Under the pieces are notes generated by a model. It ran no database searches. It saw nothing but the letters and a program-made list of their open reading frames with translations, and had not been told where the DNA came from. A DNA stretch of 44,621 nucleotides from Kiritimatiellia bacterium. GTDB taxonomy: Bacteria > Verrucomicrobiota > Kiritimatiellia > RFP12 > JAAYLN01. Position numbers and translations under genes: made by a program. Below are positions 1-44,621 of this stretch, piece after piece (within the stretch, counting starts at the first letter, position 1; each line of letters opens with the position of its first letter). Where the stretch lies: the NCBI GenBank assembly GCA_017962605.1, contig JAGCUY010000134.1, positions 1-44,621 on the forward strand, written 5' to 3'.

Positions 1-342
1 CATTTTGTCGCAACCAATTTCCCAAGAACTTTCCTAATCCGCCAGAGGCGGTTCCCAATCTGTTGCGCCGTGGCGAAGCCACACGGCATGGATGCGGGCG
101 CATGGGGCTTGCACCAATGCGGCCACATCAAGGGCCGATGGTTCGCGGTATCGCGAGTGTGCAACAGTTTCCAAAGTCCGGCGCGGTAGCGCCATATCAG
201 GGTTCAAACTTCCCATGCGCTTGCGCTGAAGCTGGGAAACGGTCGTGAGTCGGGATTCGGGATTCGGGAGCCGGAAGCTGCCCCTAGCCCCTAGCCCCTA
301 TTCCCTATTCCCTATTCCCTGTTCCCCATTCCCCGTTCCCTC
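1..342. repeat. Structured intergenic DNA with small hairpins and a C-rich array
   Basis: No convincing gene. Positions 60-240 are a series of short stem-loops, for example GTGGC/GCCAC at 70-82 and GGCGC/GCGCC at 180-193. From about 251 the sequence turns into GGATTCGGGATTCGGGAGCC and then a degenerate CCCTAGC/CCCTATT/TTCCCCG heptamer array to 342. The same block recurs at 3968-4074 and, in shorter form, near 3706, 39043 and 43565, so it is a dispersed intergenic repeat. Short ORFs crossing it have no recognisable protein content. Confidence 0.6.
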
Positions 343-346
343 CTCT

Positions 347-438
347 GGCCAAAATCCTGCCGCCTGGCAGAATTTTGACCAGCGGCGCCCCCTTTCGCTC
401 CGTTTTTGTCCACTTTCCCGCCTTGGCATGATGTTTGC
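347..438 (+). promoter_or_regulatory. Sigma-54 promoter P1 with upstream enhancer motif
   Basis: Core: TTGGCATG at 423-430, four bases, TTGC at 435-438; the -24 GG (425-426) and -12 GC (437-438) are exactly 10 bp apart, as sigma-54 requires. Enhancer-like motif GGCAGAATTTTGACC lies at 366-380, 44 bp upstream of the -24 GG. The left dyad half GGCCAAAATCCTGCC (347-361) is weaker than at the other promoters. It drives the twin-AAA+ gene starting at 468 and rules out the upstream in-frame ATG at 435, which lies inside the -12 element. Confidence 0.85.
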
Positions 439-467
439 TTCCTGCCGCGGCAAAAGGAAAGGACATC

Positions 468-2744
468 ATGAACGAAAACAAGAAAAGCAATCGTAACGGT
501 ACCGGTAGTATTGGTTTCAAAAACGACGTCAGCGACGGCTGGCTCTTCAAGCAGGAACTGCGCTTCATGCGGAATTTCATCCGCAATTGGGATAGCGAGG
601 TCGAGGACGACGATTTCTTCGACCCGTTCGGAAACTGCAATAACTCTGACAACGACGAGGCGGCCTCGATGCTGGCGAAGTATTTCTCGCCGAAGGAGCT
701 CGAGGACTGCCGCGACCTGTGCGTGGAGAAAGATCAGGGAGAGGGCAAGGCGGCGGCGCCCGTGATCTCCATCGACATGCACAGCGAAGTGACGGACGCC
801 CTCCAGTGGGTGTGGAACCACAAGTCGCTGCGCTCCCGCTGCCGCGCGATGCTCCTGGAGTGGTGCGACGCCATGGAGCGCCGCAAGACGCAGGCCCGCC
901 GGCGCAAGGACCCGATGGAGCTGCGGGCGAACGAAATCTTCCGCCTCCTCGGGCTTGACGAAGTGGAGCGCGACCTCTTCCTCTACGCGGCGGTCCGCGC
1001 CCTGACGTGCTTTGACGACTTCCCCCGCTGCTGCACAAGGGGGCGGCACGACTCGCAGATATTCTTCGCCATGGCGGTTGACCGCCCATGCGGGGTCGTC
1101 GGCAAGGCGCTGGCCGCCGACGGGCGGCTCCGCAAGGGCGAGGCGCTTGGCGACGATGGCGAGCTCGAGCGGCACGGCGCCTTCTACGAGTTCCTCGAGA
1201 GCGGCGACGGCGGCGTGCTCGAAGGGCGCTTCTACAGGAAGGCGGAGACGGACGACGCCCTGCCGTGGAAATACTACGGCAGGCTCGCCGAGGAGCATGG
1301 CGGACTGCTGAAGAAACTCATCTCCTCCTCCGCGCGCGACGGGCGCGGCGCGAACATCCTCTTCTATGGCGCGGCCGGAACGGGCAAGACCAGTTTCGCC
1401 AAGACGCTTGCGAAGGAGCTGGATTTCGACCTCTTCGAGATCCGCCAGGGGCCCAAGGACGGCGACCGCCACACCAGCGTCGGCCGCCTCTTCGGCATCC
1501 GCATCTGCAACGACCAGGCCCCGAAGGGGCACAGCATGGTGCTGGTGGACGAGGCCGACAGACTCCTGCGCACGAGCCTCGACTTCTTCGCATCCCGCTT
1601 CGGCGGAATGGGCGGCCCCCACTCCGAAAAGGGCGCCGTAAACACCATGCTCGACGAGACGAAGCTCCCGACCATCTGGATCTCCAACACCCCGGCGGAG
1701 GCGCTTGACGACTCCGTCAGGCGGCGCTTCGACTACTCCATCCGCTTCGACAAGCTCAACGCGGCGCAGCGCCAGGCCATCTGGCGCAACGGAGTAGCAA
1801 AGTTCCGCCTGGGGAAGATCATCTCCGAGGAGGACATCGTGCGCCTGGCGGACAAGTACCAGACGAACGCCGGAGGCATCTCACTTGTCCTGGAGAACGT
1901 CCGGCGCCTGCGCCCGAAGAAGAACGCCGCCCTCTCCCTCATCGACAAGCTGATGAAGCCGCACTGCGAGCTGATGGGGGCGGAGGAGGCCGACAGCGCC
2001 CTGCTGCCTTCCCGCGACTACTCCCTCGACGGCCTCAACCTCAGGGGCGACGTCTCGCTCGACCGGATCGTGGAGGCCGTCCGCCGCTTCAGGGCGGAGA
2101 AGGACTGCTCGTCCGACCCTGACCGCCCGCGCATGAACCTCCTCCTCTGGGGGCCGCCCGGGACGGGCAAGACGGAGTTCGTGAAGTACCTCGGCCAGGC
2201 CCTCGACGCCAAGGTGCTGGTGAAGATGGGGGGCGATCTCCTCTCCATGTGGGTCGGCGGCACGGAGCAGAACATCAAGGAAGCCTTCAATGAGGCCGAG
2301 GACGAGGACGCGATCCTCTTCCTCGACGAAATCGACGGGCTGGTGCAGGACCGTTCCGGCGCGCAGCAGAGCTGGGAGGTAACGCAGGTGAACGAGCTTC
2401 TCCACAGGATGGAGAACTTCAAGGGCGTGATGGTCGGCGCCACGAACTTCAACGCCAACCTCGACGCCGCCATCATGCGCCGCTTCACCTTCAAGCTCCA
2501 GTTCGACTACCTGACCGACGATGGCAAGCGCCTCTTCTTCGAGCGGATGTTCAAGAGCGGGCTTTCTGATGCCGAGGCCAGGCGCCTCGCCTCGATCCCA
2601 AGGCTCGCCCCCGGCGACTTCCGCACCGTGCGCCAGTCCCTCCACTACCTCGGCGGCGACGTGACGAACGCCATGCGTCTCGACGGGCTGGAGAAGGAGA
2701 GCCTCCTGAAGAAGGACAGCAGCCGGCCCATCGGCTTCCGCTAG
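468..2744 (+). CDS. Twin AAA+ ATPase (orphan, sigma-54 driven)
   Basis: 758 residues. A poorly conserved acidic N-terminal region of about 280 residues is followed by two AAA+ modules. The first has Walker A GAAGTGKT near residue 301 and Walker B MVLVDEADR. The second has Walker A GPPGTGKT near residue 562 and Walker B ILFLDEIDG, followed by an ATNF sensor-1 stretch and an RRF arginine-finger-like segment. The architecture resembles type II AAA+ unfoldases or remodelling ATPases, but no specific family is recognised and the substrate is unknown. The ATG at 468 follows GGAAAGGACATC and is placed by the sigma-54 promoter ending at 438. Its stop overlaps that of the convergent rluA-like gene by 4 bp. 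Confidence 0.85.
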   Translation: MNENKKSNRNGTGSIGFKNDVSDGWLFKQELRFMRNFIRNWDSEVEDDDFFDPFGNCNNSDNDEAASMLAKYFSPKELEDCRDLCVEKDQGEGKAAAPVISIDMHSEVTDALQWVWNHKSLRSRCRAMLLEWCDAMERRKTQARRRKDPMELRANEIFRLLGLDEVERDLFLYAAVRALTCFDDFPRCCTRGRHDSQIFFAMAVDRPCGVVGKALAADGRLRKGEALGDDGELERHGAFYEFLESGDGGVLEGRFYRKAETDDALPWKYYGRLAEEHGGLLKKLISSSARDGRGANILFYGAAGTGKTSFAKTLAKELDFDLFEIRQGPKDGDRHTSVGRLFGIRICNDQAPKGHSMVLVDEADRLLRTSLDFFASRFGGMGGPHSEKGAVNTMLDETKLPTIWISNTPAEALDDSVRRRFDYSIRFDKLNAAQRQAIWRNGVAKFRLGKIISEEDIVRLADKYQTNAGGISLVLENVRRLRPKKNAALSLIDKLMKPHCELMGAEEADSALLPSRDYSLDGLNLRGDVSLDRIVEAVRRFRAEKDCSSDPDRPRMNLLLWGPPGTGKTEFVKYLGQALDAKVLVKMGGDLLSMWVGGTEQNIKEAFNEAEDEDAILFLDEIDGLVQDRSGAQQSWEVTQVNELLHRMENFKGVMVGATNFNANLDAAIMRRFTFKLQFDYLTDDGKRLFFERMFKSGLSDAEARRLASIPRLAPGDFRTVRQSLHYLGGDVTNAMRLDGLEKESLLKKDSSRPIGFR

Positions 2745-3502
2745 GCGCCGGGGTCGAGGAATGGCGGCGGGGGCGCGGCGACCTCGACGCGCCCCCGCGT
2801 CAGGGGATGCGGGAAGGCGACCTTCCAGGCGTGCAGCGCCTGGCGGGGGAAGGCGAGGCGCGCCCGGTCTTCGTCGGTGAGGGCGTCCTCGCAGAGTTTC
2901 GCGTAGAGGCTCCTGTCCGGGCCGTAGAGCTTGTCGCCGGCGACGGGATACCCCAGCGCGTGCAGCGTGGCCCTGATCTGCGCCGTGCGTCCGGTCATCG
3001 GGATGCATTCCAGGAGGGTGCGCCCATCGCCTTGGCGCAGCGGTCGGAACCGCGTCCATGCCGTCTGCGCCGAGGCGTCGCGCCGCCAAGCCCCGATGTC
3101 GGACGCCTTCTCGAAGATGCGGTATTTTTTGACGAGGGCGTCGCTGGCGGGGCGTATCCAGCCGAATGCGTCGAACCAGCCGTCTGGCGCGGGCGGCTCG
3201 CGCCAGTCGCCCTCGACGAGACAGAGGTAGCGCTTGTCGAAGCGCCGCGCCGCCATGTCGCGCCCAAGTCGCGCCGCCGCGTCGGCGGTCTTCGCCACGA
3301 CGACTGCGCCGGATGTCTCGCGGTCAAGGCGGCTCACGAAGTGGACCTCCCCCCATCCTGCGGCGAGAAGGATGGCCTCGAGGGTGTTGGCGCGGTAACG
3401 GCCGCCGGCATGGCAGGGGAGGTTGCCGCTCTTGGCGATTACGGCGAAGAGCGGGTCGTCAAGGAGAACCGACCACGACGGATCGACGGCCGGCTCGTCC
3501 AT
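2741..3502 (-). CDS. RluA-family pseudouridine synthase
   Basis: About 253 residues. It carries the RluA catalytic loop SRLDRETSG, whose Asp is the nucleophile for uridine isomerisation in rRNA or tRNA, and the downstream signature GRTAQIRATLHALGYPVAGD. The target RNA cannot be told. A longer start at 3541 is in frame, but a sigma-70-like promoter (TTGCGG at 3579-3574, 17-bp gap, TAGAAT at 3556-3551) would start transcription at about 3544. That leaves no leader for it, so the ATG at 3502, preceded by GGAGCGGGGGCGG, is preferred. Convergent with the AAA+ gene, stops overlapping. Confidence 0.85.
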   Translation of the reverse strand: MDEPAVDPSWSVLLDDPLFAVIAKSGNLPCHAGGRYRANTLEAILLAAGWGEVHFVSRLDRETSGAVVVAKTADAAARLGRDMAARRFDKRYLCLVEGDWREPPAPDGWFDAFGWIRPASDALVKKYRIFEKASDIGAWRRDASAQTAWTRFRPLRQGDGRTLLECIPMTGRTAQIRATLHALGYPVAGDKLYGPDRSLYAKLCEDALTDEDRARLAFPRQALHAWKVAFPHPLTRGRVEVAAPPPPFLDPGA

Positions 3503-3550
3503 CACCGCCCCCGCTCCTGAATTTGTCTCAACCCCATCCATTGTCCACCC

Positions 3551-3579
3551 ATTCTACACAATTGCCACCCCGCCCGCAA
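3551..3579 (-). promoter_or_regulatory. Sigma-70-like promoter of the RluA-family gene
   Basis: On the minus strand TTGCGG (3579-3574), a 17-bp spacer and TAGAAT (3556-3551). Spacing is ideal and the -10 box is good. It points into the pseudouridine synthase gene. Confidence 0.5.
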
Positions 3580-3588
3580 TAAAAAGAA

Positions 3589-3697
3589 ATGTGCCAATGT
3601 GAAAATGTTGCCAATGCCCAAACCCAATATCCAATTCGAGTGGCAACATTGATAATTGGCAACATTGGAATTGGCTGTTTCCACATTTCCACATTAT
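3589..3697. repeat. Dispersed 107-bp hairpin element, copy 1
   Basis: Begins AATGTGCCAATGTGAAAATG. It contains the inverted pair AATGTTGCCAAT / ATTGGCAACATT plus outer CCAATGTG- and CACATT-type arms, so the whole unit can fold. A second near-complete copy lies at 38923-39032. Truncated copies lie at 12380-12440 and 20470-20530, fused to the Cys-tail scar. Confidence 0.75.
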
Positions 3698-3705
3698 CTT
3701 CTCCC

Positions 3706-3750
3706 CTAGCCCCTAGCCCTTAACCCCTGGTCCCTATTCCCCTATTCCCC
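3706..3750. repeat. C-rich heptamer array
   Basis: Degenerate CCCTAGC/CCCTATTC repeats of the same type as at 285-342, directly abutting the MITE-like element. Confidence 0.6.
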
Positions 3751-3753
3751 CAT

Positions 3754-3958
3754 TAACGCAACCGGCCTATGGCCGGACGCAAAAGCTGCGTCAAAACCGA
3801 TGTGGCTACGACGCCGCCCATGGCGGCTACGCCACAATCGCTTTTGCCGCAAGTTCCATCAACCTCCACGCGAGGATCGATTGTGGCGTAGGGCATAGCC
3901 CGTCGTAGCCACATCGATGCGAGCGTAACCCTTGCGTGTCGCGAAGCGACTTGCGTTA
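3754..3958. mobile_element. MITE-like 205-bp palindromic element, copy 1
   Basis: Bounded by TAACGCAA (3754-3761) and its inverse TTGCGTTA (3951-3958). Inside, 3798-3813 pairs perfectly with 3901-3916 (16 bp, CGATGTGGCTACGACG) and 3827-3840 pairs with 3878-3891 (14 bp, CTACGCCACAATCG). A copy with more than 90% identity lies at 38692-38894. It has no coding capacity. Two copies with the same ends and internal dyads suggest a non-autonomous mobile hairpin, or a REP/BIME-like element mobilised in trans. No target-site duplication is obvious. Confidence 0.7.
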
Positions 3959-3967
3959 GGCGCTGCG

Positions 3968-4077
3968 GCCGGGAGCCGGGATTCGGGATTCGGGAGCCGG
4001 AAGCCGCCCCTAGTCCCTAGCCCCTAGCCCCTATTCCCTATTCCCTAGTCCCTGCTCCCCATTCCCTGTTCCCCCTT
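3968..4077. repeat. GGATTCGGG block plus C-rich heptamer array
   Basis: Nearly the same sequence as 251-342: CGGGATTCGGGAGCCGGAAG followed by CCCTAGT/CCCTATT/TTCCCTG repeats. It sits immediately downstream of the MITE-like element. Confidence 0.65.
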
Positions 4078-4084
4078 CACCCCC

Positions 4085-4113
4085 TTGCGGAGAGCATCGG
4101 CTTTTGCTATAAC
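4085..4113 (+). promoter_or_regulatory. Sigma-70 promoter of the SpoVK/CbbX-like gene
   Basis: TTGCGG at 4085-4090, a 17-bp spacer and TATAAC at 4108-4113. The start codon at 4170 is 56 bp downstream. The same TTGCGG -35 variant is seen at the rluA-like promoter. Confidence 0.6.
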
Positions 4114-4169
4114 TATCGCTTGGCGTGAAGCGCAAAACAAGGCGCAAGGCGGGTGAATTAGGAGAAGTC

Positions 4170-6266
4170 ATGAGACTGGGAAAACAAGGCACAGAGACGG
4201 GAAGTGTGGCGCAACTGAGGGCGGATCTCGACGCTTTCGTGGCTTCGGCGGGGAAGGTCGATTTCGCCAAGGCCGGCGGCTCCTTCTCCACCCTCCGCGA
4301 GGCCGTGACCTCCGAACTCGCCTATTTCCTCTTCTGGCTATCGGCATCCGACGAGGCTGTGTCGGGCGCGGAGGCGGACTTCATCAACGCCCTTCTCAAT
4401 GTCGGCGCGACGACTGATGGCATAGCGGAGTTCCTAACGGAAAACGAGGGCTTTTATGCGTCGTTCCTAAGAACAGTGCCCGTGTCCGTGAGGGTCTTCG
4501 ATGCCGCGCCGGCGAAGCAGAAGAAAATAATCGACCTTTTCGTCAGGGCTGGCGAGGCTTTCCTGGGTGCCGATGGCGAGGCGGCCGAAGCCGAACAGGC
4601 CGATTTGTGGCGCTATCGTGAGATGCTTTATGCCCACAACCTGAAATGCAAGGTATTGCTGTCTCGCAAGAAGGCCGAAGAGGCTGAAGAGAAAAAGAAG
4701 GGAAGCGCCGTTGCGGGTTCAACCTACGAATATGTCCGGTCGCTGATGCGCGGATTCACTTCGTCGGCGTATGGTCTGATGCTCGCGCTTTTCCCTGATG
4801 ACAACGGGATCCGCAGCAAGCCGTGGGACGGGTTTATGTGGTTCGCGCTCCAAATGGCGACGCTTGGAGAATTGCGTCCGTCGCGTGGCGCGGCGGAATT
4901 CATCAGAGTTTTCGCGGAAAGAGCCTGCCTCCCGTATATGCCGGGGACGCCCGATAATTTCCTGGCTGTTCTTACGGATAATATGGCAAAAGGCGATATG
5001 GCTTTCCTCCTTGGTTTTGTCCGATCGTCGGGAGCGGAAAACTCGCTTCACGGTTTTGTGGTCATGGCGGCCCTCGATGCCGATACGGTGAACAATCGCA
5101 AGGTCCCGAAGGCGGGGAACAAAACTTCGTTCAGCCTTATGGCGCTGCGCCTTTTCGCGGCAATCGGGCTTCATGTCAAGCGGATATCCGGAAACCCCCG
5201 GACGCGCACTGCGGCTCAATACTTTTTGCCGAACTTCCTCCGTCAGTGCATAAGTCATTTGGAAAAAACTTTTGCTCCTCTTCTCGAAAAAGGGGTGCGC
5301 CGTCTAAAAATCGCCGAGGGACAGGAAAATGCTTTCTGGGAGCTTCTCAAGATGGCCGGTCTTGACGAAGAGGATTTCAAGCCTGTTCGCGCCCTGCTTG
5401 AGAAGAGGCCGAAGAATAGAGGGCATGATGCGACACAAGCTGGCGGGGAGGATGTAAAGGGTCTGCTTGAACATCTCGACGGGCTTGTCGGCCTTGACGG
5501 CGTGAAGAAGGAGATACAGTCCATAGTCAACCTCATCAACGTGCGGAAGCGGCGCGAGGCACAGGGTCTCAAGCAGCCAGAGATGTCGCTTCACCTTGTC
5601 TTCACCGGGAATCCCGGAACAGGCAAGACAACCGTGGCGAGGCTTTTGGCGAAAATCTACAGACAGCTGGGCGTTTTGTCGGAAGGACAGCTGGTTGAGG
5701 TGGATCGCAGCGGACTCGTAGCGGGATATGTTGGGCAGACGGCGATCAAGGTCAAGGACGTGCTGAAGCAGGCGGCGGGCGGCATCCTTTTTATCGATGA
5801 AGCCTATTCGCTTTCAGGGACCGCGTCCGAAAACGACTTCGGCCGCGAGGCGATTGACACGCTTTTGAAAGGGATGGAGGACAACCGGGGCGACTTGATT
5901 GTCATCGTCGCGGGATACCCCGAGCCGATGGAGCGTTTCCTTTCGTCAAATCCAGGGTTACGCTCGCGCTTCAACCGCTACATCCACTTCCGGGACTACG
6001 AAGCCGACGAGCTAGTTGAAATCTTCAAGAGAATCGCGAAGGCCTCGAATTATGAGCCGACGGAAGACTGCATCCGCGAAGTCGCGCTGCGCTTCCAAGT
6101 CCAGACCCTTTGCAAGAGTGAGAACTACGCGAACGGGCGCGAGGCGAGGAACCTTTTCGAGAAGGCGACAATCGCCCAGGCTAACCGCCTTGCCGAATTT
6201 GGCGACTCCGCCACGCCAGAGCAACTCGTCGAACTAACCGCCGAGGACATCCTCAATGCAGAGTAG
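4170..6266 (+). CDS. SpoVK/CbbX-type AAA+ ATPase with helical N-terminal region
   Basis: 698 residues. The last 260 or so form one CbxX/SpoVK-class AAA+ domain: Walker A GNPGTGKT near residue 480, pore-loop-like SGLVAGYVGQTA, Walker B ILFIDEA near 540, and the AGYPEPM and NPGLRSRFNR motifs typical of the class. The N-terminal 430 residues are helical; residues 49-76 (ELAYFLFWLSASD...E) resemble a TerB-like helical pattern, weakly. CbbX/SpoVK proteins are hexameric remodelling ATPases; the client here is unknown. The start at 4170 has an AGGAGAAGTC ribosome site; the in-frame ATG at 4125 lies too close to the promoter. The next ORF's GTG overlaps its stop by 1 bp. Confidence 0.85.
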   Translation: MRLGKQGTETGSVAQLRADLDAFVASAGKVDFAKAGGSFSTLREAVTSELAYFLFWLSASDEAVSGAEADFINALLNVGATTDGIAEFLTENEGFYASFLRTVPVSVRVFDAAPAKQKKIIDLFVRAGEAFLGADGEAAEAEQADLWRYREMLYAHNLKCKVLLSRKKAEEAEEKKKGSAVAGSTYEYVRSLMRGFTSSAYGLMLALFPDDNGIRSKPWDGFMWFALQMATLGELRPSRGAAEFIRVFAERACLPYMPGTPDNFLAVLTDNMAKGDMAFLLGFVRSSGAENSLHGFVVMAALDADTVNNRKVPKAGNKTSFSLMALRLFAAIGLHVKRISGNPRTRTAAQYFLPNFLRQCISHLEKTFAPLLEKGVRRLKIAEGQENAFWELLKMAGLDEEDFKPVRALLEKRPKNRGHDATQAGGEDVKGLLEHLDGLVGLDGVKKEIQSIVNLINVRKRREAQGLKQPEMSLHLVFTGNPGTGKTTVARLLAKIYRQLGVLSEGQLVEVDRSGLVAGYVGQTAIKVKDVLKQAAGGILFIDEAYSLSGTASENDFGREAIDTLLKGMEDNRGDLIVIVAGYPEPMERFLSSNPGLRSRFNRYIHFRDYEADELVEIFKRIAKASNYEPTEDCIREVALRFQVQTLCKSENYANGREARNLFEKATIAQANRLAEFGDSATPEQLVELTAEDILNAE

Positions 6267-7210
6267 TGAATTTGGGAACATTTGAGAACCACCAGAACAT
6301 GACCATCAGACAGAAGATTTTTGAAATCGTGCAGCCCGACCGAGGGCAGTCGCCGGCGAGCCGGATTTTCGACTGGACGATAACGATTCTCATATTGTTG
6401 AGCGTCGTGAGCGTCTTCATCATAACGTTCGACTTGCCAAGGCCATTCATGCGATCGCTCTTTATTTTTGAGCAAGTCGCCTCCGCCATTTTTACAATCG
6501 AATACATCCTGCGCCTCGCGACTGCCGACTTGCTGTATCCCGAAAGCGGCGCGATTAGAGCCCGCGTCAGGTATTTCTTTTCGCCGATGGCGCTCATCGA
6601 TTTGGCGGCGATACTGCCGTTCTGGCTCCCAATGTTCCTCCCCTGCTCGATGCTGGCGCTGCGGGCCCTGTGGCTTTTCCGCCTGCTGAGAATCTTCAAG
6701 CTAAACCGCTATTGCGAAGCGCTCTCGTCAGTCGGGGAGGTCCTGGCGGAGAGGAAACGCGAACTTTTAGGATCGCTGTTTTCCGTAGTGCTGATGATGC
6801 TGGTGTCGTCGCTTCTCATGTATTCAGCGGAACACGATGCCCAGCCGGAGGTCTTCCGCAACGCCTTTTCGGGACTCTGGTGGGCGGTCTGCACCGTGAC
6901 GACAATCGGCTATGGCGACATCTACCCGGTGACCGTTGTCGGGCGGCTGCTGGGCGCGTTCATCGCGATTTCCGGCATTGCCGCGCTTGCAATCCCAACG
7001 GGCATCGTCTCGGCCGGGCTGACGGAGCGGCTGAGCCGTGAGGCCAGGGTCGAGCAGGAGCTGCGGCGGCAGCGCAATGTGGATGACGCGCACGGCGAGG
7101 AGCTGGCGCGCCAGCGCGGCAAGGACGACGACCACGACCGTATTCTGCGCGAACACGGCGAGTTGCTGAAGGCCATTTCAGAAAAGCTCGACAAGCTGTC
7201 TTCCCATTAG
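6266..7210 (+). CDS. Voltage-gated-type potassium channel
   Basis: 314 residues (303 if the ATG at 6299 is used). Six hydrophobic segments are visible. S4 is the arginine-bearing LRALWLFRLLRIFKLNRY. A pore loop with the K+ selectivity filter TTIGYGD near residue 218 is followed by S6 ending GIVSAGLTERL. The last 60 residues are charged and heptad-like (a probable cytoplasmic coiled coil). It matches the Kv-like prokaryotic ion transport family: inner-membrane, K+ selective. The GTG at 6266 shares a base with the previous stop, suggesting translational coupling. What gates it, and why it sits with a SpoVK-like ATPase, is unknown. Confidence 0.9.
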   Translation: MNLGTFENHQNMTIRQKIFEIVQPDRGQSPASRIFDWTITILILLSVVSVFIITFDLPRPFMRSLFIFEQVASAIFTIEYILRLATADLLYPESGAIRARVRYFFSPMALIDLAAILPFWLPMFLPCSMLALRALWLFRLLRIFKLNRYCEALSSVGEVLAERKRELLGSLFSVVLMMLVSSLLMYSAEHDAQPEVFRNAFSGLWWAVCTVTTIGYGDIYPVTVVGRLLGAFIAISGIAALAIPTGIVSAGLTERLSREARVEQELRRQRNVDDAHGEELARQRGKDDDHDRILREHGELLKAISEKLDKLSSH

Positions 7211-7250
7211 GGAACATGTCATCTCAAAAAGGCAACGGTGAGGGAACGCC

Positions 7251-7790
7251 ATGATAAAAGTCATCCAAGGCGACATAACGGCGCTGGCGGTGGATGCCAT
7301 CGTCAATGCGGCGAACCAGATGATGCTGGGAGGCGGCGGCGTGGATGGCGCAATCCACCGCGCGGCCGGACGGGAACTCTACGAGGCGTGCCTCAAGGTG
7401 CCGGAGGCGCGGCCGGGCGTGAGGTGCCCGACAGGCGAGGCGCGGATCACGCCGGGTTTCAGGCTTCCGGCGAAGTTCGTCATCCACACGGTGGGGCCGG
7501 TCTATCGCGACGGCCAGCATGGCGAGCCTGAGAAACTTGCCGCCTGCTACCGCAACTCCCTCGCCCTTGCGGAGGAGAACGGCTGCAAGTCCATAGCCTT
7601 CCCATGCATCTCCACTGGCGTTTATGGCTACCCCATTGAAGACGCGGCGAAGATTGCCGTGCGGGAGGCGAAGGATTATCTCACGCAGAGGTGCAGAGAG
7701 GCGGAGGACGCAGAGGAGATGGAAATCGTCTTCTGCTGCTTCTCGGATCGAGACAAGGCGGTTTACGACCAACTGGTAGCGAAGCCTTAG
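7251..7790 (+). CDS. Macro-domain protein, O-acetyl-ADP-ribose deacetylase type
   Basis: 179 residues, a full-length single macro domain of the YmdB/MacroD class. The ADP-ribose-binding signatures are present: [20 protein letters not shown] near residues 14-33, then AIHRAAG, and the phosphate loop STGVYGYP near 122-129. Likely reaction: removal of acetyl or ADP-ribosyl groups from ADP-ribose adducts in the cytosol. Around nt 7680-7712 the DNA reads as CACGCAGAGG-type repeats and encodes an acidic stretch not typical of the family, probably a short in-frame repeat insertion. Last gene of the 4170-7790 run, 40 bp after the channel gene. Confidence 0.9.
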
Positions 7791-7828
7791 ACGGGATTCA
7801 CAGGATTGACATGATTAGCCTGTATGTT

Positions 7829-7913
7829 CTGAAAAGTTGCAAAAGTTGAGTCTCAGACAGTCCGAAAAGTTGCAAAAGTTGAGCCCCAGACAGTCCGAAA
7901 AGTTGCAAAAGTT
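7829..7913 (+). repeat. Three 33-bp direct repeats (iteron-like) upstream of the DUF4143 ATPase
   Basis: CCGAAAAGTTGCAAAAGTTG begins copies at 7829 (one mismatch), 7862 and 7895, with period exactly 33 bp; the third copy is truncated. The period and number of copies fit a regulator-binding array better than CRISPR. Confidence 0.8.
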
Positions 7914-7931
7914 AAATGAAAATGGTAGTAT
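7903..7931 (+). promoter_or_regulatory. Sigma-70 promoter overlapping the third iteron
   Basis: TTGCAA (7903-7908) inside the third repeat, a 17-bp spacer and TAGTAT (7926-7931). Anything binding the iterons would cover the -35 box, which suggests autoregulation. Confidence 0.55.
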
Positions 7932-7967
7932 ATTTGCGTTGTATCCGGTTTGTAAAAAGAGGTCAAA

Positions 7968-9296
7968 ATGGCAGAGTTGAGGCGCAAGTTCTATGAACGA
8001 CTGGTGCAGTGGAAAAACACGAAACGCCAGGAGTGCCTTCTTGTAAAGGGGGCTCGGCAGGTTGGGAAAACCTTCATCGTCGAGAAATTCGGCCGAGAGC
8101 AGTATGAGAGTTTCATAGAAATCAATTTTGTCCTAGAGCCGGATGCCTGTTCGATATTTGACGGCAGCCTCAAGGCGGAAGACCTTTACAGGAAGATTTC
8201 CGCATACGACGCGACGAGGCGCCTTGTTGCGGGTAAGACGCTGATATTCCTCGACGAGATACAGGAATGTGCGAATGCGCGGACTGCGCTGAAGTCGTTC
8301 GCGCTGGACGGGCGCTATGATGTCATTGCCTCCGGATCCCTCCTTGGCATTAAGTACAAGAACAAGAAGTCCCGCGAACGCCATGTGCCGAAGTCCATCC
8401 CCGTTGGCTATGAACGGCAAATGGCGATGCATTCCCTAGACTTCGAGGAGTTCCTGTGGGCCAGGGGGGTTGCGGAAGATGCCATTGACACTTTGAGGGA
8501 ATATTGCGAGAGACGGGAGATTGTGCCGGAAGCCGTGAACCGCAAGTTCTCGGACATGCTCAAGGAGTATATGATTGTCGGCGGCATGCCGGCTGTCGTG
8601 AACGAATATCTCGCGTCTGGCGATTTTGGACCGGTGCAGGAGGAGCAGGAGAAGATACTCGCCTCGTATATTGACGACATACACAAGTACGCCGATTCCA
8701 CGGATGTCCCGAAGATTGAAGCATGCTACCACGCGATTCCACGTCTTTTGGCAAAGGAGAACCGCAAGTTCAAGTATGCGGAGGTGGAGAAAGGCGGCAG
8801 CGAACGGAAGTACGCATCTTCAGTTGACTGGCTCTGCGAGGCATCGCTGGCTTCTCGCGCGTTGAACGTCACTGTGGCAGAGATACCTCTCGCGGCCCAG
8901 GTCCGGGAAGGTTGGTTTAAGCTGTATCTTTCCGATGTCGGGCTGCTCGCGGCTTTGTACGGCACAGAGACTAAGGGGCTCCTGTATTCCGGCAGACTGA
9001 AGGGAAACGCGAAAGGTGGGCTTTACGAAAACTTTGTGGCCGGAGTTCTTGAGCGCAAGGGCATACCACTATACTACATCAAAAACGAGGATGGGTCGCG
9101 CGAGGTCGAGTTTGCGATTGAGCGTGAAGGCGGAATCGTGCCAATTGAGGTGAAGGCGTCGAATGGCGCGACCATTTCGCTGAATGAAACTTTAGAGAGC
9201 AAGTATGTGCCGTATGGTTACAAGTTCATTGATGGCAATGTAGGGGTTTGCGGGAAGAAGATTACTCTGCCCCACTACATGACAATGTTCATTTGA
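7968..9296 (+). CDS. AAA_14/DUF4143 ATPase
   Basis: 442 residues of the common ATPase family with an N-terminal AAA_14 P-loop domain and a C-terminal DUF4143 nuclease-like domain. Walker A GARQVGKT is at residues 28-35 and Walker B LIFLDEIQE at about 92-100. The sensor-like segment IASGSLLGI follows, and the C-terminal half has a PD-(D/E)XK-like EVEFAIE...PIEVKAS (E...EVK) signature. The start at 7968 follows AAAGAGGTCAAA. Such genes are widespread, often mobile and of unresolved function (toxin-like or selfish). It stands alone with its own iteron-bearing promoter. Confidence 0.85.
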   Translation: MAELRRKFYERLVQWKNTKRQECLLVKGARQVGKTFIVEKFGREQYESFIEINFVLEPDACSIFDGSLKAEDLYRKISAYDATRRLVAGKTLIFLDEIQECANARTALKSFALDGRYDVIASGSLLGIKYKNKKSRERHVPKSIPVGYERQMAMHSLDFEEFLWARGVAEDAIDTLREYCERREIVPEAVNRKFSDMLKEYMIVGGMPAVVNEYLASGDFGPVQEEQEKILASYIDDIHKYADSTDVPKIEACYHAIPRLLAKENRKFKYAEVEKGGSERKYASSVDWLCEASLASRALNVTVAEIPLAAQVREGWFKLYLSDVGLLAALYGTETKGLLYSGRLKGNAKGGLYENFVAGVLERKGIPLYYIKNEDGSREVEFAIEREGGIVPIEVKASNGATISLNETLESKYVPYGYKFIDGNVGVCGKKITLPHYMTMFI

Positions 9297-9328
9297 TTAC
9301 CGAAGCGTCGATAGTTCCTTTGCGTAAT

Positions 9329-9377
9329 CATCTGCCGCCATTCCCAGTTCCCCCGTCCCTTCATTGGCCGGACATGA
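9329..9377. repeat. 49-bp dispersed repeat, copy 1
   Basis: CATCTGCCGCCATTCCCAGT through GGCCGGACATGA. It recurs at 13696-13744 with two or three mismatches, where it supplies the last codons of the 13055 gene. Here it lies in non-coding DNA 30 bp after the DUF4143 gene. Confidence 0.75.
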
Positions 9378-9436
9378 ATAATGTGAAAATGTGGAAGTGT
9401 GAAAGTAGCCAACAGCCAGTGGCCAATAAAGAGCCA

Positions 9437-9596
9437 AGGTGGTCAGACAAAGGTGGTCAGAAAAAACTTTCAGGGAAAGGTGGTCAGAAAAATGGAAGCC
9501 GAGGCTAGGGCCAATGGGGAAACTACCCAGAAAAACAAGATGGAGACTACCCAGAAAATGAAGTCTGGAACTACCCAGAAAAACAGGGGGGGAAAA
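9437..9596 (+). repeat. Tandem GGTGGTCAGAAAAA and ACTACCCAGAAAA repeats, probable gene remnant
   Basis: Three copies of GGTGGTCAGAnAAA (9437-9495) are followed by three copies of nACTACCCAGAAAA (9520-9590). One frame reads as GGQTKVVRK and TTQKNK-type repeats (short ORF 9399-9599). Such GGQK/TTQK repeats occur as linkers before the winged helix in AlbA_2/ATP-binding regulators, so this may be the relic of one. No convincing start or domain supports a functional gene. Confidence 0.5.
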
Positions 9597-9611
9597 TAAC
9601 GAAATGACGCC

Positions 9612-9657
9612 ATTACGCAACTTGCGTATCGCATAATTGCGTAATTTTTGATATACT
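9612..9657 (+). promoter_or_regulatory. Operator/promoter region of the winged-helix ATPase gene
   Basis: ATTACGCAA (9612-9620) and TTGCGTAAT (9637-9645) form a perfect 9-bp inverted pair, with a third half-site TTGCGTA at 9622-9628. A -10-like TATACT follows at 9652-9657. No good -35 is visible, which is compatible with regulator-dependent or autoregulated transcription. Confidence 0.5.
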
Positions 9658-9679
9658 AGTATGCGAAAGGGAAACCAGT

Positions 9680-10792
9680 ATGAAAATGCCATTCAGATAT
9701 GGGTGTGTCGTCGAGGGTGAGTATTTCTGCCCACGGCCCAACCTGGAGCGCCAGTTGCGCGACTATGCCGAAGCCGGGCAGAACCTCGTCATTCAGGGCG
9801 AACGCCGCATGGGGAAGACCTCCCTTGTGAAGAAGGCCATTTCCGGCATGAAAGGAGAACGGCTTCTATACATCGACCTCTACGGCATTCGGACGCTGTC
9901 GGATTTCTGCCGCCGCGTGATGTCGGGGGTGGGCGGAGTCACGGAGAAGATGCCTTTTCTTAAAAAAGCGCTGGCCCTCGCGCATCGTCTGCGCCCCGCG
10001 TTGACCATCGACTCGAACACCGGAGCCCCGACCATCACCGTCGATGCGAAGGCAGCGTCCGAACCAGATTCCCTTGACGCCGCCATGTCCACAGTTAGGA
10101 AACTGGCCGAAGACGGGAGGTTGTGCGTCGTCATGGACGAATTCCAGGACCTTTTGAAACTGAAGAATGCCGACAGGATTCTCGCCGAAATGCGCGGGAC
10201 GATACAGTTCCAGGGCGACACGCCGTATTTCTTCCTTGGCAGCGTCCGCAATGACATGCTGAGGATTTTCACGCATCCCGACAGCCCGTTCTTCAAGTCC
10301 GCCCTGGCGTTCGAGGTTCCCCCCATCGACCCGGACGAGTTCGCGCGGTTCATAGTGGCGCGATTTCGAAAGGGGGGCTGCGGAATCAAGTTGGAAACGG
10401 CAAAGGCCGCCATTGAGTTCGCGGGTGGCGTGTCGGGCGATGTGCAGGAACTGTGCGATGCGCTTTGGGGGGTGACGGAAGAGGGCGGGACGGCGACCGA
10501 CGCAGATCTGCCCAGGGCGTTGGCCGTTGTCTTCGCACGGGAGAAGAACGGCTTTGAAACCGCAGTGGCAGACCTCACGCCCAACCAGCTTTCGGTTCTT
10601 CGGGGACTTGCCGAGGCAGACTCTGCGCGGGTATTCTCGGCCGAGTTCATGAATCGCGTCCAAATTTTGAGTCCCGGAGCCGTGAAGCGGGCGCTGAACA
10701 GCCTTGTGGCGTCCCGACTGATCTATCCGCGCCACAACGGATACCGATTTTACAACCCGTTCTTCCGGGAATGGATCAAGACGAATCTCTAA
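9680..10792 (+). CDS. P-loop ATPase with C-terminal winged helix
   Basis: 370 residues. It resembles the archaeal-type ATPase/AAA_16-like group: a CPRPNLERQL lead-in, Walker A GERRMGKT at residues 40-47 and Walker B CVVMDEFQD near 148-156, then FLGSVRND as sensor 1. Residues 290-370 look like a winged helix (LTPNQLSVLRGLAEAD... ALNSLVASRLIYPRHNGYRF). These proteins are found next to toxins and mobile genes; the role is unknown. The start at 9680 lies 22 bp after the TATACT box. The 10823 gene follows after 30 bp and may be co-transcribed. Confidence 0.8.
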   Translation: MKMPFRYGCVVEGEYFCPRPNLERQLRDYAEAGQNLVIQGERRMGKTSLVKKAISGMKGERLLYIDLYGIRTLSDFCRRVMSGVGGVTEKMPFLKKALALAHRLRPALTIDSNTGAPTITVDAKAASEPDSLDAAMSTVRKLAEDGRLCVVMDEFQDLLKLKNADRILAEMRGTIQFQGDTPYFFLGSVRNDMLRIFTHPDSPFFKSALAFEVPPIDPDEFARFIVARFRKGGCGIKLETAKAAIEFAGGVSGDVQELCDALWGVTEEGGTATDADLPRALAVVFAREKNGFETAVADLTPNQLSVLRGLAEADSARVFSAEFMNRVQILSPGAVKRALNSLVASRLIYPRHNGYRFYNPFFREWIKTNL

Positions 10793-10822
10793 AGGAGCAA
10801 GCCGAAGGGAAGGCTCAAGGAG

Positions 10823-11089
10823 ATGACGGCCAATGACTTCTACGGTTTCTGCGCCGCAGGGTACCTCGCCAACCACTACGAGGGACTTGAGGGCAAGACT
10901 CCTCGGCAGATGTACGATGCCCATGCGGACGGACGCGACGAGGGGCTTGGCGAAATCGATCCCGATTCGCCGGCGGCGTTCCACAGCTGGTATCACGACC
11001 GCGAACGGCGCGGCGGCCACCCCTGGGAGGTGTGCCGCAGTTGCGTATTGCATACAAGCGAATTTTATGATAGGGTAGGTGCGGAATGA
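10823..11089 (+). CDS. Small protein of unknown function (88 residues)
   Basis: Not recognised with confidence. It is an acidic protein with a Trp/His-rich segment AAFHSWYHDRERRGGHPWEVC and a CRSC pair near the C-terminus. The end looks abrupt: after HPWEVCR the sequence departs from what one would expect of a folded domain, so it may be 3' truncated. An AAGGAG lies directly upstream of the ATG, closer than ideal. It sits between the ATPase and the DUF1016 remnant. Confidence 0.5.
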   Translation: MTANDFYGFCAAGYLANHYEGLEGKTPRQMYDAHADGRDEGLGEIDPDSPAAFHSWYHDRERRGGHPWEVCRSCVLHTSEFYDRVGAE

Positions 11090-11129
11090 ATGGACAACCA
11101 TTGGCGAGATTATCAAGGGAGGCATCCAA

Positions 11130-11611
11130 ATGAGGCATCAGGTGCGCGTTTCGGATAAGCTGTATCAATCAGTCTGCCGCGTTATTCAGGAGGGGCGGCA
11201 AGTCGTTTCGCGCGTCGCCAATTGGGCGATGGTCGAGACGTACTGGCGCGTTGGCTGCCTGATTGTCGAGGACGAGCAGCAGGGCAAGCGGAAAGCGGAG
11301 TATGGCAAGGCCGTCCTCGCCGATTTGGCGAGACGGCTGACCGCCGAATACGGAAGCGGGTATGACGAGAGGAATCTTCGTTACATGCGGAAGTTCTATC
11401 TTGCCTTCCCGATTCGGAACGCGCTGCGTTCCGAATTGAGCTGGACTCACTACCGTTCGCTCATGATGCCGTCTTCCTTCCTGGCGAGGATACGCTTCGT
11501 CGCGAAATCGAAGCGCAAAAGGAACTCTTCAGACTTCAAATGCAGGATTTGGAGTTGCTGGAAAGCGGAGGCATTGCACCCCGTAAGCCTGAGAAAGGAG
11601 AAAAAAGGTGA
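11130..11611 (+). pseudogene. DUF1016 (YhcG-type) nuclease, internally deleted and frameshifted
   Basis: The N-terminal DUF1016 domain is intact: RRVIQ-type helix, NWAMVETYWRVGCLIVEDEQ, then YGKAVLADLARRLTAEYG and SELSWTHYRSL, ending at about 11462. The family's central nuclease domain of roughly 150-200 residues is then missing. The frame shifts by two at 11465 and reads DTLRREIEAQKELF...LLESGG to TGA 11609-11611, the normal C-terminal tail. This is a deletion between two points of one gene. An ORF reading straight through into the next gene exists only because of the shift. YhcG relatives are PD-(D/E)XK proteins often linked to restriction-modification loci. Confidence 0.75.
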
Positions 11612-11615
11612 TGCG

Positions 11616-11897
11616 ATGAAGCAAAATGAGAAAATTGATGCCGCGACTGCGGCGCGGGAGCTGACGCTTGCGTTGCTGTTTCTGAACCGCTTCCGCGAGA
11701 AGGTCGGGACTAAAAGTCTTTGGCGCTCATGGAAGGGCTTTGACTTCGGGACACTCGACAAACTGGCGGAGGCCGGCCTCATTACGTCAAGCCGGACGGC
11801 CAAGTCTGTTTATCTCACGGACGAGGGCCTTGCCGAGGCCCGTCACCTGCTCGATAAATACGGGATCGCCGACTGGCTGAAACTAGAGGGGAAGTGA
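11616..11897 (+). CDS. DUF6429 family protein
   Basis: 93 residues. The recognisable pattern is ...ALLFLNRFRE...SWKGFDFGTLDKLAEAGLI...AKSVYLTDEGLAEA, as in short DUF6429 proteins, which look like a small winged-helix-type domain. ATG at 11616 follows AAAGGAGAAAAAAGGTGATGCG. It begins 5 bp after the stop of the DUF1016 remnant and is a frequent partner of mobile genes. Function unknown. Confidence 0.7.
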   Translation: MKQNEKIDAATAARELTLALLFLNRFREKVGTKSLWRSWKGFDFGTLDKLAEAGLITSSRTAKSVYLTDEGLAEARHLLDKYGIADWLKLEGK

Positions 11898-12076
11898 GCG
11901 GCAACCATGAGCGAATACTTCCAGAAATTCTGCGGCGGTTCTATCCAGACCAACGCAATCTCGTCACCAACCGTTGCACCAGGACTCCCGTATTTCACGG
12001 CGACCGCATCAACGACCACCACACCACCCTCGCGGAATAATCCGCCGCCCGCGAAGCGTCGAAGTAACAGAGAATC

Positions 12077-12298
12077 ATGATGAGCGACACCCCATCTTTC
12101 GAACAGGTTATTCAAGCGGAGATCGATGCCAGAATACGGGCCATTTCGAAGGCCAGACGGCATCTCCTCCCGTTGCATCTTCCGCCACCGCCTCCCCCGA
12201 GCCGCAACGCGAAATGGATATTTAGATGGCTCGAAAGGCAGTCCTTCCTCCACATGGTCTGCCTAACGTGGTGGTTGATCGCATTAACTTTGCCATGA
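12077..12298 (+). pseudogene. 5' fragment of a second copy of the sacsin-like giant gene
   Basis: The first 22 codons (MMSDTPSFEQVIQAEIDARI) and about 40 bp of leader (ATCCGCCGCCCGCGAAGCG) match the start of the 1596-residue gene at 13909 almost base for base. After about 12150 the similarity stops and the sequence runs into unrelated DNA with proline-rich coding. It is a truncated duplicate that leaves the ribosome site and start codon in place. Leader 11898-12076 has no supported gene. Confidence 0.75.
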
Positions 12299-12393
12299 CC
12301 ACCTTCCTCTCCAACCGTTCCTTCTACGAGTCCGTCATCTGCGGGATTGTGCCGGAGGTGAGGGAGCGGTCAAACGGGAATGTGCCAATGTGA
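12226..12393 (+). pseudogene. Scar ORF with SNRSFYESVICG peptide (55 residues)
   Basis: Reads MARKAVLPPHGLPNVVVDRI, then TTFLSNRSFYESVICGIVPE, and ends in GNVPM where the dispersed 107-bp element begins. The SNRSxYESVICGxVPE segment recurs at 18791-18861 and 20392-20460, each time just before a GC-rich Cys-tail scar. It is most likely the C-terminal remnant of a gene family lost from this locus; no family is recognised. Confidence 0.45.
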
Positions 12394-12494
12394 TAATGTT
12401 GCCAATGCCCAACCCCATTGTCCAGTCAGATTTTGCGATACTGCTGTCGCTTCTGCCATGACTGCGGCCGCCGCGAGTTCTGCGGCGACTGCCC
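12303..12494 (+). repeat. Cys-tail scar, copy A (interrupted)
   Basis: Left part (12303-12371) encodes FLSNRSFYESVICG. The middle is replaced by a truncated 107-bp hairpin element. The right part (12450-12494) encodes FCHDCGRREFCGDCP and contains a hairpin, CGCCGC/GCGGCG. Confidence 0.65.
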
Positions 12495-12834
12495 AGTGGA
12501 GCGACTAGGAAACCGCCCATGCCGCAACTTATATTCTTTCACGAAGACTAATTCGATTTTTATCGCTTGCTATTTCAACTTTTTTACGCCATCAACTTTG
12601 CTTTTTCCCCGATGTTTGGTAGAATCTTTTGCTTCCATCTACGCCTCCGTCATCTGCGGGATTGAATGGCTCATTTTTTAGGCAAATCTGTTTTGGAATG
12701 GCTCATTTTTTGGAGACAACTTGCGTTAATTTCTGGCGTATGGCAACATCCGCTGGGCAGAACGCCGGCCCATCCGCCCATACATGCAGAGGAAGGCCTG
12801 CGCGACCCTTGGCTTGGCGCATAGACGAGGGTGT
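12495..12834. other. Intergenic remnant DNA
   Basis: No supported gene. It holds a second short echo of the scar (ATCTACGCCTCCGTCATCTG near 12637) and a direct repeat GAATGGCTCATTTTTT at 12664 and 12696. A sigma-70-like pair TTGCTT/TAGAAT with a 16-bp gap lies near 12599-12626 and leads to no ORF of note. Confidence 0.4.
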
Positions 12835-12936
12835 TTTGGGCACGAAACATGCGAAATAGTATATTTCGTGCCCGTAAATGGCGGATGTGGCGAACAGCAA
12901 CCACTCTGGTGCAGGGGCAATAGCACAACATAGTCC
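12835..12936. repeat. GGGCACGAAA palindrome element, copy 1
   Basis: GGGCACGAAA (12838-12847) pairs with TTTCGTGCCC (12864-12873). This and the next 80 bp to the sigma-54 enhancer are nearly identical to 22601-22700. Element and enhancer-promoter seem to have been duplicated as one unit. Confidence 0.75.
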
Positions 12937-13039
12937 GCTCGCTTTTTGAGCAGGTGGCAGAATTTTGACCGGATGGCATGCGAAAGCGGCCTTTGGGGGC
13001 CGCTTTTTTCGTGTTTTTGTGGCTTGGCATGGATGTTGC
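12937..13039 (+). promoter_or_regulatory. Sigma-54 promoter P2 with enhancer dyad and embedded terminator
   Basis: Core: -24 GG 13026-13027 and -12 GC 13038-13039 in TTGGCATG-GATG-TTGC. Enhancer dyad: GCTCGCTTTTTGAGC (12937-12951), AGGT, GGCAGAATTTTGACC (12956-12970), 55 bp from the -24 GG. A hairpin AAAGCGGCC/GGCCGCTTT (12983-13006) with a T-run lies between, and looks like an intrinsic terminator insulating the promoter. Confidence 0.85.
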
Positions 13040-13054
13040 GAAGAGAGCGTTACC

Positions 13055-13744
13055 ATGAAACAGCTGGCATTGAAACCGATTCTTTCAAACCTCGGCGAGG
13101 CGCAGTGGGAACTGATGCGACTTTTTGCGCGCATCCAGTTCATCGTCTTCGGCGAAGTCGTGGACGAACGCGTCAAGGAATTGGAGGAGGCTGTCGCGCG
13201 GGAAGAGCGGCGACAGCCACTGACGGAGGGGGCGCTGTTTGTGTCGATGGCCCACGCATACCACCATCTCAACTTCGCGTGGAACTGCCGCCATGCGCCC
13301 GAGGAGCGCGTATGGCGTTGTGATCCCGCCGACTTCAAACGCTGGTCGAAGTTCCCGGAAGGCGCAGCCTTCCATGACCTCTGGCCCGCGCCTAGTCGGT
13401 GCCATGGAACAACGCGTGAGCCGCGCCAGGAGAAGATCAATCCCAACTCGCTTCAAGCCGCCTTTCTCCAAATGGCAGTCCGGAAGCTCGCCATTCTCAG
13501 CTACAGAGTCTCATGCGCCTTGGGTGACGACTCGCCGGAAAAGGTTCCGCGTCCCAAAGGGCTAAATCCAGAAGTCGAGGCGGAGCCTTTTACGGAAGAG
13601 ACTTTCGGTCGGCGCATGTGCCGCATTTACGTCGAGATGAACAGAGCCTGGGCCTTCCACAAAAGGACAGATGACGGCAGCAATTCGCGCCAGGACATCT
13701 GCCGCCATTCCCAGTTCCCCCGCCCCTTCATCGGCCGGACATGA
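13055..13744 (+). CDS. Orphan protein (229 residues), sigma-54 driven
   Basis: Not recognised. Soluble, mostly helical: QWELMRLFARIQFIVFGEVV, EELEEAVAREERRQPLTEGA and AHAYHHLNFAWNCRHA segments. The His/Trp-rich middle (HHLNFAWNCRHAPEERVWRC) could bind a metal, but no known motif is complete. The last 16 or so codons come from a 49-bp dispersed repeat also found at 9329 in non-coding DNA, so the native C-terminus has probably been replaced. ATG 13055 is 16 bp after the -12 box; upstream in-frame codons to 12965 overlap the promoter and are not translated from it. Confidence 0.7.
   Translation: MKQLALKPILSNLGEAQWELMRLFARIQFIVFGEVVDERVKELEEAVAREERRQPLTEGALFVSMAHAYHHLNFAWNCRHAPEERVWRCDPADFKRWSKFPEGAAFHDLWPAPSRCHGTTREPRQEKINPNSLQAAFLQMAVRKLAILSYRVSCALGDDSPEKVPRPKGLNPEVEAEPFTEETFGRRMCRIYVEMNRAWAFHKRTDDGSNSRQDICRHSQFPRPFIGRT
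13696..13744. repeat. 49-bp dispersed repeat, copy 2
   Basis: Same sequence as 9329-9377. It forms the 3' end and stop codon of the 13055 gene. Confidence 0.75.
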
Positions 13745-13761
13745 GAAGGGCAAAAATGATG

Positions 13762-13790
13762 TTGACTTTTAAACGCCTTTCTGATAGAAT
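13762..13790 (+). promoter_or_regulatory. Sigma-70 promoter of the giant ATPase gene
   Basis: TTGACT (13762-13767), a 17-bp spacer and TAGAAT (13785-13790). The leader to 13908 is about 115 bp and includes the CCGCCGCCCGCGAAGCGG segment duplicated at 12043-12060. Confidence 0.7.
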
Positions 13791-13908
13791 AATTCCGCAA
13801 TCGGGTGATTGCTTTCAAGGATAACTGAAAGATTAAGGAAGAACAATATTCGGCCACGCTTAAGCGTAGAAATCCGCCGCCCGCGAAGCGGCAAAGTAAA
13901 GGAGAATC

Positions 13909-16900
13909 ATGATGAATGACACCCCATCTTTTGAACTGGTTATTCAAGCGGAAATCGACGCTAGAATACAAGCGTTTTCCGTGGACAAAAGCGGACTTCA
14001 GAGTTATGTCCGTCAAAACGCTAGCATTGTCAAGGAATACAAGGGTCGACAGGTTTTCGAGATGCTTCAGAACATGGACGACCAGATGGTGTCCGCTCCC
14101 GAAAACGCTCGAACGAGTCAAATCGTCTTTGACAAAGACCGGGCGACCTTGTTTTTCCGAAATCAAGGCGAACCCTTTTCATCTGAAGGCATCAAGTCCA
14201 TCATGATGCCGAACCTGAGTCCGAAGATGGTAGGAAGAACCATAGGCAACAAGGGGCTCGGTTTCCGATCCCTCCTGAACTGGGAACCCGAGAAAGTATT
14301 GATCCGGTCGAATGGGCTTGAATTATCTTTCTCCTCCAACACGGTTCGCGAAATCGTCGGGAGCCACCCCGCGTTGCAGGCGAACGCGAGTAGCCTTCGG
14401 GAAGGAGAAACTCTTCCGATTCTGATGTTTCCCGCAGTCCAGCGGATGGAAGAGAATTCCAGTTGGTCGACGGAAATCGAACTTCAGAACATGCCCTCCT
14501 CAAAGCTTTCTGACATAGAGACAGAACTTCAGAATTTCCAATCGGAACTTCTGCTGTTCCTCCCTAACTTACGTGCGGTGGAAATACAGATCATCAGCGG
14601 CGGCCTGACATCGACCACCGCCTATCTTACAGACGAGTGGAAAGTGGCGCCGGGAAGCGACAACCTGGTGTGGTCGCGAGGAATCAAGGTGGATAATTCC
14701 TCGATTGACAATTGGATCGCCTTTCGGGAAGAAGGCCAGATGGATGGCGTGACTCAAGAGGATGGGAACCCATCCGACTACAATCTTTCCATTGCCGTTC
14801 CTTTAGCACCCGAGCGGCGCGAAAAACTGGACCATGTGCTGCGCAATTATCTGCCCGTTCGCTCCGTCGACATCCGGCTTCCATGTCTTGTGCACGCGAC
14901 CGTCGACCTCAACCCCAACCGCGACGCACTGTCTCCCGGAAATGCTGCGAACCAAAAGATATTTTCTGAGATTCTCCCCTCCGCCTTCATCAGGTTTGCG
15001 GAGTTTCTCAAGAAGAACTCGAACACCGACGCCCCATTTCTAGATGACAAATGGTTCCCTTGGAAATTGCTTTCCCCAGAAGGAAAAGGTGGAAACGAGT
15101 TTGTGGAATTCCTCTATAGTCGTTTGCGGGAAGTCGCGGAAACCGAAGCATTCGTTCCGTGCGTCGACGATTCGTACCGCAGCCATGGCGATTCGCGGTT
15201 TTTCGCGAAAACAGAGAGCCGAAACGACATCGTCGCCTTCTTCAACCGGCATCCGCCCATTCTTCCGAATCATGTTCTTTCCGACCAACGATCCCCCCTT
15301 CCGGAATCGTTCGGCGACCACCCGTGCAAACCGGGCGAATTGGAAAGGGCAATCAACGGTGCCGTGGCCTCCACCAATCTTTCCGACGAGGAGTTGGCGG
15401 AGTTGATCCATGTGCTATGGCGGATTCGCCAAAGTGCAGGCGGAACCGGAACCTTCAATGTGTTAAGAGATTCGGACAACCGATTCCCTGGCGCGGGAGA
15501 AAGGATGTATACGCCTGTTGGGGAATCCAAAATGAAGATTCCGGACTTCATGTCTCTTGGATTCCTGTCCGACTCACTTTGGACTGCCGTTCAAAACCGC
15601 TTTTCATACGAATTGGACCAATGGCGAAAGCAGGATTCGCGGAACTGGTTGCGCTCTTTCTGCCGCAATGATTTGTCAACCGTTGTCGGCATTGTATGGT
15701 ACGATAAAACCGCCGTTACCCGGCAAATGGTTTCTGCATGCCGCGAGCGGCTCCGTCTTGTGACGAACCAATCGGAAAAACGCACCCTTGTTAAGCAACT
15801 CCTTGAAGCCCTCTATCAAAATTACGATCCGGGCGACGAATGGAATCCGGAGGACGACCAGGAATCTGACGAGGTTCCCGATTCGGGGGAGTCCGCATCT
15901 CGCCGGTTGGAATATCCCATTGATGTGGATGCGGATGGCGAGGTCAGGAATGCCGGAGAGTTTCTTTTTGAAAGCGCAAAGGTTTTTTATGACGGGGCGC
16001 TGCCGGAAGACATCTTTCTCAGCAATGAAAGGGCTCGGAGCCTTCTCGGCGTCTCCGATGGAGACGATGCCAGAATCAAGGCGTTTTTCCGTAGTCTCGG
16101 CGTCAGGGACGATGTCCGCGTCAAGTATCTTGAGCTTGCGAAACCGACGGACGATGACTATCTAAACTTTCTCAAAGACTCAGGTAGCCTTCCCTCGCCG
16201 AGCGGCAACCCACTTCCGCCGCGACAGTTGTTTCCAAAACTTCGGGACGCCGAGTTCATCCGGAATCTTTCCATTGAACATCTTCTTGGGTTGTTGACCA
16301 TCCCTGGACGGAATGGGTTTGCGGACCTCCTCATTGAAAAGCCCGTGGTGCAATGGAAGGAGGAATGGAAAAAGTATCCTAGACCATTCCCGGTCGATTG
16401 GTCGTACTGCGCGTTCCAACTCAAAGATTCCCAAAATAGTTTCGTCATTGATGAAAATCGGAATACGATTGAAAGCTTAGAACGGCGACTTCAGGGGACG
16501 ACCCGTTCGCCTGAATGCATCGTGGACATCTTGATTACAAAAATGGGTGCGCGCAGAACGCTGAAAGACCTTTCCTTGGAGGAACTCTACGGAAGGCTTG
16601 AAAAGTTCGATGACTGCTCTGGTGTCCAGGGGTTCTATCAGCAGGTTCGCATGGTCATCAAGGCCCGGATCGACGCATGTGACACGGCCGAGAAAAAAAC
16701 ACGGATGCTCGCTGAGTGTGAACAATTGACGAAGCGTCATCTTTCCCATCTTTACGCCCGCAAGGGCAAAGGTCCTCTGGAGAAAGTCCCGCGCGAACAA
16801 ATCCGGTATTGGGACAACGACACACTTTCCCGCAGTTTGCTTGACCGCTTCTACAAACTGGAAATCGGACATCGCGTCGGCGCTGCGTCCGTCCAACAGA

Positions 16901-18699
16901 TTTTCGGCGTTGAAATGCTGGGGGAAACCGCCGTCTCGATCACACGCTCCAGCCAGAATACGATATTCACCGAAGCCTTGGAACGGCATCTCCGCGAGAG
17001 GCAGGTGTATATTCTTGCGTTGCGATACATGGAGTTGTCCGACCTCGACAAGAGAAAGGAGACTGCCCTTGCCCTTCGCAATCTGTTCGGGACCATCAAG
17101 CTCGTCCACGCATGTGAATACGAATGCGAAGGCGAGCGCTATTCGATGTCGGAGGGAGATCTTCTGCACACGGACAACGAGTATTTCATCTGCACGGGCT
17201 CGCCGAACCTGGAGGATGCCTTGAATAAGCCCGGTTTCTGCATGTCCGTCAGCGAAATGCTGTGCATCCAGTTCAAATTGACCGGCCCTCGCTCTGCCGG
17301 GGAAATCCGCAACGCCATCAAGATGACCGAAGACGAAATCGATGCCTATCGGGCAACCGACATCCCCGACGATGTATGGCGTAGCGCATCTGAGGCTCTT
17401 GGACTCGGCTTGGAAGAGAAGCGGATTTGGGAGGCAAGACTCGCCAGGCCTCTTTCCGCAGACGAGGAAAGCAGCTTGGCTTTCCTCGGAAGCCGACGGG
17501 AGACCATCCGCAATCTGACCGGAATGGAGTTGCCGGACGATGTTCCGACAGGCATCCCTCTCGGTGACATGGACAATGCCCAGACCGATGCCTTCGTCCG
17601 CTGGCTACAGATTCCGGCGGACGCCCTTGGCGAGCGGACGGCCGACAAGCTCCGGGAACTGCGCCGCACCCGATTCAAAGATTTCCAACTCGATGGCGCG
17701 ATTGCGGGATTCGTGGCAACAGAATTGCATCGTCAGTTTGAAACGAAACCCACCGAAGAACAACGTTCCTACATTCCATCGCTTCTCCGATTCCAAAAGG
17801 ATTCGGATTGGTATTCCGACAAGCTGGAAAAACTGATGGTGGAAAACCCGCTTGCCGGTGATGCAGCTCTTTGGGGCGTTTTGAGAGATTCGACTCAGCG
17901 TGAATTTGCCGTTCAGCTTCCCAAAACGGCCGAAGACTGTGAAGGATCAAGCAAACCCGATGCTGGGATAACTTACCTGAACATTCTCAACGAAGCCGGG
18001 ATAGAATTAGATGGGGTGGACGCCCCTGAACTTAGCCTTGCATTCTTTACGGGAAACGAAGAAGCGTTCCGAAAGATCGTCGAAAGGGTAAGAAGATTAG
18101 AGGACGAACCAATTGCTCCGGAGCAGGATGAAACTGTTCCAGCGGGGCAAACCATTTCGATCCAGAGGGTGTCATCCGTTGAGGAACTGCCGTCTTCTAT
18201 TTTCTGGCCCCGCCGAGAATCGTCTGTCCCGTCCCGCCACTCAAGGAAAGTGACACATTACCAGTCAGACAAAAGGAAGCGCCAGATTGGAAAGAGGGCT
18301 GAGGAGATGGTCTGGAAGGCGATAAACAGCGACAGTGGCACCTACCGCTATCCACAGGCTTGGTCTTCCCTGCTCAACAAGAAGGGAGATGCCAACGATA
18401 GCCTCCATTATGACATTTCGTACAAAACCCCTGAAGGTGAAGACCGATATATCGAAGTGAAGGCGTTCGACGGGCATTCGTTCTTCATGTCAATTGGGGA
18501 GTACAAGTTCGCCAACGACAAGGAGAATCGGGACAAATACATACTCGCCCTAGTCGATGACGATAAGATACACTTCATCGAAGCGCCGTTTGCACCGGGC
18601 TCTCCGTTCAAGGAGGTTCTCCGCATTGAGGTGAATGATTACACGGGCCATTTTGAAAGACTGGCGACACCTTCCTCCCTATCCGATGCCGTACCATGA
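13909..18699 (+). CDS. Giant sacsin/Hsp90-like ATPase with NO VEIN (DUF3883) C-terminal domain
   Basis: 1596 residues. N-terminal GHKL ATPase of the sacsin-repeat type: N-box FEMLQNMDDQ at 50-59 (the usual ELIQNADDA form is altered, N kept) and glycine loop GRTIGNKGLGFRSLL at about 109-123. A very long middle region has no recognised domain. Residues about 1454-1575 form a DUF3883/NO VEIN domain with PD-(D/E)XK-like residues: KRAEEMVWKAI, then YDISYKTPEGEDRYIEVKAF (D...E-V-K). Proteins of this layout occur in bacterial defence islands; an anti-phage role is inferred, not shown. Start 13909 follows AAAGGAGAATC. It has its own sigma-70 promoter and a truncated 5' duplicate at 12077. Confidence 0.8.
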   Translation: MMNDTPSFELVIQAEIDARIQAFSVDKSGLQSYVRQNASIVKEYKGRQVFEMLQNMDDQMVSAPENARTSQIVFDKDRATLFFRNQGEPFSSEGIKSIMMPNLSPKMVGRTIGNKGLGFRSLLNWEPEKVLIRSNGLELSFSSNTVREIVGSHPALQANASSLREGETLPILMFPAVQRMEENSSWSTEIELQNMPSSKLSDIETELQNFQSELLLFLPNLRAVEIQIISGGLTSTTAYLTDEWKVAPGSDNLVWSRGIKVDNSSIDNWIAFREEGQMDGVTQEDGNPSDYNLSIAVPLAPERREKLDHVLRNYLPVRSVDIRLPCLVHATVDLNPNRDALSPGNAANQKIFSEILPSAFIRFAEFLKKNSNTDAPFLDDKWFPWKLLSPEGKGGNEFVEFLYSRLREVAETEAFVPCVDDSYRSHGDSRFFAKTESRNDIVAFFNRHPPILPNHVLSDQRSPLPESFGDHPCKPGELERAINGAVASTNLSDEELAELIHVLWRIRQSAGGTGTFNVLRDSDNRFPGAGERMYTPVGESKMKIPDFMSLGFLSDSLWTAVQNRFSYELDQWRKQDSRNWLRSFCRNDLSTVVGIVWYDKTAVTRQMVSACRERLRLVTNQSEKRTLVKQLLEALYQNYDPGDEWNPEDDQESDEVPDSGESASRRLEYPIDVDADGEVRNAGEFLFESAKVFYDGALPEDIFLSNERARSLLGVSDGDDARIKAFFRSLGVRDDVRVKYLELAKPTDDDYLNFLKDSGSLPSPSGNPLPPRQLFPKLRDAEFIRNLSIEHLLGLLTIPGRNGFADLLIEKPVVQWKEEWKKYPRPFPVDWSYCAFQLKDSQNSFVIDENRNTIESLERRLQGTTRSPECIVDILITKMGARRTLKDLSLEELYGRLEKFDDCSGVQGFYQQVRMVIKARIDACDTAEKKTRMLAECEQLTKRHLSHLYARKGKGPLEKVPREQIRYWDNDTLSRSLLDRFYKLEIGHRVGAASVQQIFGVEMLGETAVSITRSSQNTIFTEALERHLRERQVYILALRYMELSDLDKRKETALALRNLFGTIKLVHACEYECEGERYSMSEGDLLHTDNEYFICTGSPNLEDALNKPGFCMSVSEMLCIQFKLTGPRSAGEIRNAIKMTEDEIDAYRATDIPDDVWRSASEALGLGLEEKRIWEARLARPLSADEESSLAFLGSRRETIRNLTGMELPDDVPTGIPLGDMDNAQTDAFVRWLQIPADALGERTADKLRELRRTRFKDFQLDGAIAGFVATELHRQFETKPTEEQRSYIPSLLRFQKDSDWYSDKLEKLMVENPLAGDAALWGVLRDSTQREFAVQLPKTAEDCEGSSKPDAGITYLNILNEAGIELDGVDAPELSLAFFTGNEEAFRKIVERVRRLEDEPIAPEQDETVPAGQTISIQRVSSVEELPSSIFWPRRESSVPSRHSRKVTHYQSDKRKRQIGKRAEEMVWKAINSDSGTYRYPQAWSSLLNKKGDANDSLHYDISYKTPEGEDRYIEVKAFDGHSFFMSIGEYKFANDKENRDKYILALVDDDKIHFIEAPFAPGSPFKEVLRIEVNDYTGHFERLATPSSLSDAVP

Positions 18700-18790
18700 A
18701 ATTGGAGTTCATGCATCACGGGATGAAGTTCTTCTTCACGGCTTGTCTAAAGAGGTGGACGCCCCTCCTAACTATCGCCCCATGACAGCC

Positions 18791-18945
18791 CTTCCTCTCC
18801 AACCGTTCTATCTACGAATCCGTCATCTGTGGGATGGTGCCGGAGAAGTAAGAGAGCGGTTGCTTTTTGATCCCGTCTGGCGCGGCGCACCCGCCACCGC
18901 ACCTTCTTCTGCCGCGAGTTCTGCGGCGACTGCCCCGTGGAGTAG
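18791..18945 (+). repeat. Cys-tail scar, copy B (most complete)
   Basis: The only copy with both halves contiguous: SNRSIYESVICGMVPE coding (18791-18848), a small indel, then ...LFDPVWRG and the GCCGCGAGTTCTGCGGCGAC hairpin ending CCCCGTGGAGTAG at 18945. Reading frames are broken, so it is not expressed as one peptide here. Sequence 18700-18790 holds nothing else recognisable. Confidence 0.65.
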
Positions 18946-18948
18946 TCC

Positions 18949-19051
18949 GCTCGATTTCTGAACGAGTGGTTGAAAATTGACCGATGAATTAGGGCAAAGC
19001 GGCGAATTGTTGCCGCTAGTTGTGTTTTTTTCGGGTTGGCACGGAGTTTGC
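18949..19051 (+). promoter_or_regulatory. Sigma-54 promoter P3 with enhancer dyad
   Basis: Dyad GCTCGATTTCTGAAC (18949-18963), GAGT, GGTTGAAAATTGACC (18968-18982); 55 bp to the -24 GG (19038-19039); -12 GC at 19050-19051 in TTGGCACG-GAGT-TTGC. An AGCGGC/GCCGCT hairpin followed by a T-run (about 18997-19032) lies between. Confidence 0.88.
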
Positions 19052-19098
19052 GAATAGGCAACCGGCAATTCCGCCAATACTCACAAAAAGGAAAAACC

Positions 19099-19191
19099 AT
19101 GGACAACGCGACACATTTGATGGATCTTCTTGAAACGCGCGGCGTCATCGGCCCGTCGCGAGGGCCCCTCCCCCGTGATATTCTTGTGTGA
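19099..19191 (+). CDS. Micro-ORF resembling the end of the FtsK gamma domain (30 residues)
   Basis: MDNATHLMDLLETRGVIGPS then RGPLPRDILV. The pattern (helix)-E-x-R-G-hydrophobic-IGP...-PR-(E/D)-(V/I)-L is that of the last 25 residues of FtsK/SpoIIIE gamma winged helices, but the motor and the rest of the winged helix are absent. A good ribosome site (AAAAAGGAAAAACC) precedes the ATG and the sigma-54 promoter P3 is 48 bp upstream. It is either a functional micropeptide or the leftover of a deleted ftsK-like gene that once used this promoter. Function unknown. Confidence 0.5.
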   Translation: MDNATHLMDLLETRGVIGPSRGPLPRDILV

Positions 19192-19215
19192 GTATCTCCT
19201 TTTGAGGGTGGCGCG

Positions 19216-19881
19216 ATGGAAAAGTACGAAATAGCGACGTTCGAGAAAGAGGTGTCGGCATGTGCCAATCTAGAGGAGTTGGTGTGGAAGGTTAAGAGCG
19301 TGTTTTACCGAATGCCAGGTGCTTTTGCGCTTGAGTGTTTTGCAAGGGTCATGACGGCCGACTTGCCACACCCGCTGAAGGCGGCGACATGGCGGGCGGT
19401 TCGCTACTCGCATATCTGGTGGAGTGTGGACGATGTGCTGAAAGGCGATGTTTTGGACAATCCTCTGGTTCGGCGGGCATTCGTCGATGCCGTGCCGATG
19501 CGCCGCCAGATTGTAGAACTCCGTCTACCCGGATGGGAGGATTTGTTGCCGACCTTGTCGGAGTATGACATTGAGATATTCTCCCGTGAAGCGCATGAGA
19601 TGACGAAGCGGCAGACGTTGATCGCATCCATCACGCACGGAGAAGATGACGCATTGCCCGAATACCTGCGCGAAAGTTTCTCCGTAGAGGAGGTTAGCGA
19701 TTTCACCGATGCCAGAGGGAACGGCATCCTTTGGTATCTGACATACCGGCAAGACCAGCAAGCAATTGGCGGTTACGGCTGCACCAAAACAGCACGCACT
19801 TTGATGGAGATGGGGGCCGATCCCTTTCGGCTGAATGACCTTGGCCTGTGCTGGAACGATGTGTCTCGGCATTTCGTTTAG
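19216..19881 (+). CDS. Orphan protein with ankyrin-like C-terminal segment (221 residues)
   Basis: The N-terminal 150 residues are unrecognised and helical. The C-terminal part reads DARGNGILWYLTYR...TARTLMEMGADPFRLNDLGLCWNDV, a degenerate ankyrin-like pair of helices with the G-x-DP-x-x-x-N turn. The same module ends the proteins encoded at 26454-27470 and 30321-31403, so these three orphans share a family feature. The start follows TTTTGAGGGTGGCGCG. It is probably the second gene of the P3 transcript, 24 bp after the FtsK-gamma-like micro-ORF. Confidence 0.7.
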   Translation: MEKYEIATFEKEVSACANLEELVWKVKSVFYRMPGAFALECFARVMTADLPHPLKAATWRAVRYSHIWWSVDDVLKGDVLDNPLVRRAFVDAVPMRRQIVELRLPGWEDLLPTLSEYDIEIFSREAHEMTKRQTLIASITHGEDDALPEYLRESFSVEEVSDFTDARGNGILWYLTYRQDQQAIGGYGCTKTARTLMEMGADPFRLNDLGLCWNDVSRHFV

Positions 19882-19912
19882 GAAACACGTATGCGAGGAA
19901 CTGAAAAGACAT

Positions 19913-20015
19913 GCTCGATTTCTGAACAGGTGGTTGAAAATTGACCGGTCAGCTAGGCAGAAGCGGCCATTTTTGGCCGCTTTTGGCGTCTTTTGAGGGG
20001 TGGCACGGGTGTTGC
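19913..20015 (+). promoter_or_regulatory. Sigma-54 promoter P4 with enhancer dyad and embedded terminator
   Basis: Dyad GCTCGATTTCTGAAC (19913-19927), AGGT, GGTTGAAAATTGACC (19932-19946); 55 bp to the -24 GG (20002-20003); -12 GC 20014-20015 in TGGCACG-GGTG-TTGC. AAGCGGCCA/TGGCCGCTT hairpin (19961-19982) plus T-run between. 19882-19912 holds no gene. Confidence 0.88.
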
Positions 20016-20052
20016 TACATAACAAGACATCAGAAAGGAACAACTTAAAGAC

Positions 20053-20376
20053 ATGAAAAGTGATACGATTGCCAACGGGAGCGTCTTCACCGATTTTACG
20101 CTTGTCTCGTATGATGTGGATTCCGGGAGGATGCTGATTAAGAAGCAGTTTGACGATGGATCCGAATGGCTCGAACCAGTCGCGATTTTCATCCCGGACT
20201 TGTTCTTCATGTTCAAGACGGAAGGCATTGATCCGACGGAAATGACCAATGAGCTCTGTTTTGAGTTCCATAAGGTGAAGATAAAAGTCGGGGTGATGAC
20301 CACGACAACTTATGTTGAAGACGATGACCTCTATTCCGACACTTACTACTATTCATGTGATGCGGTGAGGGAATGA
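20053..20376 (+). CDS. Orphan small acidic protein (107 residues), sigma-54 driven
   Basis: Not recognised. Predicted all-beta, strongly acidic: alternating hydrophobic segments FTLVSYDVDS, EPVAIFIPDLFFMF, LCFEFHKVKIKVGVM and a Tyr/Asp-rich end. No signal peptide or cysteine motif. The start follows AGAAAGGAACAACTTAAAGAC, 38 bp after the -12 element of P4. Single-gene unit followed by a Cys-tail scar. Confidence 0.65.
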   Translation: MKSDTIANGSVFTDFTLVSYDVDSGRMLIKKQFDDGSEWLEPVAIFIPDLFFMFKTEGIDPTEMTNELCFEFHKVKIKVGVMTTTTYVEDDDLYSDTYYYSCDAVRE

Positions 20377-20391
20377 CATGAATCCAATGAC

Positions 20392-20590
20392 CTCCTTCCT
20401 CTCCAACCGTTCCATATACGAGTCCGTCATCTGCGGGATGGTGCCGGAGGGGAGGGGGCAATCCTTCAAAAATGTGCCAATGTGAAAATGTTGCCAATGC
20501 CCAACCCCATTGTCCAGTCAGATTTTGCGATACCGCAGTAGCTTCTGCCACGACTGCGGCCGCTGCGTGACTCCTGCGCCGCTCTCGGTG
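20392..20590 (+). repeat. Cys-tail scar, copy C (interrupted, decayed)
   Basis: Left half 20392-20460 codes for SNRSIYESVICGMVPE. The 107-bp-element fragment (20471-20530) splits it, and the right half (20540-20590) has decayed in the CGRREFCGDC region. Organisation is as at 12303-12494. 20591-20643 has nothing recognisable. Confidence 0.6.
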
Positions 20591-20643
20591 AGGCCTAAGG
20601 AGACCGGCGGTTTTCCTCATAATATTTGAAGCCATTGTGCGTA

Positions 20644-20688
20644 AAAACGGGCTTGAAATTGTCAATTTCTCTATTTCAAGCCCGTTTT
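20644..20688. terminator. Perfect 16-bp hairpin with T-rich arm
   Basis: AAAACGGGCTTGAAAT (20644-20659) and its exact complement ATTTCAAGCCCGTTTT (20673-20688), loop 13 bp, ending in TTTT then CTTGACATTTTT. It fits a bidirectional intrinsic terminator, though an operator is also possible. Confidence 0.55.
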
Positions 20689-20735
20689 CTTGACATTTTT
20701 GCACTAAACTGGAGGGGCTTGCACCGGACAAGCAC

Positions 20736-21047
20736 ATGACAAACAGAAAGCAGTTGGCGGCATTCCGCGAGCAGTTGTCCGCGCAAACGGGACGTGCCGT
20801 CCCAAGGCTGGCAGACTGGGCCGCGGCCTTTCGTGAACTTGACGCTTCGCTTGATGTTCCCGGCCGCAAGGTCGTGCTTCTGGACGAAGTCTCATGGATG
20901 TGGTGGCGCAACTTCGAGAACGGCATCCTCACCGACGACCCCGCCCTGGTCGCTCCGCTTGTCGAGCAGTTCGATTCCGTCTGGCGCGGCGACTTCTGCC
21001 GCGACTGCGGCCGGCGCGAGTTCTGCGGCGACTGCCCCATCTCATAA
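20736..21047 (+). pseudogene. ATPase fragment fused to the Cys-rich tail
   Basis: 103 residues. The first half (AAFREQLSAQTGRAVPRLAD ... KVVLLDEVSWM) corresponds to about residues 69-114 of the DUF234-type ATPase encoded on the opposite strand next door, i.e. the Walker B region without Walker A. It then joins the repeat-encoded tail FDSVWRGDFCRDCGRREFCG (two CxxC pairs) at 20973. A remnant of a paralogous ATPase joined to the scar. It overlaps, antisense, the 3' end of the neighbouring gene. Whether the chimera is expressed cannot be told. Confidence 0.6.
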
Positions 21048-22506
21048 GCGGGGTGCGCCTTGTTGGGGAAAAAGCCTTTCGGCGGAAAAGGCGTTCGATA
21101 GGGATGACGAAGTCTAGCTGGTGCTCCGTGCGGATGTTTGGCGCGAGCTTCCCGGCATAGACCAGCGCCGTCCGGGGGGAGATGCCTTTGTGGAATCCAA
21201 TGGCGTCCACCTTTGAGTTGACTTCCCCCGCGATTTCCTCGCCAATGAACTCCCGGCGCTTGATTTCAACGACGTATGCAGTGGATCGCGTCTGAAGCAG
21301 GAGATCGACTTGGACACCGCCCCCGGTCTTTGACTTCGCGCGGCGGTATGGCGCCGCCGACACTAGCGACGCCCCATCTATTCCGAGAATCGGAAGTAGA
21401 GCCCTGTAATTGGACATGACGAGGTTTTCAAACTGAAGCCCCCTGATCGTGTCCCACCCTTTGAGAGCCGCAAGAGAACCATATTGAAACATGCCAGCCT
21501 CAATCTCCAGCGAATGAGGCTCTATGTGGTGGAGATAGAAACGCGAATAGTTGTCTTTCAGTCTGTATCGCACTATGCGGCCGACGCTGCCGGTGCAGGG
21601 GTTGACGCCTCCGTCCTTTGCGACGAACCCAGCCAGCTCCAGCTCCCGGATGCTGTCAACAAGGTGGCCGTTGCGTTCCGCGCCCATTGTCTCCGCAATT
21701 TCCGCAGCGGACTTTGACCCATATGCGATTGCCTTCAAAATGGCCTTTCGTGTCTGCGCCTTATTTCCGAAGATATTGCTGAAAATCTGGTTGAAGTCCC
21801 GGAAAAGAATGCCATCGCGTGAAAAGCAGAGCTGGCGGATGTTTTCTTCTGAAGTCAGCGACGGGTCTATTTCCTCAAGGTATTTCGGCACCCCGCCTGT
21901 GATTGAAAGAATGTCGAGCATGTCCCCCGTGGGAATGCGGTCTGCCGCAGCGCCCCAGAATGACTTGCAATCTGGGAGGGCAAGTTCGTCAACGACGATG
22001 TCCAGCGAATCACGGCCGGCAAAACCCGTTCCGTTGAGGATGTTCTCGGCAATCCAGCTGGACACGCTTCCGCAAAGGATGAAGACGAGATTGTCCCTTT
22101 TCTTAAAGACCCTGTCCCATGCCGTCTTGAGTGTCCCGGCGAAACCGGCATCGTATCCGCCCATCCACGAAATCTCATCCAAAAGTACGACAATGCGTCC
22201 GTCTCGTGGAAGCGCGTTGTCCAGCATGCGGAACGCCTGAAGCCAGTTTGGCACGGTCACTTCCGGCGCGTTCGTCTGTGCGGAAAGTTGCTCCATGAAG
22301 CTGCGGAGTTGCAGTCGGTTGTTAACGCCTTTCCCAGGAGCCTGTCCCTCAATGGAGATGAAATGGTCGGCGGTCAGTCGTGCGAACTGCTCGACAAGAG
22401 TTGACTTGCCGATGCGCCGTCGTCCCCGCACCGTTACAAGGGATGGCGTCGTCTTTCTCCATAGTCCGTCCAGCCTATCCAAGATTTTCTTTCTACCTAC
22501 AAACAT
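20929..22506 (-). CDS. DUF234-type AAA ATPase with readthrough C-terminus
   Basis: 525 residues from the ATG at 22506 (GGAG 7 bp upstream). Walker A GRRRIGKS at 28-35, Walker B RIVVLLDEISWM at 104-115, then LCGSVSSWI as sensor 1, a winged-helix segment (AKDGGVNPCTGSVGRIVRYR) and a PD-(D/E)XK-like end (VDLLLQTRSTAYVVEIKRR). Such ATPases are common selfish or toxin-like genes of unresolved function. The natural C-terminus DFVIPIERLF is followed by about 60 basic, low-complexity residues that are the antisense of the Cys-tail scar, so the original stop has been lost. An extended start at 22542 lacks a ribosome site. Confidence 0.8.
   Translation of the reverse strand: MFVGRKKILDRLDGLWRKTTPSLVTVRGRRRIGKSTLVEQFARLTADHFISIEGQAPGKGVNNRLQLRSFMEQLSAQTNAPEVTVPNWLQAFRMLDNALPRDGRIVVLLDEISWMGGYDAGFAGTLKTAWDRVFKKRDNLVFILCGSVSSWIAENILNGTGFAGRDSLDIVVDELALPDCKSFWGAAADRIPTGDMLDILSITGGVPKYLEEIDPSLTSEENIRQLCFSRDGILFRDFNQIFSNIFGNKAQTRKAILKAIAYGSKSAAEIAETMGAERNGHLVDSIRELELAGFVAKDGGVNPCTGSVGRIVRYRLKDNYSRFYLHHIEPHSLEIEAGMFQYGSLAALKGWDTIRGLQFENLVMSNYRALLPILGIDGASLVSAAPYRRAKSKTGGGVQVDLLLQTRSTAYVVEIKRREFIGEEIAGEVNSKVDAIGFHKGISPRTALVYAGKLAPNIRTEHQLDFVIPIERLFRRKAFSPTRRTPLMRWGSRRRTRAGRSRGRSRRARRNRTARQAERPGRGRR
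20973..21038 (+). repeat. Cys-tail scar, copy D
   Basis: 66 bp starting GATTCCGTCTGGCGCGGCGA, the same as 26351-26416 with a few substitutions. It contains a palindromic core (GCCGGCGCGAGTTCTGCGGC) and, on the plus strand, keeps the reading frame of the CxxC tail. Confidence 0.7.
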
Positions 22507-22532
22507 AGTTTTGCTCCGAAGATAATAAATGT

Positions 22533-22583
22533 ATTCTACCACATCTTGGGCACGAAAACAAGAATTATTTGAATTTCGTGCCC
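22533..22583 (-). promoter_or_regulatory. Promoter and palindromic operator of the DUF234-type ATPase gene
   Basis: Minus strand: TTGTTT (22561-22556), 17 bp, TAGAAT (22538-22533). The palindrome GGGCACGAAA/TTTCGTGCCC (22548-22557 and 22574-22583) overlaps the -35 box and spacer, as expected for an autorepressor site. Confidence 0.55.
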
Positions 22584-22600
22584 GTTTCTACCATGTTGAT

Positions 22601-22702
22601 TTTGGGCACGAAACATGCGAAATAGTATATTTCGTGCCCATATATGGCGGATATGGCAAACAGCAACCACTCTTGTGCAGTGGCAATCGCACCACATAGT
22701 CC
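22601..22702. repeat. GGGCACGAAA palindrome element, copy 2
   Basis: GGGCACGAAA (22604-22613) pairs with TTTCGTGCCC (22630-22639). The stretch up to the enhancer dyad matches 12835-12936 with few changes, so the palindrome plus enhancer unit exists twice. Confidence 0.75.
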
Positions 22703-22805
22703 GCTCGATTTCTGAACAGGTGGTTGAAAATTGACCGATGAACGAGGCGAAAGCGGCCATTTTTGGCCGCTTTTGGCGTCTTTTGAGGGGTGGCACGGAT
22801 GTTGC
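22703..22805 (+). promoter_or_regulatory. Sigma-54 promoter P5 with enhancer dyad and embedded terminator
   Basis: Dyad GCTCGATTTCTGAAC (22703-22717), AGGT, GGTTGAAAATTGACC (22722-22736); 55 bp to the -24 GG (22792-22793); -12 GC 22804-22805 in TGGCACG-GATG-TTGC. AAAGCGGCCA/TGGCCGCTTT stem (22750-22773) with T-run between. Drives the first GyrB-like/DnaB-like pair. Confidence 0.9.
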
Positions 22806-22838
22806 GGATATGATTTCGTTGTTTGATGGAATGGGGTT

Positions 22839-23933
22839 ATGGATGAAATCCTGACATTGACACCCGTTGAGCATATCCGGCTACGGACGGGGATGTATAT
22901 GCCCACCACCGATGGCAAACCCGCCGAAGGGGCGTGGGATGGGCTTCTTTTCGAGCTTTCCGCTTTTGGAGTGCGTGCATTCGCGCGAGGAGAGGCTAGT
23001 CGCATTGAAATCAACTTCAACCAGGAGACAGGATCGCTCTCCTTTAGCCATGACGCTCCCGAAGTCAAATTGTTCCGCTATGCCGCAAAAAACCTTGACT
23101 CCTATTATGATTGTGGGGAGTTGAGAGCTCTTCACTCCGACAAGGCGGCACAGGAAGCATGCCAGACGCGGTATAATGAACTTCTGTTCACGATCGTCAA
23201 CGCCCTGTCGGCGAAACTCACCATGGAAGTATTCCAAGGCGACGAGTGGTATTCCGTAACATGCCGTGATGGGACCGTCGGCCCCGTCGAACGGCTGATG
23301 CCGGAGCTGGCCAAGCCGGTGCAGGGTCCTTATTTCAACATCCGGTTCACAATCAGTCAAAGATTCCTGCCGGAAAGCGAGAACTGCCCCTACTCCGAAG
23401 AACGGCTTCAGGACTTTGCCGACTGCCTCGCATGCGCACATCCCGGCCTGCGCGTCATTTTCAACGGGCGCGAGCATCTGCACAAGCGGGGCCTTGAGGA
23501 TTTCGTTGCGGAGCATATCGGGAACGACCAGGCGGACATCCTGATGGAGCCGGCAACGTTCCATTGCGGCGACGTGTCGTTTTCATGCGGTGCGAGGAAA
23601 CGGCCGGATGGTGCACGGCGTATCTTCGGCCAGGCGTTCATCAATGGCCGCAGGGTTCAATCATCGGCGATTCTGGCGATGTTCTCGGAGTTGGTCTGCG
23701 ACTGGATCGGCGATGCCCGCGCATTCCGGCAGGGAGGCTATGAGCTTGTTTTCGCCATTTCCGGAAAGTTGCCGTATGATGCCGATGATTTCCGCACTGC
23801 CGATAGAGTCGTTGACATCTGCCTATCCTCGTGGGTGGACGCCAATGAGATGCGCGACAACCCCGTTTTGGCGCGGTTTGTTTCGGCGGTGAAGCGATGC
23901 ATGATCGACGCCTTTGCGGGGATGCGGCGATGA
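22839..23933 (+). CDS. GyrB N-terminal-like protein with degenerate ATP site (copy 1)
   Basis: 364 residues, colinear with the 43-kDa ATPase/transducer half of GyrB/ParE. VEHIRLRTGMYMP matches VRKRPGMYIG; ASRIEINFNQETGSLSFSHD matches the strand before DDGRGIP; ELLFTIVNALSAKLTMEVF matches VVNALS; PYFNIRF and LRVIFNGREH fit the end of the GHKL fold; later segments fit the transducer. The catalytic Asn of the N-box is gone (FELSAFGVRAF), DDGRGIP is reduced to HDAP, and the GGLHGVG lid is missing, so ATP hydrolysis is unlikely. No Toprim or C-terminal domain. A paralogue is at 28386. The next gene overlaps as ATGA. Role unknown; possibly a structural or decoy gyrase-like clamp. Confidence 0.7.
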   Translation: MDEILTLTPVEHIRLRTGMYMPTTDGKPAEGAWDGLLFELSAFGVRAFARGEASRIEINFNQETGSLSFSHDAPEVKLFRYAAKNLDSYYDCGELRALHSDKAAQEACQTRYNELLFTIVNALSAKLTMEVFQGDEWYSVTCRDGTVGPVERLMPELAKPVQGPYFNIRFTISQRFLPESENCPYSEERLQDFADCLACAHPGLRVIFNGREHLHKRGLEDFVAEHIGNDQADILMEPATFHCGDVSFSCGARKRPDGARRIFGQAFINGRRVQSSAILAMFSELVCDWIGDARAFRQGGYELVFAISGKLPYDADDFRTADRVVDICLSSWVDANEMRDNPVLARFVSAVKRCMIDAFAGMRR

Positions 23934-24595
23934 AAAACGAACTAGCCATTCAGGGAATTGAGTCAATTGCGCAAACAGGACCGATTGAGCCGGGACTCGT
24001 CCTGATCGTCGGCGACCCCAGCTTGCCGAGGCTGGAATGCGCTTTCGCGCTTGGAAGGAAAATCGCCGAGATAGACGGTGGCGAGTCGATGGCGCTTTGG
24101 TCATGGCTGCCGTCCCTGGCGCTGGGCGAGGTCCAGTTGGTGGACGCCTCATGGCGCGAGTGCCACCGCTGGACGCTGCCCCTGCGGGCGTTGGCGGCGG
24201 AATCGCAGCCGGGGACGGCCTGGGCCGGGGATTATCCCGACGCCTTTCTAACGCGCGATGTCGCCGACGGACTGAACGGACAGGCCACGCCCGGCATTCG
24301 CCGCTTGCTGGATGGCATCAGACATGGAGTCGCCGTGCTGGATATCAGGTATCACCTGGATTTTGACGGATTGCGTGACCTGAACGCAGCCGCTAAGGAC
24401 TGCGGAACGACTGCTATCGTCCACAATACATTGTACAATACCCAACTCGAGCCATACCCGCTCGACTCTTACGCCCAGCTGGCGCTTAAAATCTGCGTGG
24501 AACAAGGTGTGAACCTTGGGGAGTGCGCCACGAAAATCGTCGTCTTTGAGAATGAGAAGTATGGAACTGGATACAAAGTCCGCGTGCTAGACTGA
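23930..24595 (+). CDS. DnaB/RecA-fold-like protein without Walker A (copy 1)
   Basis: 221 residues. The start GLVLIVGDPSLPRLECAFAL aligns with DnaB-type GxLxVIxARPSMGKTAxAL, but the GKT is replaced by PRL, so no P-loop remains. Next MALWSWLPS matches the VAFFSLEMS strand, VAVLDIRYHLDFDGLRDLNA the Walker B/helix region, AAKDCGTTAIVHNT the LAKELNVPVIALSQ strand, and KIVVFENEKYGTGYKVRVL the IxKNRxGPTGxVxL end. This reading is by eye. The ATG at 23930 overlaps the previous stop (ATGA), so it is translationally coupled to the GyrB-like gene. The paralogue at 29465 has the same arrangement. Converges on the truncated repeat at 24580. Confidence 0.65.
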   Translation: MKNELAIQGIESIAQTGPIEPGLVLIVGDPSLPRLECAFALGRKIAEIDGGESMALWSWLPSLALGEVQLVDASWRECHRWTLPLRALAAESQPGTAWAGDYPDAFLTRDVADGLNGQATPGIRRLLDGIRHGVAVLDIRYHLDFDGLRDLNAAAKDCGTTAIVHNTLYNTQLEPYPLDSYAQLALKICVEQGVNLGECATKIVVFENEKYGTGYKVRVLD

Positions 24596-24689
24596 TTGAA
24601 AAGCCGCGAGCGCCTTTTGCGCCTTCATGATTGAGCTGCAGGTCAGGTCAAGGCGGTTGGGGGCATTGGGGTCGCATCCCAACGCCAGG
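24580..24689. repeat. 110-bp direct repeat, left copy flanking HipBA
   Basis: Identical to 26447-26556 except two bases. It covers the last 16 bp of the DnaB-like gene and, on the minus strand, the last 31 or so codons of the orphan gene whose intact copy ends at 26454. It marks the left border of the hipBA insertion. Confidence 0.85.
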
Positions 24690-24733
24690 GACAGCTGCCA
24701 CGGTTGAGTGTGTATGCCGATTTCTGCCATTAA

Positions 24734-24764
24734 AGTTGCATGAAAGCAACTAGTGTGCTATTAT
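24734..24764 (+). promoter_or_regulatory. Promoter and operator of hipBA
   Basis: TTGCAT (24736-24741), 17 bp, TATTAT (24759-24764). The inverted repeat AGTTGC-ATGAAA-GCAACT (24734-24751) covers the -35 and is the probable binding site for the HipB-like repressor. Confidence 0.7.
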
Positions 24765-24792
24765 ATTATCCGTCAATGGCCGGGGAGTGATT

Positions 24793-25092
24793 ATGAAGCG
24801 ACAGACAAGACTGTATCCAAAGGCGGCTTCGGCGCTTGAGAGGCTGGGCGAGAACATCAAGCTTGCGCGGCGCAGGCGCGGCATAACTTCCGCTCTAATG
24901 GCGGAACGGGCAGACCTCAGCCTGATGACTCTCAGGGCGATTGAGCGCGGTTCGCCGAAAGTGGCGATGGGCAACTACATGTCCGTCCTGTTCTGCCTTG
25001 GCTTGCAGGATGACATGGCGCGTGTCGGCGCAATTGACGAGCAAGGGCGGGACATCCAGGACGCGCGGCTCCTGCGCGGCTCTCGGCGATGA
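24793..25092 (+). CDS. HipB-like Xre-family antitoxin/repressor
   Basis: 99 residues. Helix-turn-helix of the Xre type at about residues 18-62: LGENIKLARRRRGITSALMA, then AERADLSLMTLRAIERGSPK. It should bind the AGTTGC/GCAACT operator just upstream and neutralise the HipA-like kinase downstream (16-bp gap). Start ATG 24793 after GGGGAGTGATT; the in-frame GTG at 24787 is a weaker alternative. Classic antitoxin-first type II toxin-antitoxin order. Confidence 0.85.
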   Translation: MKRQTRLYPKAASALERLGENIKLARRRRGITSALMAERADLSLMTLRAIERGSPKVAMGNYMSVLFCLGLQDDMARVGAIDEQGRDIQDARLLRGSRR

Positions 25093-25107
25093 TGAAGGAG
25101 GCAACCC

Positions 25108-26322
25108 ATGAAGGATCTGGCATTGTTTTTGGGGGATGAGCCATTGGGCAAAGTGCGCGTTGAAAACGTGCGCGGGAAAGAGGTGTTCTCCTTCACATAC
25201 AACGAGGGTTGGCTAAAAAACCGTAGTCTCCCGAGAATTGATCCTGACATCATGCCGTTCCCCGGAGAGCAGTTCCCGCTTGGCAAGGAGGTCTTCGGAT
25301 TTCTTGGCGACATCGCCCCCGACAGATGGGGGCGTAGGCTCATTCGCCGGAAAGAGGCACAGCTTGCGAGACGCGAAGGGAGGCCGGAAAGGCCACTCCT
25401 GGCGAGCGACTTTATCGTAGGCGCCTATGACCTGACCCGCACGGGTGCCGTCCGGGTGATGCTTGACGGGAAGTTCGTGTCTTCCGATTCATCCAAGCCG
25501 GCGCCGCCGTGGACAACGCTCAGGACACTTGAGGAGTGTGCACGGAAGATCGATGCCGACGAGGACGGGCAGGATGAGCGATGGATAGAAATGCTTCTGG
25601 CGCCCGGCTCCTCGCTGGGAGGGGCGCGGCCAAAGGCGAACGTGACTGATGAGAGGGGGGCGCTGTGGATAGCCAAGTTCCCGTCCGCAAGCGACGAATG
25701 GGATGTGGGCGCATGGGAGTTCTTTGTCTCACGCCTGGCGAAAGGTGCGGGGCTTGGAATGAGCGATTCTCGCCTGGAGCGGCTGTCAAATGCGGGATCG
25801 ACCTTCTTCTCGCGTAGATTCGACCGAGATGGTGGAAGGCGAATCCACTATGCAAGCGCAATGGCCATATCCGGCGCGACGGATGGGGAGGAGGACCACA
25901 GCTATCTTGACGTGGCCGAGTTCCTTGTGCGCGAAGGGGCGCGACCCGACGAGGATCTTTCCGAATTATGGGCGCGCATTGTGTTCTCGCGGCTTGTTGG
26001 GAACAGCGACGACCACTTGCGCAATCACGGCTTTGTAATGACTGGCGGCGGATGGCGGCTTTCGCCGATGTTCGATGTGAACCCCAATCCCGACGCGGCC
26101 TTTGCGGCCCTTGATCTGTTGCCCGGTGTGCCAGGGGCGTCACGGACAGAACTCATTGATGGCGCAGAGTATTTTCACCTCAATCAACGCACTGCCGAGA
26201 AGCGCTATGCGGAGATACTGTCTGCCGTATCCGGCTGGCGCCAGCTTGCGGAGAAGCAGCACATACGCAGAAGCGAGATTGAGCGCATGGCTGGATGCTT
26301 CTGCAAGGCTGAATACCTTTGA
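25108..26322 (+). CDS. HipA-like serine/threonine kinase toxin
   Basis: 404 residues, full length for HipA. An N-terminal subdomain (KDLALFLGDEPLGKVRVE...FGFLGDIAPDRWGRRLI) is followed by the kinase core. The regulatory/ATP loop is SSLGGARPKANV near residue 169, the lysine strand LWIAKFPS, the catalytic NSDDHLRNHGF near 298 and the DFG-like metal motif SPMFDVNP near 321. All catalytic residues are present, so it is probably active. HipA kinases phosphorylate aminoacyl-tRNA synthetases; the target here is unknown. It sits between 110-bp direct repeats with hipB and a Cys-tail scar, suggesting arrival as one unit. Confidence 0.88.
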   Translation: MKDLALFLGDEPLGKVRVENVRGKEVFSFTYNEGWLKNRSLPRIDPDIMPFPGEQFPLGKEVFGFLGDIAPDRWGRRLIRRKEAQLARREGRPERPLLASDFIVGAYDLTRTGAVRVMLDGKFVSSDSSKPAPPWTTLRTLEECARKIDADEDGQDERWIEMLLAPGSSLGGARPKANVTDERGALWIAKFPSASDEWDVGAWEFFVSRLAKGAGLGMSDSRLERLSNAGSTFFSRRFDRDGGRRIHYASAMAISGATDGEEDHSYLDVAEFLVREGARPDEDLSELWARIVFSRLVGNSDDHLRNHGFVMTGGGWRLSPMFDVNPNPDAAFAALDLLPGVPGASRTELIDGAEYFHLNQRTAEKRYAEILSAVSGWRQLAEKQHIRRSEIERMAGCFCKAEYL

Positions 26323-26350
26323 GGATACAGGTAGACTCGTCGGACAAATT

Positions 26351-26416
26351 GATTCCGTCTGGCGCGGCGACTTCTGCCACGACTGCGGCCGCCGCGAGTT
26401 CTGCGGCGACTGCCCC
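26351..26416 (+). repeat. Cys-tail scar, copy E
   Basis: 66 bp GATTCCGTCTGGCGCGGCGA... to GACTGCCCC, encoding DSVWRGDFCHDCGRREFCGD then CPV and a TAG at 26420. It lies 28 bp after hipA and 31 bp before the right 110-bp repeat, i.e. inside the inserted segment. Confidence 0.7.
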
Positions 26417-26446
26417 GTGTAGTGAGCAAGGGGCGGGATGCCAGGC

Positions 26447-26556
26447 CCGCGTGCTAGACTGATTGAAAGGCCGCGAGCGCCCTTTGCGCCTTCATGATTG
26501 AGCTGCAGGTCAGGTCAAGGCGGTTGGGGGCATTGGGGTCGCATCCCAACGCCAGG
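26447..26556. repeat. 110-bp direct repeat, right copy flanking HipBA
   Basis: Pairs with 24580-24689 (108 of 110 identical). It starts with the CCGCGTGCTAG end of a DnaB-like gene, although that gene is not here. This shows the block was duplicated when hipBA entered between the DnaB-like gene and the convergent orphan. Confidence 0.85.
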
Positions 26557-27470
26557 AGCGCGGCCTCAAGTGCCTTATAATCTCTTTCGTCTTCCCATGG
26601 AAGGTTCCCGCTCCGGTAAATGGAATACCAGAAGGCGCTGTTGCCAAAGATGTCCCGCGCGTTTGCGACCGTTCCGGGGGAATCGTCGTCGATGGCTTGC
26701 AGAAGGCGGATGGCCACCGGCGCCGCCACGGACGAGGCGCAGAACAGGACGAGCGGGACGACGGCCAGCTGCTGCGACAGCGCCTTGAGATTCGCCGCGA
26801 GGATTTCCACGGCGCCTTCCTGAAGCATGAAGAGGAAGAGATTGCGTGTCATGCGTCTGCCGCATAGCGAACGCGCGATGGCGAACCGCGCAGGGCTGTC
26901 GTCCTCGATGGCCTGTCGCAGACTTTCAGGCAGATTGTTCGCGAAGGAGTTGGGGAAATAGTGGTAAAAGTCGGAGGGGCAAAAAGAGGCCGGGAAGGTC
27001 GGCGCCTCGGTCCCGTTGATTCTTGCCGCAAAGGCATCCTTTTCGAGTAGATGATTAAAAAAGAGCCGCCCCGTTGTCCAGTGACGGCCCATCATCTGCG
27101 GCACACAGAAAAGCGCCCGGGAATCGGAAGTAAGGATGCTGGACGAGTAGATTATGCCGTCATAAAGGACTGCCGTTCGCCGCACCCGGCTTCCGATTGC
27201 CGCCAGAAATGCCTGCCGGTCATACGGCAATGTCGCCAGAAAGGCAGGATGAAAGAGGTCCAGGATGCGGAACGATGAGACGAAAACGAAATCGGTGGAA
27301 AGCAGAAGGTGCGGCGTATCGTTTGGCATGCCTAAAGCGGGGTCGATGCGTTTCATTTTGTGTATTTCAACCAGGAGCTCCACCTGCTCTCTGGGCGACA
27401 GCTTCTTTGCGGCACGTTCGTCGTAGTCCGACACCAGCCGGACCATCTCTTCTTGTGACATTTTCTCCAT
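26454..27470 (-). CDS. Orphan protein with ankyrin-like C-terminal segment (338 residues), sigma-54 driven
   Basis: Unrecognised. Helical protein whose C-terminus repeats the pattern DDDSPxxxxxARxxxG, FWYSIYRSGNLPW and LLALGCDPNAPNRLDLT, which is ankyrin-like and shared with the 19216 and 30321 proteins. An earlier DDSPARFAIARSLCGR segment (about 187-203) looks like another copy of the same repeat. P6 predicts transcription from about 27471, so the first ATG (27470) would be leaderless. The ATG at 27461, preceded by GGAG, is a plausible true start. The 3' end is duplicated at 24580-24689. Divergent from the DUF6946 gene, with adjacent enhancer halves. Confidence 0.7.
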   Translation of the reverse strand: MEKMSQEEMVRLVSDYDERAAKKLSPREQVELLVEIHKMKRIDPALGMPNDTPHLLLSTDFVFVSSFRILDLFHPAFLATLPYDRQAFLAAIGSRVRRTAVLYDGIIYSSSILTSDSRALFCVPQMMGRHWTTGRLFFNHLLEKDAFAARINGTEAPTFPASFCPSDFYHYFPNSFANNLPESLRQAIEDDSPARFAIARSLCGRRMTRNLFLFMLQEGAVEILAANLKALSQQLAVVPLVLFCASSVAAPVAIRLLQAIDDDSPGTVANARDIFGNSAFWYSIYRSGNLPWEDERDYKALEAALLALGCDPNAPNRLDLTCSSIMKAQRALAAFQSV

Positions 27471-27482
27471 GCCTTCCCCTCC

Positions 27483-27567
27483 GCAACATCCGTGCCATGC
27501 CAGTTGCAGTGGACAAATCTATGGCTGGCGGCCAGTTTGAGGGGCAAACAATGCTCAAATTCTGTCC
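27483..27567 (-). promoter_or_regulatory. Sigma-54 promoter P6 (minus strand)
   Basis: Minus strand TGGCACG-GATG-TTGC: -24 GG at 27496-27495, -12 GC at 27484-27483. Enhancer motif GGACAGAATTTGAGC on the minus strand (27567-27553) lies 56 bp from the -24 GG. It abuts, through AGCT, the motif serving P7, so the divergent pair shares one dyad. Confidence 0.82.
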
Positions 27568-27644
27568 AGCTGGTCAAATATTGGACGGCCAAGGTGCGCC
27601 ACGATGCGGTTTTGACCGTTTTTTTGCCTTGGCACGGAGTTTGC
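27553..27644 (+). promoter_or_regulatory. Sigma-54 promoter P7 with shared enhancer dyad
   Basis: Dyad GCTCAAATTCTGTCC (27553-27567), AGCT, GGTCAAATATTGGAC (27572-27586); 44 bp to the -24 GG (27631-27632); -12 GC 27643-27644 in TTGGCACG-GAGT-TTGC. Drives 27683 and probably the downstream second GyrB/DnaB-like pair. Confidence 0.88.
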
Positions 27645-27682
27645 GTACAACGCCGCCATCGAAAAAGAAGGATAAAGCAGAA

Positions 27683-28414
27683 ATGAAAATAGTATCACCA
27701 CTGAATCCAGAAAAAGAACTGGACACCCTGTCCTCATGGAAGGACGCATTCATCGCAATCGACAAGAATCCCGGACACTGGAAGGAGGGGCGGAGCGCCT
27801 GCACGCTCGCCCGGTATTTCCTCTCAGGGAGGGGCGAGCCGGAGGTCATCGCGGCAATAAATGGCCTCCTTGACGGGGATTCCGTTGAAGGGCTTGAGCG
27901 AGGGGAAATAGAAACGCCATGCCCGTTCGATGATTATCTGAACCCCCGCCGTCAGGACATGGGCATCTGGGGGAGAACAAAGAGTGGCCGCCGCTTTTTC
28001 GTCGGGGTCGAGGCGAAAGTCGATGAGTCATTCTCGGAAAACACCCTTGGCTCTGCGCTAATCGAGGCGGCGAAGACAAAAGCAGATAAGCCGAAAAGCC
28101 ACGCCGTTGACCGTATCGCTGGGCTTTGCGATTGGTTCGGGGTTTCGCCGGAAGACGAGGCGGTTCGCAATCTCCGCTACCAGCTGTTCCACTTCACGAA
28201 GGGGACTGCCGATGTGAAAAACGTTGACATCAGCATCATGCTGCTCCTGACGTTCCACACGCCCGAATATGACTCCAGGAAAGGGGAGGGGAACGCCGCC
28301 GACTGGCAGGCGTTTGTCAATCGCTTCTTCGTGCCGGTCCAGGGCGGATACAAGTTGAACATCGCCAATTGCGCATCCACGGTTTATGCGGTTGAGAAGA
28401 TCGTCATTGATTGA
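27683..28414 (+). CDS. DUF6946-like protein with PD-(D/E)XK-type motif
   Basis: 243 residues. It follows the DUF6946 pattern: W-x-x-GRSACTLARYFL near the start, RRQDMGIWGRT then FFVGVEAKVDESF (D92 ... E110-A-K112, a nuclease-like triad), DRIAGLCDWFG, LRYQLFHFTKG and an SIMLLLTFH strand. This suggests a restriction-endonuclease fold; activity is not proven. Start 27683 follows AGAAGGATAAAGCAGAA and lies 39 bp after the -12 of P7; the ORF's upstream extension to 27197 crosses the promoter and is not real. The 3' end overlaps the next gene by 29 bp. Confidence 0.7.
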   Translation: MKIVSPLNPEKELDTLSSWKDAFIAIDKNPGHWKEGRSACTLARYFLSGRGEPEVIAAINGLLDGDSVEGLERGEIETPCPFDDYLNPRRQDMGIWGRTKSGRRFFVGVEAKVDESFSENTLGSALIEAAKTKADKPKSHAVDRIAGLCDWFGVSPEDEAVRNLRYQLFHFTKGTADVKNVDISIMLLLTFHTPEYDSRKGEGNAADWQAFVNRFFVPVQGGYKLNIANCASTVYAVEKIVID

Positions 28415-29468
28415 GCATATCAGGCGGCGCCTGGGCATGTATGTGCCCGTGGAGGGAAATGGCGTTCCCCAGTTCGCGGCGTGGGACATCCTCTTGCATG
28501 ACCTCGCCACGGACGGCGTTGGCGCCTTCGCGCGTGGCGAGGCCGGCGAGATCGACATCTGCTTCAACGAGGAGACGGGGGCTGTGACCATTGGCCATGA
28601 CGGGCCGAGGAAAAATACGCTTGGCCGTGTCGTCAAGGCATTGGACTCTGGCATGCTCGATGAAAAAGGGGATGGCGGGGAGGCCGGAGGGGCGCCGGGG
28701 GCCCTTGCCACCCACTACGGCGAGTTGAAATACGCGATCATCAACGCGCTGTCTCGCGAAGTCACGGCGGAATCGTTCCTCGACGGGAAATGGCAGGCCG
28801 TGCGGTGCGGCAACGGCAATGTCGGCCCAATTGAGGATTTGATGCCCGGACTAGTCGATCCGGGAACGGAACGGTTCTTCAGGTTCCGCTTTGTCGTCGA
28901 TCCGCTGTATTTGCCGGACGACGGCGATTGTTCGCCCTTCTCGGAGAAGATGTTCCATGTCTTTGGGGAAAGCTTGGCGCGCGACCATCCTGGCCTTCGT
29001 GTGGTTGTAAACGGACACGAATATGTCTTTCACGACGACGCGGAGGGGTTGGTTGCGAAGTTGATTGCTGAAAGCGGCGAGGAAATCCTCATGGCGCCTG
29101 TCGTCTCCCGTCGCGGGGATGTCACGCTTGCCTGCGGGGCGACGCGCCGTAAAGGGATTGGGCGTAAAATCGTCTGCCGGGTCTTCCTGAACGGCAATGA
29201 GACCCAGGCCGACGAATTGCTGTTGGATTTGTCCCAGTCGGCCAGCAACTGGATTTGCTCATGCCGCGTTTTCCAGTCATGCGGCTATGATTTCCATTTG
29301 GTGGCTTCGGTGCGCGTGCCAGTAAATGACGCGACTGCCCCATGGATAGACTATGTCTGCTCCTCCTGGGATGAGTCGGATGACGATTCTTACCAGTCTC
29401 ACACGCTGCAAGCGAACTCAATGCTGAATCGCTGTCTCATCGATGTCTTTGCGGGGATGCAGAAATGA
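28386..29468 (+). CDS. GyrB N-terminal-like protein with degenerate ATP site (copy 2)
   Basis: 360 residues, paralogue of 22839-23933 along the whole length. Shared landmarks: IEHIRRRLGMYVPV, FARGEAGEIDICFNEETGAV, ELKYAIINALSREV, NVGPIEDLMPGL, HPGLRVVVNG, and the shared C-terminal end LIDVFAGMQK. The GyrB N-box (ILLHDLATDGVGAFA) again lacks the catalytic Asn, and the GxHGxG lid is absent; GHDGP is all that remains of DDGRGIP. It starts inside the 3' end of the DUF6946 gene (29-bp overlap) and its stop overlaps the next ATG (ATGA), so all three are translationally linked. Likely transcribed from P7. Confidence 0.7.
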   Translation: MRLRRSSLIEHIRRRLGMYVPVEGNGVPQFAAWDILLHDLATDGVGAFARGEAGEIDICFNEETGAVTIGHDGPRKNTLGRVVKALDSGMLDEKGDGGEAGGAPGALATHYGELKYAIINALSREVTAESFLDGKWQAVRCGNGNVGPIEDLMPGLVDPGTERFFRFRFVVDPLYLPDDGDCSPFSEKMFHVFGESLARDHPGLRVVVNGHEYVFHDDAEGLVAKLIAESGEEILMAPVVSRRGDVTLACGATRRKGIGRKIVCRVFLNGNETQADELLLDLSQSASNWICSCRVFQSCGYDFHLVASVRVPVNDATAPWIDYVCSSWDESDDDSYQSHTLQANSMLNRCLIDVFAGMQK

Positions 29469-30109
29469 GAATAGACATGCGGAATGTTGAACTTGGCGAT
29501 GTCGGCCCGGGCCTTGTCCTGATAGCCAATTGCTGTGAGTTATACTCATGGGATGATATCGCGCTAAACGCTTGCGAATTGGTCGCCGCATCGCGGCATG
29601 CCGACCGGATTACATTCTGGTCCTGGAAAGCGGCTTTTGAAACAAGGAACGTCTTTCTGGTTGACGCCTCGTGGCGCGAGAGCCACCGGTGGACATTGCC
29701 GATTGAGGCCCTGGCCGAGAATAGTCCCTCTGGAACGACATGGGTGGGTGATTCGATTGATGAAGTCAAGGCGCACGAATGTGCCAATGTGCTGGAGCAC
29801 CCGACGGGATTGTGGGGATGCCTGTTTGACGGCATGGATGGTGAGATGGCAATCATAGAATTCAGTGAGGAATTGGGATTTGAGGAAATATGCCATTTGA
29901 ACGCGGCGGCGAAGGCCAGCGGCAAGATCGCGGTCACCTGCGCCGAATTGCGCGATGCGAAGAACAAAAGGTATGCATTTGACTCCTACGCCGAACTCGC
30001 CATGCGCGTCTGCCTGGAGCGTGGCGTCAACTTAGACGAATGCGCGGCTAAAATATTAGTCGTAACCGAACCCGCGGAGGATGAGTACCAAGTCCGCGTC
30101 CTTGTCTGA
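29465..30109 (+). CDS. DnaB/RecA-fold-like protein without Walker A (copy 2)
   Basis: 214 residues, paralogue of 23930-24595: GPGLVLIANCCELYSWDDIA (P-loop lost), ITFWSWKAAF, VFLVDASWRESHRWTLPIEA, LNAAAKASGKIAVTCAEL, YAFDSYAELAMRVCLERGVN and the end KILVVTEPAEDEYQVRVLV. DASWRE(C/S)HRWTLP is the most conserved segment of the pair and may be the functional surface. ATGA overlap with the preceding GyrB-like gene, as in copy 1. Confidence 0.65.
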   Translation: MRIDMRNVELGDVGPGLVLIANCCELYSWDDIALNACELVAASRHADRITFWSWKAAFETRNVFLVDASWRESHRWTLPIEALAENSPSGTTWVGDSIDEVKAHECANVLEHPTGLWGCLFDGMDGEMAIIEFSEELGFEEICHLNAAAKASGKIAVTCAELRDAKNKRYAFDSYAELAMRVCLERGVNLDECAAKILVVTEPAEDEYQVRVLV

Positions 30110-30182
30110 GTCCGCCTTCCTACGCCCCATGTGCTCGCAGGGGATTCAAAAGAGGGTTCCCCTTGTCGCAGCCGGTGCCAGT

Positions 30183-30275
30183 GCTCAGTTTCTGATCAGT
30201 TGGTAAGTTTTTGGGCGGGGGAAAGGGGGATATGGCTTGTTTTTGACCAATTTTGAGACTTGGCACGGCAATTGC
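30183..30275 (+). promoter_or_regulatory. Sigma-54 promoter P8 with enhancer dyad
   Basis: Dyad GCTCAGTTTCTGATC (30183-30197), AGTT, GGTAAGTTTTTGGGC (30202-30216); 45 bp to the -24 GG (30262-30263); -12 GC 30274-30275 in TTGGCACG-GCAA-TTGC. Drives the 30321-33936 operon. Confidence 0.88.
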
Positions 30276-30320
30276 GAAGGGAATGTCGATATTTGAAATA
30301 CAGAGAGCGATAAGATAAGT

Positions 30321-31403
30321 ATGGCAAATTCAAACGAGAAAAATGCAATGGCTGACATCGCCCGTCAATCGGCCAAAATGTGGGAGCAGGGTTCCCCGCT
30401 TCGCGAGATCTCGCTTTTCATCGTCAAGTCGATGGAGTCGTTTTGCGGGAAAAAGCCCCTCTCGCATGAGGCCGGGGCACCATGCGGCGTCGGCATGTTC
30501 CATCCCTTCAACATGGCCGCCATGGATGTTAACGCCCTGCGCCGTCTCTGCACTGCAATCCACAACATGGGGCGTCGGAAGCTCCGCGCCTACATGGCCG
30601 TGCTTGAGGGGGGCGACCTCTTCCCGCAGGAGGTCAAGACTGGCCTTTGGATGCACTACATGGGCCTTACGACATGCCTCTGCGGCAACATGACGGGCTC
30701 GGCGCTGGAGGACTGGCTGAAGCCATATCTCACCCTTTGCGTGGCCATGTGCGCCGAGGGGCATGAAATCCTGCGCATGATGGAGCCAAGCGTCGCCGGG
30801 ATGCCGTCGCGGAAATACAAGGTGAGCCAGCGTCTCGCGGAGTCCTTCCTGCGCGACGACGTGGCGGCATACGAGATTGAGCGGCACATCGAAGGCGTCC
30901 GCTTTACCAAGACGGTGGTGCGGGACATGCTTGCCGACGAGCATGGGCGGTGCATCGTCTCCCGTCTGATAGAGGAGGAGCCTGCCTTCATGGAGGCCTT
31001 TGACGCGAAGGAGATGCTCTTCTACGTCTGCGCCAACTGCAAGGACTTCGGCAAGACGGCCGCGCTGGCGAAGTCGCTTGCGGGAATCTCCCCCGGCCTC
31101 ATCCGGTGCGAGGACGCCTTTGGCCAGACGCCGCTTGACTGGACCCTTCTGAGGCTGCGGCGCCATGAACTGAAGGACAGTGACCTTGACGATTGCCTCG
31201 CGCAAATGCGGACGCTGGCGTCGGTCCTGGTTGGGCTTGGCTCCGATCCTCACCACCGAAACAAATACGGCATCTCATACAGCGACGTGGAGAGGCAGCT
31301 CGTTTCGCGCGAGCAGCTGCGGACCGAGTGGGTGCTGGATGTCGGTAAGCCCGAATGGAGGAACATGCGGCTTAGGAACTACAGGAAACAAAGGAAAGGA
31401 TAA
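30321..31403 (+). CDS. Orphan protein heading a MoxR/DUF2201 operon (360 residues)
   Basis: Unrecognised, helical. The C-terminal third has a degenerate ankyrin-like end: CEDAFGQTPLDWTLLRLRRH ... LVGLGSDPHHRNKYGISYSDV, the same pattern as the 19216 and 26454 proteins. The very end is basic (RNYRKQRKG). A Cys/Met-rich middle (TTCLCGNMTG, LCVAMCAEGHEILRMM) has no known motif. ATG 30321 is 46 bp after the -12 of P8; the MoxR gene follows after 3 bp. Possibly an adaptor or substrate for the AAA/VWA pair (inference from operon position). Confidence 0.7.
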   Translation: MANSNEKNAMADIARQSAKMWEQGSPLREISLFIVKSMESFCGKKPLSHEAGAPCGVGMFHPFNMAAMDVNALRRLCTAIHNMGRRKLRAYMAVLEGGDLFPQEVKTGLWMHYMGLTTCLCGNMTGSALEDWLKPYLTLCVAMCAEGHEILRMMEPSVAGMPSRKYKVSQRLAESFLRDDVAAYEIERHIEGVRFTKTVVRDMLADEHGRCIVSRLIEEEPAFMEAFDAKEMLFYVCANCKDFGKTAALAKSLAGISPGLIRCEDAFGQTPLDWTLLRLRRHELKDSDLDDCLAQMRTLASVLVGLGSDPHHRNKYGISYSDVERQLVSREQLRTEWVLDVGKPEWRNMRLRNYRKQRKG

Positions 31404-31406
31404 GTA

Positions 31407-32558
31407 ATGGCAGCGAACGAACGCAAGGAAAAAGTGGCGATTGACATTCACAACAAGGTTACGGGCGAAGAGCTCGAGAAGTTGCTGAAGCGGCAACTGA
31501 AGGAGCTGATGGAGCGGCCCGAGGCGGCGAAGGAGCTGCCGCCGCTCATGGTCTGGGGCGCGCCGGGCCTAGGCAAGTCCAGCATCCTGCGCGACGTGGC
31601 TTCCGACCTCGGCATCGGCTTCATCGACGTGCGCCTCGCGCAGCGCGAGCCGGTGGACATCCGCGGGCTGCCCGTGCCGGGGCCCGACGGCGTGAAGTGG
31701 CTCGTCGCAAGCGAATGGCCGCGCGACCCGGCGTCCCGCGGGATCATCCTCTTCGACGAGATCACCGCGGCCGACCGCTCCCTGCAGGTGGCCGCCTACG
31801 AGTTCATCCTCGACCGCCGCCTTGGCGAACTCTACCAGGTGCCGGACGGCTGGTACATCTGCGCGGCCGGCAACCGCACCGAGGACCGCGCCGTCTCCAC
31901 GACGATGTCGTCCGCGCTCGCGAACCGCTTCCTGCACGTCGAGCTGCAGGAGGACGTCGAGAGCTGGATCGCATGGGCGCGGACCCACAACATCCACCCC
32001 TCTGTGACGGGCTTCATCCGCTTCCGCCCGGGCTGCCTCTTCCGCCAGGAGGGCGAGAACCTCGAGCGCGGCTGGCCGACACCCCGCGCCTGGGAGCGCG
32101 TGAGCCGCATGCTCAAGATGTTCGGCGAGGACGAGGAGCTCCTTCTGCGGAAGGTAGTTTACGGGCTCGTCGGCAACCGCGCGGGCGTCGAGTTCATGGA
32201 GTTCCACAAGAGCAGCGTGACCTTCGACGATGTCCTGACGATGATGACAGACCCTGAGGCCCCGGTGCGCATCCCCGACGCGGCGGATCGCAAATACGCC
32301 CTCTGCGCGGCGATGACCTACCTGCTCTGGCGCGGCCGCGACGCCGACGACGAGGCGCGGCGCATCGACGGCTTCTACCGCATCTGCATGGCGATGTCGA
32401 GCGACTTCGCCTCGATGGCGATGATGGACGCGATGGCCGGAAACAAGCGCGAGTCCGATCCTGTTTTCGCCGAAAAGCTCTTCCGCCACCCGCGCTTCAA
32501 GGAGTGGTCGGACAAGCACGGCAAGTCCCTCCGCAAGCGCTACTCGATTAAAGTCTGA
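31407..32558 (+). CDS. MoxR-family AAA+ ATPase
   Basis: 383 residues. Walker A GAPGLGKS at 51-58, the MoxR-type segment RLAQREPVDIRGLP, Walker B GIILFDEI at 112-119, then AADRSLQVAAYEFILDRRLG (helix-2 insert region), sensor AAGNRTED and arginine-finger ALANRFLH. MoxR ATPases act as chaperones with VWA-domain partners, and the next gene supplies one. Its base composition is GC-rich like the housekeeping block, unlike the mobile genes nearby. Middle gene of the P8 operon. Confidence 0.9.
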   Translation: MAANERKEKVAIDIHNKVTGEELEKLLKRQLKELMERPEAAKELPPLMVWGAPGLGKSSILRDVASDLGIGFIDVRLAQREPVDIRGLPVPGPDGVKWLVASEWPRDPASRGIILFDEITAADRSLQVAAYEFILDRRLGELYQVPDGWYICAAGNRTEDRAVSTTMSSALANRFLHVELQEDVESWIAWARTHNIHPSVTGFIRFRPGCLFRQEGENLERGWPTPRAWERVSRMLKMFGEDEELLLRKVVYGLVGNRAGVEFMEFHKSSVTFDDVLTMMTDPEAPVRIPDAADRKYALCAAMTYLLWRGRDADDEARRIDGFYRICMAMSSDFASMAMMDAMAGNKRESDPVFAEKLFRHPRFKEWSDKHGKSLRKRYSIKV

Positions 32559-32631
32559 AGCTTTGTTTTCGATTGCACCCGGCCAACGATTGCAGCCGAA
32601 AATCCAAACAAGCAAAACACGGGAGTTGGAA

Positions 32632-33936
32632 ATGCCCCTAACAGACAAGGAACTGGCGAAACTCAAGAAGACGACGCTTGCGCTGATGTGCCAGGACCGG
32701 CAGAAGCTGCTGGTGCGCTTCCCCTTCACGGGCGGCTTTTTGATGCGGCTGGAGTTCATCCCCGTCCGCGACAAGCGGCTGAGGACGGCGGCCACGGACG
32801 GCGAGCGCGTCTTCATGGACCTCTCCTTCTGCTCCAAGCTCAGCGCCGACGAGCGGCTGTTCGTCATGGCGCACGAAGCCTGGCACTGCGTAATGATGCA
32901 CATGCTCCGCTGCCAGGACCGCGACGAACGACTCTTCAATGTCGCGGCGGACATGGAGGTGAACCGGATGCTCTCGAAGGAGGGGCTGAACCCGCCGCAA
33001 TGGGTCCTCATGCCGAAGGACAACTGGAGCGACCTCTCGGCGGAGGAGATGTATGAGCGGCTCCAAAGACGACGCCCTGCGCCGCCCCAGTCCGGCGCCG
33101 CAAAAGCCGGCGGCTCCGATGGCGACGGGGCTGAGGGCAATGGGCTGTCCGGCCAGTTCGACCGCCATATCCACAACGGGAAGGACGAGGAGGAAGAGCA
33201 GGGCGGCGGAGGCGGGGCGACGGTGACGGACGAGTGGGGCGAGGTCGGTTTTGACAAGGACTTCAGGCCGTCAATCCCAAAGGGGATTGCGGACAAGATA
33301 CGCGAGCGCATCGTCGCCGTCGCGCAGCAGATGCAGCGCACACGGGGCACCATTCCGGAGCATTTGGAAAGCCTCGTCAGCGCCGCGCTGCGCCCGCAGA
33401 TCCGCTGGCAGGAAGTGCTGGCGCAGTTCGTCACAAGCTGCTATGGCGGGTCGCGGCGGTGGCTGCCGCCAAGCCGACGCCACCTGGGAAGCGGCCTCTA
33501 CCTGCAAAGCTCGCGCAAGGAGTGTCTCCGCGCCGTAGTCGCCATCGACACAAGCGGCAGCACGACTGCTGACCTCCCGCAGTTCTTCGCGGAGCTCGGC
33601 TCGCTCCTCGAAACTTTCGGGGACTACGAGCTGACGGTCATCCAGTGCGACTGCGAAATCCAGCATGTCGAGCGCTTTGATGTCTCAAACCCTTTCCATT
33701 CGCCTGAATGGGAGACCTACGGACATGGCGGGACGGACTTCCGTCCGCCCTTTGAATACGTCGCCGACCATTCCGAAATAGAGCCGTCCTGTTTCATCTA
33801 CATCACGGATGGCTGCGGCCCCGCGCCGGACAATCCGCCGCCATATCCGGTCCTGTGGATACTTACGGACGACGGCGAGAAGCCCGCCCCCTGGGGCTGG
33901 GAGTTGAGGCTGAAGTCGAAAAACCGAAAATACTGA
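32632..33936 (+). CDS. DUF2201 putative metallopeptidase with VWA-like domain
   Basis: 434 residues. The N-terminal zinc-peptidase-like domain has HEAWH at 81-85 (HExxH form), followed by NVAADMEVNRML. A Gly/Glu-rich linker (about 180-205) leads to a VWA-like domain with the MIDAS motif DTSGS near 306 and FIYITDGCG near the end. This is the usual partner of MoxR-type ATPases; together they probably form a metal-dependent remodelling or protease complex whose target is unknown. ATG 32632 follows GGGAGTTGGAA; the ORF extends to 32563 without a ribosome site. Last clear gene of the P8 operon. Confidence 0.88.
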   Translation: MPLTDKELAKLKKTTLALMCQDRQKLLVRFPFTGGFLMRLEFIPVRDKRLRTAATDGERVFMDLSFCSKLSADERLFVMAHEAWHCVMMHMLRCQDRDERLFNVAADMEVNRMLSKEGLNPPQWVLMPKDNWSDLSAEEMYERLQRRRPAPPQSGAAKAGGSDGDGAEGNGLSGQFDRHIHNGKDEEEEQGGGGGATVTDEWGEVGFDKDFRPSIPKGIADKIRERIVAVAQQMQRTRGTIPEHLESLVSAALRPQIRWQEVLAQFVTSCYGGSRRWLPPSRRHLGSGLYLQSSRKECLRAVVAIDTSGSTTADLPQFFAELGSLLETFGDYELTVIQCDCEIQHVERFDVSNPFHSPEWETYGHGGTDFRPPFEYVADHSEIEPSCFIYITDGCGPAPDNPPPYPVLWILTDDGEKPAPWGWELRLKSKNRKY

Positions 33937-33968
33937 CAGAAAAGTTGGGTGACTTGTTCAAAAAAGTG

Positions 33969-34004
33969 TTCGCGACGCCCGCGGCGCCGCGAATTTGGTA
34001 TAAT
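33969..34004 (+). promoter_or_regulatory. Extended -10 promoter with GC-rich dyad
   Basis: TGGTATAAT (TATAAT at 33999-34004) gives an extended -10 without a clear -35. The imperfect dyad TTCGCG...CGCGAA (33969-33993), just upstream, is a likely regulator site. Belongs to the AlbA_2 gene. Confidence 0.55.
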
Positions 34005-34109
34005 GATTTACCATTGAGGCCATGTGCGCCGGAAACATCTAAACCTCCAAGGCGCGAATGCGCCAAACTTCCAAACATCCTCAGGCAATGGCGAAACACT
34101 TCCACCACC

Positions 34110-35627
34110 ATGACAATAGACGAGATAAAAATTGGCGAATCTGACCGGCTGGAATTCAAGCGGGCCTTGTCGAAGGACGATTCAAAATGGCTGAAAACCG
34201 TTGTCGCGTTCGCAAATGGACGAGGCGGGCGCATTCTGTTCGGCATCGACTCTGACCGCTCCGTCGTTGGGATGGGAGAGGATATTTTTAGCGCAAAAGA
34301 CGCCATCGCAGACGCAATAGCCAATGGCGTTCGTCCGCTCCCGCCAGTCACGATTGGCGTGATGACACTGTCCGGCAAATCTATAATCGTGCTTGAAGTC
34401 AGTCAAGGGATGCAGTGCCCCTATTATCTCCGGTCAAAGGGGGATACGGACGGCGTATATGTCCGCTACGATGCCACCACAAGGCCAGCCGACGAGAACA
34501 TCCTGAGGGAACTCCGCTTGGATGGCGCAGGAAGAAGTTTCGACCAAATCGAGGCGCGTGGCCTGTCGGTTAGTGAACGCGACATTGAGAAGCTCTGCAC
34601 GGCCATGCGGCGGACGGCAAAACGCAATGCCAAGACTGACGAGCAGAGGAAAAGCGTGAAGCCATTGACAAAGGCGCAGCTCGTCAAATGGGGCGTTTTG
34701 CTTGAACGCGGTGGCGAATTTCTCCCGACCTGGGCATTCGTACTTCTTTCCGGGAATGCGCGGCTTTCTCCGCATGTCAAATGCGGCATCTTCAAGGGAA
34801 CCGACCGGACTTTTTTTGTGGATCGCCGCGAGTTCGACAGTCCGGTGCAGGATCAAGTTGAGAGCGCCGTTCAATATGTTCTCGAAAAAATCAACATGGG
34901 GGCGAGGTTCCATGGGGCCTATCGCGAAGACGTTTACGAGATACCCCCTGACTCGATTCGCGAAATCATCGTGAACGCGATAGTTCACCGCAGCTATGTT
35001 AATGCCGAGGCGAGTCCGGTCACTGTGGCGCTCTACGACGACCGCCTTGAAGTGACATCGCCGGGAGGCCTTCCGCGTGGGATGACCCTTGCGAAGATGC
35101 TCACCGGTTATTCGGAGTGCCGTAACAAGGCCCTGGCGTCAGCCTTCGCCTACATGAACCTGATTGAGAACTGGGGCAGCGGCGTGAAACGCTATGTCGC
35201 CGAAATCAAGGCAGCGGGGCTTCGTGAGCCGGAATTTGTCGAGTGGCCAAACGCCATGCGGATTAACATCTATCGGAATAAAACCACGCCCCAGGTCACG
35301 CCCCAAGACATCGCCCAAGAAGGTCCGACGCCGACTGTGTCCCATGCAGTCACCCATGCAGTCGCCCATGCAGTCACCCATGCAGTCGCCCATGCAGTCT
35401 CGCCACAAATAAAGGCATTGCTCCAGGCTCTAAAGGACGCCCAGGGAAATGCAGAACTATTAAAAGTCTTGAAGTTGAAGAACCGCGACGATCTGCGGCT
35501 ACGCTACATCGCACCGGCTCTTTCCGCTGGGCTTATAGAGCGGACAATCCCTGACAAGCCCACAAGCCGCTTCCAGAAATATCGCCTAACGGCCAAAGGT
35601 CGCGCTGCGCTTGGGGGTTTGGTATAG
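34110..35627 (+). CDS. AlbA_2/Schlafen-type ATP-binding transcriptional regulator
   Basis: 505 residues. N-terminal AlbA_2 (Schlafen-like) domain at about 6-125: ESDRLEFKRALS, VVAFANGRGGRILFGIDSD. Residues 270-360 carry the HATPase_c_4-type segment: IREIIVNAIVHRSY, VALYDDRLEVTSPGGLP and LIENWGSGVKRY. A repeat linker (HAVTHAVA) follows, then a winged-helix end (LRYIAPALSAGLIERTIPD). The family binds DNA or RNA and often regulates stress or mobile genes. ATG 34110 lies 105 bp after the extended -10; the ORF's opening to 33855 runs over the VWA gene and promoter and is not real. Confidence 0.82.
   Translation: MTIDEIKIGESDRLEFKRALSKDDSKWLKTVVAFANGRGGRILFGIDSDRSVVGMGEDIFSAKDAIADAIANGVRPLPPVTIGVMTLSGKSIIVLEVSQGMQCPYYLRSKGDTDGVYVRYDATTRPADENILRELRLDGAGRSFDQIEARGLSVSERDIEKLCTAMRRTAKRNAKTDEQRKSVKPLTKAQLVKWGVLLERGGEFLPTWAFVLLSGNARLSPHVKCGIFKGTDRTFFVDRREFDSPVQDQVESAVQYVLEKINMGARFHGAYREDVYEIPPDSIREIIVNAIVHRSYVNAEASPVTVALYDDRLEVTSPGGLPRGMTLAKMLTGYSECRNKALASAFAYMNLIENWGSGVKRYVAEIKAAGLREPEFVEWPNAMRINIYRNKTTPQVTPQDIAQEGPTPTVSHAVTHAVAHAVTHAVAHAVSPQIKALLQALKDAQGNAELLKVLKLKNRDDLRLRYIAPALSAGLIERTIPDKPTSRFQKYRLTAKGRAALGGLV
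35341..35400 (+). repeat. In-frame 12-bp tandem repeat (CATGCAGTCRCC)
   Basis: Five units of CATGCAGTCRCC, alternating A/G at one position (a 24-bp higher-order period), encoding HAVT/HAVA. Units of 12 bp keep the frame, so copy number could vary without breaking the protein; the linker between ATP-binding and winged-helix parts would change length. Confidence 0.85.
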
Positions 35628-35720
35628 TGCGGGATTTGCAGTCGTGAAATACACCATCCAGCGGCTCATATCCGCCCGGAGGACTGGGTGGATGCCGTGA
35701 TTGCAGCGGCAAGGGGAGGT

Positions 35721-35797
35721 GATACCGAAGATTTTTAGGCTTATTTTTTGCGGTATCGTCACGAAAATTTGACTTACCGCAAAAAATAACATATAAT
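35721..35797 (+). promoter_or_regulatory. Sigma-70 promoter and operator of the DUF234 ATPase gene
   Basis: TTGACT (35769-35774), 17 bp, TATAAT (35792-35797): close to consensus. The perfect 12-bp inverted repeat TTTTTTGCGGTA / TACCGCAAAAAA (35744-35755, 35775-35786) straddles the -35, and a further GATACCG half-site is at 35721. Three half-sites suggest cooperative autorepression. Confidence 0.75.
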
Positions 35798-35823
35798 TGT
35801 TGCTGACATTTGGAGATTACACC

Positions 35824-37245
35824 ATGCTTATAGGTCGTGATTTGGAGCGTAGGCGGCTATTGGAGACAAAGAAGTCCGACAAGTCCGAATTCGTCGCGGT
35901 TTTCGGACGACGTCGCATTGGCAAGACATTTCTAGTTCATGAGACATTTGGAAATTCGTTCTCCTTTGTCCATACTGGGCTTGCCCGCGAGGGAATGCGC
36001 AAGCAGCTTGCAGAATTTCGCTATTCGCTGGAACAGTTCTTTGGCGTTAGGAGAAAAACCTTTGGCGATTGGTCTGGAGCATTTCATGCTCTGCAGGAAT
36101 CGCTAGAAGGTCTGCCTAGTGGAAAGAAAGTTGTGTTTATCGATGAGATGCCGTGGATGGATACTCCAAGGTCGGGTTTTGTCAGTGCTCTTGAACATTT
36201 TTGGAACGGATGGGCGTGTTTTCGCAAAGATATCATCCTAATTGTCTGCGGAAGCGCAACGAGTTGGATAATAAGTAAGGTGATTAATGATCATGGCGGG
36301 TTGCATAATAGGGTGACGATGCGCATGCCACTGAGGCCTTTTACTCTTTCGCAGTGTGAGGAGATGGTTAAAAAGCGGGGTCTGCGGCTTGACAGGCGTC
36401 AGATTCTCGAAGGATATATGGCGATGGGCGGTGTGCCATTCTACTGGGACAGGATACGAAAAGGTGAAAGCATGGCCCAGTCAATGGATCGTCTTTTCGT
36501 AGCCAAAGATGCAGAGTTTTCTGGGGAGTTTGACAGGCTCTATGCATCGTTGTTCAAAAATCCAGGCATTCATGTTGGAATTGTGACTGCGTTGGCCGAC
36601 AGAATGTGTGGAAAAACGAGAAGGGAGTTGCTTGCAGACCTCAAGGCTGAGGACAATGGCGCCTTTTCAAAAGCCTTGCTTGAACTGGAAGAATGCGGCT
36701 TTATCGAGAGAAGCAATCTTCCCGGAAGAATACGGCGAGACTCGCTTTACAGGCTTGTGGACAACTACTCGCTCTTCTATTTCAAATTCATACGCGGCAC
36801 CGCCTCGCGCTCATCCGATCACTGGCAGAGGATGGCTACTTCCCAAACCGGAAGAATATGGTGCGGACTTGCGTTTGAGAGAGTGTGCATGGCACACATT
36901 GATCAAGTCAAAAAGGCGCTTGGTATCTCCGGGGTCATGTCTGAAGTCTATGCATGGCGGCACAAATCAGGCTCTGACGATGATCGTGGTGCTCAAATTG
37001 ACCTTATCATTGATAGAAAAGATGGCGTTGCCAATATTTGTGAAGTAAAGTATTCGGCAGGGAAATTCGTCATTTCCGGAGAGTATGCCGAGAATCTTGC
37101 CCGAAAGATCGAAGCCTTTTCTCAGTCGCAGCATTTTGGCAAATCGGTTTTCCTTACGATGATAACGCCATGTGGAGTCAAGGAAAACGAACACTCCGGT
37201 GTCGTGCAATCTGAAGTAACTCTTGACGATTTGTTTGCCCGATAA
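35824..37245 (+). CDS. DUF234-type AAA ATPase
   Basis: 473 residues. Walker A GRRRIGKT at 28-35, Walker B KKVVFIDEMPWM at 101-112, LIVCGSATSW sensor 1, MGGVPFYWDRI, a winged-helix-like segment (ALLELEECGFIERS) and a C-terminal PD-(D/E)XK-like motif (AQIDLIIDR ... ICEVKYS). ATG 35824 follows TGGAGATTACACC, 26 bp after the -10; the in-frame codon at 35797 is the end of the -10 box. Codon use is visibly more AT-rich than in neighbours, suggesting recent transfer. It differs in sequence from the similar gene at 20929-22506. Function of the family is unresolved. Confidence 0.85.
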   Translation: MLIGRDLERRRLLETKKSDKSEFVAVFGRRRIGKTFLVHETFGNSFSFVHTGLAREGMRKQLAEFRYSLEQFFGVRRKTFGDWSGAFHALQESLEGLPSGKKVVFIDEMPWMDTPRSGFVSALEHFWNGWACFRKDIILIVCGSATSWIISKVINDHGGLHNRVTMRMPLRPFTLSQCEEMVKKRGLRLDRRQILEGYMAMGGVPFYWDRIRKGESMAQSMDRLFVAKDAEFSGEFDRLYASLFKNPGIHVGIVTALADRMCGKTRRELLADLKAEDNGAFSKALLELEECGFIERSNLPGRIRRDSLYRLVDNYSLFYFKFIRGTASRSSDHWQRMATSQTGRIWCGLAFERVCMAHIDQVKKALGISGVMSEVYAWRHKSGSDDDRGAQIDLIIDRKDGVANICEVKYSAGKFVISGEYAENLARKIEAFSQSQHFGKSVFLTMITPCGVKENEHSGVVQSEVTLDDLFAR

Positions 37246-37300
37246 TCCTCGAAATTGTCTGTTGGCGGCGCAATCCCAGACCGTAGTTTTATTATAAAAT

Positions 37301-37393
37301 GGTCAGTTTTTGGCCAGACGGCTGATATTTGAGCAGATGTTGCGCATTTTTTGGCGCGAGAAGGCGCTTTTTGCGCCTTGGCACGGATGTTGC
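37301..37393 (+). promoter_or_regulatory. Sigma-54 promoter P9 with two enhancer motifs
   Basis: Motifs GGTCAGTTTTTGGCC (37301-37315) and GGCTGATATTTGAGC (37320-37334); the second is 45 bp from the -24 GG (37380-37381), matching the other promoters. -12 GC 37392-37393 in TTGGCACG-GATG-TTGC. Hairpin AAGGCGC/GCGCCTT (37361-37378) between. Confidence 0.87.
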
Positions 37394-37456
37394 GAATAGG
37401 TCATGCGGCATCCGCGTGGATGCATTGGTAAAACAACTAACGTCTGGAGCCAGTCA

Positions 37457-38020
37457 ATGAATATGGAACATAGCCAATCCCGAATCCCGAATTCCCAATC
37501 CCGTTTTATCCGCAGGCCGGTGAGGCCGTGCGTGGGCGCATCCTATTTCGGCCTTATCGCCGCCTGCTATGCTGGAATGGCCGTTTTGCTTTTCTTCATC
37601 ATGCGGACGGTCGGCTCTTCGCTTGAGCCTCTGTCTGCCTGGAGTCGCCTTGAATCGCAACCTGTCTGGCTGCGCGCCCCGTTTTTCCTGATGACGCTGG
37701 CGCTGGGCGCGCTGATGGTCGATTTCACAGGCCGCTTCGGCGCAAGTCTTATATTCGACTTGCGGCATGTGGCGCGCGTGTCGGCGCGGCGCTGGGCGCT
37801 TTACCGCCTGTCCGTCCTGTCCGCCATTTTAATCCCGCTCGGACTTTGCCTCTGCATCGCGAAGGGGGCAATCCCGTATCTTCATGGCTGGATCGGGGGC
37901 GCTCTTTTCGTGGCGCTTATTGCTCCCGCTGCCCTCGCCGCCTTTGATTTGCGTCGCGCGAGTGACGCTTCAAGAGGTTTCGTGGAACTGGGCGCCTGGC
38001 ATGGTGTAAATAATCTTTGA
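37457..38020 (+). CDS. Small integral membrane protein, sigma-54 driven (187 residues)
   Basis: No family recognised. After a hydrophilic start there are about four hydrophobic segments: YFGLIAACYAGMAVLLFFIM, APFFLMTLALGALMVDF, LYRLSVLSAILIPLGLCLCI and IGGALFVALIAPAALAAF, so it is an inner-membrane protein. Codons 8-17 (SQSRIPNSQSR) derive from a CCCGAATCCCGAATTCC-type repeat, suggesting a repeat insertion at the 5' end. ATG 37457 has TGGAG 8 bp upstream and lies 63 bp after the -12 of P9. The ORF's opening to 37403 lies in the leader. Confidence 0.65.
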   Translation: MNMEHSQSRIPNSQSRFIRRPVRPCVGASYFGLIAACYAGMAVLLFFIMRTVGSSLEPLSAWSRLESQPVWLRAPFFLMTLALGALMVDFTGRFGASLIFDLRHVARVSARRWALYRLSVLSAILIPLGLCLCIAKGAIPYLHGWIGGALFVALIAPAALAAFDLRRASDASRGFVELGAWHGVNNL

Positions 38021-38024
38021 CGAA

Positions 38025-38053
38025 TTGACAAAAACATAGTCGTCTGTAAAAAT
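38025..38053 (+). promoter_or_regulatory. Candidate sigma-70 promoter of the exonuclease gene
   Basis: TTGACA (38025-38030) with an A-rich -10 (AAAAAT at 38048-38053, 17-bp gap). The -10 is poor, so confidence is limited; the gene could also be read from P9. Confidence 0.4.
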
Positions 38054-38087
38054 ATCTTAACGTCTCCCCCAGCAGCGACGGGGAGGC

Positions 38088-38669
38088 ATGGAGAATATAA
38101 TGCGAGTCAATGCAAAGACACTTCCGGCAATCGCAGCCTACGCCCGCGAGGGGCGCGTCGTTGTCTTCGACACGGAGACGACGGGCTGCTCGCCGCATGA
38201 CGAAATCTGCCAGATCGCCGCAGCGGAGTATCTCCGCGGCCAGCTCTCGCGGACGCTCAGCCTTTACATCTGCCCGACATGCCCCATGAACCCATGGGCG
38301 GAGGCCGTCCACGGCCTGTCGATGGAGTTCCTCGCCGACAACGGTATCGCGCCTCCAGAGGCGATGCGGCGCTTCTTCGACTTCGTCGGCCGCGACGTCC
38401 TGCTCGTCGCGCACAACGCCACCTTCGATCTGCGGATGCTTAACAACGAGTGCACCAAGTTCGGCCTCCTCTACGCGCCTGAAGGGCTTGAGACCTGCGA
38501 CAGCCTCGCCCTCGCCCGCAAGATGCGACCCGACCTCGAAAGCCACGCCCTGGCGAAACTCATAGAGGCCCTTGGCATTGACGGCGTGAACTCCCACGAC
38601 GCCCTGGACGACGCCCTCGCCTGCGCCGGCGTCTTCTTCAAGCTTCTTCCCGATCCAGGCACGCTGTAA
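38088..38669 (+). CDS. DnaQ-type 3'-5' exonuclease (DEDDh)
   Basis: 193 residues, a stand-alone exonuclease domain as in DNA polymerase III epsilon-like proteins. Exo I FDTETTG at about 26-32, Exo II HNATFDLRMLNNE near 108-120, Exo III HDALDDA near 172-178 with the DEDDh histidine. Metal-dependent removal of 3' nucleotides from single-stranded DNA or RNA is expected. GGGGAGGC precedes ATG 38088. No polymerase gene is adjacent. It is very GC-rich, like the housekeeping genes, and is followed directly by the second MITE-like element. Confidence 0.88.
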   Translation: MENIMRVNAKTLPAIAAYAREGRVVVFDTETTGCSPHDEICQIAAAEYLRGQLSRTLSLYICPTCPMNPWAEAVHGLSMEFLADNGIAPPEAMRRFFDFVGRDVLLVAHNATFDLRMLNNECTKFGLLYAPEGLETCDSLALARKMRPDLESHALAKLIEALGIDGVNSHDALDDALACAGVFFKLLPDPGTL

Positions 38670-38691
38670 TCCTGAAATCAATCCCTTCTCT

Positions 38692-38894
38692 TAACGCAAC
38701 CGGCCTATGGCCGGACGCAAAAGCTGCGTCAAAACCGATGTGGCTACGACGCCGCCCGTGGCGGCTACGCCACAATCGCTTTTGCCGCAAGTCCATTCGC
38801 CCCACGCGAGGATCGATTGTGGCGTAGGGCATGGCCCGTCGTAGCCACATTGATGCGAGCGTAACCCTTGCGTGTCGCGAAGCGACTTGCGTTA
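38692..38894. mobile_element. MITE-like palindromic element, copy 2
   Basis: TAACGCAA (38692-38699) to TTGCGTTA (38887-38894), with the same internal 16-bp and 14-bp arms as 3754-3958. A few compensated or loop changes (CCCATGG to CCCGTGG, a 2-bp deletion). It lies 22 bp after the exonuclease stop. Confidence 0.7.
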
Positions 38895-38922
38895 GGCGCT
38901 GCGGCCGGGAGCCGGGAAAGAA

Positions 38923-39033
38923 ATGTGCCAATGTGAAAATGTTGCCATTGCCAAAACCCAATACCCAATTCGAGTAGGGACACTGATAATTGGCAACATT
39001 GGTATTGGCTGTTTTCACATTTCAACATTTTCA
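38923..39033. repeat. Dispersed 107-bp hairpin element, copy 2
   Basis: Same as 3589-3697, with the GTGCCAATGTGAAAATGTTG start and ATTGGCAACATTGG arm. Order relative to the MITE-like element is reversed compared with the first locus. Confidence 0.75.
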
Positions 39034-39042
39034 TCACCCCCG

Positions 39043-39085
39043 TTCCCTATTCCCTGTTCCCTGTTCCCTATTCCCCGTTCCCTTT
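39043..39085. repeat. C-rich heptamer array
   Basis: CCCGTTCCCTATTCCCTGTT-type repeats, running into the 3' end of the ybhN-like gene. Confidence 0.6.
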
Positions 39086-40033
39086 CCTACAAATAAACAC
39101 CACGCCGCCAATTGACGAATACACGACCGTCAGCAGGACTTCGGCGGCGGAGATGAGGGCTGCGCACGCGGCGGCTTCGCTTCCAAAGCCCATGGCGCCC
39201 ATGAAGATCGCGTAACCAAGGTCGCGGAGGCCAAGCCCAAAGACGGAGACCGGCACCATTTCCAGGAAGGTCTTGATTGGGAGGAAGAGGAAGAACGTAG
39301 CGAAGGGGATGCCCAGCCCGATTGCCCGCGTGATGGCCCAGACGGCCAGGATGAGGTCGAACTGGAAGAGGAAGGAGATTGCTATCGCTCCGGCAAGGAC
39401 GCGCGGGCGTCCTGCGTAGAGGCGCATGGCGTCCACGACCTTGCCGGTGATGCCGGCGACCTTGGCGCGGAATGCCGTCCCGGGAACGAGGCGAAGGCCG
39501 ATGGCCATCAGACGCTTCGAGCAGAGGGCGACGGCCAGGGCCGCCAGCGCGGCCAGCGCGCAGAAGGAAGGGAGCGGGAACCAGTGCTGCCACTCCACGA
39601 CGTACTTGCGCGCGAAAAAGGCCGCCCCGCAGCCGTAGAGCGACAGCGCGAGGAAGCCTGTAATGCGGTCGGCCAATATGGATGCTGCCACGCGCGAATG
39701 CTGGCCGGTGCGCGAGCCGATGTCGGCCACGCGGTAGGCGTCGCCGCCGATGGTCGATGGGAGGAAGAGGTTGAAGAAGGAGGCCGTGATGTAGCTCGCC
39801 CATAGCGTCGAGATTGGCTGGGCAAGGCCGTCGGCCTTGAGGAAGATGCGCCACTTGGCGGCCGAAACCGCCGTGTTGAGGAACATGATCGCGAGGGCGA
39901 GGCCGAGCCAGCGGGCGTCTGCGCCCCGCAACTTCGCGGCGATGTCGCTCCAATCGAGCTTAGAATAAAGAGCCGCCATCAGCCCGGCGCTTACGGCCAG
40001 CTTGATGGCGGTCTGGAATGTTTTCTTTCCCAT
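39068..40033 (-). CDS. YbhN/AglD-type integral membrane protein (lysylphosphatidylglycerol synthase TM family)
   Basis: 321 residues, about eight to nine hydrophobic segments. It carries the family landmark FFNLFLPSTIGGDAYRV near residues 86-102 and the C-terminal FLFLPIKTFLEMVPVSVFGLGLRD. UPF0104/LPG_synthase_TM proteins are flippase- or lipid-modifying-like; no soluble transferase domain is present, so the reaction is unknown. The start is ATG 40033 with GGAGGG before it; the TTG at 40042 is less likely. It follows secDF by 18 bp, with a 30-bp palindrome in between, and is probably co-transcribed. Confidence 0.85.
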   Translation of the reverse strand: MGKKTFQTAIKLAVSAGLMAALYSKLDWSDIAAKLRGADARWLGLALAIMFLNTAVSAAKWRIFLKADGLAQPISTLWASYITASFFNLFLPSTIGGDAYRVADIGSRTGQHSRVAASILADRITGFLALSLYGCGAAFFARKYVVEWQHWFPLPSFCALAALAALAVALCSKRLMAIGLRLVPGTAFRAKVAGITGKVVDAMRLYAGRPRVLAGAIAISFLFQFDLILAVWAITRAIGLGIPFATFFLFLPIKTFLEMVPVSVFGLGLRDLGYAIFMGAMGFGSEAAACAALISAAEVLLTVVYSSIGGVVFICRKGNGE

Positions 40034-40038
40034 GCCCT

Positions 40039-40068
40039 CCAAGGCTGCGCGCTAGCGCGCAGCCTTGG
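40039..40068 (-). terminator. Perfect 30-bp palindrome over the secDF stop codon
   Basis: CCAAGGCTGCGCGCT followed by its exact complement, spanning the secDF TAG (40052-40054) and reaching the GG of the next gene's ribosome site. In RNA it would form a strong hairpin with no T-run, so it is more likely an attenuating or SD-masking element than a full terminator. Confidence 0.55.
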
Positions 40069-42595
40069 CCATTCCGGGCTTGTGGCCCTTGTACCAGGCG
40101 AACATCACGGGCATCGCGACGAAGATCGTCGAATAGGTGCCGGCGATGACGCCGATTGTCATGCAGAGGGCGAAGTCGAAGATTGCGCCGCCACCGAATA
40201 CGAGGAGCGACAGAACCGCCAGCAGCGTCGTCAGCGTGGTCAGCATGGTGCGACCAAGGGTGATGGTGATGCTGCGGTTGCAGAGTTCGCGGAAGCCCAT
40301 GTTCGGGTTCCGGCGCAGATCTTCGCGAATGCGGTCGGAGATGACCACGGTGTCGTTGACCGAGTAACCGACGATGGTGAGGAAGCACGCAATGGCCGTC
40401 ACGCCGATCTGGCGCCCGAAGAGGGTGAAGAGGCCAAGGGTGATCAGCACGTCGTGCAGAAGGGCAACGACGGCGCCGAGGGCGAATCCGAATTCGAAGC
40501 GGATGCTGATGTAGATCAGCATGCCGATGAGGGCGAAGATGACGGCGCGGGTGGCGTCGCGCTTGAGGTCGTCGCCAATCTGCGAGCCGATGGTCTCCTG
40601 GCCCTTGTTCTCCAGGCCGCTGGAGGCGAAGTTGTCGGTGAGGATCTTCGTGATCGCCTTGCCGACTTCGACGCCGTCCACCTCATCCCAGCCGGACTTG
40701 ACCTCGACTGCGTCTGTGACGCCGTCGGCGGACTTCTGGACGCGGACAACCGCATCGGAGACGCCGCCGGCCTTGAGGGCCTTGGTCATCGCGTCCACGG
40801 AGGGCGTCTCGGCGAAGCCGTAGGTCATGACGGTGCCGCCGGTGAAGTCGATGGCCAGGACGTCGCGGGGCGAGGTCTTGCAGCGGATGGCGAAGATGCC
40901 GAGCGTCACGACGATGATTGCGGCTGAGGCTATCATTGCAATGCGGCCCTTGCCGATGAAGTCAACCGGCTTGAACTTGAACCAGTCGGCGATGGAGATG
41001 GCCTTCGTCTTGTCGGTGACGCAGAACTTCAGCACCATGCGGGTGACCACGAGCGCCGTGTACATCGAGACGATGATGCCGGCGGAGAGGGTGATCGCGA
41101 AGCCGCGGATCGGGCCGGAGCCGAAGATGAAGAGGATGAGGCCAGTGAGGAGCGTCGTGATGTTCGAGTCGAAAATCGCCGAGAAGGCGCGGTCGAAGCC
41201 GGCGGCGACTGCGCCGACCATGGACTTGCCCTGGCGCATTTCCTCGCGGATGCGCTCGAAGATCAGGACGTTGGCGTCGACGGCCATGCCGATGGTGAGG
41301 ACGATACCGGCGATGCCTGGCATCGTGAGCACCGGGAGCTGGAGCGCCGAGCCTGAGCCTGCGGCGGCCTCGGTCACGCGCACTGCGTTGAAGAAGCCGG
41401 CGATGAGCATCGCGCCCAGCGGCAGAAGCACGAGGTTGAGGCAGAGGGCGATGTCGGCCACTAAGCCGAGGAGGCGGTAGTAGATGATCATGAAGAGGAT
41501 GACCAGCGCGCCGCCGATGAGGGAGGCGCGGATGCCGCTCTGGATGGCGTCACGGCCGAGCGACGGGTCGATCATGCGCTTTTCGAGGATTTTCATCGGC
41601 GCGGGCAGCGAGCCGGCCTTTAGGACGTTGGCCAGGAGGGCCGCGTCGTCGCGGGTGAAGCGGCCGGAGATTTCGGCGTTGCCGCCGAGAATCGGCTCGC
41701 GCAGGACAGGCGCCGAGTAGAGCGTGTCGTCGAGGACGATCGCCAACTGGCGGCCGCGGTCGCTGTTGTTGCGGCGGCCGTGCGGGGCGTAGTCGCTGGT
41801 GAGCTTGCCGAACTTGTCGCGGCCTTCGCTCGTGAACTGGAGGTTCACGACATAGCTGCCGCGGCCCGGGTCGATGTTGAAGTTGGCGTTCCGGAGGAGG
41901 TCGCCTTCCATCTCCACGCGGTTGCGCACGAAGGTGGGCGAATAGACCTCGCGGCCGTCGTCCAGGCGCTCGCGCTCAAGCATGAAGGAGTGGTTGGGAT
42001 CGGGGTTGCCGAACTGGCGGAGACGCCGCTTGTAGTCGGGATCGCGGACGAGCGTGTTGTAGTTCGCCTCGCGGGCGTAGTAGCTGCGGCCCGTCTGGGG
42101 GTCCTCGACGATCCTGTAGCCCTCTGGCGCCTTGCCGGAGGCGAGGAGCGCGGAGGAGAGCTCGGCATCCTTCACGTGGACGAGACGGAACTCGAGTTTG
42201 GCGCGGCTGCCGATCTGCTGCTCGGCGATCTGGCGCTGTTCCTCGTCGGCTCCGGGGATCTCGATGATGATGCGGTGGTCCTTGCCGGGGACGATCAGCG
42301 GCTCGTTGACGCCAAGGCCGTCGATGCGGTTGCGGATGACCTCGACCGTGCGCTCGTCGGCGCCGGCCATGATATTCTCGACCTGTTGGTCGACGGCCTT
42401 GTCGTCGAGCGTGTCGTCGGACGCCTTGATGTCGGCGCGGAGCGCGGCCTCGTCGATCTGCGCGGTAAAGCTCATGCCGCCCGCCAGATCGAGGCCAAGC
42501 CGCACCTTCTGCGAGGTGGGCGTCACGCAGACGACCGACGCGACGACCAGCGCCGCGAAGATCAGCCAGCGGAAGATAGTATTCCTGTCGTTCAT
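40052..42595 (-). CDS. secDF: Protein translocase subunit SecDF (fusion)
   Basis: 847 residues: SecD (about 1-515) joined to SecF (about 530-847). SecD: first TM segment, the LGLDLAGGMSF motif near 33-43, P1 periplasmic domain, and a TM block with GIAGIVLTIGMAVDANVLIFERIREE. SecF: DFTGGTVMTY and the TM block ending GYSVNDTVVISDRIRED. It uses the proton-motive force to complete protein export through SecYEG at the inner membrane. Fused SecDF occurs in several phyla including PVC. The SD AAAGGA lies before ATG 42595. The isomerase-like gene ends 12 bp upstream, so the two are co-transcribed. Confidence 0.95.
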   Translation of the reverse strand: MNDRNTIFRWLIFAALVVASVVCVTPTSQKVRLGLDLAGGMSFTAQIDEAALRADIKASDDTLDDKAVDQQVENIMAGADERTVEVIRNRIDGLGVNEPLIVPGKDHRIIIEIPGADEEQRQIAEQQIGSRAKLEFRLVHVKDAELSSALLASGKAPEGYRIVEDPQTGRSYYAREANYNTLVRDPDYKRRLRQFGNPDPNHSFMLERERLDDGREVYSPTFVRNRVEMEGDLLRNANFNIDPGRGSYVVNLQFTSEGRDKFGKLTSDYAPHGRRNNSDRGRQLAIVLDDTLYSAPVLREPILGGNAEISGRFTRDDAALLANVLKAGSLPAPMKILEKRMIDPSLGRDAIQSGIRASLIGGALVILFMIIYYRLLGLVADIALCLNLVLLPLGAMLIAGFFNAVRVTEAAAGSGSALQLPVLTMPGIAGIVLTIGMAVDANVLIFERIREEMRQGKSMVGAVAAGFDRAFSAIFDSNITTLLTGLILFIFGSGPIRGFAITLSAGIIVSMYTALVVTRMVLKFCVTDKTKAISIADWFKFKPVDFIGKGRIAMIASAAIIVVTLGIFAIRCKTSPRDVLAIDFTGGTVMTYGFAETPSVDAMTKALKAGGVSDAVVRVQKSADGVTDAVEVKSGWDEVDGVEVGKAITKILTDNFASSGLENKGQETIGSQIGDDLKRDATRAVIFALIGMLIYISIRFEFGFALGAVVALLHDVLITLGLFTLFGRQIGVTAIACFLTIVGYSVNDTVVISDRIREDLRRNPNMGFRELCNRSITITLGRTMLTTLTTLLAVLSLLVFGGGAIFDFALCMTIGVIAGTYSTIFVAMPVMFAWYKGHKPGMAKAAR

Positions 42596-42607
42596 TAGTT
42601 TTTTCCT

Positions 42608-43399
42608 TTACTCGGCAATGCCGTTGCCAGTCATGTAGTCGTAGCTCTTCTTCAAAGCCGCGAGCATCTCCATGGAGTCGCAGTAGTCGAGCTCGACGAT
42701 GACCGCCTGGGCCTCGGTTGCCGTCTCTACGAGCTTCGCGATGGGGAGGTCGCCGCTGCCGAGCGGGAGAAGGTCGACCTTCATGTCGAGAAGGCCGTTC
42801 TTCATCCCGGCGTTGGCCGCTTCCTGCTTGCAGACGCCGTCCTTCATGTGGAGGAGGATCGTGTCCTTCACGAAGGGCTTGAGCATCTCGACCGCGTCCT
42901 CCCGGCCCTTGTTGGTGGACCAGAAGCAGTCGATCTCATACTTGACGTTCGGGCAGAGCTCCTTGAAGATCTCGTATTTCACCCGGCCGTCGATGCGCTC
43001 GAACTCCCAGTAGTGGTTGTGCTGGAAGAGCGTGTAGCCGTTGCGTGCGAGGACTTCCTGAATCTGCGAGGTCTTCTCGGCGGTGCGCTTGATGGCGTCC
43101 ATGTCCTTGAAGTCGTCCGGGCCCCAGCCGCAGACGATGGTCTTGAGGTTGAGGTCGTCGGCAAGGTCCATCGCCTCGCCAAGGGAGTGCGGGTCGCGCG
43201 CCCAGGGGGAGTGCGAGGAGCAGACCTTCAGCCCGAGGTCGCCGCAGACCTTCAGGAACTCGGAGGGGCGGATGTTGAAGAAGCCCGCCGGCTCGACATA
43301 CTTGAAGCCGATGTCGGCGATTTTCTTCAGCGTTGCGGGGAAGTCCTCCGCCGCATACTGGCGGACGGAGTAAAGCTGCACACCAAGTGGCTTTTTCAT
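42608..43399 (-). CDS. Sugar phosphate isomerase/epimerase (xylose-isomerase-like TIM barrel)
   Basis: 263 residues, complete AP_endonuc_2/xylose-isomerase-like barrel: GVQLYSVR at strand 1, KYVEPAGF, CSSHSPWARD, FQHNHYWEFE, YEIDCFW, ILLHMKD and AVIVELDYCD. The Glu/Asp/His residues at strand ends (E in VEP, D in EID, H in HMKD, E in VELD) would bind a divalent metal. The substrate is not predictable. No signal peptide. GAGGAAT before ATG 43399. Sits between tsf and secDF on the same strand. Confidence 0.88.
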   Translation of the reverse strand: MKKPLGVQLYSVRQYAAEDFPATLKKIADIGFKYVEPAGFFNIRPSEFLKVCGDLGLKVCSSHSPWARDPHSLGEAMDLADDLNLKTIVCGWGPDDFKDMDAIKRTAEKTSQIQEVLARNGYTLFQHNHYWEFERIDGRVKYEIFKELCPNVKYEIDCFWSTNKGREDAVEMLKPFVKDTILLHMKDGVCKQEAANAGMKNGLLDMKVDLLPLGSGDLPIAKLVETATEAQAVIVELDYCDSMEMLAALKKSYDYMTGNGIAE

Positions 43400-43451
43400 G
43401 GCATTCCTCTTTTGCTGGTCAAGGGTGTGGGAGGCTTGGAACGGGGAATCG

Positions 43452-43596
43452 CAAATCTAAAATCTAAAATTTCAAATTTCAAATCTCAGATTTCAAATCT
43501 CAAAATCTCAAATCTCAAATTTCAAAATCTCAGATTTCAAATTTCAGATTGCAGATTGCAAATCCTGTTCCCCGTTCCCTGTTCCCCGTTCCCTAT
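43452..43596. repeat. AT-rich AAATCTCAAATTTC array followed by C-rich heptamers
   Basis: 43452-43562 is a degenerate 7-9-bp tandem array built from AAATCT, AAATTTC and CAGATT units. 43565-43596 is a TTCCCCGTTCCCTG array that runs up to the tsf stop codon (TAA at 43598-43596). No gene. The pair may separate tsf from the isomerase gene. Confidence 0.7.
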
Positions 43597-44453
43597 TAGT
43601 GCTGTCCGAGCTGGAAGCGGACGTAGCGGCGGATCGTGAGCGTGTCGCCCAGCGCCTTGCCGACGTTGGCCGCGTGCTGCTTGATCGACGTCTTGGAGAT
43701 CTTCACGAACTCCTGGTCAACGAGGCAGTTCTCGGCGGCGAACTTGCGGAACTTGCCGGAGATGATGCCTTCCTTGATCTTGTCGGGCTTGTTCGCGTTC
43801 TTCGGGTCGGCCTCAAGCTGCTGGAGGTAGAGGGCCTTCTCGGACTCGACGATGTCGGCCGGGATCTGGGTCTCGTCCAGCCAGCGAGGCGCGAGGGCGG
43901 CGACCTGGAGGGCGATGTCGCGGGAGAATTCCGCGAACTCGGGCTTCGCAACGGTCTCTTCCTTGGTGCAGCCGACTTCGACGAGCACGCCGATCTTGCC
44001 GCCCATGTGGATGTAGGCCTCGATCTTGCCGGTGCCCTGGAGCGTGTAGCGCTCGGTGCGGCTGATCTTCATGTTCTCGCCAGTGGAGGCGACGAGGGCG
44101 GCGAGGTCCTCGGCCATCGCAGCGGCCACGTCGGCTTCGCCGCCGGCGGCCTTCTCCGCCGCCTTCGCGACGAATCCCTTGAAGCCGTCCGTCTTCGCGA
44201 CGAAGTCGGTCTCGCAGTTCACTTCAACCAGCGACACGGCGCCGCAGGCCGGGCAGGTGGCCGTGGCGACGAGGCCTTCCTTGGCCTCCTTGTCGGCGCG
44301 CTTGACCTGGATGGCCTGGCCCTTCTTGCGGAGCACCTTGATGGCCTCCTCCATGTCGCCATTCGTTTCGATAAGTGCCTTCTTGCAGTCCATCATGCCG
44401 GCGTTGGTGAGAGCGCGCAGTTCCTTGATGGTATCCATTGTGACTTCTGCCAT
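43596..44453 (-). CDS. tsf: Elongation factor Ts
   Basis: 285 residues. N-terminal UBA-like domain with IKELRALTNAGMMDCKKAL, then the core with VNCETDFVAKTDGFKGFV, the Asp/Phe-bearing segment that inserts into EF-Tu to release GDP. A CPACG pair (ATCPACGAVSL, about 67-77) precedes it, unlike E. coli EF-Ts but seen in some phyla. The C-terminal part (ENCLVDQEFVKISKTSIKQH) is complete. AAGGAGAAAAACT precedes ATG 44453. Downstream of rpsB, as usual. Confidence 0.95.
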   Translation of the reverse strand: MAEVTMDTIKELRALTNAGMMDCKKALIETNGDMEEAIKVLRKKGQAIQVKRADKEAKEGLVATATCPACGAVSLVEVNCETDFVAKTDGFKGFVAKAAEKAAGGEADVAAAMAEDLAALVASTGENMKISRTERYTLQGTGKIEAYIHMGGKIGVLVEVGCTKEETVAKPEFAEFSRDIALQVAALAPRWLDETQIPADIVESEKALYLQQLEADPKNANKPDKIKEGIISGKFRKFAAENCLVDQEFVKISKTSIKQHAANVGKALGDTLTIRRYVRFQLGQH

Positions 44454-44478
44454 AGTTTTTCTCCTTAGTTTTTTAAGA

Positions 44479-44537
44479 GGTTTCGGTTGCTGTCGATTGC
44501 GATCGGCTGCAATCGGTTGCAGTCGGTTGCAATCGGT
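44479..44537. repeat. 10-bp tandem repeat (TCGGTTGCAR) in the rpsB-tsf gap
   Basis: Five imperfect copies of TCGGTTGCAA/TCGGCTGCAA between the rpsB stop and the tsf ribosome site. They could form alternative small hairpins with the ATTGC variants. Confidence 0.6.
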
Positions 44538-44543
44538 GGGGAA

Positions 44544-44621
44544 TTACGCCTGCGGGGCGGATGCGGCTGCTGCGGCTTCGGCGGCGGGCGCGGGGGCTGC
44601 TGCCGGGGCGCGGCGCGGGGC
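44544..44621 (-). CDS. rpsB: C-terminal tail of ribosomal protein S2 (partial, runs off the window)
   Basis: Only the last 25 codons are present: APRRAPAAAPAPAAEAAAAA then SAPQA and TAA (44546-44544). An Ala/Pro/Glu-rich C-terminal extension of this kind is common on S2 of some phyla, and the position directly upstream of tsf on the same strand is the conserved rpsB-tsf arrangement. The assignment rests on context, since the S2 core lies outside the window. Confidence 0.6.
   Translation of the reverse strand, partial: APRRAPAAAPAPAAEAAAAASAPQA

Follow-up and report, generated by a model that had tools for sequence, protein, structure and literature searches.

The window analysed here, 44,621 nucleotides in length, is the entire contig C37 of a 4.18-Mb draft genome, and its proteins have their closest named relatives in uncultured Kiritimatiellae and other Verrucomicrobia-Lentisphaerae, mainly from ruminant guts. 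Between a minus-strand gene (26454-27470) and plus-strand genes (27683-30109) lie two outward-facing sigma-54 -24/-12 promoter sequences, each directly upstream of a gene. P6 (27497-27483, minus strand, TGGCACGGATGTTGC) and P7 (27630-27644, plus strand, TGGCACGGAGTTTGC) both match the TGGCAC-N5-TTGC consensus exactly, with GG at -25/-24 and GC at -13/-12, and the divergent sigma-54 promoters that a preliminary description had placed at 27483-27644 were thus found at those positions. We consider P6 and P7 to be predicted sigma-54 promoters, for which the dependence on RpoN and on an ATPase activator that goes with this class would be expected. Sigma-54 is encoded in the genome (PF04552 at C164, E 2.7e-55). 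Exact matches to TGGCAYGNNNNTTGC number 15 in the whole 4.18 Mb, and nine of these 15 fall on the 44.6-kb contig, which makes up 1% of the genome; the reversed pattern occurs once in the genome. Scans of the window or the intergenic region for Rfam families, tRNAs and sigma-70 promoters gave no relevant match.

The P6 gene (26454-27470, minus strand) encodes a protein of 338 aa, for which single-sequence structure prediction reached a pLDDT of 36. Its C-terminal part is homologous to the ankyrin-like subunit of a relative, and in locus L179 this homolog is the last subunit of an operon that encodes a double AAA protein, an AAA protein and a vWA protein. On the plus strand, P7 is followed by three genes. 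The first (27683-28414, 243 aa) encodes a DUF6946 protein (Pfam PF22187, E 2.9e-17), the second (28386-29468, 360 aa) is a paralog of the window gene at 22839-23933 (37.5% identity, E 1e-74), and the third (29465-30109, 214 aa) is a paralog of 23897-24595 (39% identity, E 4e-41). In locus L118, homologs of 22839-23933 and 23897-24595 are located between the double AAA and AAA genes. Considering that the P6 homolog belongs to the L179 operon and that the families of the second and third P7 genes appear in L118, both arms of the P6/P7 pair are parts of one gene set.

A gapless alignment of the DNA upstream of ten sigma-54 promoters, namely all nine on the contig and one on contig C72, revealed an inverted repeat of 34-36 bp with the consensus TCAATTTyTGACCAGnTGGTCArAAATTGAC. 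Between P6 and P7 there is a single dyad of this kind, at 27552-27587 with its axis at 27569.5 (TGCTCAAATTCTGTCCAGCTGGTCAAATATTGGACG). When the matrix was built without the P6/P7 dyad, this site scored 28.6 and 26.2 bits in its two orientations and was the only new site in the contig; the next best scores were 16.7 bits, from an overlap of the dyad at 37379, and then 11.5 bits. These scores support the proposal of the preliminary description that one dyad serves both directions and, with the concentration of exact promoters on this contig, indicate that the arrangement is not due to chance. A profile combining dyad and promoter returned the same ten sites, and no others, at E < 1e-12 in the genome, and the next match had an E of 0.008. 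This next match (G000 contig C5:1407, L006) has a consensus sigma-54 promoter in the neighbourhood of a GAF-type activator and no dyad. Since 132 of the 44,585 windows of 36 bp are equally self-complementary, palindromy by itself was set aside as evidence, and the case for the P6/P7 dyad rests on the common motif. A reading of the site as direct repeats (TTTTGACC units, 19 bp apart) was also rejected, as the aligned sites form an inverted repeat.

The same arrangement recurs in relatives. In their island loci, the dyad was found at 30 of 33 exact sigma-54 sites and at 86 of 3000 random positions (about 3%), in a scan that spanned 250 bp with a matrix trained on this genome alone; the share of 30/33 is biased upwards, and window-like spacings are favoured, because promoter and spacer were part of the profile with which the loci had been fetched. 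Three further divergent pairs with one common dyad each are present in these relatives. One is in L075 (named copy L119, RUG572), where the dyad lies 42 bp from the promoter of a double AAA gene and 31 bp from the opposite promoter, which precedes a homolog of the P6 gene. The other two are in L123 (Lentisphaeria, RGIG3449), at distances of 43/45 and 42/105 bp. A blind search with a gapped pattern for divergent exact sites 106-135 bp apart, run over 162 genomes of the order, had matches in only six, and the reversed pattern in no genome. One match is the window and one the L075 locus; the other four genomes have a different dyad. In these four (L155, L156, L157 and L158), divergent sigma-54 promoters surround a dyad of the TTGTAA/TTACAA type, which represents a second enhancer family arranged in the same way; accordingly, the divergent layout appears to be used by another activator too.

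The distances between the dyad and the promoters follow the helical phase of DNA. The 56 bp and 44 bp given in the preliminary description for P6 and P7, respectively, were reproduced exactly in the reverse register, and in the forward register the distances are 54 bp to P6 and 42 bp to P7. Measured from the dyad axis to the first T of the promoter, P7 lies at 60.5 bp, in the main phase, and P6 at 72.5 bp, in the main phase plus one turn. In this genome, the forward-register distance from the 3' end of the dyad to the first T divides the ten promoters into two groups of five, at 42-43 bp and at 53-54 bp. Over 45 promoters from the genome and its relatives, the spacing is 42-45 bp in 34, 30-32 bp in three, 105 bp in one, 38 bp in one and 53-55 bp in six, although these six are not all independent, since three of them, all on this contig, are repeat copies of each other and a fourth resembles them less closely. 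Taking the main class as zero and a helical turn as 10.5 bp, the 53-55 class lies at +1 turn, the 30-32 class at -1 and the 105-bp site at +6, and the 38-bp site (L082/L051) is off phase as the lone exception to the rule. On the one hand, both distances in the window therefore fit the helical-phase rule that had been proposed for them. On the other hand, the allowed phases number more than the two originally suggested, with at least three (-1, 0 and +1 turn) besides +6. A conserved upstream dyad on a fixed face of the DNA is what would be expected of an upstream activator site, and we consider the dyad to be a putative enhancer.

The preliminary description further assigned the left half of the dyad to P6 and the right half to P7. 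If each promoter used its own half of the palindrome, the two halves should be separable by mutation, and the near symmetry of the dyad (36.9 and 35.1 bits in its two orientations) would be compatible with such a division. However, every promoter, single or divergent, has a complete dyad of 34-36 bp, and the spacing fits the whole dyad in one register. The half-site assignment is therefore unsupported. Fis-type activators of this class are established to bind dyads as dimers, which also argues against the use of separate halves, and we give this explanation almost no credence.

Another explanation is that the dyad serves P7 alone, P6 being a dead promoter or a chance match. The spacing of P7 is the commonest and that of P6 a rarer one, and the predicted transcription start of P6 coincides with the start codon of its gene, both of which would agree with an inactive P6. 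Against this, P6 fits all specified positions of the consensus, its gene family lies behind a divergent sigma-54 site with a common dyad in L075/L119 as well, and the 53-55 spacing recurs in five other promoters. Accordingly, we regard a dyad with P7 as its sole client as very unlikely.

Seven other units of dyad and sigma-54 promoter are distributed over the window, all on the plus strand. The unit at 346-438 is predicted to drive a double AAA protein (468-2744, IetA-like), and that at 12938-13039 to drive 13055-13744 and, further on, a TmtA-like gene (13909-18699). Those at 18950-19051 and 19914-20015 precede 19216-19881 and 20053-20376, respectively, and the one at 22704-22805 precedes 22839-23933 and 23897-24595, the paralogs of the second and third P7 genes. 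The unit at 30184-30275 would drive 30321-31403, an AAA gene (31407-32558), a DUF2201/vWA gene (32563-33936) and an SLFN/AlbA_2 gene (33855-35627), and the last unit, at 37302-37393, would drive 37403-38020 and a DEDDh exonuclease gene (38088-38669). The similarity of the double AAA protein to IetA is confined to the ATPase domain, and no IetS-type protease was found among the Pfam-scanned genes of the window. With regard to MoxR-vWA ternary systems, the AAA protein at 31407 gave only weak AAA matches, the DUF2201 vWA protein at 32563 is a clear match, and no counterpart of the third effector module was recognised. No relatives of the double AAA protein were found in viral contigs. In relatives, the dyad-driven genes encode a GmrSD restriction enzyme, a PIF1/RecD-like helicase, an FtsK/HerA-like ATPase, histidine-phosphatase proteins and, in L117, a DUF6946-like protein.

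Judging from their sequences, the dyad-driven genes are probably of the defence type. Curated defence families matched by them include TmtA (E 5e-163), GmrSD and HEC-06/SspE-like proteins, and the dyad-driven gene set differs between genomes, as it does in defence islands. Both observations speak against a house-keeping or stress regulon unrelated to defence against phages or mobile elements. Nevertheless, AAA/vWA pairs can also serve as chaperones, as RavA-ViaA does (PMC10585395), and most of the products are characterised by sequence alone. A regulon of this kind is thus a serious alternative, although we consider it rather unlikely.

The genome encodes four sigma-54 enhancer-binding proteins: a DHH-like one on contig C187, an NtrC-type response regulator on C54, and GAF-type proteins on C92 and C5. 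The C187 protein consists of an N-terminal sensor domain, an AAA+ domain and a Fis-type HTH, and in the fetched island loci of relatives only one kind of enhancer-binding protein occurs, which is homologous to the C187 protein over its full length. Among 59 genomes, the N-terminal domain of this activator and the dyad profile were both present in 18, the profile only in eight, the activator only in three and neither in 30 (Fisher p 1.8e-6). When the comparison was confined to genomes at least 90% complete, the corresponding counts were 14, 3, 2 and 15 (p 9e-5); within family f5 by itself, the association was not significant (p 0.6). Several of the eight dyad-positive genomes without a detected activator are incomplete, and several of their dyad matches are weak. 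RpoN is present in 56 of the 59 genomes, so sigma-54 alone fails to explain the co-occurrence. Of the 18 genomes with both, 13 have dyad and activator on a common contig, and in L120 a dyad promoter lies upstream of a gene pair encoding the double AAA protein and the activator. Based on these associations, we consider that the C187 enhancer-binding protein is probably the activator of the dyad promoters.

It is also conceivable that the dyad and its phase rule are real and that the activator is another protein, namely the NtrC-type one on C54 or a GAF-type one on C92 or C5, with the DHH-like protein as a passenger of the same islands. In this genome, the activator candidate is encoded on C187, off the window. 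None of the contigs fetched for the four enhancer-binding proteins was found to have a dyad, and the DHH-like protein is missing from some relatives that do have the dyad. In the fetched island loci, by contrast, the DHH-like protein has no competitor, and its linkage to the dyad on common contigs and the promoter arrangement in L120 also speak against this reading. We therefore judge the involvement of one of the other three proteins to be unlikely.

The activator also extends beyond the order, into other classes of the phylum, with 16 of 145 phylum genomes in all. In several of these non-order genomes, its neighbours are homologous to the double AAA, AAA, vWA and exonuclease genes. With the dyad matrix from this genome, scores outside the order are weak, except in L174, which is from the same genome as L123.

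The sensor domain of the C187 protein was predicted by AlphaFold with a pLDDT of 80.6. In Foldseek searches, its best named matches, among viral models, were DHH phosphohydrolases and RecJ (E 1e-4 to 1e-3), and matches in the PDB, to CDC45 and RecJ, were weak. Sequence-profile comparison with RecJ-type DHH proteins was not significant. The predicted structure thus points to a DHH-type domain by fold only. Of the catalytic motifs, DHH was found in none of 22 sensor sequences, and no DxDG was present at the motif position. Considering the DHH-like fold and the absence of these motifs, it is plausible that the sensor binds a nucleotide or nucleic acid without cleaving it. The C187 protein has the sigma-54 AAA domain and Fis-type HTH of the RtcR family, and a CARF sensor was not found in it, as three RtcR models left the N-terminal part uncovered and Pfam gave no match. 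The sensor domain of this activator is of a kind for which the literature search gave no earlier description.

Taking these results together, we consider it likely that P6 and P7 form a divergent pair switched from one dyad, most likely by the C187 activator, which would thereby co-induce defence-type genes. From promoter consensus, dyad, phase, conserved arrangement, co-occurrence and linkage of the activator, and predicted sensor fold, we infer the binding, the looping, the transcription in both directions, the signal and the antiphage function that follow. The sensor would meet a signal, perhaps a nucleotide or nucleic-acid fragment arising from infection or stress, whereupon the activator would bind the dyad and assemble its ATPase ring. 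Across a loop as short as 60 or 72 bp, it would open the sigma-54 polymerase at P7 or P6, and the distances, one turn apart, would place the dyad on a permitted DNA face for each promoter. Activation of the nine promoters on the contig would co-induce a defence-type gene set, and the divergent pair would coordinate two parts of a single gene set linked to AAA/vWA. As a single activator ring is likely to contact only one promoter at any moment, P6 and P7 may be competitors that are co-induced on average. A wider proposal is that many Verrucomicrobiota, both Kiritimatiellae and other classes, possess an inducible immune regulon under sigma-54. Its activator, with a catalytically dead DHH sensor, would respond to an infection-linked nucleotide signal and, from one strictly phased dyad per promoter, switch on defence gene sets that vary in content, divergent units with one common dyad included; we see the arguments for and against this generalisation as evenly balanced.

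Divergent sigma-54 promoters with activator sites in a common intergenic region are familiar from zraP/zraSR of E. coli and nifF/nifLA of Klebsiella, which differ from P6/P7 in their activators (ZraR and NifA), genes and sites. A closer likeness is found in orp1/orp2 of Desulfovibrio vulgaris, where divergent sigma-54 operons depend on one enhancer-binding protein, DVU2106, and on palindromic sites (PMC3897727). In that system, however, the two operons have separate activator sites (at -131 and -88) and the DNA is bent by IHF, whereas P6 and P7 have one dyad between them, at 60 and 72 bp. In terms of regulated genes, RtcR-associated CoCoNuT superoperons, in which a sigma-54 activator is predicted to control large sets of defence genes (eLife 2024, PMC11090510), resemble the present system in combining an activator of a Rossmann-like sensor, AAA and HTH with many defence genes. 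The AAA-HTH part of the C187 protein finds its best match in the PADLOC model RtcR_PspF2 (E 1.8e-95). Unlike in RtcR, the C187 sensor is DHH-like and matches neither the CARF part of the RtcR models nor Pfam, and unlike in the CoCoNuT superoperon, there are many separate promoters with one dyad each. The gene set itself is reminiscent of MoxR-vWA conflict systems, in which an AAA ATPase stands beside a vWA protein in a conflict-type operon (eLife 2020, PMC7159879), but here it also has a double AAA protein and an ankyrin-like subunit; the text of that paper contains neither 'sigma54' nor 'promoter'.

Our literature search found no paper that connects defence islands with sigma-54 or an enhancer-binding protein with a DHH domain, the nearest being that on RtcR and CoCoNuT. 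The common upstream regions of divergent sigma-54 operons (orp) and the predicted control of defence genes by sigma-54 activators with nucleotide-type sensors (RtcR/CoCoNuT) were already known. The type of sensor, a regulon with one dyad per promoter in strict phase, and its spread in Verrucomicrobiota are new, in that the search found no description of them. P6/P7 would then be one site of a defence-type regulon with an identifiable candidate activator. We know of no account of the transcriptional control of most bacterial defence genes, and the combination of this dyad with a phased sigma-54 promoter may offer a signature by which uncharacterised defence genes can be found through their switch. 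The switch has a named candidate protein, whose sensor domain offers a handle for finding its ligand, and P6/P7 would be a natural test of how one enhancer divides its activator between two promoters one turn apart.

Several further features were observed around the dyad promoters. The first ATG lies at +1 to +5 of the predicted start in about nine of 32 dyad-driven genes, including that of P6 and those behind dyad promoters in L074, L076, L087 and L117, which suggests leaderless messages. In the 53-bp class, a hairpin (AAAGCGGCC...GGCCGCTTT) followed by T-rich DNA, resembling an intrinsic terminator, lies between dyad and promoter (12978-13012, 18990-19024, 19955-19985 and 22745-22775), and the P7 control region has a smaller hairpin at 27606-27619. 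An inverted repeat (GGGCACGAAA...TTTCGTGCCC) is located about 190 bp upstream of two dyad promoters, at 12838-12875 and 22604-22640, with a third copy just before 22604, and may be another operator or the end of a mobile element. A stretch of about 130 bp at 20907-21038 has 74-91% DNA identity to sequences near the same islands in genomes of other families, and fragments of it are present at 26351-26416, 12450-12504 and 18867-18943; it gave no Rfam match, and the overlapping plus-strand ORF (20736-21044) gave no Pfam match. Finally, repeats of 160 bp (85% identity) and 229 bp (96.5%) occur near the ends of the island, at 3583-3981 and 38691-39076, in swapped order, and they are possible boundaries of a mobile or recombining region.
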